Assembly (NCBI RefSeq): GCF_023898865.1
Contig: NZ_JAGSOV010000001.1
Location: 1 to 64,000 of the forward strand
Direction of reading: 5' to 3'
Length of the DNA stretch: 64,000 nucleotides
From: Pseudonocardia humida
GTDB taxonomy: Bacteria > Actinomycetota > Actinomycetes > Mycobacteriales > Pseudonocardiaceae
The first letter of the stretch is position 1. Every line of letters starts with the position of its first letter. This document shows positions 1 through 64,000 of this stretch, piece by piece. Made by a program: the position numbers and the translations under genes. The notes beneath the pieces were generated by a model. The model searched no databases. It saw nothing but the letters and a program-made list of their open reading frames with translations, and had not been told where the DNA came from.

Positions 1-1
1 C

Positions 2-403
2 CGCGCGGCCGCGGCGCTGGCCCGGGCCGTCGAGCTGGCCGGCGGGCTGGGGGCCGAGCCGCTGCGCGCGGCGGCCACCGACCTGGCCCGGCGCGCCCGG
101 CTGCCGCTGGGCGGGCGAGACGGGCGGGTCGCACCGGCCGGGGAGCTGCCCGCGCGGCTCGGGCTCACCCCGCGCGAGACCGAGGTGCTGGCCCTGGTCG
201 CGGCCGGCCTGGCCAACGCCGACATCGCCGAGCGGCTGTTCATCTCGACGAAGACGGCGAGCGTGCACGTGTCCAACATCCTGGGCAAGCTGCAGGTGGC
301 GAACCGGGTGGAGGCCGCCGCGGCGGCGCACCGCCTTGGCCTGGCCGGCGCGCCCACCCCGGCGGTGCCTCAGCCGCCGACCCGGTCCGGCGCGACCGGA
401 TAG
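2..403 (+). CDS. LuxR-family transcriptional regulator, C-terminal part (5' truncated)
   Basis: Only the C-terminal 133 residues are in the window; the reading frame is open from base 2. The end holds a LuxR-type helix-turn-helix: LTPRETEVLALVAAG, then ANADIAERLFISTKTASVHVSNIL and GKLQVANRVEAAAAAHRLGL are visible in the last 75 residues. The Ala/Leu/Arg-rich helices before it resemble the helical repeats found ahead of the HTH in large ATP-binding LuxR (MalT/LAL-type) regulators, but the ATPase part is outside the window, so the subclass is inference. No target gene can be assigned; the flavin reductase follows 85 bases downstream on the same strand. Confidence 0.88.
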   Translation, partial: RAAAALARAVELAGGLGAEPLRAAATDLARRARLPLGGRDGRVAPAGELPARLGLTPRETEVLALVAAGLANADIAERLFISTKTASVHVSNILGKLQVANRVEAAAAAHRLGLAGAPTPAVPQPPTRSGATG

Positions 404-488
404 GGCGCGCGCCCGATGCCCCACCGCCGCCTCAGGCCGAGCGTGCGTGGTGCGGCGGCCGACCGTGCCGCCCGGATCGGAGCCTCCC

Positions 489-1073
489 GTGCCCTCGCCC
501 GACCCCGCCCGACCCCGGACCGTCCTGGGGGTCGCCGGCAGCCTGCGCCGCGCCTCGGTCAACCGGGCCCTGCTCGCCGCGGCCGGCCACGAACTGCCCA
601 CCGGCGCCCGCCTCGTCGTCTACGACGACCTGGCCGCGCTGCCGCCGTTCGACGAGGACGCCGAGGCCGGGCCCGTGCACCCGGCCGTGGCCGGCCTGCG
701 CGCCGCCATCGCCGCGGCCGACGTCCTGCTGGTCGCCACCCCGGAGTACAACGCCTCGCTGCCCGGCGTGCTGAAGAACGCGCTGGACTGGGCCTCCCGC
801 CCGCACGGGAGCGCCGCGCTGGCGGGCAAGCCCGCCGCGGCCGTCGGCGCCGGGCCCGGTCCCAGCGGGGCGGCCACCGCCCAGGCCGACCTGCTGCGCG
901 TGCTCGCGCGGGCCGGGGCCGTGGCGTCCGGGGGCCCGCTGCCGGTGCCCGCCGCCTTCCGCGCCTTCGGCGAGGACGGTCGCCTGCTCGACCCGGAGCG
1001 CCGGGCCGCGCTGGCCGACCTGCTGCGTGCCCTCTGCGCCGCCGCCGGCACCCGCAGCGGGGCCGCGGCGTGA
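489..1073 (+). CDS. NADPH-dependent FMN reductase family protein
   Basis: A 194-residue flavodoxin-fold protein. The N-terminal GVAGSLRRASVNRALL segment is the FMN phosphate loop of NAD(P)H:FMN/quinone reductases (family motif GSxRxxSxN), and TPEYNASLPGVLKNALDW is the family's highly conserved second FMN-binding motif. The GTG at 489 is chosen because GGAG lies six bases upstream and the fold begins just after it; the frame is open further upstream but that part looks like non-coding composition. Predicted cytosolic, reducing FMN or quinones with NAD(P)H. Its stop overlaps the start of the MFS gene (GTGA), so the two are probably co-translated; a link between quinone/drug reduction and export is inference. 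Confidence 0.9.
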   Translation: MPSPDPARPRTVLGVAGSLRRASVNRALLAAAGHELPTGARLVVYDDLAALPPFDEDAEAGPVHPAVAGLRAAIAAADVLLVATPEYNASLPGVLKNALDWASRPHGSAALAGKPAAAVGAGPGPSGAATAQADLLRVLARAGAVASGGPLPVPAAFRAFGEDGRLLDPERRAALADLLRALCAAAGTRSGAAA

Positions 1074-2416
1074 GCGGGCCGGCCACCAGCCGGTGGTCGA
1101 CGGTCGTCGTGGTGTCGCTGGGCATCGTGCTCGGCTCGCTCGACATGACGATCGTCGCCGTCGCGCTGCCCGCGATCGGCGCCGAGCTCGGCGCGGGCCC
1201 GTCGAGCACGCAGTGGGTGCTGCTGGGCTACCTGCTGCCGCTGGTGGCGCTCAGCCTGCCGGCCGGGCGCTGGCTCGACCGGGCCGGCCCGCGGGCGGCG
1301 TTCCGGCTGGCGGTCGGCGGGTTCGGCGCGGCCAGCGCGCTCGTCGCCCTCGCGCCGGGCATCGAGCTCCTGGTCGCGGCGCGGGTGCTGCAGGGCGGCT
1401 TCGCCGCCCTGCTCAGCGTGCTCGGGCTGCCGATCGTGGCCGGGGCCGTGCGCCCCGAGCACCGGGCCAGGGCGATGAGCATCGTGCTCACCCTCATCCC
1501 GCTCAGCGGCGTGGTCGGACCCGCGGTGGGCGGCCTGCTGACCGACGCCGTCGGCTGGCGGACGATCTTCCTGGTCAACCTGCCGGTGGCCGCCGCGGCG
1601 CTGGCCCTCGCAGGCCTAACCATCCCGGCCGGACCGCCCGGCCGCACCGGGCTGCCCCGGCCCGACCGGGCCGCCGTCACCGACGCCGTGGTGCTGGGCG
1701 CGGGCACCACGGCACTGGTCCTCGCCCTCGACCTGCTCAGCGGTCCGGCCCCGGCACTGGCCCCGGCCGGGGCGCTCGCGGTGGCCGGCGCGATCGCCGT
1801 CGCGGTGTGGGCGCGCCGGCCCGACTCCCGGCCGGTCCTCGCGCTGCTGCGCCACCCCCGCATCGGCTGGTCGCTGCTCGCGCTGCTGGTCACCATCGCC
1901 GGCGTCGGGGCGGTCAACTTCCTCATCCCCTACGCGCTGGCCGACGGGGGCACCGACGCCGCCACCACCGGGCTGGTCCTGCTGGTGCTCTCCGCGGCGA
2001 TGGCGCTGACCTCGCCCCCGGCCGGTGTGCTGGCCGACCGGATCGGCACCGCGCCCGTGGTGCTCGCGGGCGCGGTGCTCGTGCTGGGCGGGGCGGGCTG
2101 GCTGCTCGCCGTCGGACCCGGGCCCGGGCCCGGCGCGCTGCTGGTGCCGATGGCGCTCGTCGGCGCGGGCAACGGGCTGTTCGCCGGGCCCAACGCCACC
2201 CGGGTGCTCGACGCCACCCCGCCCGGCGAGATCGGCGCGAGCAGCGGGCTCAGCTCGCTGGTGCGCACCACCGCGTTCACCCTCGGCCCGGCGCTGGCCG
2301 CCGCCGCCTGGACGGCGGGTACCGGCAACCTGACCGCGGGTGCGGTGCTGCTGGTGGCGCTGGCCGCGGTCGGTGTGCTGGCCGCGCTCCCACGGCGGCG
2401 GCCCGTGCGGCTGTGA
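1070..2416 (+). CDS. MFS transporter, DHA2 (EmrB/QacA-like) drug exporter
   Basis: A 448-residue integral membrane protein with regularly spaced hydrophobic segments across the whole length. The first segment carries LGSLDMTIVAVALPAI, the TM1 motif D of DHA2 drug:H+ antiporters, and GRWLDRAGPRAAF is the cytoplasmic loop 2-3 motif A. GVVGPAVGGLLTDAVGWRTIF matches motif C in TM5, which is diagnostic of antiporters. About 12-14 helices are expected. The GTG start overlaps the stop of the flavin reductase by four bases, implying an operon. Substrate unknown. Ends 20 bases from the convergent hisS stop. Confidence 0.92.
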   Translation: MSGPATSRWSTVVVVSLGIVLGSLDMTIVAVALPAIGAELGAGPSSTQWVLLGYLLPLVALSLPAGRWLDRAGPRAAFRLAVGGFGAASALVALAPGIELLVAARVLQGGFAALLSVLGLPIVAGAVRPEHRARAMSIVLTLIPLSGVVGPAVGGLLTDAVGWRTIFLVNLPVAAAALALAGLTIPAGPPGRTGLPRPDRAAVTDAVVLGAGTTALVLALDLLSGPAPALAPAGALAVAGAIAVAVWARRPDSRPVLALLRHPRIGWSLLALLVTIAGVGAVNFLIPYALADGGTDAATTGLVLLVLSAAMALTSPPAGVLADRIGTAPVVLAGAVLVLGGAGWLLAVGPGPGPGALLVPMALVGAGNGLFAGPNATRVLDATPPGEIGASSGLSSLVRTTAFTLGPALAAAAWTAGTGNLTAGAVLLVALAAVGVLAALPRRRPVRL

Positions 2417-2436
2417 CGGGGCGGACCGGCGGGCGC

Positions 2437-3768
2437 TCAGCCCAGCCGGTCGCGCACCACGGCGACGACGTCGGCGAGCGCGACCGACTCCTGCTCGCCC
2501 CCGGCCATGTCCTTGACCCCGATCGTGCCGGCGGCCAGGTCGCGCTCGCCGAGCACCAGCGCCAGCCGGGCCCCGGACCGGTCGGCGGCCTTCATCGCGC
2601 CCTTGAGCCCGCGCCCGCCGTAGGCCAGGTCGACCCGGACGCCGCCGCGGCGCAGCGCGGCGGCCACGGTGACCAGCTCGGCCGTCGCCGCCTGCCCGAG
2701 CGGCACGCCGAACACCTCGCAGCGCGCCTCCGACCACGGCGCCAGGCCCTCTGCCCGGCAGGCCAGCAGCGTGCGATCGACCCCGAGGCCGAAGCCGACC
2801 CCGGGCAGCGGCTGGCCGCCGAGGGTGGCCATGAGGCCGTCGTAGTGCCCGCCGCCGCCGATGCCGGACTGGGCGCCCAGCCCGTCGTGCACGAACTCGA
2901 AGGTGGTCTTGGTGTAGTAGTCCAGGCCGCGCACCATCCGCGGGTTCGGCACGTAGGCGACGCCGAGCGCGTCGAGGTGGGCCAGCACCGCGGCGTGGTG
3001 CTCGGCCGCCGCCGCGGACAGGTGGTCCACCAGCAGCGGCGCGTCGGCCACCATGGCCCGCACCTCGGGGCGCTTGTCGTCGAGCACGCGCAGCGGGTTG
3101 AGCCGGGCGCGTGCCCGGGTGGGCTCGTCGAGCGGCAGCCCGGCCAGGAACTCCCGCAGCAGCTCGGAGTAGGCCGGGCGGCACTCGGCGTCGCCCAGCG
3201 AGGTGATCTCCAGCCGGTAGCCGGTGAGGCCGAGTGCGCTGAAGCCCTCGTCGGCCACCGCGATGACCTCGGCGTCCAGCGCCGGGTCGTCGACGCCGAT
3301 GGCCTCGATCCCGACCTGCTGCAGCTGGCGGTAGCGCCCGGCCTGCGGGCGCTCGTAGCGGAAGAACGGGCCGGCGTAGCGCAGCTTCGCCGGCAGGCCC
3401 GCGCGGTCGAGCCCGTGCTCGATCACCGCGCGGACGACGCCCGCGGTGCCCTCGGGGCGCAGCGTCACCGAGCGGTCGCCGCGGTCGGCGAAGGTGTACA
3501 TCTCCTTGGACACGACGTCGGTCGACTCGCCCACGCCGCGCGCGAACAGCGCGGTGTCCTCGAAGACCGGCAGCTCGACCAGGCCGTAGCCGGCCCGGGC
3601 CGCCGCGGCCTGCAGGGTGTCGCGGACGTGCTCGAAACCGGCCGAGGCGGGGGGCACGTAGTCGGGCACGCCCTTGGGCGCCGACAGCGCGGCGGGGCGG
3701 GGCTCCGGCGGGGTGGGCACGGCGGTCTCCGGGGTGTGGGGGTCGCGGGTGGTGGGGGTGGTGGTCAC
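2437..3768 (-). CDS. hisS: Histidyl-tRNA synthetase
   Basis: Class II synthetase of 443 residues, charging tRNA-His. Visible are the N-terminal KGVPDYVPP motif 1 region, motif 2 ([22 protein letters not shown] region), the histidine-specific [13 protein letters not shown] motif and [11 protein letters not shown] in the active site, and a C-terminal anticodon-binding domain with [15 protein letters not shown]. The GTG start at 3768 overlaps the stop of the metallo-hydrolase (GTGA), indicating translational coupling; the open frame upstream of it is the shadow of that gene. The first 30 residues are Thr/Pro-rich and probably disordered. The hydrolase-hisS pairing is common in actinobacteria. 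Confidence 0.97.
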
Positions 3769-4472
3769 AGCCCGCGCCTCCGCGCCGGCTCCGCGGGGCC
3801 CGACCCGGGGCCCAGGTCCTGCAGGAACGGGTTGGACGCCCGCTCGCGCCCGACGGTGGTGGTCGGCCCGTGGCCGGGCAGCACGAGCGTGGAGTCGTCC
3901 AGCACCAGCAGCTTGTCGCGCAGGCTGGCCTGCATCTGCGCGAAGTCGCCGCCGGGCAGGTCGGTGCGCCCGATCGAGCCGGCGAACAGGGTGTCGCCGG
4001 CCAGCAGCACCTCGACGCCCTCCTCGGTCGGGGTGCGGAAGACCGCCGAGCCGGGCGTGTGGCCCGGGGTGTGGTCGACGGTGAAGCTCAGCCCGGCGAG
4101 CTCCAGCGCGGCGCCGTCGTCGAGGTGGCGGACCTCGCGCGGCTCGCGCAGCTCCAGCCGCCCGCCGAACATCGCGGTGGCCTGCGCGGACAGCCCCTTC
4201 ATCGGGTCGGCCAGCATCTCCCGGTCGCCCGGGTGGATCCACGCCGGCACGTCGTGGCCGTCGCAGACCGGCGCCACGCTGAAGGTGTGGTCGAAGTGGC
4301 CGTGGGTGAGCAGCACGGCCACCGGGGTCAGCCGGTGCTCGACCAGCAGCTCCTCGAGCGGCTCGACGGCGTCCTGGCCGGGGTCGACCACGATGCACGC
4401 CCCGCCGGCCGCCGGCGCCACCACGTAGCAGTTGGTCTGGAACGACCCGGCCGGAAATCCTGCGACAAGCAC
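3765..4472 (-). CDS. MBL-fold metallo-hydrolase (glyoxalase II / YcbL-like)
   Basis: A 235-residue metallo-beta-lactamase-fold hydrolase. THGHFDH is the dinuclear metal motif (HxHxDH), followed by the third ligand in HTPGHTPGS, Asp in [19 protein letters not shown], and the last His in [13 protein letters not shown]. These match the short glyoxalase II-like group that lacks the glutathione-binding C-terminal domain, so the thioester substrate is uncertain in a mycothiol-type organism. Start is GTG at 4472, the first codon after a TAGGCT box, consistent with a leaderless mRNA. It is first gene of the hydrolase-hisS pair. Confidence 0.9.
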
Positions 4473-4478
4473 CCGACC

Positions 4479-4484
4479 AGCCTA
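4479..4484 (-). promoter_or_regulatory. -10 box, leaderless start of the MBL-hisS operon
   Basis: TAGGCT on the minus strand lies six bases before the GTG start at 4472. TANNNT six to seven bases before a start codon is the hallmark of actinobacterial leaderless transcripts. No clear -35 element seen. Confidence 0.6.
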
Positions 4485-4624
4485 GGCCGTCGCCCCCACC
4501 GGTATTCGGGCGGTGAAGGGCTGGTCGGACCGCGTCCCCTCACAGGGACCGCTCAGGTGAGCTGGATATCCTGCGGCCCGGTCGAACGTCGACCGACGGC
4601 GTGACGGGTGTGAGGAGCGTGCGG

Positions 4625-5467
4625 GTGGCGACCAATCAGATGCGGCGGGAGGCGGCCAAGCGCAAGCTCGAGCGCCAGCAGGAGCGCAGGGCCGCCCAGG
4701 CCAAGCGCCGCCAGCAGGTCGCGATCATCAGCTCGGTCGCCGTCGTCGTGGTCGTCGTGGTCGGCCTCGTGCTGCTCAGCACCCTGACCGGCGGGGAGGG
4801 CGAGCCCACCGCAGCCGACCCGGCCGCGGCCCCGACCACCACCGAGGCCGCCCCGGCCCGCGCACTGGGCGACTGCGCCTTCACCCCGACGCCCGACGAG
4901 CCCGCGGCCAAGCCGGCCCCGGTGCCGCCGTCGGGCGCGGTCGGCACCTCGGGCACGGTGGCCGCGACGCTGCAGACCGACCGCGGCCCCATCCCGCTCA
5001 CCCTGGACCGCGCCACCGGGCCGTGCGCCGTGGAGAGCTTCGTCAGCCTGGCCGGCGCCGGGTACTTCGACGGAACGCCCTGCCACCGGCTGACCACCAG
5101 CGAGAGCCTCAAGGTGCTGCAGTGCGGCGACCCGACCGGGCTGGGCACCGGCGGCCCCGGCTACACCCTGAACGACGAGCCGCCCACCGCGCTGGCCACC
5201 GACCCGCAGTCCGGGGCCTCGGTCTACCCGCGCGGCACCGTGGCGATGGCCAAGACCTCCGCCCCCGACTCGGGTGGCAGCCAGTTCTTCCTGGTCTACG
5301 CCGACTCGGTGCTCCCGCCGGAGTACACGGTCTTCGGCACCATCGGCGAGCCCGGCCTGGCCACGCTCGACGCGATCGCCGCCGCGGGGTCGGACGGCTC
5401 CAGCGGCAGCCCGACCGATGGTGCGCCGCTGTCGCCGGTGACGATCCAGACCGCCTCGATCGGCTGA
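4625..5467 (+). CDS. Membrane-anchored cyclophilin-type peptidyl-prolyl isomerase
   Basis: A 280-residue protein with a basic coiled N-terminus (REAAKRKLERQQERRAAQAKRR), one membrane span at about residues 32-52, a Pro/Ala linker and an extracytoplasmic cyclophilin domain. Conserved cyclophilin features include SFVSLAGAGYFDGTPCHRL, GPGYTLNDEPP and GGSQFFLVY. It should catalyse proline cis/trans isomerisation of exported proteins. Start chosen at GTG 4625 because GAGGAG lies seven bases upstream and the family typically begins MATNQxRREAAKRKLE; GTG 4601, 4610 and 4619 are in frame but lack that support. In related genomes this gene lies next to rel, as it nearly does here. Confidence 0.92.
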   Translation: MATNQMRREAAKRKLERQQERRAAQAKRRQQVAIISSVAVVVVVVVGLVLLSTLTGGEGEPTAADPAAAPTTTEAAPARALGDCAFTPTPDEPAAKPAPVPPSGAVGTSGTVAATLQTDRGPIPLTLDRATGPCAVESFVSLAGAGYFDGTPCHRLTTSESLKVLQCGDPTGLGTGGPGYTLNDEPPTALATDPQSGASVYPRGTVAMAKTSAPDSGGSQFFLVYADSVLPPEYTVFGTIGEPGLATLDAIAAAGSDGSSGSPTDGAPLSPVTIQTASIG

Positions 5468-5477
5468 CCCGCAGCCG

Positions 5478-7082
5478 GTGACCGCCCGACGCCTCGGGGT
5501 CGCCGCCGCGCTCGCGGCGGCGACCCTGCTGGCGTCCTGCGCCCCGCCCGAGGCCGGCCCGCCGGGTCTCGGCGAGCGCGTCGTCGTCGAGCAGGGCGAG
5601 CTGCACGGCCGCACCGACGGCGACGTGCTGCGCTTCCGCGGCATCCCGTTCGCCGCCCCGCCGGTCGGCGAGCGCCGCTGGCTCGCCCCCGGCCCACCCG
5701 AGCCCTGGACCGGGGTCCGCGAGGCCACCGAGCCCGGGCCGCGGTGCCCGCAGGGCCCGGCCCCGGCGGGCGCCCCGCACGCCACCGCGGGCAGCCTCGA
5801 GGAGGACTGCCTGACCCTGGACGTCACCGTGCCCGCTGGCACGCCCGGCGACGCCCGGTTGCCGGTGCTGGTGTGGCTGCACGGCGGCGGGTTCAGCGCG
5901 GGGTCGGGCGGCGACGTCGACCCGCGGCGCCTGGTGCGGGCCGGGCCGCTGGTCGCGGTCACGCTGAACTACCGGCTGGGCGCGCTGGGCTTCCTCGGCC
6001 TGCCCGGCCTGGCCGACTCGGGCTCGTTCGGGCTGCTCGACCAGCAGCAGGCGCTGCGCTGGGTGCAGCGCAACGCCGCTGCGTTCGGCGGCGACCCCGA
6101 CAACGTCACGCTGGCCGGGGAGTCGGCGGGCGCGGACGGTGCCTGCGCGCAGATCGCCGCACCCGCCGCGGAGGGCCTGTTCCGGCGGGCCGTCCTGCAG
6201 AGCGGGGGCTGCGGCTCGGCCAACCTGACCGACGTCATCCGGCCCGGGACCGGCCCCGGCGGCGACACCTGGAAACCGCTGGAGCTCGTGGAGTCGACCG
6301 GCGTCGAGGTGGCCGAGGAGCTCGGCTGCCCGGACCCGGGGTCGGCCGCGCAGTGCCTGCGCGCGGCGCCGGTCGAGCGGCTGCTCGGCACCGGCGACAC
6401 CTACTGGAGCCCGGCGGTCGGCACGCCGACGCTGCCGCGCCGTCCCTCGGACCTGGTCGCCGACGGCGAGCTGCGTCCCACCCCGGTGCTGGCCGGGACG
6501 ACGGCGGCCGAGGGGACGCTGTTCACCGACCTGTTCTTCGTCCGCGGTGAGGGCCCGATCACCGGGGACCGGTTCGCCGAGCTCCTCGACGACGCGGCGG
6601 GCCGGCGCGCCGCCCGGGCCCGTACGGCGTACCCGACCGAGGGCCGCTCCCCCGGCCGGGCCTGGTCGGACGTGATCACCGACCGGGGCTACGCCTGCCC
6701 CGCCCTGGACGCCTACCGGGCGATGGGCCGGCGCGCTCCGCTGTTCGCCTACGAGTTCACCGACCCGAGCGCGCCCGCGACGTTCACCGCGCTGCCGCCC
6801 GACCTGTCCGGCGCGGCCACCCACGGCGCCGAGGTGGCCTACCTGCTCGACCTCGTCCCGGGCCAGCCCGCGCTCGACCCGGCGCAGCGGGAGCTGGCCG
6901 ACCGGATGGTCGCCGCGTGGGCCCGGTTCGCCACCACCGGCGACCCGAGCCCGCCCGGTGGGCCGGCGTGGCCGCGCTGGACCGGCGAGGGGCAGATCAC
7001 CACCCTGGGACCGGGTGCGCCGGCCCCGCGCACCGGCCCCGAGTTCGCCGACGCCCACCGCTGCCGGCTGTGGACGGGCTGA
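5478..7082 (+). CDS. Type B carboxylesterase, lipoprotein
   Basis: A 534-residue alpha/beta hydrolase of the carboxylesterase/cholinesterase family. The first 21 residues form a lipoprotein signal with the lipobox LLASC (Cys21), so the enzyme is likely membrane-attached outside the cell. Family hallmarks are FRGIPFAAPPVGERRW, EDCLTLDV, LHGGGFSAGSG (oxyanion hole) and GESAGA, whose Ser216 is the nucleophile; a His in ATHGAEVAYLLD near the C-terminus fits the triad. The acid residue is not certain from reading. GTG start 10 bases after the cyclophilin stop. Ester substrate unknown. Confidence 0.93.
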   Translation: MTARRLGVAAALAAATLLASCAPPEAGPPGLGERVVVEQGELHGRTDGDVLRFRGIPFAAPPVGERRWLAPGPPEPWTGVREATEPGPRCPQGPAPAGAPHATAGSLEEDCLTLDVTVPAGTPGDARLPVLVWLHGGGFSAGSGGDVDPRRLVRAGPLVAVTLNYRLGALGFLGLPGLADSGSFGLLDQQQALRWVQRNAAAFGGDPDNVTLAGESAGADGACAQIAAPAAEGLFRRAVLQSGGCGSANLTDVIRPGTGPGGDTWKPLELVESTGVEVAEELGCPDPGSAAQCLRAAPVERLLGTGDTYWSPAVGTPTLPRRPSDLVADGELRPTPVLAGTTAAEGTLFTDLFFVRGEGPITGDRFAELLDDAAGRRAARARTAYPTEGRSPGRAWSDVITDRGYACPALDAYRAMGRRAPLFAYEFTDPSAPATFTALPPDLSGAATHGAEVAYLLDLVPGQPALDPAQRELADRMVAAWARFATTGDPSPPGGPAWPRWTGEGQITTLGPGAPAPRTGPEFADAHRCRLWTG

Positions 7083-7256
7083 CCGCTCAGCCCGCCGCGC
7101 CACCACCCACACCGTCACTGACCTGGCAGTTTCTCGCCAGGTCGAACCCGGCCACGGGGCAGCGGCCGCGCGTACCGTGCCCGGCGTGATCCGCTGCTCG
7201 ACCCAAGTCCGGTTGGTCCGCCTGGGCGCTCCGCACATCCATCCGGGCGGTGCGCC
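7083..7256. other. Intergenic region, esterase to VWA gene
   Basis: 174 bases without a convincing gene. It should hold the promoter of the VWA gene; I see no strong -35/-10 pair and no clear hairpin. Confidence 0.4.
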
Positions 7257-8204
7257 GTGCTGAGGTTCCTCGAACCGGGCTGGCTGTGGCTGCTGCTGCT
7301 CGCCCCCGTCCTGGTCACGGGCTACCTGCTCGAGTCGCGCCGCCGCGGCCGCGACGACCGCACCGTGCCGGTGCGCATCGTCGGGCCGGGTGGACCCGCC
7401 CGGCGCCGGGCCCGCACGTGGCCGCGCCACCTGCGGGCGGCGGCGTTCCTGCTCGCGGTCGTCGCCGTGGTCCTCGCGCTGGCCCAACCGGTCGGCGTCG
7501 TCCCCGGGCTCACCACCCGCGAGGGCACCGTCGTGGTCGCCCTGGACGTCTCGAACTCGATGGAGGCCACCGACGTGGCCCCCTCGCGGCTCGCCGCGGC
7601 GACCGAGGCCGCTCGCACGTTCGTGTCCGCGGTGCCGGCGGACTTCCAGGTCGGGTTGGTGCTGTTCGCCGGCAGCGCGGACATCGCCGTGCGGCCCTCG
7701 CGCGACCGCGCCGCGCTGCTGGCCGAGCTGACCGAGCCGCGGCTGAGGTCGGGTACCGCGATCGGCGACGCCGTGCTCCGGTCGGTGGACGCGGTGCGCG
7801 GCACCCTGCTCGACCCGGCGGCCGACCGCGCCCCGGCCCGCATCGTGCTGCTCTCCGACGGCGACAGCACCAACGGCGCCCCGCTGGCCGAGGCCGCCGC
7901 GGCGGCCACCGCCGCCGACATCCCGGTCTCCACCATCGCCTACGGCACCCAGAAGGGCGTGACCAGCACCGGGACCCCGGTCCCGGTCGACACCGACGCG
8001 CTGGCCGAGCTGGCCGCCGCCACCGGTGGGCAGCCCTACCTCGCCGAGACCGCCGACCAGCTGCGCGCGGCCTACGCCGACATCGGGCAGGCCATCGGCG
8101 ACGACGGCGAACGGCCCCTGATCACCGCCGTCCTGCTGGTCGCGCTCGGCGCGGCGCTGCTGAACGCGGCGGGGTCGCTCACCGCCGCGCCCCGCCCCGC
8201 CTGA
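7257..8204 (+). CDS. VWA-domain membrane protein (BatA/Rv1481-like)
   Basis: A 315-residue protein with two N-terminal membrane spans (about residues 6-24 and 61-78), a von Willebrand A domain and a C-terminal span at about 286-308. The MIDAS metal motif DVSNS (DxSxS) is at residues 97-101, with further support from SGTAIGDAV and LLSDGDSTNG. This is the architecture of BatA-like proteins encoded with MoxR AAA+ ATPases and DUF58 proteins. Neither partner is encoded here: the upstream gene is an esterase and the downstream gene is the convergent rel. Start GTG at 7257 has only a weak ribosome site. Function probably in envelope protein assembly, by family inference. Confidence 0.9.
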   Translation: MLRFLEPGWLWLLLLAPVLVTGYLLESRRRGRDDRTVPVRIVGPGGPARRRARTWPRHLRAAAFLLAVVAVVLALAQPVGVVPGLTTREGTVVVALDVSNSMEATDVAPSRLAAATEAARTFVSAVPADFQVGLVLFAGSADIAVRPSRDRAALLAELTEPRLRSGTAIGDAVLRSVDAVRGTLLDPAADRAPARIVLLSDGDSTNGAPLAEAAAAATAADIPVSTIAYGTQKGVTSTGTPVPVDTDALAELAAATGGQPYLAETADQLRAAYADIGQAIGDDGERPLITAVLLVALGAALLNAAGSLTAAPRPA

Positions 8205-8216
8205 GCGCCGCGGCGC

Positions 8217-10535
8217 TCAGCTGGCGCTGGTCACCCGGTACACGTCGTAGACGCCTTCGACGTTGCGCACCGCCCGCAGCACGTGCCCGAGGTGCTTGGG
8301 GTCGCCCATCTCGAAGCTGAACCGCGACACCGCGACCCGGTCGCGCGAGGTCGTCACCGAGGCGGAGAGGATGTTGACCCGCTCGTCGGCCAGCACCTTG
8401 GTCACGTCGGAGAGCAGGCGGTGCCGGTCGAGGGCCTCGACCTGGATCGCGACCAGGAACACCGAGGCGGGCGAGACCGACCAGGCCACGTCGACCAGGC
8501 GCTCGGAGCGGGCCTGCAGGTCGCCGGCGTTGGTGCAGTCGGTGCGGTGCACCGAGATGCCGCCGCCGCGGGTGACGAAGCCGAGGATGTCGTCGCCGGG
8601 GACGGGGGTGCAGCAGCGGGCCAGCTTCGTGTAGAGGTCGGCCAGGTCGGTGGACTCGCCGCGCACGACGACGCCGGAGTCGCCCTGGGTGCGGCGCTGG
8701 CGCACGGTGGAGGGCGTGGCCCGCTCGGCGAGCTCCTCCTCGGCCTGCTCCACCCCGCCCAGCAGCGCGACCAGCCGCTGCACCACGTGCCGGGCGCTGA
8801 TGTGGCCCTCGCCGACGGCGGCGTAGAGGCCGGACAGGTCGGGGAAGTGCAGCTCGCGCGACAGCGCGGCCATCGCGTCGGCGGAGACCAGCCGCTGCAG
8901 CGGCATCGACGTGCGCCGAGCCTCGCGGGTGATGGCCTCCTTGCCCGCCTCGATGGCCTCCTCGCGGCGCTCCTTCGCGAACCACTGCTTGATCTTGGTC
9001 TTGGCCCGCGGGGAGGCCACGAACGACAGCCAGTCGCGGGTGGGGCCGGTGCCCTCGGCCTTCGAGGTGAAGATCTCCACCACGTCGCCGGACTCCAGCT
9101 TGCGCTCCAGCGCCACCAGCCTGCCGTTGACCCGGGAGCCGATGCACCGGTTGCCGACCTCGGTGTGCACCGCGTAGGCCAGGTCGACCGGGGTCGAGCC
9201 GGTGGGCAGGGTGATCACGTCGCCCTTGGGGGTGAAGACGAAGATCTCCTCGCTGGCCAGGTCGTAGCGCAGGGCCTCGAGGAAGTCGCCGGGGTCGGCC
9301 GCCTCGCGCTGCCAGTCGAGCAGCTGGCGCATCCACGACATGTCGTCGACCTCGACCGAGCTGCCGCTGTGGGAGCCCTTGGTCTCCTTGTAGCGCCAGT
9401 GCGCGGCGATGCCGTACTCGGCCGTGCGGTGCATGTCGTGCGTGCGGATCTGCACTTCCAGCGGCTTGCCGTCCGGGCCGATCACCGTGGTGTGCAGCGA
9501 CTGGTAGACGCCGAACCGGGGCTGGGCGATGTAGTCCTTGAACCGCCCGGGCATCGGCTGCCACAGCGCGTGCACCATGCCCATGGCCGCGTAGCAGTCG
9601 CGCACCTCCTCGACCAGCACCCGCACGCCGACCAGGTCGTGGATGTCGTCGAAGTCGCGGCCCTTGACGATCATCTTGCGGTAGATCGAGTAGTAGTGCT
9701 TTGGCCTGCCCTCGACGGTGGCGGTGATCCGGGCCGCGTCGAGCTGCTGGTCGACCTCGTCGATGACCTGCTTGAGGTAGGTGTCGCGCGAGGGGGCGCG
9801 GGTGGCGACCAGGCGGACGATCTCGGAGTACTTCTTGGGGTGCAGGATCGCGAAGGACAGGTCCTCCAGCTCCCACTTGACCGTGGCCATGCCGAGGCGG
9901 TGCGCCAGCGGGGCCAGCACCTCCAGGGTCTCGCGGGCCTTCTTGGCCTGCTTCTCCGGCGACAGGAACCGCATCGTGCGCATGTTGTGCAGCCGGTCGG
10001 ACAGCTTGATCACCAGGACCCGCGGGTCGCGGGCCATGGCCACGACCATCTTGCGGATGGTCTCGGCCTCCGCGGCGCTGCCCAGCTCGACCTTGTCCAG
10101 CTTGGTCACGCCGTCGACCAGGACGGTGACCTCCTCGCCGAAGTCGGCGCGCAGGCGGTCGAGGGAGTAGTCGGTGTCCTCGACGGTGTCGTGCAGCAGG
10201 GCCGCGACCAGTGTCGTGGTGTCCATGCCCAGCTCGGCGAGGATGGTGGCCACGGCGAGCGGGTGGGTGATGTACGGGTCGCCGGACTTGCGCTTCTGGC
10301 CGTCGTGCTTCGCCGCGGCCACGTCGTAGGCGCGCTGCAGGAGCCCGAGGTCGGCCTTGGGGTGCATGCCCCGGTGCACGCTGGCCAGCGGCTCCAGCAC
10401 CGGTGCGACGACGGCCACGCGCTGCGGGGTCATCTTGCGGGCGATGCGGGCGCGGACCCGACGGGTCGCCGACGGCCTGGCCGCGCCGTCGGGCTGGGCG
10501 ACGGGCGCGGCGGTGGACTGCTGCAGGTCAGTCAT
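8217..10535 (-). CDS. rel: Bifunctional (p)ppGpp synthetase/hydrolase, Rel/Rsh
   Basis: A 772-residue Rsh protein making and degrading the stringent-response alarmone. Order: HD hydrolase with [10 protein letters not shown] (HD at 115-116, an intact ED pair, so hydrolase probably active), synthetase with [17 protein letters not shown] domain starting [15 protein letters not shown], the conserved-cysteine region [16 protein letters not shown] ... HRTDC, and a C-terminal ACT domain. Length and motifs match the single bifunctional actinobacterial Rel. ATG start at 10535. It follows apt after 87 bases and may have its own promoter. Convergent with the VWA gene, 12 bases apart. Confidence 0.97.
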
Positions 10536-10558
10536 CCGCGGGGAGCCTCACACGGATC

Positions 10559-10564
10559 AGGATA
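10559..10564 (-). promoter_or_regulatory. Possible -10 box for rel
   Basis: TATCCT on the minus strand, 23 bases before the rel ATG, in the 87-base apt-rel gap. It fits TANNNT and would give a short leader. No -35 match is evident, so support is modest. Confidence 0.4.
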
Positions 10565-10622
10565 GTCCCGCCCCCCGCGGCCCGCGGGCCCCGCACACCC
10601 CGTGACCACCGTTCGGGCGCGC

Positions 10623-11180
10623 TCAGGCCCGCAGCAGGGCGTGCAGCGGGACGGCGCCGAGCCGGTCGCGCCCGCCGAGCGCGGAGAGCTCCAGCAGCAC
10701 GCCGACGCCGACCACGTCGGCCCCGGCGTCGGCCAGCAGGTCGATCGTCGCGGCGGCGGTGCCCCCGGTGGCCAGGACGTCGTCCACCACGAAGACCCGC
10801 GCGCCCGGGGCGACCGTGTCGGCCGGGAGCTCCAGGGTGGCCGTGCCGTACTCCAGCTCGTAGGTCCGCGAACCCGCCACCCGGGGAAGCTTGCCCGCCT
10901 TGCGCACGGGCACCACGCCGACGCCGGCCACCACGGCCACCGCCGCCGCCAGCAGGAAGCCGCGCGCCTCGATGCCGGCCACCAGCTCGGCCTCGCCGGT
11001 CAGCGCGGCCAGCTCGGTGGCGATCGCGGTGAACGCCTCCCCGTCGGCCAGCACCGGGCTGACGTCCCGGAAGAGCACGCCCGGCAGCGGGTGGTCGGGT
11101 ACGTCGACGATCAGGTCGAGCACCCGGCCCGCGACGTCCTCGGCGTCCCACTCGACGCCCAGCCGCGGGGTCGCGGTCAC
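10623..11180 (-). CDS. apt: Adenine phosphoribosyltransferase
   Basis: A 185-residue type I PRTase converting adenine and PRPP to AMP. The PRPP-binding loop VFVVDDVLATGGTA is at 130-143, FRDVSPVLAD and AGIEARGFLLAA are the family's N-terminal signatures, and RKAGKLPR precedes the flexible loop. Start GTG at 11180 overlaps the secF stop by four bases (GTGA), so apt is coupled to the secDF operon. The order secD-secF-apt-rel is conserved across actinobacteria. Confidence 0.95.
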   Translation of the reverse strand: MTATPRLGVEWDAEDVAGRVLDLIVDVPDHPLPGVLFRDVSPVLADGEAFTAIATELAALTGEAELVAGIEARGFLLAAAVAVVAGVGVVPVRKAGKLPRVAGSRTYELEYGTATLELPADTVAPGARVFVVDDVLATGGTAAATIDLLADAGADVVGVGVLLELSALGGRDRLGAVPLHALLRA

Positions 11181-12451
11181 CGGCCGCGCTTGCCGCTGGG
11201 CCGGGCGGACTTGCCCGACGGGCGCGCGGTGGCCCCCGTCCGGCCGCCGCCGCGCGGGGTCGACCGGGCGTGCCGCGCCGGCACTCCCGACGCCGCCGCC
11301 ATGGCCCGCTCCTTGCGCATCTCGACCGACGGCTCGTCGCCGGGGCCGTCGGCCTCGCCGTCGGCGCGCTCGCCCGCGCCCTCGCGCGCGGAGGAGGCGC
11401 GCTTGCGCCGGGCCGCGACCCGGGCGGCCTGGTCGACGTAGCGGCGGTCGCGCATCTTCAGGTCGACCAGCAGCGGCGTGGCCAGCAGCAGCGAGGACAC
11501 GACCCCGGCCAGGATCCCGACCATCTGCACGAGCGCCAGGTCGGCCAGGGTGCCCACGCCGAGGATGCCGACGCCGACGACCAGCAGGCCGGCCACCGGC
11601 AGCACCGCGATCAACGAGGTGTTGATCGAGCGCATCAGGGTCTGGTTCAGCGCGAGGTTGGCCGCCTCGGCGTAGGTGCGGCGGGTGAGCTGCAGCAGCC
11701 CCGCGGTGTTCTCCTTGACCTTGTCGAAGACCACCACGGTGTCGTAGAGGGAGAACCCGAGGATGGTCAGCAGGCCGATCACCGTCCCCGGGGTGACCTC
11801 GAAGCCCACCAGCGAGTACACGCCCGCCGTCACCACGACGTCGTGCACCAGCGCGACCAGCGCGGCGACCGCCATGGACCGCTCGAAGTAGAACGCCAGG
11901 AAGATCGTCACCAGCACCAGGAACACCACCAGCGCGATGAGCGCCTGGGTGGTGATCTGCTCGCCCCAGCTGCCGCTGACGGCGCTGTCGCTGATGGCCG
12001 ACAGGTTGGGCGCGCCGTCGGCGCCGAGCGGCTGGAACGCGTCGAACAGCGCCTGCTTGAGCGCGATCAGCTGGGCCGGGTCGAGCGGCTCGGAGCGGAT
12101 GACGACCGAGGCCGACGGTCCGGTGCCCACGGCCTGCACGACGGCCTGCTCGTTGCCGGTGACGTCCTCGTACACGGCGCGCACGGACTCGATCTCGGCC
12201 GGGCTGGAGGTGCCCGCGCTCGGGAACTGGATCTGGGTGCCGCCGCTGAAGTCGATGCCCAGGTTGAACCCGCGCAGCACGATCGACCCGACGCACAGGA
12301 GCACGAGCACGCCGAACACGACGTACCAGAGCTTGCGCCTGCCGACGACGTCGAACGCGCCGGTGCCGGTGTAGAGCCGGCTGAACACGCTGCGACGGTC
12401 GCGGGGCGCCGGCTCGGCCGCCACCGTCCCGGCTGCCTTCTCGGCCGCCAT
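11177..12451 (-). CDS. secF: Protein translocase subunit SecF
   Basis: A 424-residue RND-type membrane protein that, with SecD, uses the proton gradient to help preprotein translocation through SecYEG. The N-terminal span precedes the P1 head beginning GFNLGIDFSGGTQIQF (the D-FxGG signature). Later helices include VALVHDVVVTAGVYSLVGFEVTP and LGFSLYDTVVVFDKVKEN, the SecF hallmarks. The last ~100 residues are charged and low-complexity, as in other actinobacterial SecF. ATG start one base from the secD stop. Confidence 0.96.
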   Translation of the reverse strand: MAAEKAAGTVAAEPAPRDRRSVFSRLYTGTGAFDVVGRRKLWYVVFGVLVLLCVGSIVLRGFNLGIDFSGGTQIQFPSAGTSSPAEIESVRAVYEDVTGNEQAVVQAVGTGPSASVVIRSEPLDPAQLIALKQALFDAFQPLGADGAPNLSAISDSAVSGSWGEQITTQALIALVVFLVLVTIFLAFYFERSMAVAALVALVHDVVVTAGVYSLVGFEVTPGTVIGLLTILGFSLYDTVVVFDKVKENTAGLLQLTRRTYAEAANLALNQTLMRSINTSLIAVLPVAGLLVVGVGILGVGTLADLALVQMVGILAGVVSSLLLATPLLVDLKMRDRRYVDQAARVAARRKRASSAREGAGERADGEADGPGDEPSVEMRKERAMAAASGVPARHARSTPRGGGRTGATARPSGKSARPSGKRGR

Positions 12452-12452
12452 C

Positions 12453-14288
12453 TCAGGCTCCCTTCGAGGCGCCGGCGGTGGCGGCGGCGCGCTTGCGTTC
12501 GGCCCCGATCCTGGCCATGGAGCCCAGGCCGGACATGACCGGGCTGCCGAAGACGCGGGAGTTCGAGGCGAGGGCGACCAGCGGGTGGGTCACCAGGAAC
12601 ACCACGAGCAGGTCGAGCACGGTGGACAGGCCGAGGGTGAAGGCGAAGCCCTTCACCTGCCCGACGGCCAGCAGGTAGAGCACGGCCGAGGCCAGGAAGC
12701 TGACCGCGTCGGCGGACAGGATCGTGCGCCGGGCGCGCACCCATCCGCGCGGCACCGCCGAGCGGAAGGTGCGGCCGTCGCGGACCTCGTCCTTGAGCCG
12801 TTCGAAGAAGATGACGAACGAGTCGGCCGTGATGCCGATGGCGACGATGAACCCGGCCACGCCGGCCAGGTCGAGGGTGAACCCGATCCAGCGCCCGAGC
12901 AGCACCAGCACGGCGTAGACGACCAGGCCGGACAGCACCAGCGACAGGATCGTCAGCACGCCCAGGACGCGGTAGTAGATCAGGCAGTAGACGAACACCA
13001 GCAGCAGCCCGATGCCCCCGGCGATCAGCCCGGCCTCCAGCGAGGCCAGGCCCAGCGTCGCCGAGACGGTCTGCGCCTCCGACGAGGAGAACGACAGCGG
13101 CAGCGACCCGTAGCGCAGCACACCGGCCAGCTGCTGGGCGCTCTCCTGGTTGAACTGCCCGGAGATCTCGGTGGTGCCGAAGATCGGCCCGTTGATCCGG
13201 GGGGCCGAGACGACCTCGCCGTCGAGCACGAACGCGGCGCTCTTGCCGACGTTCTGGGTGGTGTACTCGCCCCAGATCGCCGCGCCCTCGCTCTTGAAGG
13301 TCAGGCTGATGACCCAGCCCACGCCCTGCATGTTCTGCTGGGCCTGGGCGGTGTCGATCTGGGTTCCCTCCAGGAACACCGGGCCGAGCACGTACTTCTC
13401 GGTGCCGTCCTGGTTGCAGGCCACCAGCGGGCGCTGCGGGTCGTCGTAGCCCCGAAGCGGGTCCTGGGCCTGGCAGTCCAGCTGAGCCAGCGCCTGCGCC
13501 TGGACGGCGGGGTCGAGGCTCTGGCGGGACTCGCGGGCGGCGGAGATCGCCGCGGCCAGCTCGGGGTCGGCCGGTCCGGCCGGCGTGCCGGCGGCCGGCG
13601 GGGTGCCGGCACCCGGGGTGGGCGTGGGCGCGGGTGGGGTCGGCTCCGGGGTCGGCTGGCCCGCCGGGTCGCCGCCGGCCAGTGGCGTCGAGTAGGAGAT
13701 CGGCGCGACCGGGGACTCCACGACGGGCGCGGCCGGGTCGCCGGCACCCTGCGGCTGCCCCGCGGGGGGCTGCTCGGCCGGGGCCGGCGGGGCCACCGAG
13801 GGCTCCACCGGGGGAACGGGCGCCTGGCCCGACGGCGCGGCCGGGTCGGTGCCCGCGGGCGGGGCGGCCGGGTCGGTGGCCCCCGGCGCCGGGGCGGGCG
13901 GGGTGGCCGCGACCGGTCCCCCGACCACCTCGCGGAAGCGCAGCTGCGCGGTCTGGCCCAGCGACCGGGCCTGCTCGCCTTCCTGACCGGGCACCGTGAT
14001 GGTCAGGTTGCTGCCGTCGAGCACGACCTCGGCGCCGCCGACGCCGAGGCCGTCCACCCGCTCCTGGATGATCGACTGGGCCTGCAGCAGCTGCTCGCGG
14101 GGCGCCTCCGCACCGGACTCGGTGCGGGCCTCGAGCGTGACCCTGGTACCGCCCTGCAGGTCGATGCCGAGCTTGGGGGTCACGCTCCGGTCACCGGTGA
14201 AGAACACCAGCGCGTAGAGCGCCGCGACGATACCGACGAACGCCGTCAGGTAGCGCCAGGGGCGGATCCGCCCCGGGGTGGTTGCCAC
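12453..14288 (-). CDS. secD: Protein translocase subunit SecD, with long Pro-rich insert
   Basis: A 611-residue partner of SecF. One N-terminal span (about 12-30) is followed by KLGIDLQGGTRVTLEA, the SecD D-L-x-G-G signature, and the C-terminal half carries five spans with FVYCLIYYRVLGVLTI and GFIVAIGITADSFVIFFERLKDE. Between them, about residues 122-242 form an Ala/Pro/Thr-rich stretch inside the P1 extracytoplasmic domain, then the conserved ...EKYVLGPVFLEG region resumes. Proline-rich inserts at this place occur in actinobacterial SecD. Start GTG 14288 with a weak GAAG ribosome site. Confidence 0.96.
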   Translation of the reverse strand: MATTPGRIRPWRYLTAFVGIVAALYALVFFTGDRSVTPKLGIDLQGGTRVTLEARTESGAEAPREQLLQAQSIIQERVDGLGVGGAEVVLDGSNLTITVPGQEGEQARSLGQTAQLRFREVVGGPVAATPPAPAPGATDPAAPPAGTDPAAPSGQAPVPPVEPSVAPPAPAEQPPAGQPQGAGDPAAPVVESPVAPISYSTPLAGGDPAGQPTPEPTPPAPTPTPGAGTPPAAGTPAGPADPELAAAISAARESRQSLDPAVQAQALAQLDCQAQDPLRGYDDPQRPLVACNQDGTEKYVLGPVFLEGTQIDTAQAQQNMQGVGWVISLTFKSEGAAIWGEYTTQNVGKSAAFVLDGEVVSAPRINGPIFGTTEISGQFNQESAQQLAGVLRYGSLPLSFSSSEAQTVSATLGLASLEAGLIAGGIGLLLVFVYCLIYYRVLGVLTILSLVLSGLVVYAVLVLLGRWIGFTLDLAGVAGFIVAIGITADSFVIFFERLKDEVRDGRTFRSAVPRGWVRARRTILSADAVSFLASAVLYLLAVGQVKGFAFTLGLSTVLDLLVVFLVTHPLVALASNSRVFGSPVMSGLGSMARIGAERKRAAATAGASKGA

Positions 14289-14311
14289 TGCTGAGCTTCT
14301 TTCCCTGCCGA

Positions 14312-14331
14312 GGTACGGGCCCTGCCGTACC
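14312..14331. other. Stem-loop between yajC and secD
   Basis: GGTACGG, six-base loop, CCGTACC: a perfect 7-bp inverted repeat in the 99-base yajC-secD gap. No T-run follows. It could tune yajC/secD transcription or mRNA stability; function is inference. Confidence 0.5.
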
Positions 14332-14387
14332 AGCCGAGGTGGTCGTGGGTGGTCCTGCTGGGGTGCGCGGCCGGGTGGCCGCCCGGA

Positions 14388-14822
14388 TCAGCCGCGCGTG
14401 CTGCCGTTGGTCGAGTCGTCCTTCTGCAGCGACGGGCTCTCGACCTCAGCTGTCGAGGACTTGGTCGTGTCGACCTTGCCGGTGCCGGTGCCGACGACGG
14501 GCTCGGCGTCGACGACCACCGGCTCCTCGTCGGCGTCGGCGGTGGCGTCGTCGGCAGGCGGCGTGACCCGCTCCAGGATCGCGGCCCGGATCCAGGTGGT
14601 GACGATGCCGTCGGCGATCTCGATGTCGATCGTCTCCTCGTAGGAGGCGTCGACGACGGTGCCGCGCAGGCCCGACGTCGTCATCACGACGTCACCGGGC
14701 TCCAGCGAGCTCTGCAGGCTCTGCCTCTCCTGCATCTGCCGCTTCTGCCGGCGCCCGGACAGGAAGATCGGGATGAACAGCACGAGGATGAGCAGGGGGA
14801 ACAGCAGCGAGGTGAGGTCCAT
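14388..14822 (-). CDS. yajC: Preprotein translocase subunit YajC
   Basis: A 144-residue single-span protein of the SecDF-YajC complex. The membrane span is at about residues 5-22, followed by the basic GRRQKRQMQERQSL and the family core LEPGDVVMTTSGLRGTVVDA. The C-terminal ~55 residues are acidic/Thr-rich and poorly conserved, typical of actinobacterial YajC. ATG start. It heads the yajC-secD-secF-apt-rel series, 51 bases after ruvB. Confidence 0.94.
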   Translation of the reverse strand: MDLTSLLFPLLILVLFIPIFLSGRRQKRQMQERQSLQSSLEPGDVVMTTSGLRGTVVDASYEETIDIEIADGIVTTWIRAAILERVTPPADDATADADEEPVVVDAEPVVGTGTGKVDTTKSSTAEVESPSLQKDDSTNGSTRG

Positions 14823-14873
14823 GATCTCCGTATCTCCGCACGTCGTGGGCTTGTCGAGTCTGCCAGCCCCGGT

Positions 14874-15902
14874 TCAGAACAGTGCGGCCGGGCCGCTCGC
14901 CGCCCCGTCGGGCGGCGGGACGAGCCCCAGGTGGCCCCACGCAGCGGGTGTGGCCACCCGGCCGCGGGGGGTGCGGGCGAGCATGCCGGCCCGCACGAGG
15001 TACGGCTCGCAAACCTCCTCGACGGTACCGGGTTCCTCACCGACGGCCACAGCCAGCGTCGACACACCGACCGGTCCGCCGCCGAACGAGCGCACGAGCG
15101 CGCTCAGCACGGCGCGGTCGAGCCGGTCCAGGCCCAGCTCGTCGACGTCGTAGACGGCGAGCGCGTCGCGGGCCACGGTCCGGGTGACCGCGCCGTCGGC
15201 GCGGACCTCGGCGAAGTCGCGGACCCGGCGCAGCAGCCGGTTGGCGATGCGCGGGGTGCCCCGCGAGCGGCGGGCGATCTCCGCGGCGCCGTCGGGGCGC
15301 AGGTCGACGGCGAGGATGGTGGCCGCGCGGCGCAGCACCCGTTCCAGGTCGGCGGGCTCGTAGAACTCCATGTGCGCGGTGAACCCGAACCGGTCGCGCA
15401 GCGGCCCGGTCAGCGCCCCCGACCGGGTGGTCGCGCCGACCAGGGTGAACGGGGCGATGTCGAGCGGGATGGAGGTCGCACCCGGGCCCTTGCCGACCAC
15501 GACGTCGACGCGGAAGTCCTCCATCGCCAGGTAGAGCATCTCCTCGGCGGGCCGGGCGATGCGGTGGATCTCGTCGATGAACAGCACGTCGCCGGGGGCC
15601 AGGTTGGACAGCATCGCGGCGAGGTCGCCCGCGCGTTCCAGGGCCGGGCCCGAGGTGAGCCGGACGGCCGCGCCCATCTCCGCGGCCACGATCAGCGCGA
15701 GGCTGGTCTTGCCCAGCCCGGGCGGGCCGGACAGCAGGATGTGGTCGGGCGGGTCGCCGCGCCGGCGGGCGCCCTCCAGCACCAGCTCCAGCTGCTCGCG
15801 CACCCGCGGCTGGCCGACGAACTCGGCCAGGTTGCGCGGGCGCAGCGTGGCGTCGACCTCCAGGTCGCCGACCTCGGGCAGCGGTGACAGCTCGTCGCTC
15901 AC
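14874..15902 (-). CDS. ruvB: Holliday junction branch-migration helicase RuvB
   Basis: A 342-residue AAA+ motor that drives branch migration with RuvA. Walker A is in [14 protein letters not shown], Walker B in [10 protein letters not shown], sensor 1 in LVGATTRSG and the arginine finger in GPLRDRFG; the C-terminal winged helix contains [17 protein letters not shown]. Start GTG at 15902. It is 28 bases downstream of ruvA in the ruvCAB operon. Confidence 0.97.
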
Positions 15903-15930
15903 CGCAGGACCGGCCGGTCGCTCGGGCCGA

Positions 15931-16527
15931 TCACCTGCGCCCCAGGCCGCCGAGCGCGGTGCGCAGCAGCGTGCTGGCGTCGGCGTCGGCCTGCGCGGCC
16001 AGCGCGCTGTCCACCGCCTGCTCGGCCGGCTTGACCGGGAAGCCCAGCCCGACCAGCGCCTCGACCACCTGGGCGCGGCGCGGGCCGCCGACGGCCGCGC
16101 CGGCCGGGGCGACCGGGCCCGGGCCCGGTGCGTCGACCTTGTCGCGCAGCTCGAGGGCCATCCGCTCGGCGAGCTTCGGGCCGATGCCGGGCACCCGGGT
16201 CAGGGTCTTGATCTCGCGCTCCACCAGTGCCCGGCGCAGCGCGGCCGGGTCGAGCACGGCCAGCGTGGCCAGCGCCATCCGCGGGCCGATGCCGGCCACG
16301 GTGAGCAGCAGGTGGAACAGCTCGCGCTGCTCGTCGTCGGCGAACCCGAACAGGGTCAGCGAGTCCTCCCGGACGACCAGCGCCGTGGCCAGCCTGCCCT
16401 GCTCGCCGCGGCGCAGCGTGGCCAGCGTGGCCGGGGTGGCGTTGACCGCGAGCCCGACCCCACCGACCTCCACGACGGCGTGGTCGAGCCCGATGGAGAG
16501 CACTTCGCCGCGCACCGAGCTGATCAC
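15931..16527 (-). CDS. ruvA: Holliday junction DNA-binding protein RuvA
   Basis: A 198-residue protein that binds four-way junctions and loads RuvB. The N-terminal OB fold begins [13 protein letters not shown], two helix-hairpin-helix motifs are seen in [16 protein letters not shown] and [19 protein letters not shown], and the C-terminal RuvB-binding three-helix domain follows a Pro/Ala/Gly linker. GTG start overlaps the ruvC stop by four bases. Confidence 0.96.
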
Positions 16528-17144
16528 CGGGTCGATCCTCCCGCAGCGCGCCCACCGACCCGACGGGCGGGGGTGGCCCCGGCGGCCGCGCGGGCGGCCT
16601 CGGCCAGCCGGGCCCGGTGCGCCCGGGCCAGCTCCGCGGCCCGGGCCTCGGCCTGGGCCATGCGGTCGAGCATCGGGGCGCGCCAGCAGTGGCAGATGGC
16701 CAGCGCCAGCGCATCGGCGGCGTCGGCGGGCCGCGGGGCCTCCGCCAGCCCGAGCAGCCGGCTGACCATGGCGGTGACCTGCTCCTTGCCCGCCCGACCC
16801 TCGCCGGTGACCGCGGCCTTGACCTCGCTCGGGGTGTGGAAGGCGACCGGCAGGCCGGCCCGGGCCGCCAGCAGCGCCACCACGCCGCTGGCCTGGGCGG
16901 TGCCCATCACGGTGCGCACGTTGTGCTGGCTGAACACCCGCTCGATGGCCACCACGTCGGGCCGGTGGCGCTCGATCCACTCCTCGACCACCGCGCCGAC
17001 GGCCAGCAGCCGCCGCTCGATCGGCAGGTCGGGCGCGGTCCGCGCCACGTCGACGTCGACGCAGCGGACGGTGCGCCCGCCACCGCCGTCGACGACGCCG
17101 AGCCCGCACCGGGTCAGCCCCGGGTCGACGCCGAGCACCCGCAC
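16524..17144 (-). CDS. ruvC: Holliday junction resolvase RuvC
   Basis: A 206-residue RNase H-fold endonuclease. Catalytic acidic residues are visible in [32 protein letters not shown] and [14 protein letters not shown]; the [18 protein letters not shown] segment is also conserved. The ~45-residue C-terminal tail after CHCWRAP is Ala/Arg-rich and longer than in E. coli. Start GTG at 17144 is preferred over the in-frame GTG two codons inside because the family begins [10 protein letters not shown] and a GGAGGGGAG ribosome site lies just upstream. Confidence 0.96.
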
Positions 17145-17233
17145 CCGCGCTCCCCTCCCACGAACAGCCGTTCGAGCAGGGAGGCTACCGGGGTCCCCGG
17201 CACGGGCGGCGGGGGCGCGCCGGGCGGCGGGGC

Positions 17234-17599
17234 TCAGCCCCGCTCGGTGATCATGAGCTCGCGGCCCTCCGGGTCGGTCACCCTGACGTAGGTGCCCCAC
17301 GCCTCGGTGGTGGGGTCGCTGACCGGCAGTCCGGCCGCGCGCAGCCGGGCCGCCTCGGCGGCGACGTCGGGCGCCTCCAGGATCATCGGGTACCGGCGGT
17401 CGGGCTCGCGGTCGAAGTCCGCCGCCGCGCTGAGCACCACCCTGGTCCCGCCGCCCGCCGGCGTGAGGTCGACCCAGCGGGCGCCGGGCCACATCTCGGC
17501 GTCCGTGCCGACCTCGAAGCCCAGCGCCGACACGAAGAACTCGATCATCACGTCCTGGTCGGCGACCGCCACGACCGCGGCGGACACCCGCGCGCTCAT
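17234..17599 (-). CDS. VOC-family (glyoxalase/bleomycin-resistance fold) protein
   Basis: A 121-residue protein of the vicinal-oxygen-chelate superfamily: betaalpha-betabetabeta modules with [25 protein letters not shown] at the start and [17 protein letters not shown] at the end, typical of PhnB/YaeR-like single-domain members. The ATG overlaps the stop of the upstream VOC gene (ATGA), so the two are coupled and may form a heterodimer. The substrate cannot be read from sequence. Confidence 0.85.
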
Positions 17600-18036
17600 G
17601 CCGGGCCACCCGCCGTGCGCTGCACCAGGCTGAACCAGTTGCCCGAGTCGTCGCGCAGCAGCGCCTCCACGCCGTAGGGCCGCTGCTCGGGCTCCTGGAT
17701 GAACACCACCCCGCGTGCGGAGAGCTCCTCGTAGGACTTCTGCACGTCGTCGGTCTCCAGCACACCCGTGCCCATCGCGCCCTTGGCCACCAGCGCGCGG
17801 ATCTGCGCGGCCGTCGCCTCGTCGTTGCCCATGGCCGCGTCGGCCAGGATGATCTCCACGTCGGGCTGGTCGGGCGGGCTGACGGTGAGCCAGCGGAACC
17901 CCTCGCCCGCGCCCTCGAACGCGTCGCCCATGCGCACGTCGGCGCGCACCTCGAAGCCCAGCTTGTCGGCGTAGAACCGCTTGGCCCGCTCCTGGTCGAG
18001 CACGTAGAAGCAGGTGTGGGACATGCGTCGGATCAT
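17596..18036 (-). CDS. VOC-family (glyoxalase fold) protein
   Basis: A 146-residue VOC protein: [24 protein letters not shown] at the N-terminus, [16 protein letters not shown] in the middle and [18 protein letters not shown] at the end. The start at 18036 is preferred over ATG 18024 because GGAGG sits about seven bases before it. Coupled to the shorter VOC gene downstream. Both are probably detoxification or small-molecule-binding proteins; function not known. Confidence 0.87.
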
Positions 18037-18111
18037 GGCGGCCTCCGGTCGGGGGATCAGTGGTCCCGACCGTAGGACGCCCCGCCCGCGGCGTGCTTCT
18101 CCCGGATTGCG

Positions 18112-18861
18112 CTACCGCTCGACCGGGGCCGGCAGGACCCGCCGGCGCAGACCGGGCCAGGCCCGCAGCCCGAGCACCGCCGCGGCGGCGCCGAGCAGCG
18201 CGCCGGCGCCCGCCCACCACCACGGCCCGTCGCCCGCCGCCGGCGGCGGCTCGGGGGCCGGGGCGGTCGGCGTGGTGGCCGCGGCCGCCGCCCGGAGCTC
18301 CGCCGCGGTCACGGTCGCCCGGTCACCCGAGGGGTCCGGCACCGCGGGGTCGAGCAGGCCGAGCCGGTCGAGCAGCGCGACCAGCGCGGCCTGGTCGGTC
18401 GGTCGGTGCCAGATCGCGTCGGGGCCGCCCGACTCCCCCGGCCACATGCCCTCCGACATGTCGGCGGGCTCCGACGTCCCGGCGATCCGGGTGACCACCC
18501 GGATGCCGTCGGTGCGGTCCAGGAAGATCCGGTCGATGCGCCAGATGCTCACGTCGTGCACGAGCCAGGTCGCCGTCACGTACTGCCCGGGCCCGTTCTC
18601 CGGCGGATGGCTGATCGGCCCGCCGGGGTCGGCGAGCAGGGCCTCCAGCTCGGCGTAGACCGGGTCGGCGGTGTGGACGCCCGCGGCGCGCCCGGTCGTC
18701 GGCGAGACCAGCAGCACGCTGGTCGGGCCGCCGGCCCACGCCGTGCCCGGGACGGCCAGCAGCAGGGCGAGCGCGGTCGCGACCAGCGCCACCCCCCGCC
18801 GCGCCCCTCGGGGGACCCGTCGTCGGGTCCGGCTCGCTGCGGCGGGGGACGGCTCGGGCAC
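18112..18861 (-). CDS. Secreted, membrane-anchored hypothetical protein
   Basis: A 249-residue protein of unknown function. An Arg-rich N-terminus, hydrophobic core (VALVATALALLLAVPGTAWA) and AWA-G cleavage site form a signal peptide of about 42 residues. The exported middle domain has several conserved-looking Trp and acidic residues (ATWLVHDVSIWRIDRIFLD); the C-terminus is a Pro/Ala linker, one membrane span (WWWAGAGALLGAAAAVLGL) and a basic tail. GTG start with GAGGAGG upstream. It lies 67 bases downstream of the anti-sigma-like gene and is preceded by a GCGGTGTAG box also found before the sigma gene, so it may belong to that regulon. Confidence 0.75.
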   Translation of the reverse strand: MPEPSPAAASRTRRRVPRGARRGVALVATALALLLAVPGTAWAGGPTSVLLVSPTTGRAAGVHTADPVYAELEALLADPGGPISHPPENGPGQYVTATWLVHDVSIWRIDRIFLDRTDGIRVVTRIAGTSEPADMSEGMWPGESGGPDAIWHRPTDQAALVALLDRLGLLDPAVPDPSGDRATVTAAELRAAAAATTPTAPAPEPPPAAGDGPWWWAGAGALLGAAAAVLGLRAWPGLRRRVLPAPVER

Positions 18862-18889
18862 GGCGCCTCCTCGGTCGGTCTGCGCCTGC

Positions 18890-18898
18890 TCTACACCG
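18890..18898 (-). promoter_or_regulatory. GCGGTGTAG box upstream of the secreted-protein gene
   Basis: Second copy of the nonamer, 29 bases before the GTG start at 18861 and upstream of its GAGGAGG ribosome site. Possible ECF promoter element. Confidence 0.35.
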
Positions 18899-18928
18899 CC
18901 GGGCGCCGGGCCGGTTCCCCCCGCCCGC

Positions 18929-19714
18929 TCAGCGCACCGAACCGGCGATCGCCAGCGCCCGGTCCCGGTCGGGCTCGCCCTCCAGCCGCAGCGTCACCTC
19001 GCCGCGCTGCCAGATCAGGCCGGGCCCGGAGGTGCGGGAGGGCTGGATGCGCTGCCGCCCGGTCGCGTCCAGGTACTCCAGCGTGTGCGGGTGGGCCAGC
19101 CACAGCGCCTCGGCGCCGTCCACCGCCACGAACTCGACGATGTCGTGGTAGCGCTTGGCGAAGGTCGGCGCGGGGCCGCCGACGAACTGGTCGAGGCGCA
19201 GCGCGGGCGCACCCGGGGCGGTCGGCGCCCACTGCATGCTCACCACCACGCCGTCGTCGGAGACCGACACGCGGTCGGGCGCGCCGAGCGCGGACGGCAC
19301 GGCGGGCGCGAACCCGGCCCGCTCGGCCGCCTCGTCGAGCGTGAGCGCCGGCGCCGCGCCCGGAGCGGGTCCGGGTGCCGGCGCCGCCCCGCCCGGCGTC
19401 TGGACGACCACCACCCCGCCGAGGCCGAGCCACTGGGCGATCCGGGCCGCCGCCGGGGTGCCCGCGGCCACCGCCAGCACCACCGCGAGCAGCACCGCGA
19501 CCGCGATCCGGCGGCCGCGGGTCGCCCACCCGCTCGCCGCCGCGGCGAACCGGCGGGCCGCCGAGGGCGGCGGCGGTCGCGGCGGGATCCGGGTGAGGAT
19601 CGCCGCGGCCAGGTCGGGCGGCGGCGGCGGCACGTCGACGGCCCGGCCGAGCCTGCGCAGCTCGGCGGCCAGCGGGTCGCCGTCCACGGGGTCGGGACGG
19701 TGCGGGTCAGCCAT
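18929..19714 (-). CDS. Putative anti-sigma factor / single-span membrane protein partner of the ECF sigma
   Basis: A 261-residue protein with a ~65-residue cytoplasmic N-terminus, one membrane span (about 68-88, IAVAVLLAVVLAVAAGTPAAA) and a ~170-residue outer domain. The N-terminus has no HxxxCxxC zinc anti-sigma motif; instead a LAAAILTRIPPRPPPPSAARR helix-proline segment is present. The anti-sigma role is inferred from topology and from the 8-base overlap of its start with the sigma-factor stop. The outer domain (LWLAHPHTLEYLDATG, TLRLEGEPDRDRAL) could sense an envelope signal; no known family recognised. Confidence 0.7.
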   Translation of the reverse strand: MADPHRPDPVDGDPLAAELRRLGRAVDVPPPPPDLAAAILTRIPPRPPPPSAARRFAAAASGWATRGRRIAVAVLLAVVLAVAAGTPAAARIAQWLGLGGVVVVQTPGGAAPAPGPAPGAAPALTLDEAAERAGFAPAVPSALGAPDRVSVSDDGVVVSMQWAPTAPGAPALRLDQFVGGPAPTFAKRYHDIVEFVAVDGAEALWLAHPHTLEYLDATGRQRIQPSRTSGPGLIWQRGEVTLRLEGEPDRDRALAIAGSVR

Positions 19715-20360
19715 GACCGGCCCCCTCCGTCGCCGCGGGGCCGCTGCGCGGCGCCGCCTCGGCCAGCAGGGCCCGCAGCCGGCCCAGGCCCCGCGCGGTG
19801 CGGGACTTGACGGTGCCCCGGGCCACCCCGAGCACCGTGGCCGTCTGCGCCTCGTCGAGGTCGAGCAGGAAGCGGCAGACCAGCACCCGGCGCTGCGGCT
19901 CGGGGAGCGCGTGCAGCCGCTGCCACAGCGCCGCCATCCGGTCGGCGGCGACCGCCCGCTCCGCGGGGTCGGCGGCCGAGCCCGCCCCGGGCAGCAGCCC
20001 ATCGGGCTGCGCGGTCGGCGAGCCCTCCCGCGCGGTCCGGCGGCGACGCGCGCGCTGGGCGTTGCGCGTCTCGTTGGCCACGATGCGCAGCAGCCACGGC
20101 CGGAAGTCGGCGCCCTCGCGGAAGCCACCCAGGGCCCGGTAGGCCTTCACGAACGCCTCCTGGACCACGTCGTCGGCCTCCTCACCGGCGCCGAGCAGCA
20201 CGGCGGTGCGCCGGGCACCCGCCGCGTGCCTGCGCACCAGCGCGGCGAAGGCGTCGCGCTCGCCGCCGCGGACCCGGGCGAGCAGACCAGCCTCGGTCGG
20301 CTCCGGGTCGGGATCGTGCGGTCCGGGGATCTCCACCTCGCAGGGCGCCGGGCGCGGCAC
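19707..20360 (-). CDS. ECF-type RNA polymerase sigma factor
   Basis: A 217-residue sigma-70 family protein with region 2 (AFAALVRRHAAGARRTAVLLGAGEEADDVVQEAFVKAYR, then FRPWLLRIVANETRNAQR) and region 4 (ALPEPQRRVLVCRFLLDLDEAQTATVLGVARGTVKSR). Typical ECF domains without region 3. The first ~20 residues before the sigma fold are Pro/Asp/Glu-rich, so a later start is possible. It overlaps the membrane partner by eight bases. The promoter region of the sigma gene overlaps the end of the araC gene. Confidence 0.93.
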   Translation of the reverse strand: MPRPAPCEVEIPGPHDPDPEPTEAGLLARVRGGERDAFAALVRRHAAGARRTAVLLGAGEEADDVVQEAFVKAYRALGGFREGADFRPWLLRIVANETRNAQRARRRRTAREGSPTAQPDGLLPGAGSAADPAERAVAADRMAALWQRLHALPEPQRRVLVCRFLLDLDEAQTATVLGVARGTVKSRTARGLGRLRALLAEAAPRSGPAATEGAGHG

Positions 20361-20381
20361 CGGCGCCGCGCGACACGCTTC

Positions 20382-20390
20382 CTACACCGC
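20382..20390 (-). promoter_or_regulatory. GCGGTGTAG box upstream of the ECF sigma gene
   Basis: The nonamer GCGGTGTAG reads on the minus strand about 22 bases before the sigma start and covers the araC stop codon. The same nonamer precedes the secreted-protein gene at 18890-18898. A shared element at both promoters would fit autoregulation by the ECF sigma; this is inference. Confidence 0.35.
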
Positions 20391-20843
20391 GGGCGGCCCG
20401 CCGGTTCCCACGGACTCCCCCGCAGGCTCCCCCGCGCCCGCCGCCGGCCGCGGCCTGCCCCACGCCATCGCGAAGCAGGCGGGCACCGGCGGGACCGGGC
20501 GCCCGGCGTGGGCCCGGCGGTACCCGCTGGGCGAGGTGCCCACCAGGGCGGAGAACCGGGCCGAGAAGGACCCCAGGCTGGTGAAACCGACCCGGTGGCA
20601 GACCTCGGTGACCGACAGGTCGGCCGAGCGCAGCAGGTCCTGGGCGCGTTCGATGCGCCTGCGGGTGAGGTAGCGGCCCGGGGTCTCGCCGTAGGCCGCG
20701 GCGAACGCGCGGGCGAAGTGGTAGCGGGAGAAGCCCGCCGCCGCGGCCATGGCGTCGAGGTCGAGCGGCTCGGCGAAGTGCCGGTCGATGAGGTCGCGCG
20801 CCCGCCGCACGTGGAACACCGCGGGCACGACCGGTCCGGTCAT
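20382..20843 (-). CDS. AraC-family transcriptional regulator (HTH-only)
   Basis: A 153-residue protein that is nearly all DNA-binding domain: HFAEPLDLDAMAAAAGFSRYHFARAFAAAYGETPGRYL and ERAQDLLRSADLSVTEVCHRVGFTSLGSFSARFSALVGTSPSGYRR are the two HTH motifs of AraC/XylS proteins. No separate sensor domain is present; the C-terminal 45 residues are Pro/Gly-rich. The ATG lies six bases after CAGGAT, suggesting a leaderless mRNA. Divergent from the MOSC gene with 56 bases between, so that gene is a plausible target. Confidence 0.9.
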   Translation of the reverse strand: MTGPVVPAVFHVRRARDLIDRHFAEPLDLDAMAAAAGFSRYHFARAFAAAYGETPGRYLTRRRIERAQDLLRSADLSVTEVCHRVGFTSLGSFSARFSALVGTSPSGYRRAHAGRPVPPVPACFAMAWGRPRPAAGAGEPAGESVGTGGPPAV

Positions 20844-20849
20844 GGCCCC

Positions 20850-20855
20850 ATCCTG
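20850..20855 (-). promoter_or_regulatory. -10 box, leaderless start of araC-type gene
   Basis: CAGGAT on the minus strand six bases before the ATG at 20843; one mismatch to TANNNT. Confidence 0.4.
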
Positions 20856-20887
20856 GCCCGTGCACCGCCGCGCGGTCGACGGGCCCG

Positions 20888-20893
20888 TACGGT
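20888..20893 (+). promoter_or_regulatory. -10 box, leaderless start of MOSC gene
   Basis: TACGGT six bases before the GTG at 20900; matches TANNNT and faces the divergent araC promoter. Confidence 0.6.
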
Positions 20894-20899
20894 CGGCCC

Positions 20900-21460
20900 G
20901 TGGAACCGGGGATCGCCGTCGAGATCGTCGCGCTGCTGGTCTCGCCCGTGCACGCCTACGAGGGCCGCCCGCAGGACGGCCCGCGCCCCGACCCCGGCCC
21001 GGTGAGCCACCGGTCCGTCACCGTGCGGGCCGGGCTGGGCCTGGTGGGCGACCGCTTCTTCGGCCACGCCGCGCACCGCCGCGCCGCGGTGACGGTCCTC
21101 GACGCCGACGCCCTCGACGACGTGGCCGCCGAGATCCGCGCCCCCGGCCCGCTCGACCCGCTGCTCGCCCGCCGCAACATCGTGCTGCGCGGCTTCCCGG
21201 TCGACACCCTCGCCACCCGCCGCGCGACCGGCGGCGCGACGGTCGCGGGCGCCGTGTTCAGCCTCGACTCCGGCGACGGCCCGGTGCGCCTGCGCGCCCA
21301 CCGACCGGCCAGCCCGTGCCGCTGGATGGACGTGCGGCTCGGGCCGGGGGCGTGGAAGGCGATGCGCGGGCGCGGCGGCGTGCGCTGCGAGCCGCTCGAC
21401 GACGGCACCCTGCGCCTCGGGCGGGCCGTGCTGCGGGTGGCGCCGCCCGTCCGGGTCTAG
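20900..21460 (+). CDS. MOSC-domain protein
   Basis: A 186-residue protein with MOSC (molybdenum cofactor sulfurase C-terminal) features: GLGLVGDRFFGHAAHRRAAVTVLDADAL, RRNIVLRGFPVDTL, and the conserved Cys in ASPCRWMDVRLGPGAWKAM, which in the family is the sulfur-carrying/metal-binding Cys. Stand-alone MOSC proteins (YiiM-like) act in molybdenum-cofactor-dependent detoxification or sulfur transfer; the exact role here is unknown. GTG start with a leaderless-type promoter. Divergent from the AraC regulator. Confidence 0.85.
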   Translation: MEPGIAVEIVALLVSPVHAYEGRPQDGPRPDPGPVSHRSVTVRAGLGLVGDRFFGHAAHRRAAVTVLDADALDDVAAEIRAPGPLDPLLARRNIVLRGFPVDTLATRRATGGATVAGAVFSLDSGDGPVRLRAHRPASPCRWMDVRLGPGAWKAMRGRGGVRCEPLDDGTLRLGRAVLRVAPPVRV

Positions 21461-21463
21461 CGC

Positions 21464-21480
21464 TCCCGCAGAGCGCGGGA
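21464..21480. terminator. Short hairpin between convergent MOSC gene and polA
   Basis: TCCCGC, five-base loop, GCGGGA in the 28-base gap between two convergent stop codons. No T-run, as usual for actinobacterial terminators. Short stem, so support is moderate. Confidence 0.45.
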
Positions 21481-21488
21481 CCGGACGC

Positions 21489-24317
21489 TCAGTGGGCCGC
21501 GTCGTCCCAGCTGCGCCCGTACCCGACCGACACCTCCAGCGCCACGCTCAGCTCCGCGGCGCCCGCCATCTCCCGGCGCACCAGCGCCTCGACCGCCTCG
21601 CGCTCGCCGTCGGCCACCTCGAGCACCAGCTCGTCGTGCACCTGCAGCAGCATCCGGCTGCGCAGGCCCTCGGCGACCAGCGCGCGGTGCACGTTGAGCA
21701 TCGCGACCTTGATGATGTCGGCCGCGCTGCCCTGGATGGGCGCGTTGAGCGCCATCCGCTCGGCCATCTCGCGGCGCTGGCGGTTGTCGCTGGTCAGGTC
21801 GGGGAGGTAGCGGCGCCTGCCCATGATGGTGGCGGTGTAGCCGTCCTTGCGGGCGACGTCGACCACGCTGCGCAGGTAGTCGCGCACGCCGCCGAAGCCC
21901 TCGAAGTAGTCCTCCATCAGCGCGCGGGCCTCGTCGGTGGAGATCCGCAGCTGGTTGGACAGGCCGAAGGCGGACAGCCCGTAGGCCAGCCCGTAGTTCA
22001 TCGCCTTGATCTTGGCCCGCTGCTCCTGGCTGACCTCGGTGGCCGCCACCCCGAACACCCGGGCGGCGGTCTCGGCGTGGAAGTCGTGCTGGGAGCGGAA
22101 CGCCTCGATGAGGGCCTCGTCGCCGGACAGGTCGGCCATGATCCGCATCTCGATCTGGCTGTAGTCGGCGGTCATCAGCTCCGCGTAGCCCGCGCCGACC
22201 ACGAACGTCTCGCGGATGCGCCGGCCCGCGGCCGTGCGGATCGGCACGTTCTGCAGGTTGGGCTCGGTCGAGCTGAGCCGCCCGGTGGCGGCGATCGTCT
22301 GGCTGTAGGTGGTGTGGATGCGCCCGTCGTCGGCGATCGACTTCAGCAGGCCCTCGACGGTGACCTTGAGCCGGGTGGCGTCGCGGTGGACCAGCAGGTG
22401 CGAGAGGAACTCGTGACCGGTCTGCTCGAAGAGCGTCTGCAGCGCGTCGGCGTCGGTGGTGTAGCCCGTCTTCGTGCGCTTGGTCTTCGGCATCTGCAGC
22501 TCGTCGAACAGCACGACCTGCAGCTGCTTCGGCGACCCGAGGTTGATCTCCTTGCCGATCACCCGGTAGGCGTCCTGGGCGGCCTGCTTGACCTGCGCGG
22601 CGAACTCCGACTCCAGCGCCGCGAGCGCCTCGTGGTCGACCGCGATGCCCGCGGCCTCCAGGTCGGCCAGCACGTACTCCAGCGGCAGCTCGAGTCCGGC
22701 CAGCAGCTCGCGGCCGCCCTTCTCGGCCAGCTCGGCGTCGAGCACCTCGGCCAGCTCGGCCACCGCCGACGCGGCGACCATGCCCGCCCGGGCGCGGGCC
22801 GCGTCGGCCTCGGCCTCGCCGCTGGGCCCCTCCTCGGTGAGGTCGCCGCCGATCAGCGAGAGCTGGCCGCTCTCGGGCCCCTCGTCGACGCGCAGCTCGC
22901 GGCGCAGGTGGCGCAGCGCGAGGTCGGCCAGGTCGAAGCTGCGCTGCCCCGGCCGGGACAGGTAGGCGGCCAGTGCGGTGTCGCTGGTGAGCCCGGCCAG
23001 CGTCCAGCCGCGCCCGCGCAGCGCGTGCAGGCCCGCCTTGGCGTCGTGGGCGGCCTTGGGGAACCGCGCGTCGGCCAGCCACTCGCCCAGCGCCGCCTCG
23101 TCCTCCGGGGTGAGCACGGCCAGGTCGAGGTACGCCGCCTGGGGCACGCCCGCGGTGGCGCCCGCCGCGCGGGCCTCCAGCGAGGGCTCGCCCGCGGCGA
23201 TCGCCAGGCCGGCCAGGTCGCCCCCGGCGGCCCCGCCGGTGACGCCGTCGAAGGCCAGGCCCACCCGGCGCCCGTCGCGGGCGTTGTCGTCGAGCCAGGC
23301 CCGGACCTCGCCCGCGCCCAGCGCGCCGCCCTGGACCTCGATGCCGCCCTCGGCCTCCGGCTCGGCGCTCTGCAGCGTCGCGAACAGCCGCTCGCGCAGC
23401 ACGCGGAACTCCAGCTCGTCGAACAGCCGGTGCACCGCCTCGCGGTCCCACGGGCGCACGGCCAGGTCGGCGGGGTGCGCGTCGAGCGGGACGTCGCGCA
23501 CGAGCTCGGTGAGCTGGCGGTTGAGCAGGACGTTGGCCAGGTTGGCGCGCAGCGCGTCGCCCGCCTTGCCCTTGACCTCGTCGACCCGGTCGGTGAGGTC
23601 GCCGAGGGAGCCGAACTCGCGCACCCACTTGGCCGCGGTCTTCTCCCCCACGCCGGGGATGCTGGGCAGGTTGTCGCTGGGGTCGCCGCGCAGGGCCGCG
23701 AAGTCGGGGTACTGGGCGGGGGTGAGGCCGTAGCGGGCCATCACCTCCGCCGGGTCGATGCGGCCGAGGTCGGACACGCCGCGCTTCGGGTACAGCACCG
23801 TGACGTTGTCGCTGACCAGCTGGAACGCGTCGCGGTCCCCGGTGGTGATGAGGACCTGGTAGCCGTCGGCCTCGGCCTGGGTGGTGAGGGTGGCGATGAG
23901 GTCGTCGGCCTCGTAGTTCTCGACCGAGAACTCCGGGATGGCCAGCGCGCGCAGCACCTCCTTGATCAGGTCGACCTGGCCGCGGAAGTCGTCCGGGGTG
24001 GTGGTGCGGTTGGCCTTGTACTCGGCGAAGCGCTCGGAGCGGAAGGTCTTGCGCGAGACGTCGAAGCACACCGCGAGGTGGGTGGGCTGCTCGTCGCGCA
24101 GCAGGTTGATCAGCATCGAGGTGAAGCCGTAGACCGCGTTGGTGGTCTGCCCCGTCCCGGTGCGGAAGTTCTCCGCGGGCAGCGCGAAGAACGCCCGGTA
24201 GGCCAGCGAGTGCCCGTCGAGCAGCAGCAGGCGGTGCCCCGTCGACGGGGCGGCTGCGGCGGGCGCGGCGGCCTTCTGGCCGGCTGCTGGCTTGCGGGTC
24301 CGGGTGGCGGGGCTCAC
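21489..24317 (-). CDS. polA: DNA polymerase I
   Basis: A 942-residue protein used in Okazaki fragment and excision repair. The N-terminal 5' nuclease domain has LLLLDGHSLAYRAFFALP and a helix-hairpin-helix in DNLPSIPGVGEKTAAKW. The central domain keeps the fold position of the proofreading exonuclease, but the DxE pair expected early in it is replaced (VGLAFDGVTGG), so proofreading is probably lost. The polymerase domain has TADYSQIEMRIMA (motif A), RAKIKAMNYGLAYGLSAFGL (motif B) and LLQVHDELVLEV (motif C). GTG 24317 is taken as start because the fold follows a short Ala/Lys linker and TAGACT lies seven bases upstream. Confidence 0.96.
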   Translation of the reverse strand: MSPATRTRKPAAGQKAAAPAAAAPSTGHRLLLLDGHSLAYRAFFALPAENFRTGTGQTTNAVYGFTSMLINLLRDEQPTHLAVCFDVSRKTFRSERFAEYKANRTTTPDDFRGQVDLIKEVLRALAIPEFSVENYEADDLIATLTTQAEADGYQVLITTGDRDAFQLVSDNVTVLYPKRGVSDLGRIDPAEVMARYGLTPAQYPDFAALRGDPSDNLPSIPGVGEKTAAKWVREFGSLGDLTDRVDEVKGKAGDALRANLANVLLNRQLTELVRDVPLDAHPADLAVRPWDREAVHRLFDELEFRVLRERLFATLQSAEPEAEGGIEVQGGALGAGEVRAWLDDNARDGRRVGLAFDGVTGGAAGGDLAGLAIAAGEPSLEARAAGATAGVPQAAYLDLAVLTPEDEAALGEWLADARFPKAAHDAKAGLHALRGRGWTLAGLTSDTALAAYLSRPGQRSFDLADLALRHLRRELRVDEGPESGQLSLIGGDLTEEGPSGEAEADAARARAGMVAASAVAELAEVLDAELAEKGGRELLAGLELPLEYVLADLEAAGIAVDHEALAALESEFAAQVKQAAQDAYRVIGKEINLGSPKQLQVVLFDELQMPKTKRTKTGYTTDADALQTLFEQTGHEFLSHLLVHRDATRLKVTVEGLLKSIADDGRIHTTYSQTIAATGRLSSTEPNLQNVPIRTAAGRRIRETFVVGAGYAELMTADYSQIEMRIMADLSGDEALIEAFRSQHDFHAETAARVFGVAATEVSQEQRAKIKAMNYGLAYGLSAFGLSNQLRISTDEARALMEDYFEGFGGVRDYLRSVVDVARKDGYTATIMGRRRYLPDLTSDNRQRREMAERMALNAPIQGSAADIIKVAMLNVHRALVAEGLRSRMLLQVHDELVLEVADGEREAVEALVRREMAGAAELSVALEVSVGYGRSWDDAAH

Positions 24318-24324
24318 CCGGGCG

Positions 24325-24330
24325 AGTCTA
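24325..24330 (-). promoter_or_regulatory. -10 box, leaderless start of polA
   Basis: TAGACT on the minus strand seven bases before the GTG at 24317. Confidence 0.5.
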
Positions 24331-24447
24331 GGACCGGGCCCCGACAGTCCCGCCCCGGTCCCGTGCGGGGCCGTCCGGTGCGTGCGGAACCGGTGGAGGT
24401 GGCCCGGACGTTGTGCGAGGAGGGGCGGATCCGTGCGCTGATCGGAC

Positions 24448-24479
24448 TTGACAGACAAGCCGGGCGGTGCCGATATGCT
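24448..24479 (+). promoter_or_regulatory. Promoter of the ter island
   Basis: A perfect TTGACA (24448-24453) is followed by GATATGCT; candidate -10 hexamers are GATATG (spacing 18) or TATGCT (spacing 20). It lies about 60 bases before the terD GTG, inside the 223-base gap divergent from polA. A consensus -35 is rare in this window and suggests strong housekeeping transcription. Confidence 0.6.
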
Positions 24480-24540
24480 CGCCCCGGATCAGCTCGAACC
24501 GGGGGGAACGAGCCCCCCACCTACAGATGCGGAGCAGTAC

Positions 24541-25116
24541 GTGAGCGTCAGCCTGACCAAGGGTGGGAACGTCAGCCTCACGAAGGAGGCCCCGGGTCTC
24601 ACGAACGTCATCGTGGGGCTCGGCTGGGACGTGCGTTCGACCACCGGTACGGACTTCGACCTGGACGCGTCCGCGATCGCCGTCGGCGCCGACGGCAAGG
24701 TCCTGTCCGACAAGCACTTCATCTTCTTCAACAACCTGACCAGCCCCGACGGCACCATCGAGCACACCGGCGACAACCTCACCGGTGAGGGCGAGGGCGA
24801 CGACGAGCAGGTCAAGGTCAACCTGGCCGGGCTGCCCCCGGAGGTCGACAAGGTCGTCTTCCCGGTCAGCATCTACGACGCCGAGGGCCGCTCGCAGAGC
24901 TTCGGGCAGGTGCGCAACGCGTTCATCCGGGTGGTCAACGAGGCCGGCGGCAGCGAGCTCGCCCGCTACGACCTGTCCGAGGACGCCTCCACCGAGACCG
25001 CCATGGTCTTCGGCGAGCTCTACCGCAACGGGGCCGACTGGAAGTTCCGGGCCGTCGGCCAGGGCTACGCCTCGGGCCTCGCGGGCATCGCCCGCGACTT
25101 CGGCGTCAACGTCTGA
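24541..25116 (+). CDS. terD: TerD-family calcium-binding stress protein
   Basis: A 191-residue TerD-domain protein. It begins [28 protein letters not shown]; the calcium-binding acidic motif [12 protein letters not shown] and [14 protein letters not shown] are clear, as is [16 protein letters not shown]. TerD proteins bind Ca2+, are cytoplasmic and belong to tellurite/phage/stress-resistance (ter) operons. GTG 24541 is taken as start, with GGAG six bases upstream, because the family begins exactly there; the frame is open upstream. First gene of the plus-strand ter operon. Confidence 0.95.
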
Positions 25117-25126
25117 GGGCGGAGCG

Positions 25127-25828
25127 GTGGCCATCGACTACAGCAAGCGGCCCTCCTCGGGTGGCGGGTCGGGCGGCGGCCCGGCGGCCGGGGACGGGGG
25201 TGGGGTGTCCCTGTCGAAGGTCACCCTGACCAAGGCCTCGCCGTCGGTCTCGCTGACCAAGCGCGGCGCCGCGGGCGGTCAGCTGCGGGTCAACCTGCAG
25301 TGGAGCACCGGTGCGGCGCCGCAGAAGAAGGGCCTGTTCGGCCGGCTGACCGGCGGCGGCGGGGGCATCGACCTCGACCTGGCGTGCCTGTGGGAGTTCA
25401 GCGACGGCAGCAAGGGCGTCGTCCAGGCGCTCGGCAACGCCTTCCAGGCGCCCTACAGCGGCGCGCCGATCATCCGGCTGGACGGCGACGACCGGTCCGG
25501 GTCGGCCGCGGCGGGCGAGAACATGTTCATCGACCTGTCGCGGGTCGACGAGATCCGCCGGATCCTCGTGTTCGCCTTCATCTACGAGGGCGTCCCGAAC
25601 TGGGCCAGCGCCGACGGCGTGGTCACGCTCTACCCGGCGCAGGGCCCGGAGATCGAGGTCCGCCTCGACGAGGCCGACACCGGCGCGCCGACGTGCGTCA
25701 TCGCGCTGCTGGAGAACAAGGGCGGCGAGCTCACCGTGCGCCGCGAGGTCCGCTACATCCGAGGTGGCCAAGCCGACGTTGACCGCGCCTACGGCTGGGG
25801 CATGAACTGGACGCCCGGCCGAAAGTGA
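25127..25828 (+). CDS. TerD/TerA-family protein with Gly-rich N-terminal linker
   Basis: A 233-residue TerD-superfamily protein. About 35 Gly/Ser/Lys-rich residues lead into VSLSKVTLTKASPSVSLTKRG and LRVNLQWSTGAAPQKKGLFGRL, then GIDLDLACLWEFSDGSKGVVQALGN, and RLDGDDRSGSAAAGENMFIDL, the equivalent of the TerD GDN-acid loop. This resembles the TerA/TerF-like branch with a modified metal loop. A GAGGG ribosome site overlaps the terD stop, so the two are co-translated. It may form a complex with TerD; that is inference. Confidence 0.88.
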   Translation: MAIDYSKRPSSGGGSGGGPAAGDGGGVSLSKVTLTKASPSVSLTKRGAAGGQLRVNLQWSTGAAPQKKGLFGRLTGGGGGIDLDLACLWEFSDGSKGVVQALGNAFQAPYSGAPIIRLDGDDRSGSAAAGENMFIDLSRVDEIRRILVFAFIYEGVPNWASADGVVTLYPAQGPEIEVRLDEADTGAPTCVIALLENKGGELTVRREVRYIRGGQADVDRAYGWGMNWTPGRK

Positions 25829-25887
25829 CCGGCTGACGAACTCGGACGCGCCGGGGCGGCGGTGTCCTCCCGGGAGGGGCCTCGATC

Positions 25888-27051
25888 GTGCGGCACTTCA
25901 GCTACCTCGGCGCGTCCGACCTGGCCTCGCTGTTCGAGGTGCCACCCGAGCGGCTCGACCGCTCCGGCGGTACGGATCTGCTCTCGGTGGCCCTCGGGGC
26001 CACGCTCTACATGCCGGCCGACCGGCCGGAGCTGGCCAAGGACGTGGCCAAGCAGGCCGCCGCCGGGGTCACCTCGGTGACGGTGTGCCTGGAGGACTCC
26101 ATCCCCGACGACGTGGTCCCCGCGGCGGTGGAGAACCTGGTCTCGGCGCTGCGCGCCCTGCACGACGACCCGCCCGCCGAGCTGCCGCTGCTGTTCGTGC
26201 GCGTGCGCGAGCCGAGCCAGATCGGGTACGTCGTCGAGCGCCTGGGGGCCGCCGTCGCGGCGCTGACGGGCTTCGTGCTGCCCAAGTTCACCGCGGCCAG
26301 CGGCACCGAGTACCTGCACGCCCTCGACGTGGCCGACCGGGTCAGCGGGGCCGAGCTGCTGGCCATGCCGGTGATCGAGTCCGGGGCGGTGCTCTACGCC
26401 GAGACCCGCGTCGACGAGCTCACCCGGCTGCGCGCCCTGCTGCACCGCGACCGCAGGCGCATCCTGGCGGTCCGGCTGGGCGCCACCGACCTGTGCGCGC
26501 TGTTCGGGCTGCGCCGCTCCCCCGACCTGTCGATCTACGACGTCAAGGTGATCAGCAGCCTGATCGCCGACGTCGTCAACGTGCTCGGCCGGGCCGACGG
26601 CTCGGGCTTCACGGTCACCGGGCCGGTGTGGGAGTACTACGGCGGCGCCGAACGCATCCTCAAGCCGCAGCTGCGCCAGAGCCCCTTCGACGCCCACGGC
26701 GAGCGCGAGCTGCGCGGGCAGCTGGTCTCGCGGGCCATCGACGGCCTCATCCGCGAGGTCCAGCTCGACGCGGCCAACGGCCTGCAGGGCAAGACCTGCA
26801 TCCACCCCAGCCACGTGGCCGTGGTCAACGCCCTGTCGGTGGTCTCGGCCGAGGACCACCGCGACGCCGCCGACGTGCTGAGCATCTCCGAGGCGGGCGG
26901 GGTGCGCGCCTCCGGGCTGCGCAACAAGATGAACGAGGCCCGCCCGCACACCGCGTGGGCCCGCCGCACGATGCTGCGCGCGAGGGTGTTCGGGGTCGCA
27001 GCCCAAGACGTCTCGTTCGTGGACCTGTTGGCCGCTAGCCTGCCCCGGTGA
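25888..27051 (+). CDS. HpcH/HpaI aldolase / citrate-lyase-like enzyme of the Ter biosynthetic module
   Basis: A 387-residue TIM-barrel protein related to citrate lyase beta subunit. Visible are ALGATLYMPADRPELAKDV, SVTVCLEDSIPDD (acidic metal region), FVRVREPSQIGYV, FVLPKFTAASGTEY and LLAMPVIESGAVLYAET, plus GKTCIHPSHVAVVNAL near the end, the typical CitE tail. Start GTG 25888 with GGAGGG nine bases upstream. Its stop overlaps the next start (GTGA). In ter islands, a lyase of this family is encoded with PRTases and a HAD enzyme and is thought to help build a nucleoside-like metabolite; the reaction is not known. Confidence 0.88.
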   Translation: MRHFSYLGASDLASLFEVPPERLDRSGGTDLLSVALGATLYMPADRPELAKDVAKQAAAGVTSVTVCLEDSIPDDVVPAAVENLVSALRALHDDPPAELPLLFVRVREPSQIGYVVERLGAAVAALTGFVLPKFTAASGTEYLHALDVADRVSGAELLAMPVIESGAVLYAETRVDELTRLRALLHRDRRRILAVRLGATDLCALFGLRRSPDLSIYDVKVISSLIADVVNVLGRADGSGFTVTGPVWEYYGGAERILKPQLRQSPFDAHGERELRGQLVSRAIDGLIREVQLDAANGLQGKTCIHPSHVAVVNALSVVSAEDHRDAADVLSISEAGGVRASGLRNKMNEARPHTAWARRTMLRARVFGVAAQDVSFVDLLAASLPR

Positions 27052-28433
27052 TCGCTGTCGCCGGTACCGGGTCGATCGTCGACCGGCTCGGGGTCCGCCT
27101 CGAGCCGGTGGCCGGCGCCGACGCCACCGCCCTGCTCGGCGTGGCCCTGCGCCGCAACCCGCTGCGCGCGCACCTGCTGGTCTCGCGGGTGCTGGGCAAG
27201 CACATCCCGTCCGACCCGCGGGCGGTGCGCGCCGCCGGGCTGCTGCTGGGGCTGCTCGTCGCGGACGTGCTGGCCGGGCGCCCGCCGCGGGCGCTGCCGA
27301 CCGAACGGCTGCACGCGGCGGCCGCGGGCGATCGGGCCGCCGCCGCGGCCCTGCACGCCTCGCTGGCCCCGGAGGGACCGACCGACGCGCTGGTGCTCGG
27401 GTTCGCCGAGACGGCGACCGCGCTCGGGCACTGCGTCGCCGAGGCGCTCGTCTCCGACTACCTGCACTCCACCCGGCGCGAGGTGCCCGGGGTGACGGCG
27501 GCGGGCGGCTTCACCGAGGAGCACTCGCACGCCACCTCGCACACCCTGCTGCCGACCGACCCCGACCTCATGCGCGGCGGGCGACCGCTCGTGCTCGTCG
27601 ACGACGAGCTGAGCACCGGGCGCACGGCGCTCAACACGATCACCGCGCTGCACCGCGCGATGCCCCGCGAGCGCTACGTGGTGGCCGCGCTGGTCGACGC
27701 CCGCCCACCGGACTCCGACCTGGTCGAGGCGGTGGCCGCGCTCGGCGCGAGGCTCGACGTCGTCTCGCTGGCCACGGCCCGCGTGGAGCTGCCCGCCGAC
27801 GTGATCGCGCGGGCGGCCGCGCTGCGCAGCGAGATCGACCGCCGCGCCGACCTGCCCACCCGCGGCGGGGCGTCGGTCGGGTCCGACGCCGGCGCGCTCC
27901 CGGCGCCGCTGGAGGTGCGGGCCCTCGGGTGGCCCGCCGGGCTCGCCGTGGGCGGGCGGCACGGGTTCGCCGCGGCCGACCACGCCGCCTTCGCGACCGC
28001 GCTCGCCGAGGTGGCGGTGCCCGGCCTGGAGGCCGACCCCGCCGAGCGCACGCTCGTGCTGGGCACCGAGGAGCTGATGCAGCTGCCGCTGCGGCTGGCC
28101 CAGGTGCTGGCCGATGCGGCGGGCCCGGAGGCGGCGGGCGTCTGGTTCTCCACGAGCACCCGCTCCCCCGCCGTCGTCGTCGACGAGCCCGACTACGCGC
28201 TGCGCACCGGCCTGGTGTTCGCCGCCCACGACGGCCCCGCCGACGGGCCGGGACGCCGCTACGCCTACAACCTCGCCACCGGCGACCCCGACGCGGCACG
28301 GGGGGGCGGGCCGGCGTGGGACCGCGTCGTCGTGGTCGTCGACCCGCCCGGCGACACCCCCGCGCTGCGCTCCGGCCTGCTGCGGGCGCTGGCCCCGCAC
28401 ACCCGCCGGACCACCCTGCTGGTCACCCCGTGA
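27048..28433 (+). CDS. PRTase with C-terminal TRSP domain (Ter biosynthetic module)
   Basis: A 461-residue two-domain protein. The N-terminal half is a type I phosphoribosyltransferase: GFAETATALGHCVAEAL, then EEHSHATSHTLLP and the PRPP loop LVLVDDELSTGRTALNTI (about 181-198). The C-terminal half has VLGTEELMQLPLRLAQVL and the STSTRSPAV segment with the TRSP tetrapeptide at 371-374 that names the domain. Known ter-linked enzymes of this architecture are predicted to transfer phosphoribose to an unknown base or ring. GTG start overlaps the lyase stop; GTGA overlap with the next PRTase too. Confidence 0.9.
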   Translation: MIAVAGTGSIVDRLGVRLEPVAGADATALLGVALRRNPLRAHLLVSRVLGKHIPSDPRAVRAAGLLLGLLVADVLAGRPPRALPTERLHAAAAGDRAAAAALHASLAPEGPTDALVLGFAETATALGHCVAEALVSDYLHSTRREVPGVTAAGGFTEEHSHATSHTLLPTDPDLMRGGRPLVLVDDELSTGRTALNTITALHRAMPRERYVVAALVDARPPDSDLVEAVAALGARLDVVSLATARVELPADVIARAAALRSEIDRRADLPTRGGASVGSDAGALPAPLEVRALGWPAGLAVGGRHGFAAADHAAFATALAEVAVPGLEADPAERTLVLGTEELMQLPLRLAQVLADAAGPEAAGVWFSTSTRSPAVVVDEPDYALRTGLVFAAHDGPADGPGRRYAYNLATGDPDAARGGGPAWDRVVVVVDPPGDTPALRSGLLRALAPHTRRTTLLVTP

Positions 28434-29596
28434 CCGCGCCGCGCGGATCGTCCCCGCCCGCGCCGCTGCGCGGACCGGCGTTCGGCAGCTACCGGCCGGA
28501 GGAGGTCGGCTGGCTGCTGACCGACCTGTCCGGGGTGGCCCTGGAGGCGCCGGTCGAGGAGCGCGAGGAGGCCGTGCAGAGCGGCGGCGCGCACTACGCC
28601 GAGTCGCTGCCCCAGGAGTACCAGCCCGACCCGGAGTACCTGGAGCTCTACCGGACGGCGCTGGCCGCGTCGGCGGCGCGCATGGCCCGCGCGGTCGGCA
28701 CGGTCGCCGAGCTGGTGCTGCGCGAGCGCGGCCGCGATGTCGTGCTGGTGTCCCTGGCCAGGGCCGGTACCCCGGTGGGCGTCCTGCTGCGCCGCTGGGC
28801 CGCCGCCCGGCACGGCCTCGACCTGCCCCACTACGCGGTCTCGATCGTGCGGGGCCGGGGCATCGACGGGCAGGCGCTGCGGTACCTGGCCGAGCACCAC
28901 GACCCGGCGAAGGTGGTGTTCGTCGACGGCTGGACCGGCAAGGGCGCGATCACCGGGGAGCTCTCGGCCGCCCTGGCCGCGCACGACGGCGCGTTCGACC
29001 CCGACCTGGCCGTGCTGGCCGACCCCGGCCGCTGCGTGCGCACCTTCGGTACCCGCCAGGACTGGCTGATCCCCTCGGCCTGCCTGAACTCGACGGTCTC
29101 CGGCCTGGTGTCGCGCACCGTGCTCAACCCCGCGATCCTGGGGCCCGACCAGTACCACGGCGCCAAGTTCTACGCCGAGCTGGCCGGCGCGGACGTCTCG
29201 AACGAGTTCCTGGACACCGTGGCCGGCCACTTCGCCGACGTCACCGCGGCCGACACCGCCGAGCCGCCCGACCGCGAGCCCGACCACGCCGGCATGGCCG
29301 CCGCGCTGCGCCTGGTCGAGGCCTACGACCTGGGCGAGGCCAACCTGGTCAAGCCCGGCGTCGGGGAGACCACCCGGGTGCTGCTGCGCCGGGTGCCCTG
29401 GCGGGTGCTGGTGGCGCCGGACGCACCGGCCGCCGACCTCGCCCACGTGCGGCTGCTTGCGCAGCGCCGCGGCGTCCCCGTCGAGGAGGTCGAGGGGCTG
29501 CCCTACAGCTGCGTGGGCCTCATCCACCCCCGCTACACCCGCGGCGCCACCGGCGCCGACGGCCGCGCCGCCGCGGTGGGCGGGTCGCCCCGGTGA
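28430..29596 (+). CDS. PRTase with C-terminal PELOTA-like RNA-binding domain (Ter biosynthetic module)
   Basis: A 388-residue protein. The N-terminal domain is a PRTase relative: VLVSLARAGTPVGVLLRRW, HYAVSIVRGRGID and the PRPP-loop equivalent VVFVDGWTGKGAITGEL (about 160-176). Roughly residues 300-375 (GEANLVKPGVGETTRVLLRR ... LVAPDAPAADLAHVRLLAQRRGVPVEEV ... SCVGLIHPR) resemble the L7Ae/PELOTA RNA-binding fold reported fused to this PRTase in ter islands. GTG start at 28430 is in the stop of the PRTase-TRSP gene, and its own stop overlaps the HAD start. Confidence 0.88.
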   Translation: MTAPRGSSPPAPLRGPAFGSYRPEEVGWLLTDLSGVALEAPVEEREEAVQSGGAHYAESLPQEYQPDPEYLELYRTALAASAARMARAVGTVAELVLRERGRDVVLVSLARAGTPVGVLLRRWAAARHGLDLPHYAVSIVRGRGIDGQALRYLAEHHDPAKVVFVDGWTGKGAITGELSAALAAHDGAFDPDLAVLADPGRCVRTFGTRQDWLIPSACLNSTVSGLVSRTVLNPAILGPDQYHGAKFYAELAGADVSNEFLDTVAGHFADVTAADTAEPPDREPDHAGMAAALRLVEAYDLGEANLVKPGVGETTRVLLRRVPWRVLVAPDAPAADLAHVRLLAQRRGVPVEEVEGLPYSCVGLIHPRYTRGATGADGRAAAVGGSPR

Positions 29597-30516
29597 GCGA
29601 GCTCGCGAACGGGTCGGCGGCGCGCGGCGGTCCCGTCGTCTTCCTCGACCTGGACCGCACCACGATCTACTCCGCGGCCGCGCTCGCCATCGACGTGCCC
29701 GACCACGCCGCTCCGCGCCTGCTGTGCGTCGAGGTCTACCGCGGGGCGCCGCTGTCGTTCATGACCGAGGCCGCGGTGGCCGCGTTCGAGCGGCTGCTGG
29801 GCGCCGCGACCGTGGTCCCGACCACCACCCGCACGGTCGAGCAGCTGGCCCGGGTGCACCTGCCCGGTCCACCGGCCCGCTACGCGGTGGCCGGCAACGG
29901 CGGCGACCTGCTCGTCGACGGCGTGCCCGATCCCGCCTGGGCCGCCGCGGTGCGCGAGCGGCTGGTCGGTTGCGCACCGCTGGACGAGGTGGCCGCGCAC
30001 GTCGGGTCGGTGTCCGGGGAGTTCGTGCTCAACCGGCGCACGGCGTCGGGGTTGTTCGTCTACGCCGTCGTCGACCGGGCCGCGCTGCCCGCGCAGTGGG
30101 TGCCGGAGCTGGCGGCCTGGTGCGCCCCGCGCGGGTGGGCGGTCTCGCTGCAGGGGCGCAAGGTCTACGCGGTGCCCACACCGCTGACCAAGTCGGCCGC
30201 GGCCGCCGAGGTGCTCGCCCGCACCGGCGGGGGCCCGCTGCTGGCCGCGGGCGACTCGCTGCTCGACGCCGACCTCCTGCGCGCGGCCGATATCGCCGTG
30301 CGCCCCGCGCACGGCGAGCTGCACGACGCCGGCTTCGGCCTGCCGCACCTGCACGTGACCGCGGCCCGCGGCGCCGCCGCCGGCACCGAGCTGCTCGGTT
30401 GGCTCGCCGACCGCGCAGCCGCCGGCACGACCGCCAGCACGACCGACGGCGCGGTCGACGGCGCGGTCGACGGCATGGCCCCCGACGCCGCCACCTCGGG
30501 TTCTGGCAGGCTGTGA
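29593..30516 (+). CDS. HAD-superfamily phosphatase (Ter biosynthetic module)
   Basis: A 307-residue HAD enzyme. Motif I is VVFLDLDRTTI with the nucleophile and acid/base Asp at 19 and 21; VVPTTTRTVEQ resembles motif II, the Lys of PLTKSAAAAEVL fits motif III, and AAGDSLLDADLL (about 216-227) is motif IV. It probably removes a phosphate from the metabolite made by the two PRTases; this is by association. GTG start overlaps the PRTase-PELOTA stop. The last ~35 residues are Thr/Asp/Gly-rich, with a short tandem repeat. Confidence 0.9.
   Translation: MSELANGSAARGGPVVFLDLDRTTIYSAAALAIDVPDHAAPRLLCVEVYRGAPLSFMTEAAVAAFERLLGAATVVPTTTRTVEQLARVHLPGPPARYAVAGNGGDLLVDGVPDPAWAAAVRERLVGCAPLDEVAAHVGSVSGEFVLNRRTASGLFVYAVVDRAALPAQWVPELAAWCAPRGWAVSLQGRKVYAVPTPLTKSAAAAEVLARTGGGPLLAAGDSLLDADLLRAADIAVRPAHGELHDAGFGLPHLHVTAARGAAAGTELLGWLADRAAAGTTASTTDGAVDGAVDGMAPDAATSGSGRL
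30444..30467 (+). repeat. 12-bp tandem repeat in the HAD gene tail
   Basis: Two perfect copies of GACGGCGCGGTC, with a third imperfect copy after them, encoding DGAV repeats at the disordered C-terminus. Confidence 0.7.
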
Positions 30517-30541
30517 ACCACCCGCGCGAGGAAGGACCTCA

Positions 30542-30997
30542 ATGGCTCTGTGGGACACGCTCAGGTCTCGCATCACCGACATGTCGAGCAACGTCAAGAC
30601 GCAGGTCGGCAAGTTCAAGACCAAGGAGTTCGCCAACGCCAGCATGGCGATGTGCGCGCTGATCGCGGCCGCCGACGGCAAGATCGACCCCGATGAGCGC
30701 GCCAAGACCGCCGGCTTCATCGCCAGCAACGACGCGCTGTCGGTGTTCAACGTCAGCGAGCTCCAGGAGAAGTTCAACTGGTACGCCGGCAAGCTGGAGT
30801 CGGACTACGCGTTCGGCAAGGTCGAGGCGATCGCCACCATCGGCAAGCTCAAGTCCAAGCCGGACGCCGCCCGTGCGGTGATCCAGGTCGGGATCATCAT
30901 CGGCGGCGCGGACGGCAACTTCGACGCCGACGAGAAGCAGGCCGTGCGCGAGGCCTGCAACGCCGTCGGCATCTCGCCGTCGGAGTTCGACCTGTGA
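30542..30997 (+). CDS. terB: TerB-family tellurite-resistance protein
   Basis: A 151-residue all-helical TerB domain: FANASMAMCALIAAADGKIDPDER and VIQVGIIIGGADGNFDADEKQAVREAC are two related metal-binding helical motifs with acidic DGKIDPDE / DGNFDADE loops. TerB is a cytoplasmic, membrane-associating partner of TerC and TerD. ATG start with an excellent GAGGAAGG ribosome site six bases upstream. It is 25 bases after the HAD gene and ends the plus-strand run. Confidence 0.95.
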   Translation: MALWDTLRSRITDMSSNVKTQVGKFKTKEFANASMAMCALIAAADGKIDPDERAKTAGFIASNDALSVFNVSELQEKFNWYAGKLESDYAFGKVEAIATIGKLKSKPDAARAVIQVGIIIGGADGNFDADEKQAVREACNAVGISPSEFDL

Positions 30998-31035
30998 GGC
31001 ACCGGCCCGGGCCGTGAGACCCGGGCCGGGCACGT

Positions 31036-31073
31036 CGAGGGCCCCGGCAGTGCGTGCACTGCCGGGGCCCTCG
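31036..31073. terminator. Bidirectional terminator between terB and terD2
   Basis: An 18-bp perfect inverted repeat (CGAGGGCCCCGGCAGTGC and its complement) separated by GT, in the gap between the convergent terB and terD2. No T-run on either side, as in actinobacterial I-shaped terminators. Its symmetry can end both transcripts. Confidence 0.85.
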
Positions 31074-31089
31074 TGCGTGTGCCGGGTCC

Positions 31090-31668
31090 CTACAGGTGCG
31101 GTCCGACCGCGGGCACCAGGTCCTGCACGGTCCGACCGCTTGCGGTGGCCCCGATCGCGGTCATCGTCCAGCCCGCGCCGCCCCGACTCACCTTCGCCAT
31201 GATCTGGGCGTTGTGCTGCCCGGATCCGCTGAGCTCGTAGCGGGCCAGCTCGTCGTTGCTGGTCTCGTCGATCAGCCGGCAGAACGCGTTCTCGATCTGC
31301 GAGAAGTCCTGGCCGGTGAACGAGTTCACGGTGAACACGATCTGGGTGACCGCGGGCGGCACCCGGGTCAGGTCGACGATGATCGACTCGTCGTCGCCCT
31401 CGCCGGCTCCGGTCAGGTTGTCGCCGGTGTGCTGCACCGACCCGTCCTTGCTGCGCAGCTGGCGGAACCAGACGGCGTCGACGAGGCTCCCGCCGCCGTC
31501 GAACAGCAGCGCCGAGGCGTCGAGGTCGATCGTCTGGGACTTCATGCCGCCGAACAGGCCGCGCTTCTTGACCGCGTCCCAGCCCAGGCCCATCCGCACG
31601 ACGGTCAGCCCGCCGCCGCCGCGCTTGGTCAACGAGACCTGCTGGCCCTTGCTCAGGTTCACGCTCAT
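31090..31668 (-). CDS. TerD-family stress protein (second copy, TerZ-like)
   Basis: A 192-residue TerD domain: SVNLSKGQQVSLTKRGGGGLTVVRMGLGW, then TIDLDASALLFDGGGSLVDAVWF and [22 protein letters not shown], and FSQIENAFCRLIDETSNDELARYELSG. The acidic calcium loops are kept. It has the KKRGLFGG insertion after GWDAV typical of the TerZ/TerE-like branch. ATG start with GAGGGGG upstream. It is read towards terB and follows the TerC-like gene by 40 bases on the same strand. Confidence 0.93.
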   Translation of the reverse strand: MSVNLSKGQQVSLTKRGGGGLTVVRMGLGWDAVKKRGLFGGMKSQTIDLDASALLFDGGGSLVDAVWFRQLRSKDGSVQHTGDNLTGAGEGDDESIIVDLTRVPPAVTQIVFTVNSFTGQDFSQIENAFCRLIDETSNDELARYELSGSGQHNAQIMAKVSRGGAGWTMTAIGATASGRTVQDLVPAVGPHL

Positions 31669-31708
31669 CCGTACCCCCTCATCCGGCGCCCTCGTCGGGC
31701 GCCGTCGG

Positions 31709-32917
31709 TCACACGCTGTGGTGGTGCTCGGCCTTCTCGGCGGCCATCTGGTCGGCGGTCCGGTGGGTGTCGATGCCCTGGGCCGCGAGCTTGCGGTTGC
31801 GCAGGATGCTCGACAGGAAGGCCGCGCCGATGAACGCCACCCCGATCAGACCGGTGACGATCTCGTTGACGTGGAAGCCGATGCCCAACAGCAGGATCGT
31901 GGCCAGGGCGCCGATCGCCCAGTGCGCACCGTGCTCGAGGTAGACGTAGTCCTGCAGGGTGCCCTTGCGGACCAGGAAGACGGTCAGCGACCGGACGAAC
32001 ATCGCGCCGATCAGGCCCAGGCCCAGCGCGATGAGGATCGGGTCGGTGGTGATGGCGAACGCGCCGATGACGCCGTCGAAGGAGAACGCGGCGTCGAGCA
32101 CCTCGAGGTAGAGGAACAGGAAGAACCCGGCCTTGCCGCTGGCCTTGGCCAGCTCCGAGGGCCCGCCGTTGCTGTTGCCCGCGGCGCGGTCGGCGACCTT
32201 GGGCTCGGCACCGGTCACGGTGGCGGTCGCGGGGCCCTCCTGGGGGTCGGACCCGTCCTCGTCGTCGTCACCGTCCTCGACGGCGCCTTCGAACAGCTCA
32301 CCCAGGCCGTTGACGGCCAGGTAGGTGACCAGGCCGAGCGAACCGGCGACCAGCACCACGGCCGGGTCCTCGGCGAGCGTCTGGGCCAGCACGACCAGCA
32401 CGACCAGCGCGAGCACGATGGCCAGCCGGTTGAGCTGGCCGACGCGGGCCAGCGGGCGCTCCAGCCAGGTCAGCCACTTGACGTCGCGGTCCTCGAAGAT
32501 CCAGTCGAGGTACAGCATGAACAGGAACATGCCGCCGAACGCGGCGATCTGCGGGTACGCCTCGTTGAGCAGGTAGGCGTAGCTGGTCGGATCCTCCGGC
32601 GGGCGCTGCTCCAGCGCGAGGGTCAGCGCTTCGACCGGGTTCAGCCCGGCCGTCACGGCCACGATGACCAGCGGGAACACCAGCCGCATGCCGAACACGG
32701 CGATGAGGATGCCGATGGTCAGGAAGATCCTCTGCCAGAAGGCGTCCATCCGCTCCAGCACGGTGGCGTTGACCACCGCGTTGTCGAAGGACAGCGAGAT
32801 CTCCAGGATGCCCAGGATGGCGCAGAGGATGAGAGCCTCGACACCTCCGTACAGGAACGCCACGATCAGTGACACGACCGTCACGCCGTAGGAGAAGCCG
32901 AATATCCGTAGGTTCAT
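31709..32917 (-). CDS. TerC-like membrane protein (DUF475)
   Basis: A 402-residue polytopic protein of the DUF475 branch of TerC. Nine or so hydrophobic segments are evident; the two symmetrical acidic membrane motifs LEISLSFDNAVVNATVL and LEVLDAAFSFDGVIGAFAI are the TerC hallmark thought to bind metal. A charged loop at about residues 210-255 (EDGDDDEDGSDPQEG) sits between halves. TerC proteins act in metal efflux or in metalation of exported enzymes. ATG start; ribosome site weak. TerC-TerD together with TerB are expected to form a membrane complex. Confidence 0.93.
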   Translation of the reverse strand: MNLRIFGFSYGVTVVSLIVAFLYGGVEALILCAILGILEISLSFDNAVVNATVLERMDAFWQRIFLTIGILIAVFGMRLVFPLVIVAVTAGLNPVEALTLALEQRPPEDPTSYAYLLNEAYPQIAAFGGMFLFMLYLDWIFEDRDVKWLTWLERPLARVGQLNRLAIVLALVVLVVLAQTLAEDPAVVLVAGSLGLVTYLAVNGLGELFEGAVEDGDDDEDGSDPQEGPATATVTGAEPKVADRAAGNSNGGPSELAKASGKAGFFLFLYLEVLDAAFSFDGVIGAFAITTDPILIALGLGLIGAMFVRSLTVFLVRKGTLQDYVYLEHGAHWAIGALATILLLGIGFHVNEIVTGLIGVAFIGAAFLSSILRNRKLAAQGIDTHRTADQMAAEKAEHHHSV

Positions 32918-33087
32918 GAAGTCAGGTCCCGTCCCCCGCGCGCTGCGTAGATCCGCCGTTTACCCCGCCACCGTAGCGGTGAACGGATTCGACGCTTCCC
33001 TCGTGCCCCAATCCGACGTCGACCCCAAGCCGACGGTCACGCTACCGCCGAACGGCAGCACGTCATCTGCCGAACGGCTCACTACTG
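32918..33087. other. Intergenic region upstream of the TerC-like gene
   Basis: 170 bases between the J-like/FN3 gene stop and the TerC-like ATG, same strand. It should hold the terC promoter and the terminator of the Hsp70 operon. Two copies of the decamer GCCGAACGGC occur at 33047-33056 and 33069-33078, 22 bases apart. Confidence 0.5.
33047..33078. repeat. Two direct copies of GCCGAACGGC
   Basis: Both copies are self-complementary at the ends (GCCG/CGGC). A 22-base period is two helical turns, so they could be a binding site for a dimer pair near the end of the J-like gene; no regulator is known. Confidence 0.4.
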
Positions 33088-35241
33088 CTACTCGTCTGAG
33101 CGGCCCTCCGTCGAGCGAACACCGCCGACGGTGGCGCTGACCGCGTACACCGGCACCGCACCGGCCGGAGCGCCGCCGTCCTCGATGCTGGTGGCGGTGG
33201 TGCGCCCCACGACGCGCCAGCTCTGCGGGCCGGTCTGCGCCCGCACCCGGAACTCCGCGTCGCGGGGGCCGGTCCAGCTCACCTCCACCGCGCCGTCGGG
33301 CAACCGCACAGCCCGCACGCTCGCGGGCCGGGACGCCGCCGTCGGCGAGGTGCCCGCGTCGTCGGGCGGGCGTGGCGGCGCCGGAGGGGCCGCCGGCGCC
33401 GGAGAAGGCGCCGGGGTCGGAGAAGGCGCCGGGGTCGGAGAGGGCGCGGGTGGGCCGGCCTGCGCCGTCGACGAGAGCACCGGGCCGTCCGAGCGGGTCA
33501 GCGGCGAGGAGCGGCCGCCCTGCAGGGCGGCCACCGCGTAGATCGGCGCCTCCACCCCGGCGGGCGCGCCGCCGTCGTCCAGCGAGGTGCCGGTGACCCG
33601 GCCGAGCACCTGCCAGGACCCGTCCGGGCGCTGGCGGCTGACCTTGTACGTCACGCCCTCCGTCGGCGAGGGCCCCCAGAGCACGAGCACGTCGCCACGC
33701 CGGTCGCGGGCCGCGCTGACCCACGCCGGCGGGGCCACCGGCAGGTCGGCCAGCGCCGCCGCGGCCCCCGGATGGCCGGGGCAGCGCTCCAGCACCGCCA
33801 GCAACGCGGCGGCCCGGTCGGCCTCCCGGCCGGCCAGCGCCGCCGCGACCTCGCGGTCGGCGCGCTCGATCTCGGCCCGCGCGGTGGCCAGCAGCTCGCT
33901 CGGGTCGTGCACGTCCGCGGCCACCCGGGCGAGGTGCTCCAGGTGCTCCACGGCGTCGACGAACCGGCGGCCCTCGCAGGCCCCCACCGCGGCCCGCCAG
34001 CGCACCTCGGCGTCGGCCAGCACGTCGGCGACCTCGTCGGCGACGGCCCGGATCGGCGGCGCGCCACCGGCGCCCGCCAACTGCTCGGCCTCCCGCACCA
34101 GCCGCTGGGCCTCCGCGGCCCGCCCGGCGCGCAGGGCCTTGCGGGCCGCCTTGAGCCGCTCCTCCCACGGCGGTCGGCGCGGGCGCTCCGGCGGGCGCTG
34201 CGGTTCGGCCCGGGGACCCGCGGATCCCCCGCCGGGCGTGGCGGTCGCCGGATCGTCGCCGATCGGCGCGCCCAACTCGGCGGCCAGCGCGGCCAGCACC
34301 GCGGAGGCGCGCTCGCGGTCGAGACCGAGCTCGACGGCCTCGTCGAGCAGGTGCGCGTGGTCCTCGGTGACCAGCCGGTCCTCCACGAGGACCGCGGCCC
34401 GCACGCGCGGGCGCAGGTGCTCGGTGACGTCGGACGTCACCGCGTCCAGGTACGCCGCGACGGCCTCGTCGCCGGGCTCGATCAGCTCCGCGACGTGCAC
34501 CATCAGCTCGTCCACGACCGCGCGGAGCCGGTCGGGGGGCAGCTCGCGGGCCCGGGCCCGCCAGGCCGCGGCCAGGGTGCGCACCTCGGCCGCGTGCGCA
34601 TCCGGGCCCACCCCGAGCATCGCCAGCAGGGTGGGCGGCGGGGCGCCGTCGGTCAGCCGGCCCAGCTCGTCGAGCAGGGCCCGGATCTGGCGGCGGCGGT
34701 CCGGGCTGATCCGGTCCCGCGCCGGGGGCGGCGGCGCGCCGACGGGGGCGAGCAGGCGGTGGCGGCGCAGCCGCACCTCCACCTCCTGGCGCTCCAGCCC
34801 GGCCAGCTTCCCGACGTCGTAGAGCCCTTCGACCTTGTCGCGCGGCACCCCGCCGTGCCGGCCGACCAGCCGCGAGATGGCCGCGTCGAGCAGCGCGAAC
34901 CGCTCGGTCTCGCGCTGCTCGCGCTGGTGGCGCACGCGCATCGCGGCCATCCGGCGCCGGTGCGGGTCGCGCAGCTCCGCGCTGCGCTGCTCGTGCGAGG
35001 CGACCAGCAGCGCCACCAGCACCCGGTACTTGGGGTGGTCGCGCTGGCGCTGCCAGAACGCCCAGACCTCGTCGAGGCGGCTGAGCACCTGGGCGTCGTC
35101 GAGGTCGTCGGCGACGGGCAGGTCGTAGAGCTCGAAGGGGTCCGAGGCGTCCGGCCCGCCCCGCTTCTCGACCGTGGCCAGCACGCTCTTGCGGTAGCCG
35201 TTCGGGTCGAACGGCGCCAGCACCCCACCGGTGTCAGTCAC
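33088..35241 (-). CDS. J-like co-chaperone candidate with two C-terminal FN3-like repeats
   Basis: A 717-residue protein I do not match to a named family. Residues ~34-98 look like a J domain: FELYDLP, then a long helix, then DHPKY, then a helix ending ELRDPHRR. HPK stands where DnaJ has HPD. The middle has long Arg/Ala-rich helices with a Pro-rich gap. Two related repeats at about 505-587 and 643-717 each end in TSxxDGGAPAG... PxYAV... GGxRS, resembling FN3-like beta sandwiches, separated by an APSPTP tandem repeat. The start overlaps the Hsp70 stop by eight bases, which is the main functional clue. Confidence 0.8.
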   Translation of the reverse strand: MTDTGGVLAPFDPNGYRKSVLATVEKRGGPDASDPFELYDLPVADDLDDAQVLSRLDEVWAFWQRQRDHPKYRVLVALLVASHEQRSAELRDPHRRRMAAMRVRHQREQRETERFALLDAAISRLVGRHGGVPRDKVEGLYDVGKLAGLERQEVEVRLRRHRLLAPVGAPPPPARDRISPDRRRQIRALLDELGRLTDGAPPPTLLAMLGVGPDAHAAEVRTLAAAWRARARELPPDRLRAVVDELMVHVAELIEPGDEAVAAYLDAVTSDVTEHLRPRVRAAVLVEDRLVTEDHAHLLDEAVELGLDRERASAVLAALAAELGAPIGDDPATATPGGGSAGPRAEPQRPPERPRRPPWEERLKAARKALRAGRAAEAQRLVREAEQLAGAGGAPPIRAVADEVADVLADAEVRWRAAVGACEGRRFVDAVEHLEHLARVAADVHDPSELLATARAEIERADREVAAALAGREADRAAALLAVLERCPGHPGAAAALADLPVAPPAWVSAARDRRGDVLVLWGPSPTEGVTYKVSRQRPDGSWQVLGRVTGTSLDDGGAPAGVEAPIYAVAALQGGRSSPLTRSDGPVLSSTAQAGPPAPSPTPAPSPTPAPSPAPAAPPAPPRPPDDAGTSPTAASRPASVRAVRLPDGAVEVSWTGPRDAEFRVRAQTGPQSWRVVGRTTATSIEDGGAPAGAVPVYAVSATVGGVRSTEGRSDE
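33401..33454 (-). repeat. 18-bp tandem repeat in the J-like gene
   Basis: Two identical 18-base copies (33401-33418, 33419-33436) and a third degenerate one encode the repeated APSPTP linker between the two FN3-like repeats. Confidence 0.7.
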
Positions 35242-36922
35242 GGCGGCGCATCCTGCCCAACTGCTCGCGCTCGCGGGCCACCTCGGCCTGCGAGAGCGTG
35301 GCCCCGGTGGTGGCGGTGAGGGTCAGCGGGATGGCGGCGTCGACGTGGAACGCGGTCACGTGCAGCACGCCGTCGAAGCCCATCTCGAAGGTCACCCGGA
35401 CCTCACTGCCCTCGCCGAAGCCCGGCGGGATCCCGGAGATCTCCCCGACGATCAACACCTTCGCGTCCTCCGGCCGGGTCGACTCGGCCTGGCCCTGCTG
35501 CTCGACGACGGTCAGCTGGATCTCGGTCTGGTCGGAGCGGATGGTGCCGTAGGAGCGGCTGGTGCGGATGGGCAGCCGGTCGTTGCGGTGCACCAGCCAG
35601 GACGGCTCAAGGCGACCGGCCGCCGAGTTGACCGCCAGCACCCCGAACCCGCGGGAGACCACCGTGTCGACCTGGATCTCCACGGCCCGGCGGACCTGGG
35701 TCAACGGCACCCCGTAGGCGTCGGCGACGCGGCGGCAGGCGTCGTCGAGGTCGGGGGCGGCGGCGTCCTCCAGCTTGGCCCCGTCGCGCAGGCGACCGCG
35801 GGTGCGCAGGTCGGCGGCGACCATGCGCTCGAGCTCCTTCTTCTCCCCGAACAGCGCCGCGCCGCGGGCCACGGCGAGGTCCGGGTCGTGCAGCCGGGGG
35901 TCGAGCCCGAGCTCGTCGCGCAGCGCCCGGGCGACCGCGGGCATCCGCGAGGAGCCGCCGACCAGCAGCACGCGGTCGACCTCGGCCACCCCGCGGCGGG
36001 CCGCCTCGGCCAGGCAGGCCTTGGTGAGGTCGAGGGTGCGGCGCAGCAGCGGCGCGGACATCGACTCCAGCTCGGCGCGGCTGAGCGTCACCGTGGAGCG
36101 GGCCCCGTCGTGGGAGACCAGGACGTCGGCCTCGTCGGAGTCGCTGAGCTGGTGCTTGGCCCGCTCCGCGGCCAGCACGAGCGCCTGCGCGCCCGCCGAG
36201 TCGTCCAGCGGGTCCTCGGCGTCGGGGTTGTCGGCGCAGAACTTGCGCGACAGGTGCAGCGCGATCCGCTCGTCCCAGTCGGCTCCGCCGAGCTGGTGGT
36301 CGCCCTCGACGGCCAGCACCGAGATGCGCCGGTCGGCCAGCTCGATCACCGTGGCGTCGAAGGTGCCCCCGCCCAGGTCGTAGACGAGCACCGTCTCGTG
36401 CCCCGTTCCGGGCTGCTTGGCCAGGTCGGGCCCGCCGTCGAGGCGCCCGAAGCCGTAGGCGAGCGCCGCGGCGATCGGCTCGGACAGCACGTCGACGACG
36501 TCGAGACCGGCGTAGGTGCCGGCCAGCACGGTGGCCCGGCGCTCCTCGTCGCCGAAGTACGCGGGCACGGTGATGACCGCCGAGGTCGGCGTCTCCCCAC
36601 CGCTGAAACCGGCGTCGGCGACCAGGCTCTTGAGGATCAGCGCCGACACCGCGGGCGCCGACCACGCCTTCCCGTGCGCGACGAACCGCCACTCCGCGTC
36701 ACCCATGCGCCGCTTGACCAGCGTGCAGACGTGCTCGGGGTCGAGGCGCGCCTCCCGCCGCGCCCCCTCCCCCACGACGTGCTCGCCGGGCGAGGCGAAC
36801 AGCACCACCGACGGCGTCGTCACCTGCCCCGACATGCCGGCGAGGACCTGCGGACGACCGTCCGTGCCGGTGCGCGCGATGGCGGAGTTGGTTGTCCCGA
36901 GATCGATACCGTGGACGGCCAC
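35234..36922 (-). CDS. Hsp70 (DnaK-like) chaperone, accessory type
   Basis: A 562-residue Hsp70, shorter than DnaK (~610-640). The actin-like ATPase is intact: GIDLGTTNSAIA (phosphate 1), LVYDLGGGTFDATVIEL (phosphate 2) and VLLVGGSSRMPAVARAL (adenosine). The substrate-binding part is divergent and lacks the helical lid and EEVD-type tail: after the ATPase comes LDDACRRVADAYGVPLTQVRRAV, then a beta domain ending in EREQLGRMRRRD. So it is not the housekeeping DnaK. GTG start six bases after TAGGCT. Coupled to the J-like gene and divergent from the GrpE-like gene. Confidence 0.92.
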   Translation of the reverse strand: MAVHGIDLGTTNSAIARTGTDGRPQVLAGMSGQVTTPSVVLFASPGEHVVGEGARREARLDPEHVCTLVKRRMGDAEWRFVAHGKAWSAPAVSALILKSLVADAGFSGGETPTSAVITVPAYFGDEERRATVLAGTYAGLDVVDVLSEPIAAALAYGFGRLDGGPDLAKQPGTGHETVLVYDLGGGTFDATVIELADRRISVLAVEGDHQLGGADWDERIALHLSRKFCADNPDAEDPLDDSAGAQALVLAAERAKHQLSDSDEADVLVSHDGARSTVTLSRAELESMSAPLLRRTLDLTKACLAEAARRGVAEVDRVLLVGGSSRMPAVARALRDELGLDPRLHDPDLAVARGAALFGEKKELERMVAADLRTRGRLRDGAKLEDAAAPDLDDACRRVADAYGVPLTQVRRAVEIQVDTVVSRGFGVLAVNSAAGRLEPSWLVHRNDRLPIRTSRSYGTIRSDQTEIQLTVVEQQGQAESTRPEDAKVLIVGEISGIPPGFGEGSEVRVTFEMGFDGVLHVTAFHVDAAIPLTLTATTGATLSQAEVAREREQLGRMRRRD

Positions 36923-36928
36923 GATCGG

Positions 36929-36934
36929 AGCCTA
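36929..36934 (-). promoter_or_regulatory. -10 box, leaderless start of hsp70
   Basis: TAGGCT on the minus strand six bases before GTG 36922. The divergent GrpE-like gene has the identical hexamer in the same position. Confidence 0.6.
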
Positions 36935-37090
36935 ACCAGTGGCCCGTGGCGGTGGTCACCCAGATGGTGCGGGGTGGCGGCGCACGAACGAGCGCCTCCC
37001 GTCCGACCGCTCGACGTCGGCTGAACTGGGCGAACGGCGCTCTCGACCAATCAGGTCGGGCGACCGCGCCGCTCGCTCGGGGTGTGGTGG

Positions 37091-37107
37091 ACGAGAGTGG
37101 CTCTCGT
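37091..37107. promoter_or_regulatory. Inverted repeat in the hsp70/GrpE-like divergent promoter
   Basis: ACGAGAG-TGG-CTCTCGT, a perfect 7-3-7 inverted repeat, lies 57 bases before the GrpE-like start. A further GCTCTCG half site is at 37039-37045. It is a candidate operator; it does not match the HAIR or CIRCE heat-shock operators. Confidence 0.5.
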
Positions 37108-37151
37108 TCCCGCGCAACGGCGCGCCCGTCGAGGCCGCGGTGGGGGGCCAC

Positions 37152-37157
37152 TAGGCT
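37152..37157 (+). promoter_or_regulatory. -10 box, leaderless start of the GrpE-like gene
   Basis: TAGGCT six bases before the GTG at 37164. Confidence 0.6.
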
Positions 37158-37163
37158 CCCGCC

Positions 37164-37610
37164 GTGGCGGAACCCACCCTCGGCGACATCGCGGACAAGG
37201 TCGACGACGTGGCCCGGTTGCTCGCCCGGCAGGCGAGCACCCTCGGGGCCATCGCCGATGCTCGGGCTGACGGCGCCGGTCCCGATGTGCCCCTCCTCGT
37301 GGAGTTGCACGCCCTTCGGGTCGACGCCCTGCGCTACGCGGCCACGGCGCGCTCGCGGCGGGAGCGCGCGGGGTTCGAGGCGGTGGCTGCGGGGCTGGAG
37401 CGGTTGCTGGCCGGGCGGGGCGGGGCGGTGGTGGCGCCGCTGGTGGGTGAGCCGTTCAGCGGCTCGTCGATGGAGGCGGTGGAGGTCGTGGCGACCGGGG
37501 ACGCCGGGCTCGACCGGACAGTCGCCGAGCTGCTCGAGCCGGGGTTGCTGGTCGGTGGGCGCTCGGTGCGCCCGGCTCGGGTCGCCGTGCACCGCCACCG
37601 TCCTGCCTAA
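37164..37610 (+). CDS. GrpE-like nucleotide-exchange factor candidate
   Basis: A 148-residue protein with a helical N-terminus (ADKVDDVARLLARQASTLGAI, then ALRVDALRYAATARSRRERAGFEAVAAGLERLL) and a beta C-terminus (PLVGEPFSGSSMEAVEVVATGD ... TVAELLEPGLLVGGRSVRPARVAVHR). This copies the GrpE layout: long helix, then a small beta wing whose last strand contains the L-RPA-V-V pattern. It is shorter than GrpE (~190-200). The match is by pattern reading. It is divergent from hsp70 with 241 bases between, and would be the exchange factor for that Hsp70. Confidence 0.7.
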   Translation: MAEPTLGDIADKVDDVARLLARQASTLGAIADARADGAGPDVPLLVELHALRVDALRYAATARSRRERAGFEAVAAGLERLLAGRGGAVVAPLVGEPFSGSSMEAVEVVATGDAGLDRTVAELLEPGLLVGGRSVRPARVAVHRHRPA

Positions 37611-37715
37611 TCCGCCGTTGCGCCGCTTCGCCCAATTCGACTCCGGAGAGCAGTAACGCGGCTACCTTGGGTAGCGAGCTGATCCAGGACCGTCGTCGGG
37701 TTCGGAGGTGTCAGC

Positions 37716-38354
37716 GTGGGTTCGGAGTCCGTGGGCTCGAGGGCGTGGCGTTCGGGGCGGGCGCGGCGGCGTCGGTGGCAGGCCGACCGCATGCCGCGGC
37801 GGCTGTCCGATCGGGTCGAGGACTTCGCCGCCTGGTTGTTCATCGTCACGGCCCTGCTGCTGGTCGTCGTGGCCGCCGGGGTCGGTGGCTCCGTGCACCG
37901 CGACGGGCTGGCCCGGTCCGCGGCCGATTCGGCGCAGCGCAAGCAGGTGCCGGCGGAGGTCCTGGCCGACGACCGCGCGGTCACCGCCCGCTTCCGCACC
38001 GTCTCGGCGCGCTGGGCCGGCCCGGACGGGGTGCCGATCACCGGGCGGATCGCGCTCGAGCGGGCCGCGCCCGCCGGGCGGGCGGGCGCACCGGCGCGGG
38101 CCGCGTCCACGGCACCCGGCCGGCAGGTGATGATCTGGGTCGACGACCGGGGTCACCCGGGCCCGCCGCCGGCCACGGCGGCGCAGGCCGTCCAGGCCGG
38201 GGTGGTGGCGGCGGTGACGCTGGTCCTGCTGGGGCTGGTCGCGCTCGGCGGCGGCTGGCTCGGCGTGCGCGCCGTCGTCGCGCGCAGCAACGGCCGCCAC
38301 TGGGAGCGGGAGTGGGCCCGGGTCGGGCCGCGGTGGAGCGGGCGCGTGCACTGA
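37716..38354 (+). CDS. Rv1733c-family two-span membrane protein
   Basis: A 212-residue protein with a basic N-terminus, LSDRVEDFAAWLFIVTALLLVVVAAGVG (span at about 37-58), a ~110-residue outer domain and a second span near residues 158-185. This matches the actinobacterial Rv1733c family (RxxDRxED before TM1, then a DUF-like outer part, then GWxVR after TM2). Function unknown; the mycobacterial member is an immunodominant DosR-regulated membrane protein. GTG start with GGAGGT six bases upstream. Confidence 0.8.
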   Translation: MGSESVGSRAWRSGRARRRRWQADRMPRRLSDRVEDFAAWLFIVTALLLVVVAAGVGGSVHRDGLARSAADSAQRKQVPAEVLADDRAVTARFRTVSARWAGPDGVPITGRIALERAAPAGRAGAPARAASTAPGRQVMIWVDDRGHPGPPPATAAQAVQAGVVAAVTLVLLGLVALGGGWLGVRAVVARSNGRHWEREWARVGPRWSGRVH

Positions 38355-38420
38355 CACGCGAGAACGCCCCGGGGTCCGGTCGACCGCGGTCGGCCGGACC
38401 CGGGGCGGTGCGGGTGTCCG

Positions 38421-39176
38421 TCAGGCGTCGAGCAGCGCCAGCGTCTCGTCGCTGACCTCGAAGTTCGCGTACACGTTCTGCACCTCGTCGCTGTCCTCGA
38501 GGGCCTCGATCAGCCGGAAGACCTTCTTGGCCGTCTCGGCGTCGAGCGGCACCGACATCGAGGGCAGGAACGTCGGGTCGGCCGAGTCGTAGTCGATGCC
38601 GGCGTCGACCAGTGCGGTGCGCACGGGCACCAGGTCCGTGGCCTCGGTGATCACCTCGAAGTTGTCGCCGAGGTCGTTGACCTCCTCGGCGCCGGCGTCG
38701 AGGACCGCCATCAGCACGTCGTCCTCGGTGAGCTCACCGGACTTGGGCACGATCACCACGCCCTTGCGGGTGAACAGGTAGGCCACCGAGCCCGGGTCGG
38801 CCATCGCACCGCCGTTGCGGGACATCGCCAGGCGGACCTCGGTGGCAGCCCGGTTGCGGTTGTCGGTGAGGCACTCGACGAGCACGGCCACCCCGCCCGC
38901 GGCGTAGCCCTCGTAGGTGATGGTCTGGTAGTCGGCCCCGCCCGCGTCGGCGCCCGAGCCGCGCTTGACCGCGCGGTCGATGTTGTCGTTGGGCACCGAA
39001 CTCTTCTTCGCCTTCTGGATGGCGTCGTAGAGCGTCGGGTTGCCGTCCGGGTCGCCGCCACCGGTCCGCGCGGCCACCTCGATGTTCTTGATGAGCTTCG
39101 CGAACATCTTGCCGCGGCGGGCGTCGATGACGGCCTTCTTGTGCTTGGTCGTCGCCCACTTGGAATGCCCGCTCAT
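38421..39176 (-). CDS. yebC: YebC/PmpR-family regulatory protein
   Basis: A 251-residue protein of the universal YebC/TACO1 family: [35 protein letters not shown], then [15 protein letters not shown] and [36 protein letters not shown] are all highly conserved. Family members aid translation of proline-rich or difficult sequences or regulate transcription. ATG start with AGAGGGAG upstream. Next gene is pdxT, in the same order as in mycobacteria. Confidence 0.95.
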
Positions 39177-39211
39177 GTCTCCCTCTTCCCCTGCCGAACC
39201 GCCGACCGATC

Positions 39212-39883
39212 CTAGCGGCGCCCCGCGACCGCCTCGCGCGCCATCCGGCAGAACAGCCCGTGCACGCGCAGGTCGCCGGTCAGCTCGGGGTGGAACGCGG
39301 TGGCCAGGACACCGCCCTGGCGCACGGCGACGACCCGGCCCGCGGCCTCCCCGGCGTCGCGCCCGGCCGCGGTCAGCGCCGGGACGGTGGCCAGCACCTC
39401 GACGTCGGCGCCGGCCTTCTCCACCCACGGGGCGCGGATGAAGACCGCCCGGACCGGCCCGCCCTCGACGCCGTCGACGGCCAGGTCGGTCTCGAAGGAG
39501 TCGACCTGGCGGCCGAACGCGTTGCGCCGCACGACCACGTCGAGCCCGCCGAGCTGCTGCTGGTCGGGTCGGCCGTCGAGCACCTCGTCGGCCAGCAGGA
39601 TCATCCCGGCGCACGAGCCGTAGGCGGGCATGCCGTCGGCGATCCGCGCGCGCAGCGGCTCCAGCAGGTCGAACGTGACCAGCAGCCGGCTCATCGTGGT
39701 CGACTCGCCGCCGGGCAGCACGATCGCGTCCACCGCGGCCAGCTCGGCCGGGCGCCGCACCGGCACGGCCCGCACGCCGGGGAAGCCGCCCAGGGCGGCG
39801 AGGTGCTCGCGCACGTCGCCCTGCAGGGCCAGCACACCGATCACCGCGGAGCCCGTCCCCGCCACCTCGTCCGCCTCAGCCAC
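39212..39883 (-). CDS. pdxT: Pyridoxal 5'-phosphate synthase glutaminase subunit PdxT
   Basis: A 223-residue class I glutamine amidotransferase that hands ammonia to PdxS. Signatures: [40 protein letters not shown] with the catalytic Cys, [11 protein letters not shown], and the His/Glu pair in [14 protein letters not shown]. Leader TACCCT six bases before GTG 39883 suggests a leaderless mRNA. pdxS is 8.2 kb away instead of next to it. Confidence 0.96.
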
Positions 39884-39889
39884 GGCCCC

Positions 39890-39895
39890 AGGGTA
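39890..39895 (-). promoter_or_regulatory. -10 box, leaderless start of pdxT
   Basis: TACCCT on the minus strand six bases before GTG 39883. Confidence 0.55.
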
Positions 39896-39922
39896 GTCGC
39901 CGTGCTCGGGGGTCGGTCCGGC

Positions 39923-41317
39923 TCAGACGGCCGCGACGTCCTTGGTCCGGGTGGCCTCGCGCACGGCCTCGGCCACCGCCGGGGCGACCGCGGCGTCGAA
40001 GACGCTGGGCACGACGAACGACGGGTTCGGCTCCGGGACGACGTCGGCGATGGCCGCGGAGGCGGCCAGCAGCATGGCGTCGGTGATGTCGCGGGCGTGG
40101 GCGTCGAGCAGGCCGCGGAACACCCCGGGGAAGGCCAGCACGTTGTTGATCTGGTTCGGGTAGTCCGAGCGCCCGGTGGCCACGACCGCGGCGTGCTGGA
40201 GCGCGATGGCCGGGTCGACCTCCGGGTCCGGGTTGGCCAGCGCGAAGACGACGGCGTCGCCGGCCATGGTCTCCAGCTCGGCCGCGCCGATCAGGTTGGG
40301 CGCCGAGACCCCGATGAACACGTCGGCGCCGACCATCGCGTCGGCGAGCTGACCGCTCTGCCCCGACGGGTTGGTCATCTCCGCGATCGAGCACAGGTTC
40401 GCGTGCATGCCGGCGCGGTCGCGGTGCACGATCCCGTCGATGTCGACGGCCAGCAGCTCGCCCGGCCCCTGCGAGCCCAGCAGCCGGATGATCGCCGAGC
40501 CGGCCGCGCCGACCCCGCACACCACGATCTTGCAGTCGGTCAGCGACTTGCCGACCACCCGCAGGGCGTTGCGCAGCGCGCCGAGCACGACGACGGCGGT
40601 CCCGTGCTGGTCGTCGTGGAAGACGGGGATGTCCAGCATCTCGCGCAGCCGGGCCTCGATCTCGAAGCAGCGCGGAGCGGCGATGTCCTCCAGGTTGATG
40701 CCGCCGTAGGCCGGGGCCAGGATCTGCACCGTCCGGATGATCTCCTCGGTGTCCTGGGTGTCCAGGCAGACCGGCCAGGCGTCGACCCCGGCGAACCGCT
40801 TGAACAGCGCGGCCTTGCCCTCCATCACCGGCATCGCCGCGGCGGCGCCGAGGTTGCCCAGCCCGAGCACGGCCGAGCCGTCGGTCACCACGGCGACGGT
40901 GTTGCGCTTGATCGTCAGCCGGCGGGCGTCGGCGGGGTTGGCCGCGATGGCCTGGCACACGCGCGCGACGCCCGGCGTGTAGGCGCGGGAGAGGTCGTCG
41001 CGGTTGCGCAGGCTGACCTTCGACTGCACCTCGAGCTTGCCGCCCAGGTGCATCAGGAACGTCCGGTCGGACACCTTGCGCACGTGCACGCCGGGCAGCG
41101 CCTCGAGCGCGCGGGTGATCTCCCCCGCGTGCGCCTCGTCGCGGGCGTTGCAGCTCATGTCGATCACGAGCGTCGCGGTCTGGGCCTCGACGACGTCGAA
41201 CGCGGTGACCACACCGCCGACGCTGCCGACGGCCACGGTCAGGTCGCCCGCGGCGCCGGCCGACGCCGGCACCTCGAGCCGCGCGGTGATGGCGTATCCG
41301 GGTCCGGGAACAGGCAC
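39923..41317 (-). CDS. NAD(P)-dependent malic enzyme with N-terminal ACT-like domain
   Basis: A 464-residue protein converting malate to pyruvate and CO2. The N-terminal ~85 residues ([22 protein letters not shown] ... HVRKVSD) look like an ACT regulatory domain. The catalytic part has [79 protein letters not shown] and the NAD-binding [16 protein letters not shown]. Length and order fit the bacterial short malic enzymes. GTG start six bases after TAGGGT. Confidence 0.93.
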
Positions 41318-41323
41318 CGCACG

Positions 41324-41329
41324 ACCCTA
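41324..41329 (-). promoter_or_regulatory. -10 box, leaderless start of malic enzyme gene
   Basis: TAGGGT on the minus strand six bases before the GTG at 41317. Confidence 0.55.
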
Positions 41330-41589
41330 CCGACGTCCCCCGCCCCCCGTCGGAGGCCCGTCGAGAACGACGTTGTCGCCGTCTGTGAGCGCTCTCACCG
41401 ACGACGACTTCGTTCTCGTCGGGGTCGGGGCGGGTCGGTCGGGGTTGTGACCTTGCCCGGGGCGGGTGTGAGATGGCGCACACGGCGTCCCCGGGACGGG
41501 GGCCGGGCGACGCGGGAACGGACAGCGCGCGACGGCGGCGGTCTGCCGCGGACGGGCGCGTCGACGCAGCGTCGCGGAGGTGGTCCACC

Positions 41590-43728
41590 ATGTCGGGCAG
41601 AGCAGCGGGATCGGTCAGGTCGGGTTCGGCCAGGGCGGACAACGGCGCCACCACGGCCACCGATCCGGCCCGGGTGCGCAACGTCGCCCTGGTCGGGCCG
41701 TCGGGCGCGGGCAAGACGTCGCTGGTGGAGGCGCTGCTCGCGCACACCTCGACCATCCCGCGGGCCGGCGCCGTGACCGAGGGCAGCACCGTGTGCGACC
41801 ACGACCCCGCCGCCGTGCGCCAGCAGCGCTCGGTCGCGCTGGCGGTCGCTCCCCTGGTCCACGACGACGTCAAGATCAACCTCATCGACACCCCCGGCTA
41901 CGGGGACTTCGTCGGCGAGCTGCGCGCCGGACTGCGCGCCGCCGACGCCGCCCTGTTCGTGCTGCCCGCCGACGCCGGCCGGGAGGGCGAGATCGACCCC
42001 GCGACCGTCGCGCAGTGGGAGGAGTGCGCCGCTGTGGGCACGCCGCGCGCGGTGGTCATCGCCCGCTGCGACCACGCCCGCGCCGACCTGGACGCGACCA
42101 CGGCCGCCTGCCAGGAGGCGTTCGGCGCCGGCGTCGCCCCGCTCTACCTTCCGATCCGCGCCGCCGACGGCGCGCTGACCGGCCTCTACGGCCTGCTCAC
42201 CCGCACCCCCGCCGACCAGGCGCCCGATGGCGCCGACGAGGCCCGCGACGCGCTCATCGAGGGCATCATCGAGCAGTCCGAGGACGAGTCGCTGATGGAG
42301 CGCTACCTCGGCGGCGAGGAACTCGACGTGCCCACGCTGATCGACGACCTGGAGACCGCGGTCGCCCGCGGCGCCTTCCACCCGGTCGTTCCGGTCTGCG
42401 CGAGCAGCGGCACCGGCCTGGACGCGCTGCTGGAGCTGCTGGTCGGCGGGTTCCCGTCGCCGCTGGAGCACCCGCTGCCGCGGGTGTCGGGGGTCGACGG
42501 CTCCCCCCGCCCGGAGCTCACCGCCGACCCCGACGGCCCGCTGGCCGCCGAGGTCGTGCGGACCACCGCCGACGCCTACGTCGGCCGGGTGTCGCTGGTG
42601 CGCGTGTTCTCCGGGACCCTGCGCGCCGAGTCGACCGTGCACATCAGCGGCCACCACGTCGCCGTCCCCGCCCCCCGCGGGCCCGCCGACGACGCCCCGG
42701 TCGCCACCGACGACGGGCACGACGAGGACGAGCGCCTGGCCCACCTCTACAGCCCGCTGGGCTCGGCGCTGCGCGAGATCGACGCCTGCGTGGCCGGCGA
42801 CATCTGCGCGCTGACCAAGCTGGGCACCGCCGAGACCGGCGACACCGTCTCGGCCGCCGCGGACCCCCTGCTGCTGTCCTGCTGGGACCTGCCCGACCCG
42901 CTGCTGCCCGTCGCGGTGCGCGCCCGCACCCGCGGCGACGAGGACGCGCTGGTCAAGACCCTGGCCCGGATCGTGGCCGCCGACCCCACACTGCGCCTGG
43001 AGCGCAACCGGGAGACCCACCAGACCGTGCTGTGGTGCATGGGCGAGGCGCACGCCGACGTCGTGCTCTCGCGGCTGCGCGCCGGCGGAGCCGAGGTCGA
43101 CACCGAGGAGGTGCGGGTCCCGCTGCGGGAGACGATCGCCCGCCCGGCCCGGGTCACCGGCCGCCACGTCAAGCAGTCCGGCGGGCACGGCCAGTACGCG
43201 GTGTGCCACGTGGAGTTCGAGCCGCTGCCCCGCGGCTCCGGGTTCGAGTTCGTGTCCAAGGTCGTCGGCGGGTCGGTGCCCACCCAGTTCATCCCGAGCG
43301 TGGAGAAGGGCATCCGGGCCCAACTCGAGCGCGGCCTGACCGACGAGCACCACCCGGTGGTCGACCTGCGCGCCACCCTCGTCGACGGCAAGGCGCACAG
43401 CGTCGACTCCTCCGACGCGGCCTTCCAGACGGCGGGCGCGCTCGCGCTGCGCGAGGCGGCCGCGGCCTGCGGCACGGTGCGGCTGGAGCCCTACGACGAG
43501 GTGGTCGTCCGCATCCCCGACGACTTCCTGGGCGCGGTGCTGGGCGACCTGTCCGGGCGGCGGGGCCGGGTGCTGGGCACCGAGGTCGCCGGGCCGGGGC
43601 GCTCGACGGTGCGCGCCGAGGTGCCGTGCACCGAGCTGGTGCGCTACGCGATCGACCTGCGGGCGATGACGGCGGGCGCGGCCACCTTCACCCGCCGCTT
43701 CGCCCGCTACGACACGGCCCCGGGCTGA
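41590..43728 (+). CDS. EF-G2-like translational GTPase, GTP motifs partly degenerate
   Basis: A 712-residue relative of elongation factor G (actinobacterial EF-G2 group). G1 is GPSGAGKT (36-43), G3 is DTPGYGD (100-106). G4, normally NKMD, reads ARCD (158-161), and the switch I RGIT is replaced by RSVA. Domains II-V are kept, with domain IV motifs GGHGQYAV and the FxxKVVGGSVP loop. EF-G2 of mycobacteria binds ribosomes but lacks normal GTPase. ATG 41590 is taken, with GGAGG nine bases before; in-frame codons upstream to 41473 have no such support. Confidence 0.92.
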   Translation: MSGRAAGSVRSGSARADNGATTATDPARVRNVALVGPSGAGKTSLVEALLAHTSTIPRAGAVTEGSTVCDHDPAAVRQQRSVALAVAPLVHDDVKINLIDTPGYGDFVGELRAGLRAADAALFVLPADAGREGEIDPATVAQWEECAAVGTPRAVVIARCDHARADLDATTAACQEAFGAGVAPLYLPIRAADGALTGLYGLLTRTPADQAPDGADEARDALIEGIIEQSEDESLMERYLGGEELDVPTLIDDLETAVARGAFHPVVPVCASSGTGLDALLELLVGGFPSPLEHPLPRVSGVDGSPRPELTADPDGPLAAEVVRTTADAYVGRVSLVRVFSGTLRAESTVHISGHHVAVPAPRGPADDAPVATDDGHDEDERLAHLYSPLGSALREIDACVAGDICALTKLGTAETGDTVSAAADPLLLSCWDLPDPLLPVAVRARTRGDEDALVKTLARIVAADPTLRLERNRETHQTVLWCMGEAHADVVLSRLRAGGAEVDTEEVRVPLRETIARPARVTGRHVKQSGGHGQYAVCHVEFEPLPRGSGFEFVSKVVGGSVPTQFIPSVEKGIRAQLERGLTDEHHPVVDLRATLVDGKAHSVDSSDAAFQTAGALALREAAAACGTVRLEPYDEVVVRIPDDFLGAVLGDLSGRRGRVLGTEVAGPGRSTVRAEVPCTELVRYAIDLRAMTAGAATFTRRFARYDTAPG

Positions 43729-43762
43729 GGTCGATTCGGGTTCGGCCGAACGGTGGCGGAGG

Positions 43763-43768
43763 TACGTT
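43763..43768 (+). promoter_or_regulatory. -10 box, leaderless start of MFS gene
   Basis: TACGTT six bases before the GTG at 43775. Confidence 0.55.
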
Positions 43769-43774
43769 CGGCCG

Positions 43775-45037
43775 GTGCCAACGCGCCGCTCCTCGACCCG
43801 CCGCATCGGCCCGGTCGCCGCGCTCTGGACGGCCGTCTTCGTCGTCGCCTACGGGACCAACGTCCCGACGCCGCTGCTGCTCGTCTACCGCGACTCGCTC
43901 GACCTGAGCCCGGACCAGCTGACCGGGGCATTCGGCGTCTACGCCGCCGGGCTGGTGCCTGCGCTGCTGCTGGCCGGCCCGGCGTCGGACCGGTTCGGCC
44001 GCCGCCCGGTGGTGGTGCCGTTCGTGCTGCTGTCGGCGGCCACCTCCCTGCTGTTCCTCGGAGCTGGCTCGGCGACCTGGCTGCTGTTCGTGTGCCGGTT
44101 CCTGCAGGGCGCCGTGTCCGGGGTGGTGTTCAGCGTGGGCACGGCGTGGCTGGGCGAGCTGGTCGGCGAGCCCGGCCGCGCGGCCCGGCTCACCACCGCG
44201 GCCCTCGGCGGCGGCTGGGCGATCGGGCCGCTGGTGTCCGGGCTGCTCGGGCAGTGGGCGCCGGCGCCGACCGTGCTGCCGTACCTGCTGCACGTGGCGC
44301 TGATGGTGGTGGGTCTCGCGCTGCTGCCCGGCGTCCCCGAGACGCTGGCCCCGCACGAGCGCCGGATCGGACCGCTGGTCGCGCTGGGTGTACCGACCGG
44401 GGCCGGGCGGGCGTTCGTGCTGGTGGTGCTGCCCATCGCGCTCGGCGTCTTCACCTTCCCCTCCACGGCGGTGACGGTACTGCCGCTGCTGCTCACCCCG
44501 ACCCTGCCCGAGCTGGCCGTGGCGATCACCGGCCTGGTCGCCGGCGTGACCCTGCTGACCGGGGTGTTCGCCCAGCCGATCGGGCGCAGGCTGGGCGCGG
44601 TCCGGTCGGGACCGGCGGGGCTGCTGGTCGGGGCGGTGGGGATCGGGCTGAGCCTGCTCGGCGCGGGCAACGAGGCCTGGCCGCTGCTGGTGCCGGTGGC
44701 GCTGCTGCTCGGCGTGGCCTACGGGCTCTGCCTGGCCGCCGGGCTGGTCGTGGTGGCCCAGCTGGCCAGCCCGACCGCCCGCGGCGCGCTGACCGGCACC
44801 TTCTACGCCTGCGCCTACCTGGGGTTCGGGGTGCCGCTGGTGCTGTCGGTGCTGGGCGGGACCGCCGAGCGCGGGGTCGCCGGCTTCGCCACCCCGCTGA
44901 CCTGGCTCGCGGTGCTGATCGCGGTGATCGGGCTGGCGCTGGCGCTGCCGGCGGCCCGCGCGCTGGTCACGCCCCGGCCCGCGGCGCCCGACCCGACCGG
45001 GGAGGTCACCCGCGTCGAGCCGCCGCCGCCCGTCTGA
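43775..45037 (+). CDS. MFS transporter, 12-span
   Basis: A 420-residue membrane protein with 12 spaced hydrophobic segments. Motif A is in LAGPASDRFGRRPVVVP (loop 2-3), VCRFLQGAVSGVVFSVGTAWLGEL gives motif B region, and GGWAIGPLVSGLLGQW is close to motif C. Proline-rich C-terminus. Substrate unknown. GTG start chosen on the TACGTT spacing. The 3' end overlaps the convergent NAD-binding gene by 32 bases. Confidence 0.9.
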   Translation: MPTRRSSTRRIGPVAALWTAVFVVAYGTNVPTPLLLVYRDSLDLSPDQLTGAFGVYAAGLVPALLLAGPASDRFGRRPVVVPFVLLSAATSLLFLGAGSATWLLFVCRFLQGAVSGVVFSVGTAWLGELVGEPGRAARLTTAALGGGWAIGPLVSGLLGQWAPAPTVLPYLLHVALMVVGLALLPGVPETLAPHERRIGPLVALGVPTGAGRAFVLVVLPIALGVFTFPSTAVTVLPLLLTPTLPELAVAITGLVAGVTLLTGVFAQPIGRRLGAVRSGPAGLLVGAVGIGLSLLGAGNEAWPLLVPVALLLGVAYGLCLAAGLVVVAQLASPTARGALTGTFYACAYLGFGVPLVLSVLGGTAERGVAGFATPLTWLAVLIAVIGLALALPAARALVTPRPAAPDPTGEVTRVEPPPPV

Positions 45038-46412
45038 CCGCCGCGGCGGGCACACCCCGCGCCATCGCCGCGAAGACGAGCCGGTGGGCGGGCAGCTGCG
45101 CCGCCCAGTACGCCCGGCCGGGCAGGCCGTCCGGGCGGAACGTCGTGCGCTGCACGTACCGGCTGCCCGTGCCGTCGGGCTCGACGCGCAGCTCCAGGCG
45201 CGCGGTGCCGGGCAGGCGCATCTCGGCGCGCAGGCGCAGCAGCCGCCCCGGCTGCACGTCCTCGATGCGCCACCAGTCCAGCGCCGCGCCCGGGCGCAGG
45301 CGCTCCGGCCGGGTGCGCCGGGCGCCGATCCCGCCGACCAGGCGGTCGAGGGCCCCGCGCAGCGGCCAGACACCCGGCAGGGTGTGCCACCCGGTGTCGC
45401 CGCCGAGGTCCTCGATCACCGCCCACAGCGCGTCGACCGGGGCGTCGACCCGCTCGACGTGCTCCTCGACCAGCTCGGGCTCCGTCGGGTCGGTGGGCAG
45501 CCGCCCGGCCGCGCCGACCCCGTCGAGCGCGCGGCGGACGGCCTCCCGGTAGGGCGTCGCGCCACCCGGCGGTGGCCCGTCCGGCGGCCCGCCGCGGCAG
45601 ACCAGGTCGTGGGCCATCGACTCCAGCAGCGGCCCGGCCAGGTACCGGCCGATCGGGGTGAGCGCCTGGGCCGCCCGCGCGGTCAGTCGGGGCAGCGACA
45701 CCGGCACCGGCACGCTGAGGGGTCTGCCCAACCCGGCCTCCTCGGCGAAGCCCGCCACGAGCTCCCGGTAGGTGAGCACGTCGGGGCCGCCGATGTCGAA
45801 AGTGCCGCTCACCCCGGAGGGCAGCTCCAGCGCGGCCAGCAGGTGGTGCAGCACGTCGTCGACGCCGATGGGCTGCACCCGGTTCCAGGCCCGGTCGGGC
45901 AGCGGCAGCACCGGCCCGAGCCGGGCGAGACCGGCCAGGTTGCGGATCATCTCGAAGCTGGCCGAGCCGGCGCCGACCACGATCCCCGCCTGCAGCACGG
46001 CGGTCGGCGGTCCTTCGGCCACGAGCACCTCACCGACCTCGCGGCGCGAGGACAGGTGGGCCGAGGCGGGCCCCGGTGGCTGCAGACCGCCGAGGTAGAC
46101 CACCCGTGCGACGCCCGCCGTGCGGGCCGCGCGGGCCAGCCCGGACGCCGCCTCCCGGTCGCGCTCGGCGAAGGCCGGGCCGTCCATCGAGTGCACCAGG
46201 TAGAAGACGGCGTCGACGCCGGAGCAGGCATCGGCGACGGCCGCGGGGTCGGCGAGGTCGCCGATCCGCGCGTCGACGCGGTCGTCCCAGCCCAACCGGG
46301 CGAGCTTCGCCGGGTCGCGCACGAGGCAGCGCACGGCGCGGCCCTCGGCGAGCAACCGCGGCACGAGCCGGGCGCCGACGTAGCCGGTCGCCCCGATCAC
46401 CAGACAGCGCAC
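45006..46412 (-). CDS. NAD(P)-binding SDR-like protein fused to DUF2867
   Basis: A 468-residue two-domain protein. The N-terminal atypical SDR domain has LVIGATGYVGARLVPRLLAEG (GxxGxxG), VDAVFYLVHSM and RVVYLGGLQP; the C-terminal ~165 residues (EEHVERVDAPVDALWAVIEDLGGDTGW and LRPGAALDWWRIEDVQPGRLLRLRAEMRLPGTARLELRV) are the DUF2867 SRPBCC-like domain. Fusions like this are widespread in actinobacteria, with unknown substrate. ATG start. Tail-to-tail overlap with the MFS gene. Confidence 0.9.
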   Translation of the reverse strand: MRCLVIGATGYVGARLVPRLLAEGRAVRCLVRDPAKLARLGWDDRVDARIGDLADPAAVADACSGVDAVFYLVHSMDGPAFAERDREAASGLARAARTAGVARVVYLGGLQPPGPASAHLSSRREVGEVLVAEGPPTAVLQAGIVVGAGSASFEMIRNLAGLARLGPVLPLPDRAWNRVQPIGVDDVLHHLLAALELPSGVSGTFDIGGPDVLTYRELVAGFAEEAGLGRPLSVPVPVSLPRLTARAAQALTPIGRYLAGPLLESMAHDLVCRGGPPDGPPPGGATPYREAVRRALDGVGAAGRLPTDPTEPELVEEHVERVDAPVDALWAVIEDLGGDTGWHTLPGVWPLRGALDRLVGGIGARRTRPERLRPGAALDWWRIEDVQPGRLLRLRAEMRLPGTARLELRVEPDGTGSRYVQRTTFRPDGLPGRAYWAAQLPAHRLVFAAMARGVPAAAVRRAAAARRG

Positions 46413-46466
46413 CGGTGGAGCGTGCCGCAGTCCGCCCCCGGGCGCCCGTCGGGCGCACCGATGCGG

Positions 46467-46775
46467 TCAGGGCACCCCGAGGGCGCGCAGGCCGGCGGTG
46501 GTGGCCGCGGCGATGACGACCACCAGCACGAACGGCGCCCGTCGCCACGCCGCGACGGCCCCGACCGCCACGCCGAGGGGCCGCGCCCAGCCGGCCAGGC
46601 CGCCGTCCTCGGTCAGGGCGGCGGTGGCGACGAGGGCGACCAGCAGGGCCGTGGCGCCCAGGTCGACGTAGCGCTGGACGCGTTCGGGCATCGCGAAGCG
46701 GTCGCGCAGCAGCAGCCCGGCCAACCGCAGCAGGTAGGTGCCCGCGGCCAGGCTCAGCACGGCGGTGAGGGTCAT
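46467..46775 (-). CDS. azlD: AzlD-family branched-chain amino acid exporter subunit
   Basis: A 102-residue small membrane protein with about three or four hydrophobic segments (LTAVLSLAAGTYLLRLAGLLL, YVDLGATALLVALVATAAL, FVLVVVIAAATTAGLRALG). It pairs with AzlC, whose stop overlaps its ATG (ATGA). Together they form a bipartite exporter. Confidence 0.9.
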   Translation of the reverse strand: MTLTAVLSLAAGTYLLRLAGLLLRDRFAMPERVQRYVDLGATALLVALVATAALTEDGGLAGWARPLGVAVGAVAAWRRAPFVLVVVIAAATTAGLRALGVP

Positions 46776-47470
46776 GACCGCTCCTCCGGCTCCCGCCCCG
46801 CCGCGAACAGCCCGACCAGGCCGGCCAGCACCGGCAGCCCGGCCGGCAGCAGCGGGGTGGCCAGCAGGGCGACACCACCCGCCGCCGCGCCCACCCGGCG
46901 GGCGTCGGCGCGGCGCAGCGTCGGCAGCAGCAGGGCCAGCAGGCCCGCCGGGAAGGCGGCGTCGACACCGAACGCGGCCGGGTCGGGGACGGCCGAGCCG
47001 GCGACCATCCCGAGCACCGTGCCGACGTTCCAGCAGACGAACGCCAGGCTGCCGACCAGCCAGTAGACCGGGCGGGCCGCCGCTCCCCCGCCGCGCGCCC
47101 TGGCGAACGCCACCGACTCGTCGATCATGAGGTGGGCGCCGACCAGGCGGGCGGGCCAGCTCGAGCCGACGACGTCGCCCACCGCCAGGCCGAACGGGAG
47201 GTGGCGGGCGTTGAGCAGCAGGCCCGCCAGCACGGCGGCGAACGGGCTGCCGCCCGCGGCCACGACGGCGACGACGAGGAACTGCGAGCCGCCCGCGAAC
47301 ACCAGCAGCGACATCGCCACCGCGATCGGACCGGGCACGCCGGCCGCGGCGGCCAGCGCGCCGAAGGACATCCCGATGACGGCGACGGCGGCGCCGAGTG
47401 CCGCGGCGTCGCGCAGGTCGCGACGCCCTATTGTTCGATCTGACGAACGCACGTACGCCAGAATGAACAC
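46772..47470 (-). CDS. azlC: AzlC-family branched-chain amino acid exporter subunit
   Basis: A 232-residue membrane protein with about five to seven hydrophobic segments; GAAVAVIGMSFGALAAAAG, LLVFAGGSQFLVVAVVAAG, LLLNARHLPFGLAVG and GAHLMIDESVAFA are the AzlC signatures. Start uncertain: GTG 47470 and GTG 47452 are in frame and neither has a clear ribosome site; the second sits in an inverted-repeat arm. Divergent from the XRE-cupin regulator, only 36 bases from its start, which is likely its regulator. Confidence 0.88.
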   Translation of the reverse strand: MFILAYVRSSDRTIGRRDLRDAAALGAAVAVIGMSFGALAAAAGVPGPIAVAMSLLVFAGGSQFLVVAVVAAGGSPFAAVLAGLLLNARHLPFGLAVGDVVGSSWPARLVGAHLMIDESVAFARARGGGAAARPVYWLVGSLAFVCWNVGTVLGMVAGSAVPDPAAFGVDAAFPAGLLALLLPTLRRADARRVGAAAGGVALLATPLLPAGLPVLAGLVGLFAAGREPEERS

Positions 47471-47488
47471 CAGGAGCCGCGTTCGTCA
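47441..47488. promoter_or_regulatory. Inverted repeat between azlC and the XRE-cupin gene
   Basis: TGACGAACGC (47441-47450) and GCGTTCGTCA (47479-47488) are perfect 10-base arms, 28 bases apart, overlapping the start of azlC and the 5' leader of the regulator. A likely operator for the XRE-cupin protein; CGAACG also recurs just downstream. Confidence 0.6.
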
Positions 47489-47506
47489 AGCCGAACGGAG
47501 AGACCG

Positions 47507-48061
47507 ATGGAGCGAACCGAACCCCGCGCGACGATCGCCGCGGCGCTGCGCCGCGAGCGCGAGCGGCTCGGGGTGTCGCTGACCGAGCTGGCGCGCCGCG
47601 CCGGGGTGGCCAAGTCGACCCTGTCGCAGCTGGAGGCGGCGACCGGCAACCCGAGCATCGAGACGCTCTGGGCCCTCGCGGTCGCCCTGGACGTGCCGTT
47701 CAGCCGGCTGGTCGACCCGCCGTCGGAGCCGGTGCAGGTGATCCGGGCCGGGGAGGCGCCGGTGGTGCACTCCGAGCACGCCGCCTACTCCGGCGCCCTG
47801 CTCTCCTCGTGCCCCCCGGGCGCGCGCCGCGACCTGCACGTCATCACGGCCGAGCCCGGCGCGGTCCGCGACGCGCACGCCCACATCCGCGGCACGACCG
47901 AGCACCTGGTCGTGCTGGCGGGGCGGTGGCGGGTGGGACCGGCCGGGGCCGAGGTGGAGCTCGACCCCGGCGACTACGCGCGCTTCCCCGGCGACCGCCC
48001 GCACACCTACACCGCCCTGGCTCCGGGCAGCAGCGCGGTGCTGGTGATGGAGTACGTCTGA
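47507..48061 (+). CDS. XRE-family regulator with C-terminal cupin domain
   Basis: A 184-residue regulator: HTH in residues ~10-65 (LRRERERLGVSLTELARRAGVAKSTLSQLEAATGNPSIETLWALAVALD) and a cupin beta-barrel (AHAHIRGTTEHLVVLAGRWRVGPAGAEVELDPGDYARFPGDRPHTY). ATG start with GGAGAG upstream. It is transcribed away from azlCD, and the pairing suggests it senses a small molecule and controls the exporter. Confidence 0.93.
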   Translation: MERTEPRATIAAALRRERERLGVSLTELARRAGVAKSTLSQLEAATGNPSIETLWALAVALDVPFSRLVDPPSEPVQVIRAGEAPVVHSEHAAYSGALLSSCPPGARRDLHVITAEPGAVRDAHAHIRGTTEHLVVLAGRWRVGPAGAEVELDPGDYARFPGDRPHTYTALAPGSSAVLVMEYV

Positions 48062-48068
48062 GCGACCG

Positions 48069-49022
48069 CTACCAGCCGCGGTCGGCGTAGCGCTGCTCGG
48101 CGGGCAGCTCGGAGACGTTGATGCCGACCATGGCCTCACCGAGCCCGCGCGAGACCTTCGCGATGACGTCCGGGTCGTCGTGGAAGGTGGTGGCCTTGAC
48201 GATGGCCTCGGCCCGGCGGGCCGGGTCGCCGGACTTGAAGATGCCCGAGCCGACGAACACGCCCTCCGCGCCCAGCTGCATCATCATCGCCGCGTCGGCC
48301 GGGGTGGCGATGCCGCCCGCGGTGAACAGCACGACCGGGAGCTTGCCCGCCCTGGCGACCTCGGTGACCAGCTCGACCGGGGCGCGCAGCTCCTTGGCCG
48401 CGGCGTAGAGCTCGGTCTCGTCGAGCCCGCCGAGGCGGCGGATCTCGCCGCGGATGGAGCGCATGTGCCGGGTGGCCTCGACGACGTTGCCGGTGCCCGC
48501 CTCGCCCTTGGACCGGATCATCGCGGCGCCCTCGGCGATGCGCCGCAGCGCCTCGCCCAGGTTGGTCGCGCCGCACACGAACGGCACGGTGAACGCCCAC
48601 TTGTCGATGTGGTGCGCCTCGTCGGCCGGGGTGAGCACCTCGGACTCGTCGATGTAGTCGACCCCGAGGGACTGCAGCACCCTGGCCTCGACGAAGTGCC
48701 CGATGCGGGCCTTGGCCATGACCGGGATCGAGACCGCGGAGACGATGCCGTCGATCATGTCCGGGTCGCTCATCCGGGCCACGCCGCCCTGCGCGCGGAT
48801 GTCGGCCGGGACGCGCTCGAGGGCCATCACGGCGACCGCGCCCGCGTCCTCGGCGATCTTGGCCTGGTCGGGGGTGACGACGTCCATGATGACGCCGCCC
48901 TTGAGCATCTCGGCCATCCCGCGCTTCACGCGGGCGGTGCCCCACCGCTCGGTGCCCGCCGCGGCGGCGGACGGAGTGGATGACACCTCGGACGACGGCA
49001 CGGACGGCACAGACGAGGACAC
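48069..49022 (-). CDS. pdxS: Pyridoxal 5'-phosphate synthase lyase subunit PdxS
   Basis: A 317-residue TIM-barrel enzyme making PLP from ribose 5-phosphate, glyceraldehyde 3-phosphate and ammonia from PdxT. Strongly conserved: [45 protein letters not shown], catalytic Lys in [28 protein letters not shown] and [12 protein letters not shown]. Family proteins often begin about 20 residues later; GTG 49022 is supported by GAGAGGT upstream and the first ~22 residues are Ser-rich. Transcribed in the same direction as pdxT but split from it. Confidence 0.97.
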
Positions 49023-49092
49023 GGCGCTACCTCTCAGGAGCTCGGGAACGAGGTCGATGGTACGACAGGTCGGGCCGATTCAACCCCTGCCG

Positions 49093-49632
49093 TCAGGACC
49101 AATCGGCGGCCGTCGGAGCGGTCGTGGTCACACCGCCCACGGGGTCGGCGATCTCGAAGTAGCGCGGCAGCGGGGCCCGGCCGGCCAGGTGCAGGTGGCG
49201 CACCAGCCAGCGCGACCGCAGGCCGAGGGTGTCGCGGACGGCGTCGTTGTGCACCCGGCGGGCCAGCGCCAGCAGCTGCTCGGCCTCGACCAGCTCCGCG
49301 GCCGGTCCCCGGGGCAGGGCCGAGCGGTCCATCCCGGCGAGCAGGCGCCCGAGCCGGTTCTCCGCGGCCTCGCGCTCGGGCCAGCGGGTGCCCGCGGCCG
49401 TGGCCGCGTCGACCGCCGCGGCCAGCGGCGCCGCCGATGTCGGGTCGAGGAGGGCACCGGCCCGCGCGGCCGCCAGCGCCCGCCGGTCCAGGGCCGCGAC
49501 CAGCGCCGACCGGGCCGCGTCCATCCGCACGTGCAGCCGGTCGAGCCGGCGCACGCGGTTCGCGGTGAGCGCCGCCAGCCCGCCGAGCAGGACGGCGAGC
49601 AGGCCGATCAGGACCCACAGCAGCACGGCCAC
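49093..49632 (-). CDS. Single-span membrane protein, function unknown
   Basis: A 179-residue protein with an N-terminal span (LLWVLIGLLAVLLGGLAALTA, about 4-23) and a cytoplasmic/helical body (LDRLHVRMDAARSALVAALDRRALAAARAG ... REAAENRLGRLLAGM ... LALARRVHNDAVRDTLGLRSRWLVRHLHLAG). It looks vaguely like a LemA-type helical bundle but lacks the LemA core motif. It follows pimA by 18 bases and matches the location of mycobacterial Rv2609c-like membrane genes. A probable PIM-operon member. Confidence 0.75.
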   Translation of the reverse strand: MAVLLWVLIGLLAVLLGGLAALTANRVRRLDRLHVRMDAARSALVAALDRRALAAARAGALLDPTSAAPLAAAVDAATAAGTRWPEREAAENRLGRLLAGMDRSALPRGPAAELVEAEQLLALARRVHNDAVRDTLGLRSRWLVRHLHLAGRAPLPRYFEIADPVGGVTTTAPTAADWS

Positions 49633-49650
49633 CGGCGGGTCACCCGCCCC

Positions 49651-50787
49651 TCATCCGGCGCCGGCGACCCGCCGCGGGTCGGCGGCCACCGCGGCCCGGT
49701 AGACGCGCACCACGGCCGCGGCCACCGCGGGCCAGCCGAAGTCGGCGGCGCGGGCGGCGGCCGCGGACCCGAGCGCGGCCCGCCGCGCGGGGTCGTCCAG
49801 CAGCCCGGCGAGCGCCCGGCCGAGTGCGACCGGGTCGCCGACCGGGAACAGCTCCCCGGCCCCGCCCGGTCCGAGCACGGCCTTGAACGCGTCGAGGTCG
49901 CTGGCCAGCACGGGCGCCCCGGCCGCCATCGCCTCGGTGAGGACCATGCCGAAGCTCTCGCCGCGCAGGTTCGGGGCGCAGAACACCCGCACCGACCGCA
50001 GCGCGGCGGCCTTGGTGGCGTCGTCGACGGGGCCGAGGACCTCGAGCCGGTCGGCGACCGGGCCGGCCGCCCGGCGCAGCGCCGCCGCATCCCCCTGCCC
50101 CGCGACCACCAGGCGCAGGTCGGGGCGGGTCGGGGCGAGCTCGCGGACGGCGCGCAGCAGCACGGGCATGCCCTTGCGCGGCTCGTCGAACCGGCCGAGG
50201 AAGCCGACCGTGTCGGGCTTGGGGTGGCCGGGCAGCAGCGGGCCGCGGGCGAAGGCCTCCACGTCGACTCCGTTGGGGATCTCCACCGCGTCGCCGCCGA
50301 GGTGCTCCACCTGCACGCGCCGGGCCAGCGGGGACACCGCGATGCGGGCGGTGACCTTCTCCATGAGCGGGCGCAGCACGCCGCCGAACGCGCTCAGCAC
50401 GCGGGAGCGCTCGGTCGCGGTGTGGAACGTGGCCACGATCGGGCCGTCCGCGGCCATCAGGGCCAGCGCCGACAGGCTCATCGCCGTCGGCTCGTGCAGG
50501 TGCAGGACGTCGAACCGGTTGCGGGCCAGCCAGCGGCGGGCGCGGGCGTAGCTGCGGGGGCCGAACGTCACCCGCGCCACCGAGCCGTTGTAGGGCACTC
50601 CCAGCGCCCGGCCCGCCGAGGTGACGAACGGCGGCAGCGGGGTGTCGGCGGAGGCGGGCGCGAGCACCCGGACCGAGTGCCCGAAGCCCTGCAGCGCGCG
50701 GGCCAGCCCGATGACGTGGGCCTGGACGCCGCCGGGGACGTCCAGCGAGTACGGGCAGACGATCCCCACCCGCAGCGGGGTGCTCAC
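49651..50787 (-). CDS. pimA: Phosphatidyl-myo-inositol mannosyltransferase PimA
   Basis: A 378-residue GT4 glycosyltransferase that adds the first mannose of PIM lipids. GIVCPYSLDVPGGVQAHVIGLARAL is the PimA N-terminal signature, LHLHEPTAMSLSALAL and NGVDVEAFARGPLLPGH fit, and the GDP-Man site has ESFGMVLTEAMAAGAPVLAS (E-x7-E). Start GTG overlaps the acyltransferase stop (GTGA). Acts at the inner face of the plasma membrane. Confidence 0.95.
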   Translation of the reverse strand: MSTPLRVGIVCPYSLDVPGGVQAHVIGLARALQGFGHSVRVLAPASADTPLPPFVTSAGRALGVPYNGSVARVTFGPRSYARARRWLARNRFDVLHLHEPTAMSLSALALMAADGPIVATFHTATERSRVLSAFGGVLRPLMEKVTARIAVSPLARRVQVEHLGGDAVEIPNGVDVEAFARGPLLPGHPKPDTVGFLGRFDEPRKGMPVLLRAVRELAPTRPDLRLVVAGQGDAAALRRAAGPVADRLEVLGPVDDATKAAALRSVRVFCAPNLRGESFGMVLTEAMAAGAPVLASDLDAFKAVLGPGGAGELFPVGDPVALGRALAGLLDDPARRAALGSAAAARAADFGWPAVAAAVVRVYRAAVAADPRRVAGAG

Positions 50788-51737
50788 CCGGCCACCCGCT
50801 CTGCGGGGGCGGCCTGCCGGTCGGCCGACCAGACCGGTTGCAGCGCGTGCCAGTCCCACGGCCGGGCGCGGATCATCGCGGCCAGCGCGTCGGCCTCGGC
50901 CTGCAGCGCGGCGGGCACGGCGGAGCGGTCGGGCACCGCGACGGGCTCGGCCATCTCCACCGTCCAGCCGGTCGGGGTGAAGCCGGGGAACGCCGGGAGC
51001 AGCAGCGCCCCGGTGAGCGCGGCGAGGCGGGCCGGGCCGGCCGGGAACCGGGCGCGCTCGCCGAAGAACTCGACCGGCACGCCGGAGGCGGTGAAGTCGC
51101 GCTCCACGAGCAGGCACACCACCCCGCCACCGCGCAGCCGCCGGGTCAGCGCCCGGTGCGCCGCCGCACCGTCCTCGGCGGCCACCACCTCGAAGCCCAG
51201 CGACTCGCGGTAGCCGACGAAGCGCCGGTAGAGCGACTCCGGGCGCAGGCGCTGGGCGACCGTGGTGAACGCAGGCTCGTGGCCGAGCCCGCGCAGCTCC
51301 TCGACCAGCCACACCCCCGCAGCGTCCCAGTTGCCGCTGTGCGGCAGCGCGAAGATCACTCCACGGCCCGCGGCGATCGCCCGGTGGAACGGTCCGGTGT
51401 TCCACGCGCGGGTGGCGGCGTGCACCGCGACGGGATCGGTGGCCGGCAGCCGGAAGGCCTCGTGCCAGTACCGCGCGTAGCTGCGCAGGCCGTCGCGGAC
51501 GAGCCGGTCGAGCTCGGCGGGCGAGGCCTCGGGCACCACCCGGGCGAGGTTGGCGCGCAGCCTGCCGGGCCCGGCACCCCCGCGGCGGGCGATCAGATCC
51601 GCCCCCCGCTCGAACGCGCGCCTGCCCAGCCCGGCCGGGACGGCGCCGACCAGCTTCCAGGCCGCGGCGTACTCGGCGTCGGTGAGCCGCTCGCGCCAGC
51701 TGTCGACGCGAGGGCCCGGGACCGCTGCCCCGCTCAC
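50784..51737 (-). CDS. patA: Phosphatidylinositol mannoside acyltransferase (PatA / LpxL-family)
   Basis: A 317-residue LpxL/HtrB-type acyltransferase that adds a fatty acid to PIM. The catalytic HX4D motif is HSGNWD; WHEAFRLP, LLVERDFTASGVPVEFFGE and RFPAGPARLAALTGALLLPAF are also family features. It matches Rv2611c by location and motif. GTG start overlaps the pgsA stop, and its stop overlaps pimA, so pgsA-patA-pimA are coupled. Confidence 0.93.
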   Translation of the reverse strand: MSGAAVPGPRVDSWRERLTDAEYAAAWKLVGAVPAGLGRRAFERGADLIARRGGAGPGRLRANLARVVPEASPAELDRLVRDGLRSYARYWHEAFRLPATDPVAVHAATRAWNTGPFHRAIAAGRGVIFALPHSGNWDAAGVWLVEELRGLGHEPAFTTVAQRLRPESLYRRFVGYRESLGFEVVAAEDGAAAHRALTRRLRGGGVVCLLVERDFTASGVPVEFFGERARFPAGPARLAALTGALLLPAFPGFTPTGWTVEMAEPVAVPDRSAVPAALQAEADALAAMIRARPWDWHALQPVWSADRQAAPAERVAG

Positions 51738-52387
51738 GACCCCGTGGCCGGGTCGACGGGGCGCCCGCCGGGGTCGTCGCGCTCGACCTCGCGGGCACTG
51801 CGGTACACCGCCACGATCCGCTGGCCGACGGTCCACAGCGACGCCGCGGCCAGCGCCCAGAGCGCCACGTGCAGCGCGTAGGGCACGCCGAGGCCGTGCA
51901 GCCCGGTGCCGGTCAGCCCGAGGATCAGCCGCTCGGCGCGCTCGACCAGCCCGCCGTCGGCGCGCAGGCCCGCACCCTCGGCGCGGGCCTTGACGTAGGA
52001 CACGAGCTGGCCGGTGACCAGGCACAGCAGCGCGGCGACGCCGAGCACCCGCTCCTCCCCCACCCCGAGGCACCACCAGGTCAGGCCGGCGAACAGCGCG
52101 CTGTCGGCGACGCGGTCGCAGGTGGAGTCGAGCACGGCTCCGAACGGCGTGACCCGCCCGCTGGCCCGGGCCATGGCGCCGTCGACCAGGTCGAACAGCA
52201 CGAAGAAGGTGATGACCAGGGCACCGGCGAAGAGCTCGCCGCGGGGCAGGAACCACAGCGCGGCCGCGACCGTGCCGACGGTGCCCGCCACGGTGACCGC
52301 GTCGGGTACGACGCCCTTGCCGACCAGCCAGCGGCCGAGCGGTTCGGCGACGCGGTCGACGTGCACGCGGGCGAGGACGTTGAGCAT
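51734..52387 (-). CDS. pgsA: Phosphatidylinositol phosphate synthase (CDP-alcohol phosphotransferase)
   Basis: A 217-residue membrane enzyme making phosphatidylinositol phosphate. The CDP-alcohol motif DGAMARASGRVTPFGAVLDSTCD carries the four conserved Asp residues (D-G-x2-A-R-x8-G-x3-D-x3-D). Six hydrophobic segments are seen. ATG 52387 is chosen over an upstream start because it has AGGAGA before it and MLNVLARVHVDRVAEPLG is the family N-terminus. First enzyme of the PIM pathway here. Confidence 0.94.
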   Translation of the reverse strand: MLNVLARVHVDRVAEPLGRWLVGKGVVPDAVTVAGTVGTVAAALWFLPRGELFAGALVITFFVLFDLVDGAMARASGRVTPFGAVLDSTCDRVADSALFAGLTWWCLGVGEERVLGVAALLCLVTGQLVSYVKARAEGAGLRADGGLVERAERLILGLTGTGLHGLGVPYALHVALWALAAASLWTVGQRIVAVYRSAREVERDDPGGRPVDPATGS

Positions 52388-52453
52388 GGTCTCCTGCTTG
52401 TGGACCCGGTCCGGGGGATGAGCGGGACCACCGTCCACCCTAGCCGGGAACGG

Positions 52454-53023
52454 CTATCCGCCGGGCCGGCCCCACGCCTGCGCCAGCAACGACCTGGTCT
52501 CGGAGAGCAGCTGCGGGATGACCTTGGTCTGGCCGACCACCGCGATGAAGTTCGCGTCGCCGCCCCAGCGCGGCACGACGTGCTGGTGCAGGTGCTCGGC
52601 CAGCGACCCGCCGGCCACGGCGCCGAGGTTCAGCCCCACGTTGAACGCGTGCGGCGCGGCGACCCTGCGCATCGCCCGCACGGCGTCCTGGGTGAACGAC
52701 ATCAGCTCGCCCGCCTCCTCGGCGGTGAGCTCCTCGATGTCGGCGACGTGCCGGTAGGGCAGCACCATCAGGTGGCCGGGGTTGTACGGGTGCAGGTTGA
52801 GCACCGCGTAGACGCTGGCGCCGCGGGCCACCACCAGGCCCTCGTCGTCGGGCATGTCCGGGATGCGGCAGAAGGGGCAGCCCTCGGCGCCGGCGTCCTT
52901 GATGTAGGCCAGCCGGTGCGGGGTCCACAGCCGGCGGAACCCGTCCGGGGTGCCCACCCCGTCCTGCGGTTCCAGGTCGGCCCCTCCGGCGCCGTCGGGC
53001 GCGTCCGCCGCGGCGTCGCTCAT
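52454..53023 (-). CDS. HIT-family hydrolase
   Basis: A 189-residue histidine-triad protein: GCPFC near the N-terminus (zinc-type Cys pair), HPYNPGHLMVLPYRHVADIEEL, and HLHQHVVPRW containing the HxHxH catalytic triad. It resembles the AP4A hydrolase group (Rv2613c-like). ATG is six bases after TAGGAT, so probably leaderless. It sits between thrS and pgsA. Confidence 0.95.
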   Translation of the reverse strand: MSDAAADAPDGAGGADLEPQDGVGTPDGFRRLWTPHRLAYIKDAGAEGCPFCRIPDMPDDEGLVVARGASVYAVLNLHPYNPGHLMVLPYRHVADIEELTAEEAGELMSFTQDAVRAMRRVAAPHAFNVGLNLGAVAGGSLAEHLHQHVVPRWGGDANFIAVVGQTKVIPQLLSETRSLLAQAWGRPGG

Positions 53024-53029
53024 GCGCTG

Positions 53030-53035
53030 ATCCTA
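53030..53035 (-). promoter_or_regulatory. -10 box, leaderless start of the HIT gene
   Basis: TAGGAT on the minus strand six bases before the ATG at 53023. Confidence 0.55.
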
Positions 53036-53115
53036 GGCCGCACCGGCCGGACGCCCGCCGCCCTGCCCGGCCCTCGGGCGGCGGCGCCGTGCAGGACGAT
53101 CCCGGTACCGGCGCG

Positions 53116-55191
53116 TCAGGCGGGCTGGGCGGCCCGGAACGACTCGGCGGTGGGGGCGGTGTTGTCGCGGCTGCGGATCCACTCGACGATCCGCTGGATC
53201 GCCTGGGCCACCGGGACGCCGTTGACCTGGGTGCCGTCGCGGAAGCGGAAGCTCACCGCACCCGACTCGGCGTCGCGTGCCCCGGCGAGCAGCAGGAACG
53301 GCACCTTCTGCATCGTGTGGGTGCGGATCTTCTTCTGCATCCGGTCGTCGCCGGAGTCGACCTCGATCCGGACCCCGTGCTCGCGCAGCGCGGCCGCGAT
53401 CGACTCGACGTGGCCGACCTGCTCCTCGGTGACCGGGATGCCGACCACCTGCACCGGCGAGAGCCACGCCGGGAACGCCCCGGCGTAGTGCTCCAGCAGC
53501 ACCCCGAAGAAGCGCTCGATCGACCCGAACAGCGCGCGGTGGATCATCACCGGCCGCGGCCGGGACCCGTCGGCCGCGGAGTACTCCAGGCCGAACAGGT
53601 CGGGCTCCATGAGGTCGACCTGGATGGTCGAGAGCTGCCAGGTGCGCCCGATGGCGTCCTTGGCCTGCACGCTGATCTTCGGGGCGTAGAACGCCGCGCC
53701 GCCCGGATCGAGCACCAGCTCCAGCCCGGAGGCCTCGGCGGCCTGGCGCAGCGCATCGGTGGCGCGCTCCCAGTCCTCGTCGGAGCCGATGGACTTCTCC
53801 GGGTCGCGGGTGGACAGCTCCAGGTAGAACTCGTCGAGGCCGTAGTCGCGCAGCAGGTCGAGCACGAAGGTCAGCAGCGACTCGATCTCACCCAGCATCT
53901 GGTCCTGGGTGCAGTAGATGTGCGCGTCGTCCTGGGTGAAGCCCCTCGCCCGGGTCAGCCCGTGGACCACGCCGGACTTCTCGTAGCGGTAGACGCTGCC
54001 GAACTCGAACAGCCGCAGCGGCAGCTCCCGGTAGCTGCGCCCGCGGGAGCGGTAGATCAGGTTGTGCATGGGGCAGTTCATCGGCTTGAGGTAGTAGTCC
54101 TGGCCGGGCTTGCGCACGGTGCCGTCGGCGTTGCGCTCCTCGTCGAGCTGCATGGGCGGGTACATCCCGTCCGCGTACCACTGCAGGTGCCCGGAGGTGA
54201 CGAACAGCTGGCCCTTGGTGATGTGCGGGGTGTTGACGAACTCGTAGCCCGCGGCCTCGTGGCGGCGCCGGGCGTAGTCCTCCATCTCCCGGCGGATGAT
54301 CCCGCCCTTGGGGTGGAACACCGCCAGGCCCGAGCCGATCTCGTCGGGGAAGGAGAACAGGTCCAGCTCCGCGCCCAGGCGGCGGTGGTCGCGCCGCTCG
54401 GCCTCGGCGACCCGGTCCAGGTGCGCCTGCAGGGCGTCGTTGCTCTCCCACGCGGTGCCGTAGATGCGCTGCAGCTGCTTGTTCTTCTCACTGCCCCGCC
54501 AGTAGGCGGCCGCCGAGCGGGTGAGGGTGAAGGCCGGGATGTGCTTGGTGGTCGGCAGGTGCGGGCCCCGGCACAGGTCGGACCAGACGACCTCGCCGGT
54601 GTGGGCGTGCACGTTGTCGTAGGCGGTCAGCTCGGCGTCGGGGGCGACCTCCATGACCTCGGAGGTGTCCACCCCCTCGTCGCCGGTACCGCCCTTGAGC
54701 TCGATCAGCTCCAGCTTGTACGGCTCGTCGGCGAGCTCCTTGCGGGCCGCGTCGAGGGAGTCGTAGCGGCGCCGGGAGAACCGCTGCCCGGCCTTGACGA
54801 TCTTCCGCATGGCCGACTCGAGGGCCTTGAGGTCCTCGGGGGTGAACGGGGTGTCGACGTCGAAGTCGTAGTAGAAGCCGTCGGTGACCGGCGGGCCGAT
54901 GCCCAGCTTCGCCTCGGGCCGCAACTGCTGCACGGCCTGGGCCAGCACGTGCGCGGCGGAGTGCCGGATCACCGCGCGGCCGTCCTCGGTGTCGGCGGCG
55001 ACCGGCTCCACCTCGACATCGACCTCGGGCGCCCAGGCCAGGTCGCGCAGCCGGCCGTCGGCGTCGCGGACGACGACGACCGCCTGCGGCCCGCCGCTCG
55101 GCAGGCCGGCCGCGCGGACCGCGGCGCCCGCCGTGGTCCCGGCCGGCACCCGGACGGGAGCGGACGCGGGACGGGATGCGGGCGCGGACAC
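53116..55191 (-). CDS. thrS: Threonyl-tRNA synthetase
   Basis: A 691-residue class II synthetase. A TGS-like N-terminus is followed by the editing domain with [14 protein letters not shown] (HxxxH) and the [12 protein letters not shown]ys/His pair, then the catalytic core with [29 protein letters not shown] (zinc Cys), [15 protein letters not shown], and a C-terminal anticodon domain. GTG 55191 is chosen because AGGAGG lies upstream and the frame before it is low-complexity. No T-box leader was seen. Confidence 0.97.
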
Positions 55192-55333
55192 GGAGGGCCT
55201 CCTGCGGGGGACTCGCGGTGGTCGTCGGGACGGTCGCCGCACACGACGGCGATCCCTTCGATGCTAGAGGGGCGACGCGAACGGGTTGCGGGCGCGGACC
55301 CCTCCGGCCCCGGCACCGACCGGCGGGATCGGG

Positions 55334-56359
55334 CTAGCCGGAGCGGCCGGGCGGCAGGGCGGACGGCGGCGCGGGCGGGCGCGGATCGCCCGGTAGGAGG
55401 TCGTCGGGCGCTCGGCGCTCGCCAGGGGTGGACCCGGAGCGCGGGCGCTCCGGGGCGGCGGTGCGCAGGTCGGCTCCCGGCGTGAACAGCGAGGGCGCGG
55501 AGTGCGCCGCGGGCACCGCCGGTGTCGCCACGCCCGCCGGGACCGGCGCGTGCTCCGTCGGGACGGCGTCCGGGGCGCCGAACGGCCGGGTGCCCCGGTG
55601 CGCGGGGACCCGGCCCGGTACCGCGGGCGGGCCGACGACCGGGGCCGCGAACGGCAACGGGGTCGGCGTGCGACCGCCCGGGCCGGCGGGGGCGACCGGC
55701 CCGGGCGGGGGCGGGTCGAACAGGCCGCCGGGCGGCGGCGCCGACCGGGCGGGGGTCGGACCGCGGAAGGCGGCGCGATCGGGTCGGACGCCCGCGATCG
55801 GCGGCACGGCGGGCTCGCGCGCCCCGGACCTGCGGACCGCCGCCGGGGTGCCCCCGAGCAGCGGAGCGGCCCATCCGCCGGTGCCCGGGCGGCGGACGAC
55901 GGTCGGTCCGGCGGTGAGCGCGTCGGTGGGGACGCCGCGCAACTTGCGGCGCACGCGCTCGGCGAACCGGCGCGAGCCGTCCACGACGACCGAGAGGACG
56001 AGCCGGTCGCCGTGCGGGTCGGGCACCGAGCGCAGCAGGTGGTGGCGGGTGGGGCCGAAGCTGACCACGAGTTCGTCGCCCGAGGGCTCCGGTCCGGTTC
56101 GGCCGGGCAGCCCGAAGGCCACCCGGCCGAGCTCGGCGTGACCGGCGCCGACCACTTCCGGGTCGACACCGCCGATCCCGGCCCCGGCCGGACCGACCGG
56201 CTGCTCGCCACCGGCCCGCGCCGCGCACGCGTCGAGCACCATCCCGCTGTCCACGTCCACCAGCACGGCGCCCAGGACGCGCGGATCGTTCAGCAGCGGA
56301 CCGAGGACGGCCGCGAGCCCGTCCGCGCGCACGGTGACCGCATGGCGATGTCGACCCAC
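55334..56359 (-). CDS. Roadblock-like protein with long Pro-rich tail
   Basis: A 341-residue protein. The first ~150 residues have a roadblock/LC7-like core: DPRVLGAVLVDVDSGMVLDA, SGDELVVSFGPTRHHLLRS and RLVLSVVVDGSRRFAERVRRKLRG, which align with the next two proteins. The rest is ~190 residues of Pro/Ala/Gly-rich sequence. It has no TMRRLL motif at its end. GTG 56359 or GTG 56332 could be the start; neither has a clear ribosome site. No kinase or GTPase gene is nearby. Confidence 0.75.
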   Translation of the reverse strand: MGRHRHAVTVRADGLAAVLGPLLNDPRVLGAVLVDVDSGMVLDACAARAGGEQPVGPAGAGIGGVDPEVVGAGHAELGRVAFGLPGRTGPEPSGDELVVSFGPTRHHLLRSVPDPHGDRLVLSVVVDGSRRFAERVRRKLRGVPTDALTAGPTVVRRPGTGGWAAPLLGGTPAAVRRSGAREPAVPPIAGVRPDRAAFRGPTPARSAPPPGGLFDPPPPGPVAPAGPGGRTPTPLPFAAPVVGPPAVPGRVPAHRGTRPFGAPDAVPTEHAPVPAGVATPAVPAAHSAPSLFTPGADLRTAAPERPRSGSTPGERRAPDDLLPGDPRPPAPPSALPPGRSG

Positions 56360-56396
56360 TCCAGGGACCCGCTACGTGCTCCGGTCGGCGGCTCGG

Positions 56397-56840
56397 TCAG
56401 CGGCCGGCGTTGGCCGGGAAGAAGGCCTGCCCGTCGGGCATGCCGCCGGGCCGGCCGGGGCCGGGGTTGGCCAGGTAGAACTCCTTCTCGATGACGCGCA
56501 GGTCGCGGCGGGCCATCGCCAGGTTGGCCTGGCTGCGGTTGAGCACCAGGTAGAAGAAGAGCTTCTCGTCCGGGAGGCCGCGGATGGGCCGGATGAGGTG
56601 GTACTGGGTGTCGAGGGTGATCAGGATGTCGTCGATCGCCTCGCGCAGGCCCAGCTTCTGCATGAGGTCGAGCTTGGTGCGCACGACGTCGCTGTTGCCC
56701 GGGGCGGCGACCTCGAGGTCGAACTCGGGGCTGCCGCCCCGGGAGCCGAGGGTCATGCCGCTGTCGTAGTCGACCAGCGCGACCGCGAATGCCCCCTTGA
56801 TGTTCGCCGCCATGTCGAGCGAGTTGTCGATGTTCGTCAT
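56397..56840 (-). CDS. Roadblock-like protein, short
   Basis: A 147-residue roadblock/LC7-type protein. NIKGAFAVALVDYDSGMTLGS is the classical roadblock start, VAAPGNSDVVRTKLDLM and ILITLDTQYHLIRPIRG follow, and FFYLVLNRSQANLAMARRDL is shared with the following gene. It has no Pro-rich tail. ATG start. Possibly a scaffold for the other two; no partner GTPase seen. Confidence 0.8.
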   Translation of the reverse strand: MTNIDNSLDMAANIKGAFAVALVDYDSGMTLGSRGGSPEFDLEVAAPGNSDVVRTKLDLMQKLGLREAIDDILITLDTQYHLIRPIRGLPDEKLFFYLVLNRSQANLAMARRDLRVIEKEFYLANPGPGRPGGMPDGQAFFPANAGR

Positions 56841-57016
56841 TTCCGTGCCCTTCAGCGGAGTTACGCCCGAGCGCGGGGAGGGCGCTCGTCAGGACGTTCG
56901 TTCGGGGAGACCGCAGCGTAACCCAATGGTTCCCGACGGGGATGAACAAGGGCCGGTTGGACCATTGTGGACACTGTCGGTAGTGCCTCTGCGGCCGTTC
57001 GAGTGAATTGTATTGA
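56841..57016. other. Intergenic region between two roadblock-like genes
   Basis: 176 bases, lower in GC than neighbours. It should carry the promoter of the short roadblock gene. No hairpin or clear box recognised. Confidence 0.4.
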
Positions 57017-57775
57017 TCAGCGCAGCGCGCGTAACGCTCCGAGCAGCCTGCGCATGGTTCCGACGTCGGTTGCCCAGGCCTGCCCGGTGATCGGGTGCAC
57101 GACCGGGACCCCGTCGGTCGGCAGCGGCGGCGGCACCCGCGACGGCCCCGACCGGCGGGGCAGCGGCACGTGCGTCGGACCCGGCCGGGACACCTCGCGG
57201 GCGCCCCGGGCGATCCCGCCCGGTGGTCCGGCCGCCGGAGCGACCGGCCCGGTGGGCCGGCCCCGCACCGCACCGCGGCCGGGGTCCACCGGACGTGGCG
57301 CGAGCGACGCTACCGCTGGTGAGGAGCCGTTCCGGGGGGTCGGCAGCGCGGCCGGGGCCGACCGCCGGACCCTTTCCTCCGGTGGCCCGGCAGGCGGTCG
57401 CGGCGGCGGCCCGACCGAGGCCACCGCGAGGCGGTTGCGCAACCAGGAGGCCCCCAGCTCGCGCCGGGCCACCGCCAGGTTGGACCGGCCGCGGTCGAGG
57501 CACAGGTAGATCAGCAGCTCGCCGGACTCGACCTCGACCAGTCGCACCACGTGGTAGAAGCGGTGCGAACTGATCATGAGGTCGTCCAGGCCGTCGCCGT
57601 CGGCGGCGGCGAGGAATCCCGCGGCGTTACCACCCCATTCCATGACGACGCCGGGCGGCACGGCACTCGTGCCGACCTCGCCCAGAAGCGCCCCGGAAAC
57701 CCGGTGCGCCACGCAGGAATACGTGGCGCCCGGCAGGTCCATCAGGTCCAGGAGCACTTCGCGGAACGTGACCAC
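57017..57775 (-). CDS. Roadblock-like protein with Pro-rich middle and C-terminal TMRRLL helix
   Basis: A 252-residue protein. The N-terminal ~115 residues match the roadblock pattern: SCVAHRVSGALLGEVG, then HRFYHVVRLVEVESGELLIYL and LDRGRSNLAVARREL. The middle is Pro/Arg-rich. The last 25 residues are ITGQAWATDVGTMRRLLGALRALR, whose TMRRLLxxLRAL also ends the next small protein. GTG start with GGAGGAA upstream. Confidence 0.75.
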   Translation of the reverse strand: MVTFREVLLDLMDLPGATYSCVAHRVSGALLGEVGTSAVPPGVVMEWGGNAAGFLAAADGDGLDDLMISSHRFYHVVRLVEVESGELLIYLCLDRGRSNLAVARRELGASWLRNRLAVASVGPPPRPPAGPPEERVRRSAPAALPTPRNGSSPAVASLAPRPVDPGRGAVRGRPTGPVAPAAGPPGGIARGAREVSRPGPTHVPLPRRSGPSRVPPPLPTDGVPVVHPITGQAWATDVGTMRRLLGALRALR

Positions 57776-58141
57776 TCGTATTCCTCCGCAAAGCGCGTCA
57801 CTGCGTTACAGCTTTCGGGACGACAATGCACCGTGGCCACGGGCACCGCGATGGGGGAGCCGGGGCGGGAGCGCGCTGCGATGCTCGCCGGTCGACGGTG
57901 CGGACCCGGGGGAGGCTCCGGTGTAGATCACGTCGCGTCGCAGCTCGCTCACCGGACGCTATCAGGGCGCACTCGACGTGGCCAGAGCGCCACCCCCCGA
58001 TCGGGACCCTCCGGCACCGGACAACCACATCGGGTGACGGGGGGGAGCACGGGCCGGTCCTGCGCCCGGGCCCGTTCGCGCTCCCCCGCCGCGCCGTCCA
58101 GCTCGACCTGACCCACAGGTGAGGAGGGCGCGATCGGCGGC
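57776..58141. other. 366-base gap upstream of the TMRRLL roadblock gene
   Basis: No convincing gene on either strand. It should carry the promoter of the gene ending at 57017 and the terminator of the small 58142 gene. An imperfectly placed inverted repeat TCCGGTG (57917-57923) / CACCGGA (57950-57956) is the only structure seen. Confidence 0.5.
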
Positions 58142-58558
58142 TCAAAGCGCGCGCAGACCGACGAGGAGCCGCCGCATGGTGTTCTGGTCGCGGGCCCACA
58201 CGCGGTCGAGGACGGGCGCCCGCGGCCCGGGCACCACCGGGGCGGGGCGGGACGGCTCGCGCCGCGGGAGCACCCGGGTGCGGGTCGGACCCCGCTCCGC
58301 CGACTCCGCCGACTCCGCCGACTCCGCGGAGTCCGGGAGCGAGGCGGGTGCGGCGTCCGCTGTGGACCCGGGCTCCGCGGCGGCCGGGCGCGCGACGGGA
58401 TCGGGCACCGGGGGCAGCGCGAGCAGGGCCAGCACGGGGCTGTGGCGCCGGGAGGGCGGCTCGGCGAGCCAGGACAGCGCGGGCTGCTGGGCCGGGGGCG
58501 TCGTGGGACGGCGGGGTACGGCGGGGTGGGACGGGTCGTCGGGGCCGGGGACGGGCAC
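58142..58558 (-). CDS. Small Pro-rich protein with the same TMRRLL C-terminal helix
   Basis: A 138-residue protein with no roadblock domain; nearly all is Pro/Ser/Ala-rich. It ends in WARDQNTMRRLLVGLRAL, which matches the last residues of the upstream roadblock protein. It has a Ser-Ala-Glu tandem run coded by a 9-bp repeat. It might be a tail-only remnant or a partner; the open frame, coding strand and shared motif support a real gene, but it could be degraded. Confidence 0.55.
   Translation of the reverse strand: MPVPGPDDPSHPAVPRRPTTPPAQQPALSWLAEPPSRRHSPVLALLALPPVPDPVARPAAAEPGSTADAAPASLPDSAESAESAESAERGPTRTRVLPRREPSRPAPVVPGPRAPVLDRVWARDQNTMRRLLVGLRAL
58301..58327 (-). repeat. 9-bp tandem repeat in the small TMRRLL gene
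   Basis: Three perfect copies of CGACTCCGC, with a partial copy before, encode repeats of Ala-Glu-Ser. A change of unit number would keep the frame. Confidence 0.75.
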
Positions 58559-58741
58559 ACCCCAGCATCTCCCGACTCCGACCCTCTCCGCCCGGAAGGA
58601 TCAGCAGACTCACCCGGGTGGCGGCCGACACCGAGCCGAACGGACCCATCTGATCGGACGGCGCACCACGGGCCGTGATCGGTCCGCGAGCTCGGGAAGG
58701 AGATCGGGAAGACGGGGGAGGGGGGTCGGGTTGCACCGATC

Positions 58742-59806
58742 GTGGCAGATCTCCCGCCGTCGGACCGTCCCCCGGTGGCCGAGCTCGCGGTGACCGGTCC
58801 GTCCGGTCGCGCGGTCCCGCTGTCCGTCCTCGACCTGGTGCCGATCTCGGCCGGCGCCACCGCGACCGACGCGCTCGTGGCCAGCACCGCGCTGGCCCGC
58901 CGCGTCGAGGAGCTGGGGTTCCACCGGTACTGGCTGGCCGAGCACCACGGGATGCCGGGCGTGGCCAGCTCCTCCCCCGCCGTGCTGATCGCCCACTTCG
59001 CCGCGGCGACCGGACGGATCCGGGTCGGCTCGGGCGGGGTGATGCTGCCCAACCACCAGCCGCTGGTCGTGGCCGAGCAGTTCGGCACGTTGGAGGCGCT
59101 GCACCCCGGCCGGATCGACCTGGGCATCGGCCGCGCCCCGGGCACCGACCCGCGCACCGCCCGCGCACTGCGCCGGGGCACCGACCCGATGGGCGCCGAC
59201 GACTTCCCCGAGCAGCTCACCGAGCTGTCCGGCTACTTCCGCGGCGACGGCCCGGTGCTCGCGGTGCCGGCCGCGGGCAACGCCCCGGCGATGTGGCTGC
59301 TCGGGTCGAGCGGCTACAGCGCCCAGGTGGCCGGCCTGCTCGGCCTGCCCTTCGCCTTCGCCCACCACTTCAGCGGGCAGCACACGCTGCCCGCGCTGGA
59401 GCTCTACCGCGAGCGGTTCCGCCCGTCGGCGGTCCTGGAACGCCCGTACGCGATGGTGGCGGCGTCCGTGCTGACCGCCGACACCGACGAGCGCGCCCGC
59501 CGCCTGGCGCTGCCGAGCGCGCTGCAGTTCCTGCGGCTGCGCCAGGGCGACCCGGGCCAGGTGCCCACGCTGCGCGAGGCCGAGGAGTACCCCTACACGC
59601 CGCTGGAGCGCCGGTTCGTCGACGACCGGCTGGCCTCGCAGATCATCGGCTCGCCGCGCACCGTGCTCGACGGGGTGCGCGAGCTGGTCGCGCGCACCGC
59701 GGCCGACGAGCTGATGGTGGTGACCGGCACGCACGGCGGCGCCGACCGGCTGCGCTCCTACGAACTGCTGGCCGAGGCCGTGTCCGTGGCGGGGGCCGTG
59801 GTGTGA
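58742..59806 (+). CDS. Luciferase-like flavin-dependent monooxygenase
   Basis: A 354-residue LLM-class enzyme (MsnO8/YhbW-like). Family features: [95 protein letters not shown] and [19 protein letters not shown]. It uses FMNH2 and O2; substrate unknown. GTG start at 58742; a GTG around 58775 is also in frame. Followed after seven bases by a SnoaL-like gene. Confidence 0.93.
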
Positions 59807-59813
59807 TGCCCCC

Positions 59814-60215
59814 ATGACCGCACACGTCGACCCGGCCGCCGCGTTCCGAGCCGCCGTGGAGGCCGCCGACGTCGAGGCCGCCGTGGCCCTGTTCGCCGAG
59901 GACTGCGTGTTCCACTCCCCGGTCGTGCACGCCCCGTACACGGGCCGCGAGGCCCTGCGCGCGATCCTGGCCGCGGTCATGACGGTGTTCGAGGACTTCC
60001 GCTACACCGCCGAGTACGCCGGCCCGGACGGGCACGTGCTGGAGTTCGCCTGCCGGGTCGGCGACCGCGACCTGCAGGGCGTCGACATCCTGCGCGGCGG
60101 TACCGGCCCGGACGACCCGATCTCGGAGCTGGCGGTGCTGGTCCGGCCGTACTCGGCGGCCACCGCGCTGCGCACCCGGATGGCCGAGTTGCCGGCCGGC
60201 GGCGCCCCGGCCTGA
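59814..60215 (+). CDS. SnoaL-like (NTF2-fold) protein
   Basis: A 133-residue NTF2-fold protein: AAFRAAVEAADVEAAVALFAEDCVFHSPVVHAPYTGREALRAIL is the classic SnoaL_2 N-terminus, and VLEFACRVGDRDLQGVDILR follows. A small-molecule-binding fold or enzyme. Seven bases after the monooxygenase; probably the same operon. Confidence 0.88.
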   Translation: MTAHVDPAAAFRAAVEAADVEAAVALFAEDCVFHSPVVHAPYTGREALRAILAAVMTVFEDFRYTAEYAGPDGHVLEFACRVGDRDLQGVDILRGGTGPDDPISELAVLVRPYSAATALRTRMAELPAGGAPA

Positions 60216-60367
60216 CCCCGGCCCGCTGTCACCACCAGTCACCGACCGGGTCGGGGTGGCGTCCTTCGGGTGTCTTCGCCCCGGCCCGCGCATCGCGACG
60301 GCCGGTCGCGGCGTTCCCCCGGTGAGCGCGCGTCCTGACCGGCGGGACGCCGGACGGGAGGGTCGCC

Positions 60368-62107
60368 ATGCCCGGTGCCCACGTCCCCGGCGAGCGGCGC
60401 GCCGCGCGGTGGCTCGGGCCGCGGGCCCGCGCGCGGCGCGGCGCCCCCGGCGTCGGCTGGTGGCAGCCGCCCCCGCCGAAGGACCGGCCGGCCGGCGCGC
60501 ACCGGTCGCGGCGGGCCTTCGCGCTGACCGCCGCCCTCGCGGTGCTCGGGCCGCTCGCCGCCCTCGCGCCCGGCTACCTGATCATCGACCTGCCCGGCCC
60601 GGACGACGTCGTGCGCGGCTCGGCCGCACTGATCTCCTACGCCGACGGCGAGGAGCTGGCCCGGCTCGCCCCCGCGCCCGGCGCCCGGCCCCGGCTGCGC
60701 CCCGGCGCGCTGCCCGCGCACGTGCGCGACGCGGTGCTGGCCGTGCGGGACCCCGACTTCGGCTCGCGCCCGGCGGTCGACCCGACCGGGATCCTGCGCG
60801 CCGTCACCGGGCCGGGCCCCGCCCCGGACGCCGGGCCGGTCGCCAACCAGCTCGCCGGCCGGGCGCTGGCCGGGTTCGCCCCGACCCCGTGGCGGGCCTA
60901 CCGGGAGGTCGTGCTGGTCTCGAAGCTGTCGGTGCAGCGCGACCACGACCAGCTCCTCACCGACTACCTCGACTCGGTGCACCTGGGCCGGGGCAGCTAC
61001 GGGCTGGCCCAGGGCGCCGTCGAGTACTTCGGCGCGGACCCCGCGGAGCTGACCCTGGAACAGGGCGCGCTGCTGGCCGCGCTGATCGGGGCGCCGTGGT
61101 CGGCCGACCCGGCCTTCGACCCGTCCGGCGCGCGGCGGCGCTGGGCGGGGGTGCTCGACGCGATGGTGGGCCGCGGGTGGCTCGCCCCGGCCCGGCGCGC
61201 CGCCGCGCGCTTCCCCGACACCCTCCCCCGCCGGGTCGACGCCGGCCTGCCCGCCGACGACCGGGCGCCCGCGGTGGCCGCCGTGCTCACCGAGCTGGCC
61301 CGGCTCGGGTTCACCGAGACCCAGCTCGCCGAGGGCGGGCTCCGCGTCGCCACCACCCTCGACCCGGTCCGCCAGCACCGCGCGGCAGCGGTGGCCGCGC
61401 AGGCCGAGGCCACGACGACGGCCGCCGTCGGCATCGTCGCCCTCGACCCCGCGACCGGGGGCGTGCTGGCCTACCGGGGCGGCCCGGACGCCGTGCACCC
61501 CGACGCGACCCGGCTGCCCGCGCCGGCCGGGCCGGCCTTCGCCCCGTTCGTGCTGCTGGCCGGGCAGCTGCAGGACCCGCCGGTCGGTCCGGCCGACGTC
61601 GCCGACGCCGGGCCCCCGACCCACCCCGCGGACGACGACTGCCCGGCGTGCGCCACGGGCGACACGCTCGCCCGGCTCTCCCTGCGCGTCGGTCCCGACG
61701 CCGTGGCCGGGGCCGCGGTGGCCGCCGGACTCGCCCCCGCCGCCGGGGGCGCGCCGACGGCCGACGCGTTCGGCCTGGCCTCGGCCTACGCCACGCTCGC
61801 CGCGGGCGGGACGCGCCGGGCGCCGCACCTCGTCGAGTCGGTCAGCACCACCGACGGGCGGGTGCTGTACCGCGCCGAGCACCCCGCGGCCCCGCGGTTC
61901 CCCGAGCCCGCGGTGCGCGCGGCGCTGTCGACCGCGCGGCAGCTCGCCCTGCCCGGCGGCGACGTGGTGGCCGCGGGCAGCGGCACCGGGGTGGCAGCCG
62001 CCGTTCGCGTCGTGGTGACCGCCGGGGTCGACGGCGGGGACGACCCCGGCCCGGCCGCCGCCGACGTGCTGGCCGAGCTGATCGGCAGGCGCGCCGGACC
62101 CCGCTGA
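60368..62107 (+). CDS. Class A penicillin-binding-protein homologue with lost catalytic residues
   Basis: A 579-residue protein with one N-terminal span (about 49-72), a transglycosylase-type GT51 domain and a transpeptidase-like region. GT51 landmarks are kept in YLDSVHLGRGSYGLAQGAVEYFG, but the catalytic ED of motif 1 reads RD (127-128) and the GGSTITQQ motif 2 reads GPVANQ. In the transpeptidase, GSTFKPF is GPAFAPF (388-394), so the Ser and Lys of SxxK are Pro389 and Ala392; SxN and KTG are not found. ATG start with GGGAGGG. Likely a non-catalytic scaffold. Confidence 0.88.
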   Translation: MPGAHVPGERRAARWLGPRARARRGAPGVGWWQPPPPKDRPAGAHRSRRAFALTAALAVLGPLAALAPGYLIIDLPGPDDVVRGSAALISYADGEELARLAPAPGARPRLRPGALPAHVRDAVLAVRDPDFGSRPAVDPTGILRAVTGPGPAPDAGPVANQLAGRALAGFAPTPWRAYREVVLVSKLSVQRDHDQLLTDYLDSVHLGRGSYGLAQGAVEYFGADPAELTLEQGALLAALIGAPWSADPAFDPSGARRRWAGVLDAMVGRGWLAPARRAAARFPDTLPRRVDAGLPADDRAPAVAAVLTELARLGFTETQLAEGGLRVATTLDPVRQHRAAAVAAQAEATTTAAVGIVALDPATGGVLAYRGGPDAVHPDATRLPAPAGPAFAPFVLLAGQLQDPPVGPADVADAGPPTHPADDDCPACATGDTLARLSLRVGPDAVAGAAVAAGLAPAAGGAPTADAFGLASAYATLAAGGTRRAPHLVESVSTTDGRVLYRAEHPAAPRFPEPAVRAALSTARQLALPGGDVVAAGSGTGVAAAVRVVVTAGVDGGDDPGPAAADVLAELIGRRAGPR

Positions 62108-62145
62108 GAGCGCCGTCACCCGAACCGGCCGGTGGCGCGGTTGCG

Positions 62146-62162
62146 GTTGACGCTGCGTCAAC
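62146..62162. promoter_or_regulatory. MerR-type operator upstream of the TipA-like gene
   Basis: GTTGACG-CTG-CGTCAAC is a perfect 7-3-7 palindrome containing a TTGACG -35-like hexamer, 17 bases before the ATG. Its place over the promoter fits autoregulation by the MerR protein. Confidence 0.75.
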
Positions 62163-62165
62163 TCC

Positions 62166-62171
62166 TACCGT
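62166..62171 (+). promoter_or_regulatory. -10 box, leaderless start of the MerR gene
   Basis: TACCGT seven bases before the ATG at 62179, downstream of the palindrome. Confidence 0.55.
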
Positions 62172-62178
62172 CGTCGGC

Positions 62179-62922
62179 ATGCGCTGGTCGACCGCCGAGG
62201 TGGCCCGGATGTCCCGGGTCAGCTCCCGCACGCTGCGGCACTACGACCACGTCGGGCTGCTGCGCCCGGCCCGCACCGGGCACGGGGGCATCCGCTACTA
62301 CGAGCGCCCGCAGCTGCGGCGCCTGCAGCACATCCTGGTGCTGCGCGAGCTCGGCATGGGGCTCGACGACATCGGCGCCGTGCTCAGCGGGGAGACCGAC
62401 GAGCTCGCCGCGCTGCGCGAGCACCACGCCCGGCTGCTGGACGAGGCCGACCGGCTGCGCACCCTGGCCGCCACCGTGGCCAGGACGATCGAGGAGAACG
62501 AGAACGGAGGGCCCGAGATGGCCGCCGAGGAACTGTTCCGGGGGTTCCGCGACGACCCCCACGCCGAGGAGGCGCGCGAGCGCTACGGGGAGGTCGCCGT
62601 GCAGGCCCAGCAGCGGGCCGCGAGCTGGGGCGAGGGCGTGGCCCGCGGCGTGGCCGCCGAGGCCGAGGCGATCAACGGCGAGCTGGCCGCGGCGATGGCC
62701 GCGGGCACGCCGGTCGACGACCCCGCCGTCCAGGCGCTCATCGCCCGCCACCACGCCTGGGTCTGCAACTTCTGGACGCCGAACCGGGAGGCCTACATCG
62801 GGCTGGGCCGGCTCTACGTCGACGACGAGCGGTTCACCGCGAACATCGACAAGGCGGGGGCCGGGCTGTCGGTCTACCTGCGAGACGCGATCGCGGTCTA
62901 CGCCCAGGCGGCCCTGTCCTGA
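62179..62922 (+). CDS. MerR-family regulator with TipAS domain
   Basis: A 247-residue regulator: HTH STAEVARMSRVSSRTLRHYDHVGLLRPAR and ERPQLRRLQHILVLRELGMGLDDIGAVLSG, a coiled-coil linker, then a TipAS antibiotic-binding domain (MAAEELFRGFRDDPHAEEARERYG ... ALIARHHAWVCNFWTPNREAYIGLGRLYVDDERFTANIDKAG). TipA-like regulators bind thiopeptides or other drugs. ATG start; operator just upstream. Convergent with the kinase gene. Confidence 0.95.
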   Translation: MRWSTAEVARMSRVSSRTLRHYDHVGLLRPARTGHGGIRYYERPQLRRLQHILVLRELGMGLDDIGAVLSGETDELAALREHHARLLDEADRLRTLAATVARTIEENENGGPEMAAEELFRGFRDDPHAEEARERYGEVAVQAQQRAASWGEGVARGVAAEAEAINGELAAAMAAGTPVDDPAVQALIARHHAWVCNFWTPNREAYIGLGRLYVDDERFTANIDKAGAGLSVYLRDAIAVYAQAALS

Positions 62923-62941
62923 TCGGGTGCCCCGCGGCGGC

Positions 62942-63610
62942 TCACGCGGGTTCCAGCGCGTCCAGCACGGTCGCGGGCACGATCAGGTCGGCCCGGTCCC
63001 GGGTGCGTTCCACGGCCTCGGCGTTGGGCACGTCGACGGCCCGCACCCAGGCCGCGGCGGCGCAGGGCTCCTTGCCGAACGCGACGTGGCGGGCCACCAG
63101 CCGGGTGGTGCGCACGTCGGGGTCGGGGGCGCAGAACCACACCTCGTCCAGCTCGGCGCGCACCCGCGGCCAGCGCCCGTCGTCGAGCAGCAGGTAGTTG
63201 CCCTCGGTGAGGACGAGCCCGGCGGTCGGCGCGACGGCGATCGCGCCGGCCAGCGGCTGCTCCAGGTCGCGCTCGAACGCCGGGGCGTAGACGACGTCCT
63301 CGGCCGGGTCGCGCAGCCTGCGCAGCAGCGCCAGGTAGCCGCCCGCGTCGAAGGTGTCCGGGGCGCCCTTGGCGGCCAGCCTGCCGAGCCGGCGCAGGGC
63401 GACGTCGGCGAGGTGGAAGCCGTCCATCGGCACGTGCCCGACGGTGTCCGGGGGCAGGGCGGCCAGCAGGGCGGCGGCCAGCGTCGACTTGCCCGCGCCC
63501 GGGCTGCCGGTGATGCCCAGCACCGCCCGGCCGGGGCGGGCGGCCAGCGCCGCCGCCCGCTCGACCAGTTCCCCGAACGACCCCGCCACCACCGGCGCAC
63601 CCGACCCCAC
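62942..63610 (-). CDS. P-loop nucleoside/nucleotide kinase family protein
   Basis: A 222-residue kinase of the uridine kinase/phosphoribulokinase-like group: Walker A GSPGAGKST (35-43), PMDGFHLADVALRRLGRL, GAPDTFDAGGYLALLRRL, VLTEGNYLLLDDG, and VRTTRLVARHVAFGKEPCAAA as the lid. It matches the stand-alone YggC/FrcK-type family; substrate (nucleoside, sugar or pantothenate) unknown. GTG start. Confidence 0.9.
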   Translation of the reverse strand: MGSGAPVVAGSFGELVERAAALAARPGRAVLGITGSPGAGKSTLAAALLAALPPDTVGHVPMDGFHLADVALRRLGRLAAKGAPDTFDAGGYLALLRRLRDPAEDVVYAPAFERDLEQPLAGAIAVAPTAGLVLTEGNYLLLDDGRWPRVRAELDEVWFCAPDPDVRTTRLVARHVAFGKEPCAAAAWVRAVDVPNAEAVERTRDRADLIVPATVLDALEPA

Positions 63611-63673
63611 CCCGCCAGTACTAGCCGATCACGGGTGGCGGCGGAAGGACACCGGACGTGGGACCCTCGTGGC

Positions 63674-64000
63674 GTGCCGGGCCCGTGGGACCAGGAGTAC
63701 GTGCTCGGGCGCCCGCACCGGGCGCTCGCCGGGCTCGTGCTGCGCTACCAGGGCTACCGCGAGTTCAGCTCGACCGCCCTGCGCCGCCGCCAGCCGCCGG
63801 CCGGCAGCTGCACCCTGATCCTCGGCCTCGGCCCGCCACTGCGGCTGTTCGGGCCGGCGGGGCCGACGGCGCCGACGTCGTTCCTGGCCGGGATGCACGA
63901 CGCCGCGGTGATCACCGAGTTCACCGGCGCGCAGCACGGGCTGCAGGTCGACCTGACCCCGCTGGGCACCTACACCCTGCTGGGGCGCCCCATGCCCGAG
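63674..64000 (+). CDS. AraC-type regulator, N-terminal part (3' truncated)
   Basis: The first 109 residues continue to the window end: LVLRYQGYREFSSTALRRRQPPAGSCTLILGLGPPLRLFGPAGP, then SFLAGMHDAAVITEFTGAQHGLQVDLTPLGTYTLLGRPMPE. This is the N-terminal domain common to AraC-type regulators of the DUF6597 kind; the HTH lies beyond the edge. GTG start at 63674. Divergent from the kinase with 63 bases between. Confidence 0.75.
   Translation, partial: MPGPWDQEYVLGRPHRALAGLVLRYQGYREFSSTALRRRQPPAGSCTLILGLGPPLRLFGPAGPTAPTSFLAGMHDAAVITEFTGAQHGLQVDLTPLGTYTLLGRPMPE

Follow-up and report, generated by a model that had tools for sequence, protein, structure and literature searches.

A chromosomal Ter stress-response locus between polA and yebC in Pseudonocardia humida carries the Ter-system module for a predicted "nucleoside-like metabolite"

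Gene content and layout of the island

We analysed a stretch of 64,000 nucleotides of Pseudonocardia humida DNA (the window), in which an island of Ter genes lies between the housekeeping genes polA and yebC. The genes of the island and the two borders of the site are:

21489..24317, minus strand: polA, left border of the site (ORF, likely start 24317; named from the sequence and the sequence-only reading, outside the Pfam scan)
24541..25116, plus strand: terD (PF02342, 282 bits; the ORF as listed runs from TTG 24448, the likely start is GTG 24541)
25115..25828, plus strand: terDb, a weak TerD-like protein (PF02342, 18.1 bits, under the cut-off of 25.3), downstream of terD in relatives too
25888..27051, plus strand: C-C bond lyase, TIM barrel of the CitE/HpcH type (PF15617, 387.5 bits)
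27048..28433, plus strand: PRTase-TRSP (PRTase_2 PF15609, 206.6 bits; TRSP PF12500, 102.6 bits)
28430..29596, plus strand: PRTase-PELOTA, StiP-type (StiP PF11202, 353 bits; PELOTA_1 PF15608, 102 bits)
29593..30516, plus strand: HAD phosphatase (motifs DLDRT, T78, K200, GD..D; match to PDB 6d3v/6cj0)
30542..30997, plus strand: terB (PF05099, 89.8 bits)
31090..31668, minus strand: second terD, convergent (PF02342, 164 bits)
31709..32917, minus strand: DUF475/TerC-type membrane protein (PF04332, 416 bits; TerC PF03741, 66 bits; NF010613, 554.8 bits)
38421..39170, minus strand: yebC, right border of the site (PF01709/PF20772)

All the genes that a sequence-only reading had named for positions 24448-32917 are present by ORF and Pfam analysis, in the order and on the strands it gave, while some of its labels stand only in part. 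The second TerD-family gene is TerD-like, but scores below the PF02342 cut-off; the gene called an HpcH/HpaI lyase encodes a lyase by PF15617, whereas its HpcH/HpaI match is 16.9 against a cut-off of 25; and the HAD phosphatase is recognized by its motifs and by PDB 6cj0/6d3v (1.5e-9), but matches no Pfam or NCBIfam model. Positions 33088-35241 and 37716-38354 likewise gave no Pfam match. The TerD domain begins at about 24544 (Pfam on the listed ORF), and the overlap of terD with polA concerns the mechanical ORFs only; the two genes are likely divergent, with a gap of about 220 bp between the likely starts at 24541 and 24317. TerD, TerB and TerC-family proteins are all encoded in the island, which identifies it as a Ter stress-response system, and the lyase, PRTase_2 with TRSP, StiP PRTase with PELOTA and HAD protein of the Ter biosynthetic module lie in its operon. 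The island is a chromosomal, actinobacterial-type Ter stress-response locus that carries the enzyme module for which a "nucleoside-like metabolite" has been predicted in Ter systems.

Coupling of the enzyme genes and comparison with other Ter modules

GTGA overlaps occur at 27048, 28430 and 29593, that is, at all three junctions among the four enzyme genes, as the sequence-only reading had noted. The tight coupling that it proposed for these enzymes is even stronger than claimed, as the PRTase pair is fused in most relatives: the two PRTases form a single open frame in 67 of the 76 named loci that hold both and in all eight Streptomyces-type loci, and they are separate in the window and on a Mycolicibacterium alvei plasmid (L102).

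The description of the module as full holds for the four-enzyme actinobacterial form, but not for the two plasmid cassettes examined, Citrobacter pPSV (L103) and Pseudomonas pNY13932-PER (L184), which both have five enzymes. These plasmid modules share with the window PRTase_2-TRSP, HAD, StiP-PELOTA and the C-C lyase near TerD/TerB/TerC genes, and pPSV also has an ATP-grasp gene (PF15632, 129.6 bits), which the window lacks. In contrast to them, the window has the order lyase-PRTase-PRTase-HAD, four-base overlaps and a fixed chromosomal site. The Ter loci of Streptomyces and Mycolicibacterium (L043-L050 and the M. alvei plasmid) carry the same four enzymes as the window, in the same order, and no ATP-grasp is named or matched beside their cassettes.

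The statement that ATP-grasp genes are often present in such islands does not describe the actinobacteria checked, in which absence is usual, in agreement with the lack of one next to the cassette by Pfam in the window. PF15632 was found within 20 kb of StiP in none of 25 further StiP-bearing genomes (drawn from the 42 of the genus and phylum draws described below), and over the cut-off anywhere in the genome in 11 of them. The proposed search of the rest of the P. humida genome gave one PF15632 candidate over the cut-off, on contig C12, adjoining a HAD hydrolase of a different type; this ATP-grasp might conceivably act in trans for the cassette. A tblastn search with the Citrobacter ATP-grasp found no match in 47 loci and the window, nor in 80 named loci; PF15632 is the better test, because tblastn had no actinobacterial positive control.

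The PRTases, the HAD phosphatase and the lyase

Domain searches place the two middle genes in the TRSP and PELOTA PRTase families, contrary to the outcome that the sequence-only reading had named as its refutation, and structure prediction, which had been suggested as a check, gives PRTase folds for both. The model of PRTase-TRSP has a pTM of 0.90, and its PRPP loop (VDDE..TG) and RSP motif are invariant in the alignment. We rejected the idea that the TRSP domain is a second, worn PRTase half, for which profile comparison gave a probability of only 1.6% (E 0.03). The structural-match rows hardly cover the TRSP domain and are hence uninformative on its fold.

The model of PRTase-PELOTA has a pTM of 0.87 and a PRPP loop VDGWTG, in which D166, W168, T169, G170 and G172 are invariant among 32 homologues (loop 3). 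By Foldseek E-value, HGPRT (5.9e-4) and PyrR (6.6e-4) come first and Bcs3 26th (3.3e-3), and Bcs3 has the highest query TM-scores among the matches listed (0.31-0.32); the top VIA match is also the ribose-5-phosphate transferase of this capsule polymerase. Bcs3 combines the CriT ribose-5-phosphate transferase with the CrpP HAD phosphatase, and it resembles PRTase-PELOTA in the PRTase-like fold for PRPP, the absence of a vicinal acidic pair and the HAD partner (PMC10299916). The two differ in that D680, the loop-1 aspartate of Bcs3, has no equivalent within the loop-1 motif of StiP, and in that Bcs3 has an SH3b domain where PRTase-PELOTA has an L7Ae-like tail (PMC10299916). The SLxRAGxP motif in loop 1 of StiP follows strand 105-109 and precedes helix 114-128; it contains no acidic residue, and StiP does not have the acidic pair split between loops 1 and 3 as in CriT. 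The PELOTA tail has an L30e/L7Ae fold, with GETTR where L7Ae has the RNA-contact motif NETTK (NExTK type), and E313 and R316 are invariant in 32 rows.

The HAD motifs DLDRT, T78, K200 and GD..D are invariant across 14 rows, and the E-value against PDB 6d3v/6cj0 reaches 1e-39 by profile. These structures are filed as a "trehalose phosphatase", reportedly assayed on trehalose 6-phosphate, and their protein is nearly identical to the HAD of a ter cassette; a structure of the HAD step therefore likely exists already. For the lyase, a profile search of the PDB returned citrate lyase and acyl-CoA lyase chains (best 1.1e-10).

A fixed insertion site in Pseudonocardia

The interval between polA and yebC is one fixed insertion site in the genus: polA flanks the island in 24 of the 28 loci of the genus, and the spacing from polA to yebC is 33-2999 bp in 27 of 33 StiP-negative congeners. 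Two negatives are unsure, one (L057, genome 83% complete) with a 717-aa protein and hsp70 at the contig end, the other (L065, genome 78% complete) with polA in two pieces and grpE kept between polA and yebC. The claim that no integrase is present was borne out, with neither integrase nor transposase among the Pfam-scanned proteins between the two borders.

The island occupies the same site in two host clades, and protein distances of the island and of polA/yebC rank alike (Spearman 0.81; 300 pairs, 25 genomes), as expected of mostly vertical descent. On a tree of 52 rows (25 with and 27 without the island, ten loci with no usable polA being excluded), its distribution needs at least three changes, compatible both with two gains at one site and with one gain and several losses.

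TerD and the enzyme core in other genomes

We followed TerD and StiP in three overlapping sets of genomes, a genus draw (62 genomes), an even phylum draw (296) and a family draw (200); G000 belongs to each of them. Apart from one weak TerD match, the two genes are found in the same genomes of the genus and phylum draws; the 15th StiP match of the phylum draw (G271) is under the cut-off. As the genus link rests on as few as three tree changes, it does not represent 29 independent events. The family draw breaks the link both ways and rules out perfect coupling as a rule. Both genes are found there in G000, G010, G018 and G060, whereas G507, G539 and G540 have TerD over the cut-off and no StiP, and two of the loci concerned contain TelA; TerD can therefore exist without the cassette. 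The TerD matches of G481, G511 and G523 lie below the cut-off.

Conversely, six genomes of the family draw, from three genera (G402, G489 and four of genus g240), carry PRTase-TRSP, PRTase-PELOTA and HAD, ordered as in the window. Unlike P. humida, they gave no TerD match in the genome and no strong Ter-type lyase, and the four g240 genomes have fused PRTases. For several of the six, PF15617 gives a weak match that exceeds the cut-off of 28.4 (35.0 bits at best), and two of the stretches read (L092, L094) end before the usual place of the lyase. In two loci of genus g111 (L054, L188), TerD genes accompany a StiP relative; the stretches read gave no lyase match and, in L188, no PRTase-TRSP match either. 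Since the core occurs in genomes with no detected TerD or strong Ter-type lyase, the PRTase-PRTase-HAD core and the Ter part are separable modules, which are joined in this island.

Discussion

The prediction of what the Ter biosynthetic genes make reportedly goes back to Anantharaman in 2012, and the literature searched contained no account of what the compound is. Its "nucleoside-like" nature is a published prediction (PMC7824862 and PMC8115787). Our preferred reading, to which we give about an even chance, is that at this chromosomal actinobacterial-type locus the four enzymes build a ribofuranosyl ("nucleoside-like") molecule that is sensed by TerD/TerB. The PRTases would carry out PRPP-dependent ribosyl transfer, after which the HAD enzyme would take off the 5'-phosphate; the C-C lyase, which mostly goes with Ter, may supply or trim the carbon skeleton for the Ter branch, while the product would be bound by TerD/TerB and the DUF475/TerC protein would respond at the membrane. 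The ribofuranosyl nature of the product is a prediction from fold and motif. What the analysis itself established are the gene content and overlaps, the predicted PRTase folds, the PRPP-loop motifs, the intact HAD motifs, the PRTase fusion, the TerD-free core and the fixed site. Three of the four enzymes occur in some relatives with no detectable TerD, and production and perception of the signal are therefore probably distinct functions. Several findings count against the preferred reading: the Foldseek order with HGPRT and PyrR ahead of Bcs3, the missing loop-1 acidic residue of StiP, the genomes that have TerD but no StiP, the few tree changes behind the genus link, the weak lyase matches and short stretches among the TerD-free genomes, and the g111 loci that gave no lyase match. 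A published result does so too: E. coli became resistant to tellurite with terZ-F alone, supplied in trans (PMC8115787), which makes the cassette dispensable for that trait.

The resemblance to Bcs3, the filing of the HAD relative as a sugar phosphatase and the occurrence of core and TerD without each other would also suit a pathway that ribosylates glycans or the envelope and only accompanies the Ter genes, with TerD as no sensor of its product. We consider this unlikely, since no glycan gene is named among the annotated or Pfam-scanned neighbours in a subset of loci, and TerD and StiP co-occur in both the genus draw and the phylum draw. The L7Ae-like tail raises the further idea that RNA is the acceptor, the tail holding structured RNA while PRTase and HAD add a ribosyl, with no free metabolite. 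Its chances appear slight: by profile search L7Ae is reached only at E 0.11 once two plasmid rows are removed, the motif has glycine for asparagine and arginine for lysine, and PELOTA matches are weak for g240 (38.9 and 58.9 bits) and fall below the cut-off in L054 (18.6 bits). A gene-linked RNA partner was rejected, as Rfam gave just two matches over 20000-40000, both far below the cut-offs. We would give similarly little weight to the extended version, in which the core is an RNA-directed ribosylation machine whose tail recruits RNA, whose CriT-like domain adds ribose-5-phosphate from PRPP before dephosphorylation, and whose mark or breakdown product is read by the Ter responses; if it were true, the TerD-free fused cores would be its stripped-down form.

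A mobile phage-defence island inserted between polA and yebC could account for the finding that members of the genus either have or lack the island at a single site, and phages and plasmids are reported to carry Ter genes (PMC7824862). Such an island is quite improbable, given that Pfam identified no integrase or transposase at the site, that the site is the same in two host clades, and that island and border distances rank as with mostly vertical descent. Least credible by far is that StiP is a cysteine protease and the operon a proteolytic stress response. PF11202 and NCBI records carry the protease name, but no cysteine is invariant in 32 StiP homologues (C202, C218 and C361 are nearly so), the first structural matches are PRTases, and the PRPP-type loop residues are invariant.

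What is new here is the fixed site, the distribution of TerD and StiP, the TerD-free core, the count of PRTase fusions and the structural relatives of PRTase-PELOTA and HAD. In the TerD-free genomes, the smallest testable unit consists of three genes, or two where the PRTases are fused, and in most of the genomes read the Ter branch comes with the C-C lyase step. Pseudonocardia itself offers natural pairs of genomes with and without the island at one chromosomal site.

Organization of the island

The window is contig C20 of the 8.29 Mb genome, and the genes of the island and its right border are arranged as follows:

+ strand, after polA, in this order: terD, a TerD-like gene (terDb), C-C bond lyase, PRTase-TRSP, PRTase-PELOTA (StiP), HAD phosphatase, terB
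convergent on this + strand series: a second terD and a DUF475/TerC gene
between the DUF475/TerC gene and yebC: a protein of 717 aa, an Hsp70 and a GrpE-like protein (these three at 33088-37610), then a small ORF; neither the 717-aa protein nor the small ORF matches Pfam

The four enzyme genes, which form the cassette, had been read from the sequence as joined by GTGA overlaps, and all three junctions are indeed GTGA. The nearest named relative of StiP is that of P. lacus (91% identity). At the left border, polA and terD overlap as mechanical ORFs, but their true starts probably lie ~220 bp apart in divergent orientation; this gap (24317-24541) may have room for promoters of both genes. The genome holds eight further TerD matches beyond the two in the window, on contigs C3, C7, C35, C39 and C42, several of them inside long frames.

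A single insertion site in the genus

StiP was found in 29 of the 62 genomes drawn from the genus. polA adjoins the island in 24 of the 28 other positive loci, the remaining four stretches starting within the island at a contig end. The set of four enzymes is complete and identically ordered in 27 of the 28, the exception, L035, being cut. The 717-aa gene was matched in 20 of these loci, while L035, L037, L041 and L042 extend to yebC without it. A TerD-like ORF follows grpE in L021, L027 and L029, with 37-41% identity to terD.

In the 33 StiP-negative genomes, yebC was always located, and polA lies 33-2999 bp from it in 27 (measured between matched segments), the other six having no polA within the stretch read. 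The ter and cassette genes of the window gave no match at 1e-6 in the 33 negative stretches, some of which are short. Thus the island keeps to one site, where it is either there as a block or missing; two genomes are unsure, since L057 shows hsp70 and the 717-aa gene at the end of a contig and L065 retains grpE between polA and yebC. A tree of polA/yebC with 52 rows requires at least 3 changes to account for island presence, against a shuffled mean of 17.6, and protein distances of island and host are similarly ranked (Spearman 0.81; 300 pairs, 25 genomes).

Co-occurrence of TerD, StiP and the lyase

In the genus draw, TerD was found in 30 of 62 genomes, namely the 29 with StiP and G051, where the match is weak (3.1e-9); cassette-bearing genomes hold 2 to 15 TerD matches. 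In the phylum draw, TerD was found in 14 of 296 genomes and StiP passes its cut-off in those very 14, with one additional StiP match below cut-off (G271). The family draw of 200 gave StiP in 10 genomes and TerD over cut-off in 7, with 4 shared, and therefore 6 StiP-only and 3 TerD-only genomes. Every positive genome in the three draws has one StiP match.

PRTase-TRSP, PRTase-PELOTA and HAD were matched in all six StiP-only loci and the lyase in none, although the stretches of L092 and L094 stop before its usual position. The best genome-wide match to the lyase model PF15617 in these genomes is at most 35.0 bits, versus 387.6 in P. humida. Several exceed the cut-off of 28.4, which general HpcH/CitE-type proteins can do; E. 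coli was matched too. In the TerD-only loci, terD and DUF475 were matched in 3/3 and terDb in two. L185 and L187 are TerD-DUF475-TelA loci from genomes without StiP, and Pfam confirmed TelA in both scanned proteins.

Among the best 80 named loci the lyase was matched in 72, and in the other eight StiP begins no more than 1.2 kb from the start of the stretch. In two g111 loci, L054 and L188, a StiP relative occurs with TerD genes but the lyase was unmatched; PRTase-TRSP was also unmatched in L188. L054 is a divergent cassette, with PRTase_2 present, the PELOTA domain of StiP below cut-off and no TRSP domain in the Pfam scan. Its HAD fits other Pfam models, and several TerD genes adjoin.

Fusion of the two PRTases

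Both PRTases lie in a single open frame in 8/8 loci of the Streptomyces type (g8), 2/3 of f2 and 4/4 of g240, and in 67 of the 76 loci holding both among the best 80 named loci; four of the 80 lack a PRTase-TRSP match, near a contig end. Pfam detected all four domains in both fused proteins checked. The PRTases are separate in the window, in all 27 other genus loci holding both, in genomes G402 and G489, and in L054.

The PRTases of the M. alvei and Citrobacter plasmids are separate, as in the window. On the M. alvei plasmid, a 346-aa protein of no clear Pfam family lies upstream of the lyase (L102:5530-6570); relatives at 31-44% identity occur in 11 further loci, of the Streptomyces type and of f2, and the Pseudonocardia loci gave no match to it. 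Downstream of its cassette, the Citrobacter plasmid encodes a DUF4236 protein (L103:14023-15231); on the M. alvei plasmid another, matched below cut-off, comes after two TerD genes (L102:13944-15071).

ATP-grasp genes

The sequence-only reading had proposed looking for an ATP-grasp gene elsewhere in the genome, and the search returned one PF15632 match over cut-off, on contig C12, plus one weaker:

C12, L009:1432-2655: ATP-grasp, 408 aa (PF15632, 57.5-60.3 bits)
C12, L009:21-1196: adjoining HAD_2-type HAD hydrolase

The model is not specific, since it matches in all 14 control genomes. Besides P. humida, the genus and phylum draws contain 42 genomes with StiP, of which we searched 25: PF15632 exceeds cut-off somewhere in 11, lies within 20 kb of StiP in none (positions compared by hand), and has no match at E 0.01 anywhere in G168, although that genome carries StiP and no fewer than 10 TerD matches. 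Thus these actinobacteria either lack the ATP-grasp step or do not tie it to the cassette, whereas the two proteobacterial plasmid cassettes read have an ATP-grasp gene.

Implications for the cassette

Glycan PRTases, according to PMC11127046, pair a PRPP-dependent ribose-5-phosphate transferase with a HAD phosphatase; judged by fold, the cassette would hold the same pair of activities, and its acceptor may be a base, a sugar-like hydroxyl or an RNA. A 2021 paper citing the 2012 Ter analysis (PMC7824862) has PRTases and HAD making nucleoside or nucleotide derivatives as a threat signal, of which TerB and TerD might be sensors. We regard this as the likeliest frame for the cassette and add three constraints to it: the two PRTases operate as one unit, the lyase accompanies TerD in most genomes read, and the PRTase-HAD core is useful in itself where TerD is absent.
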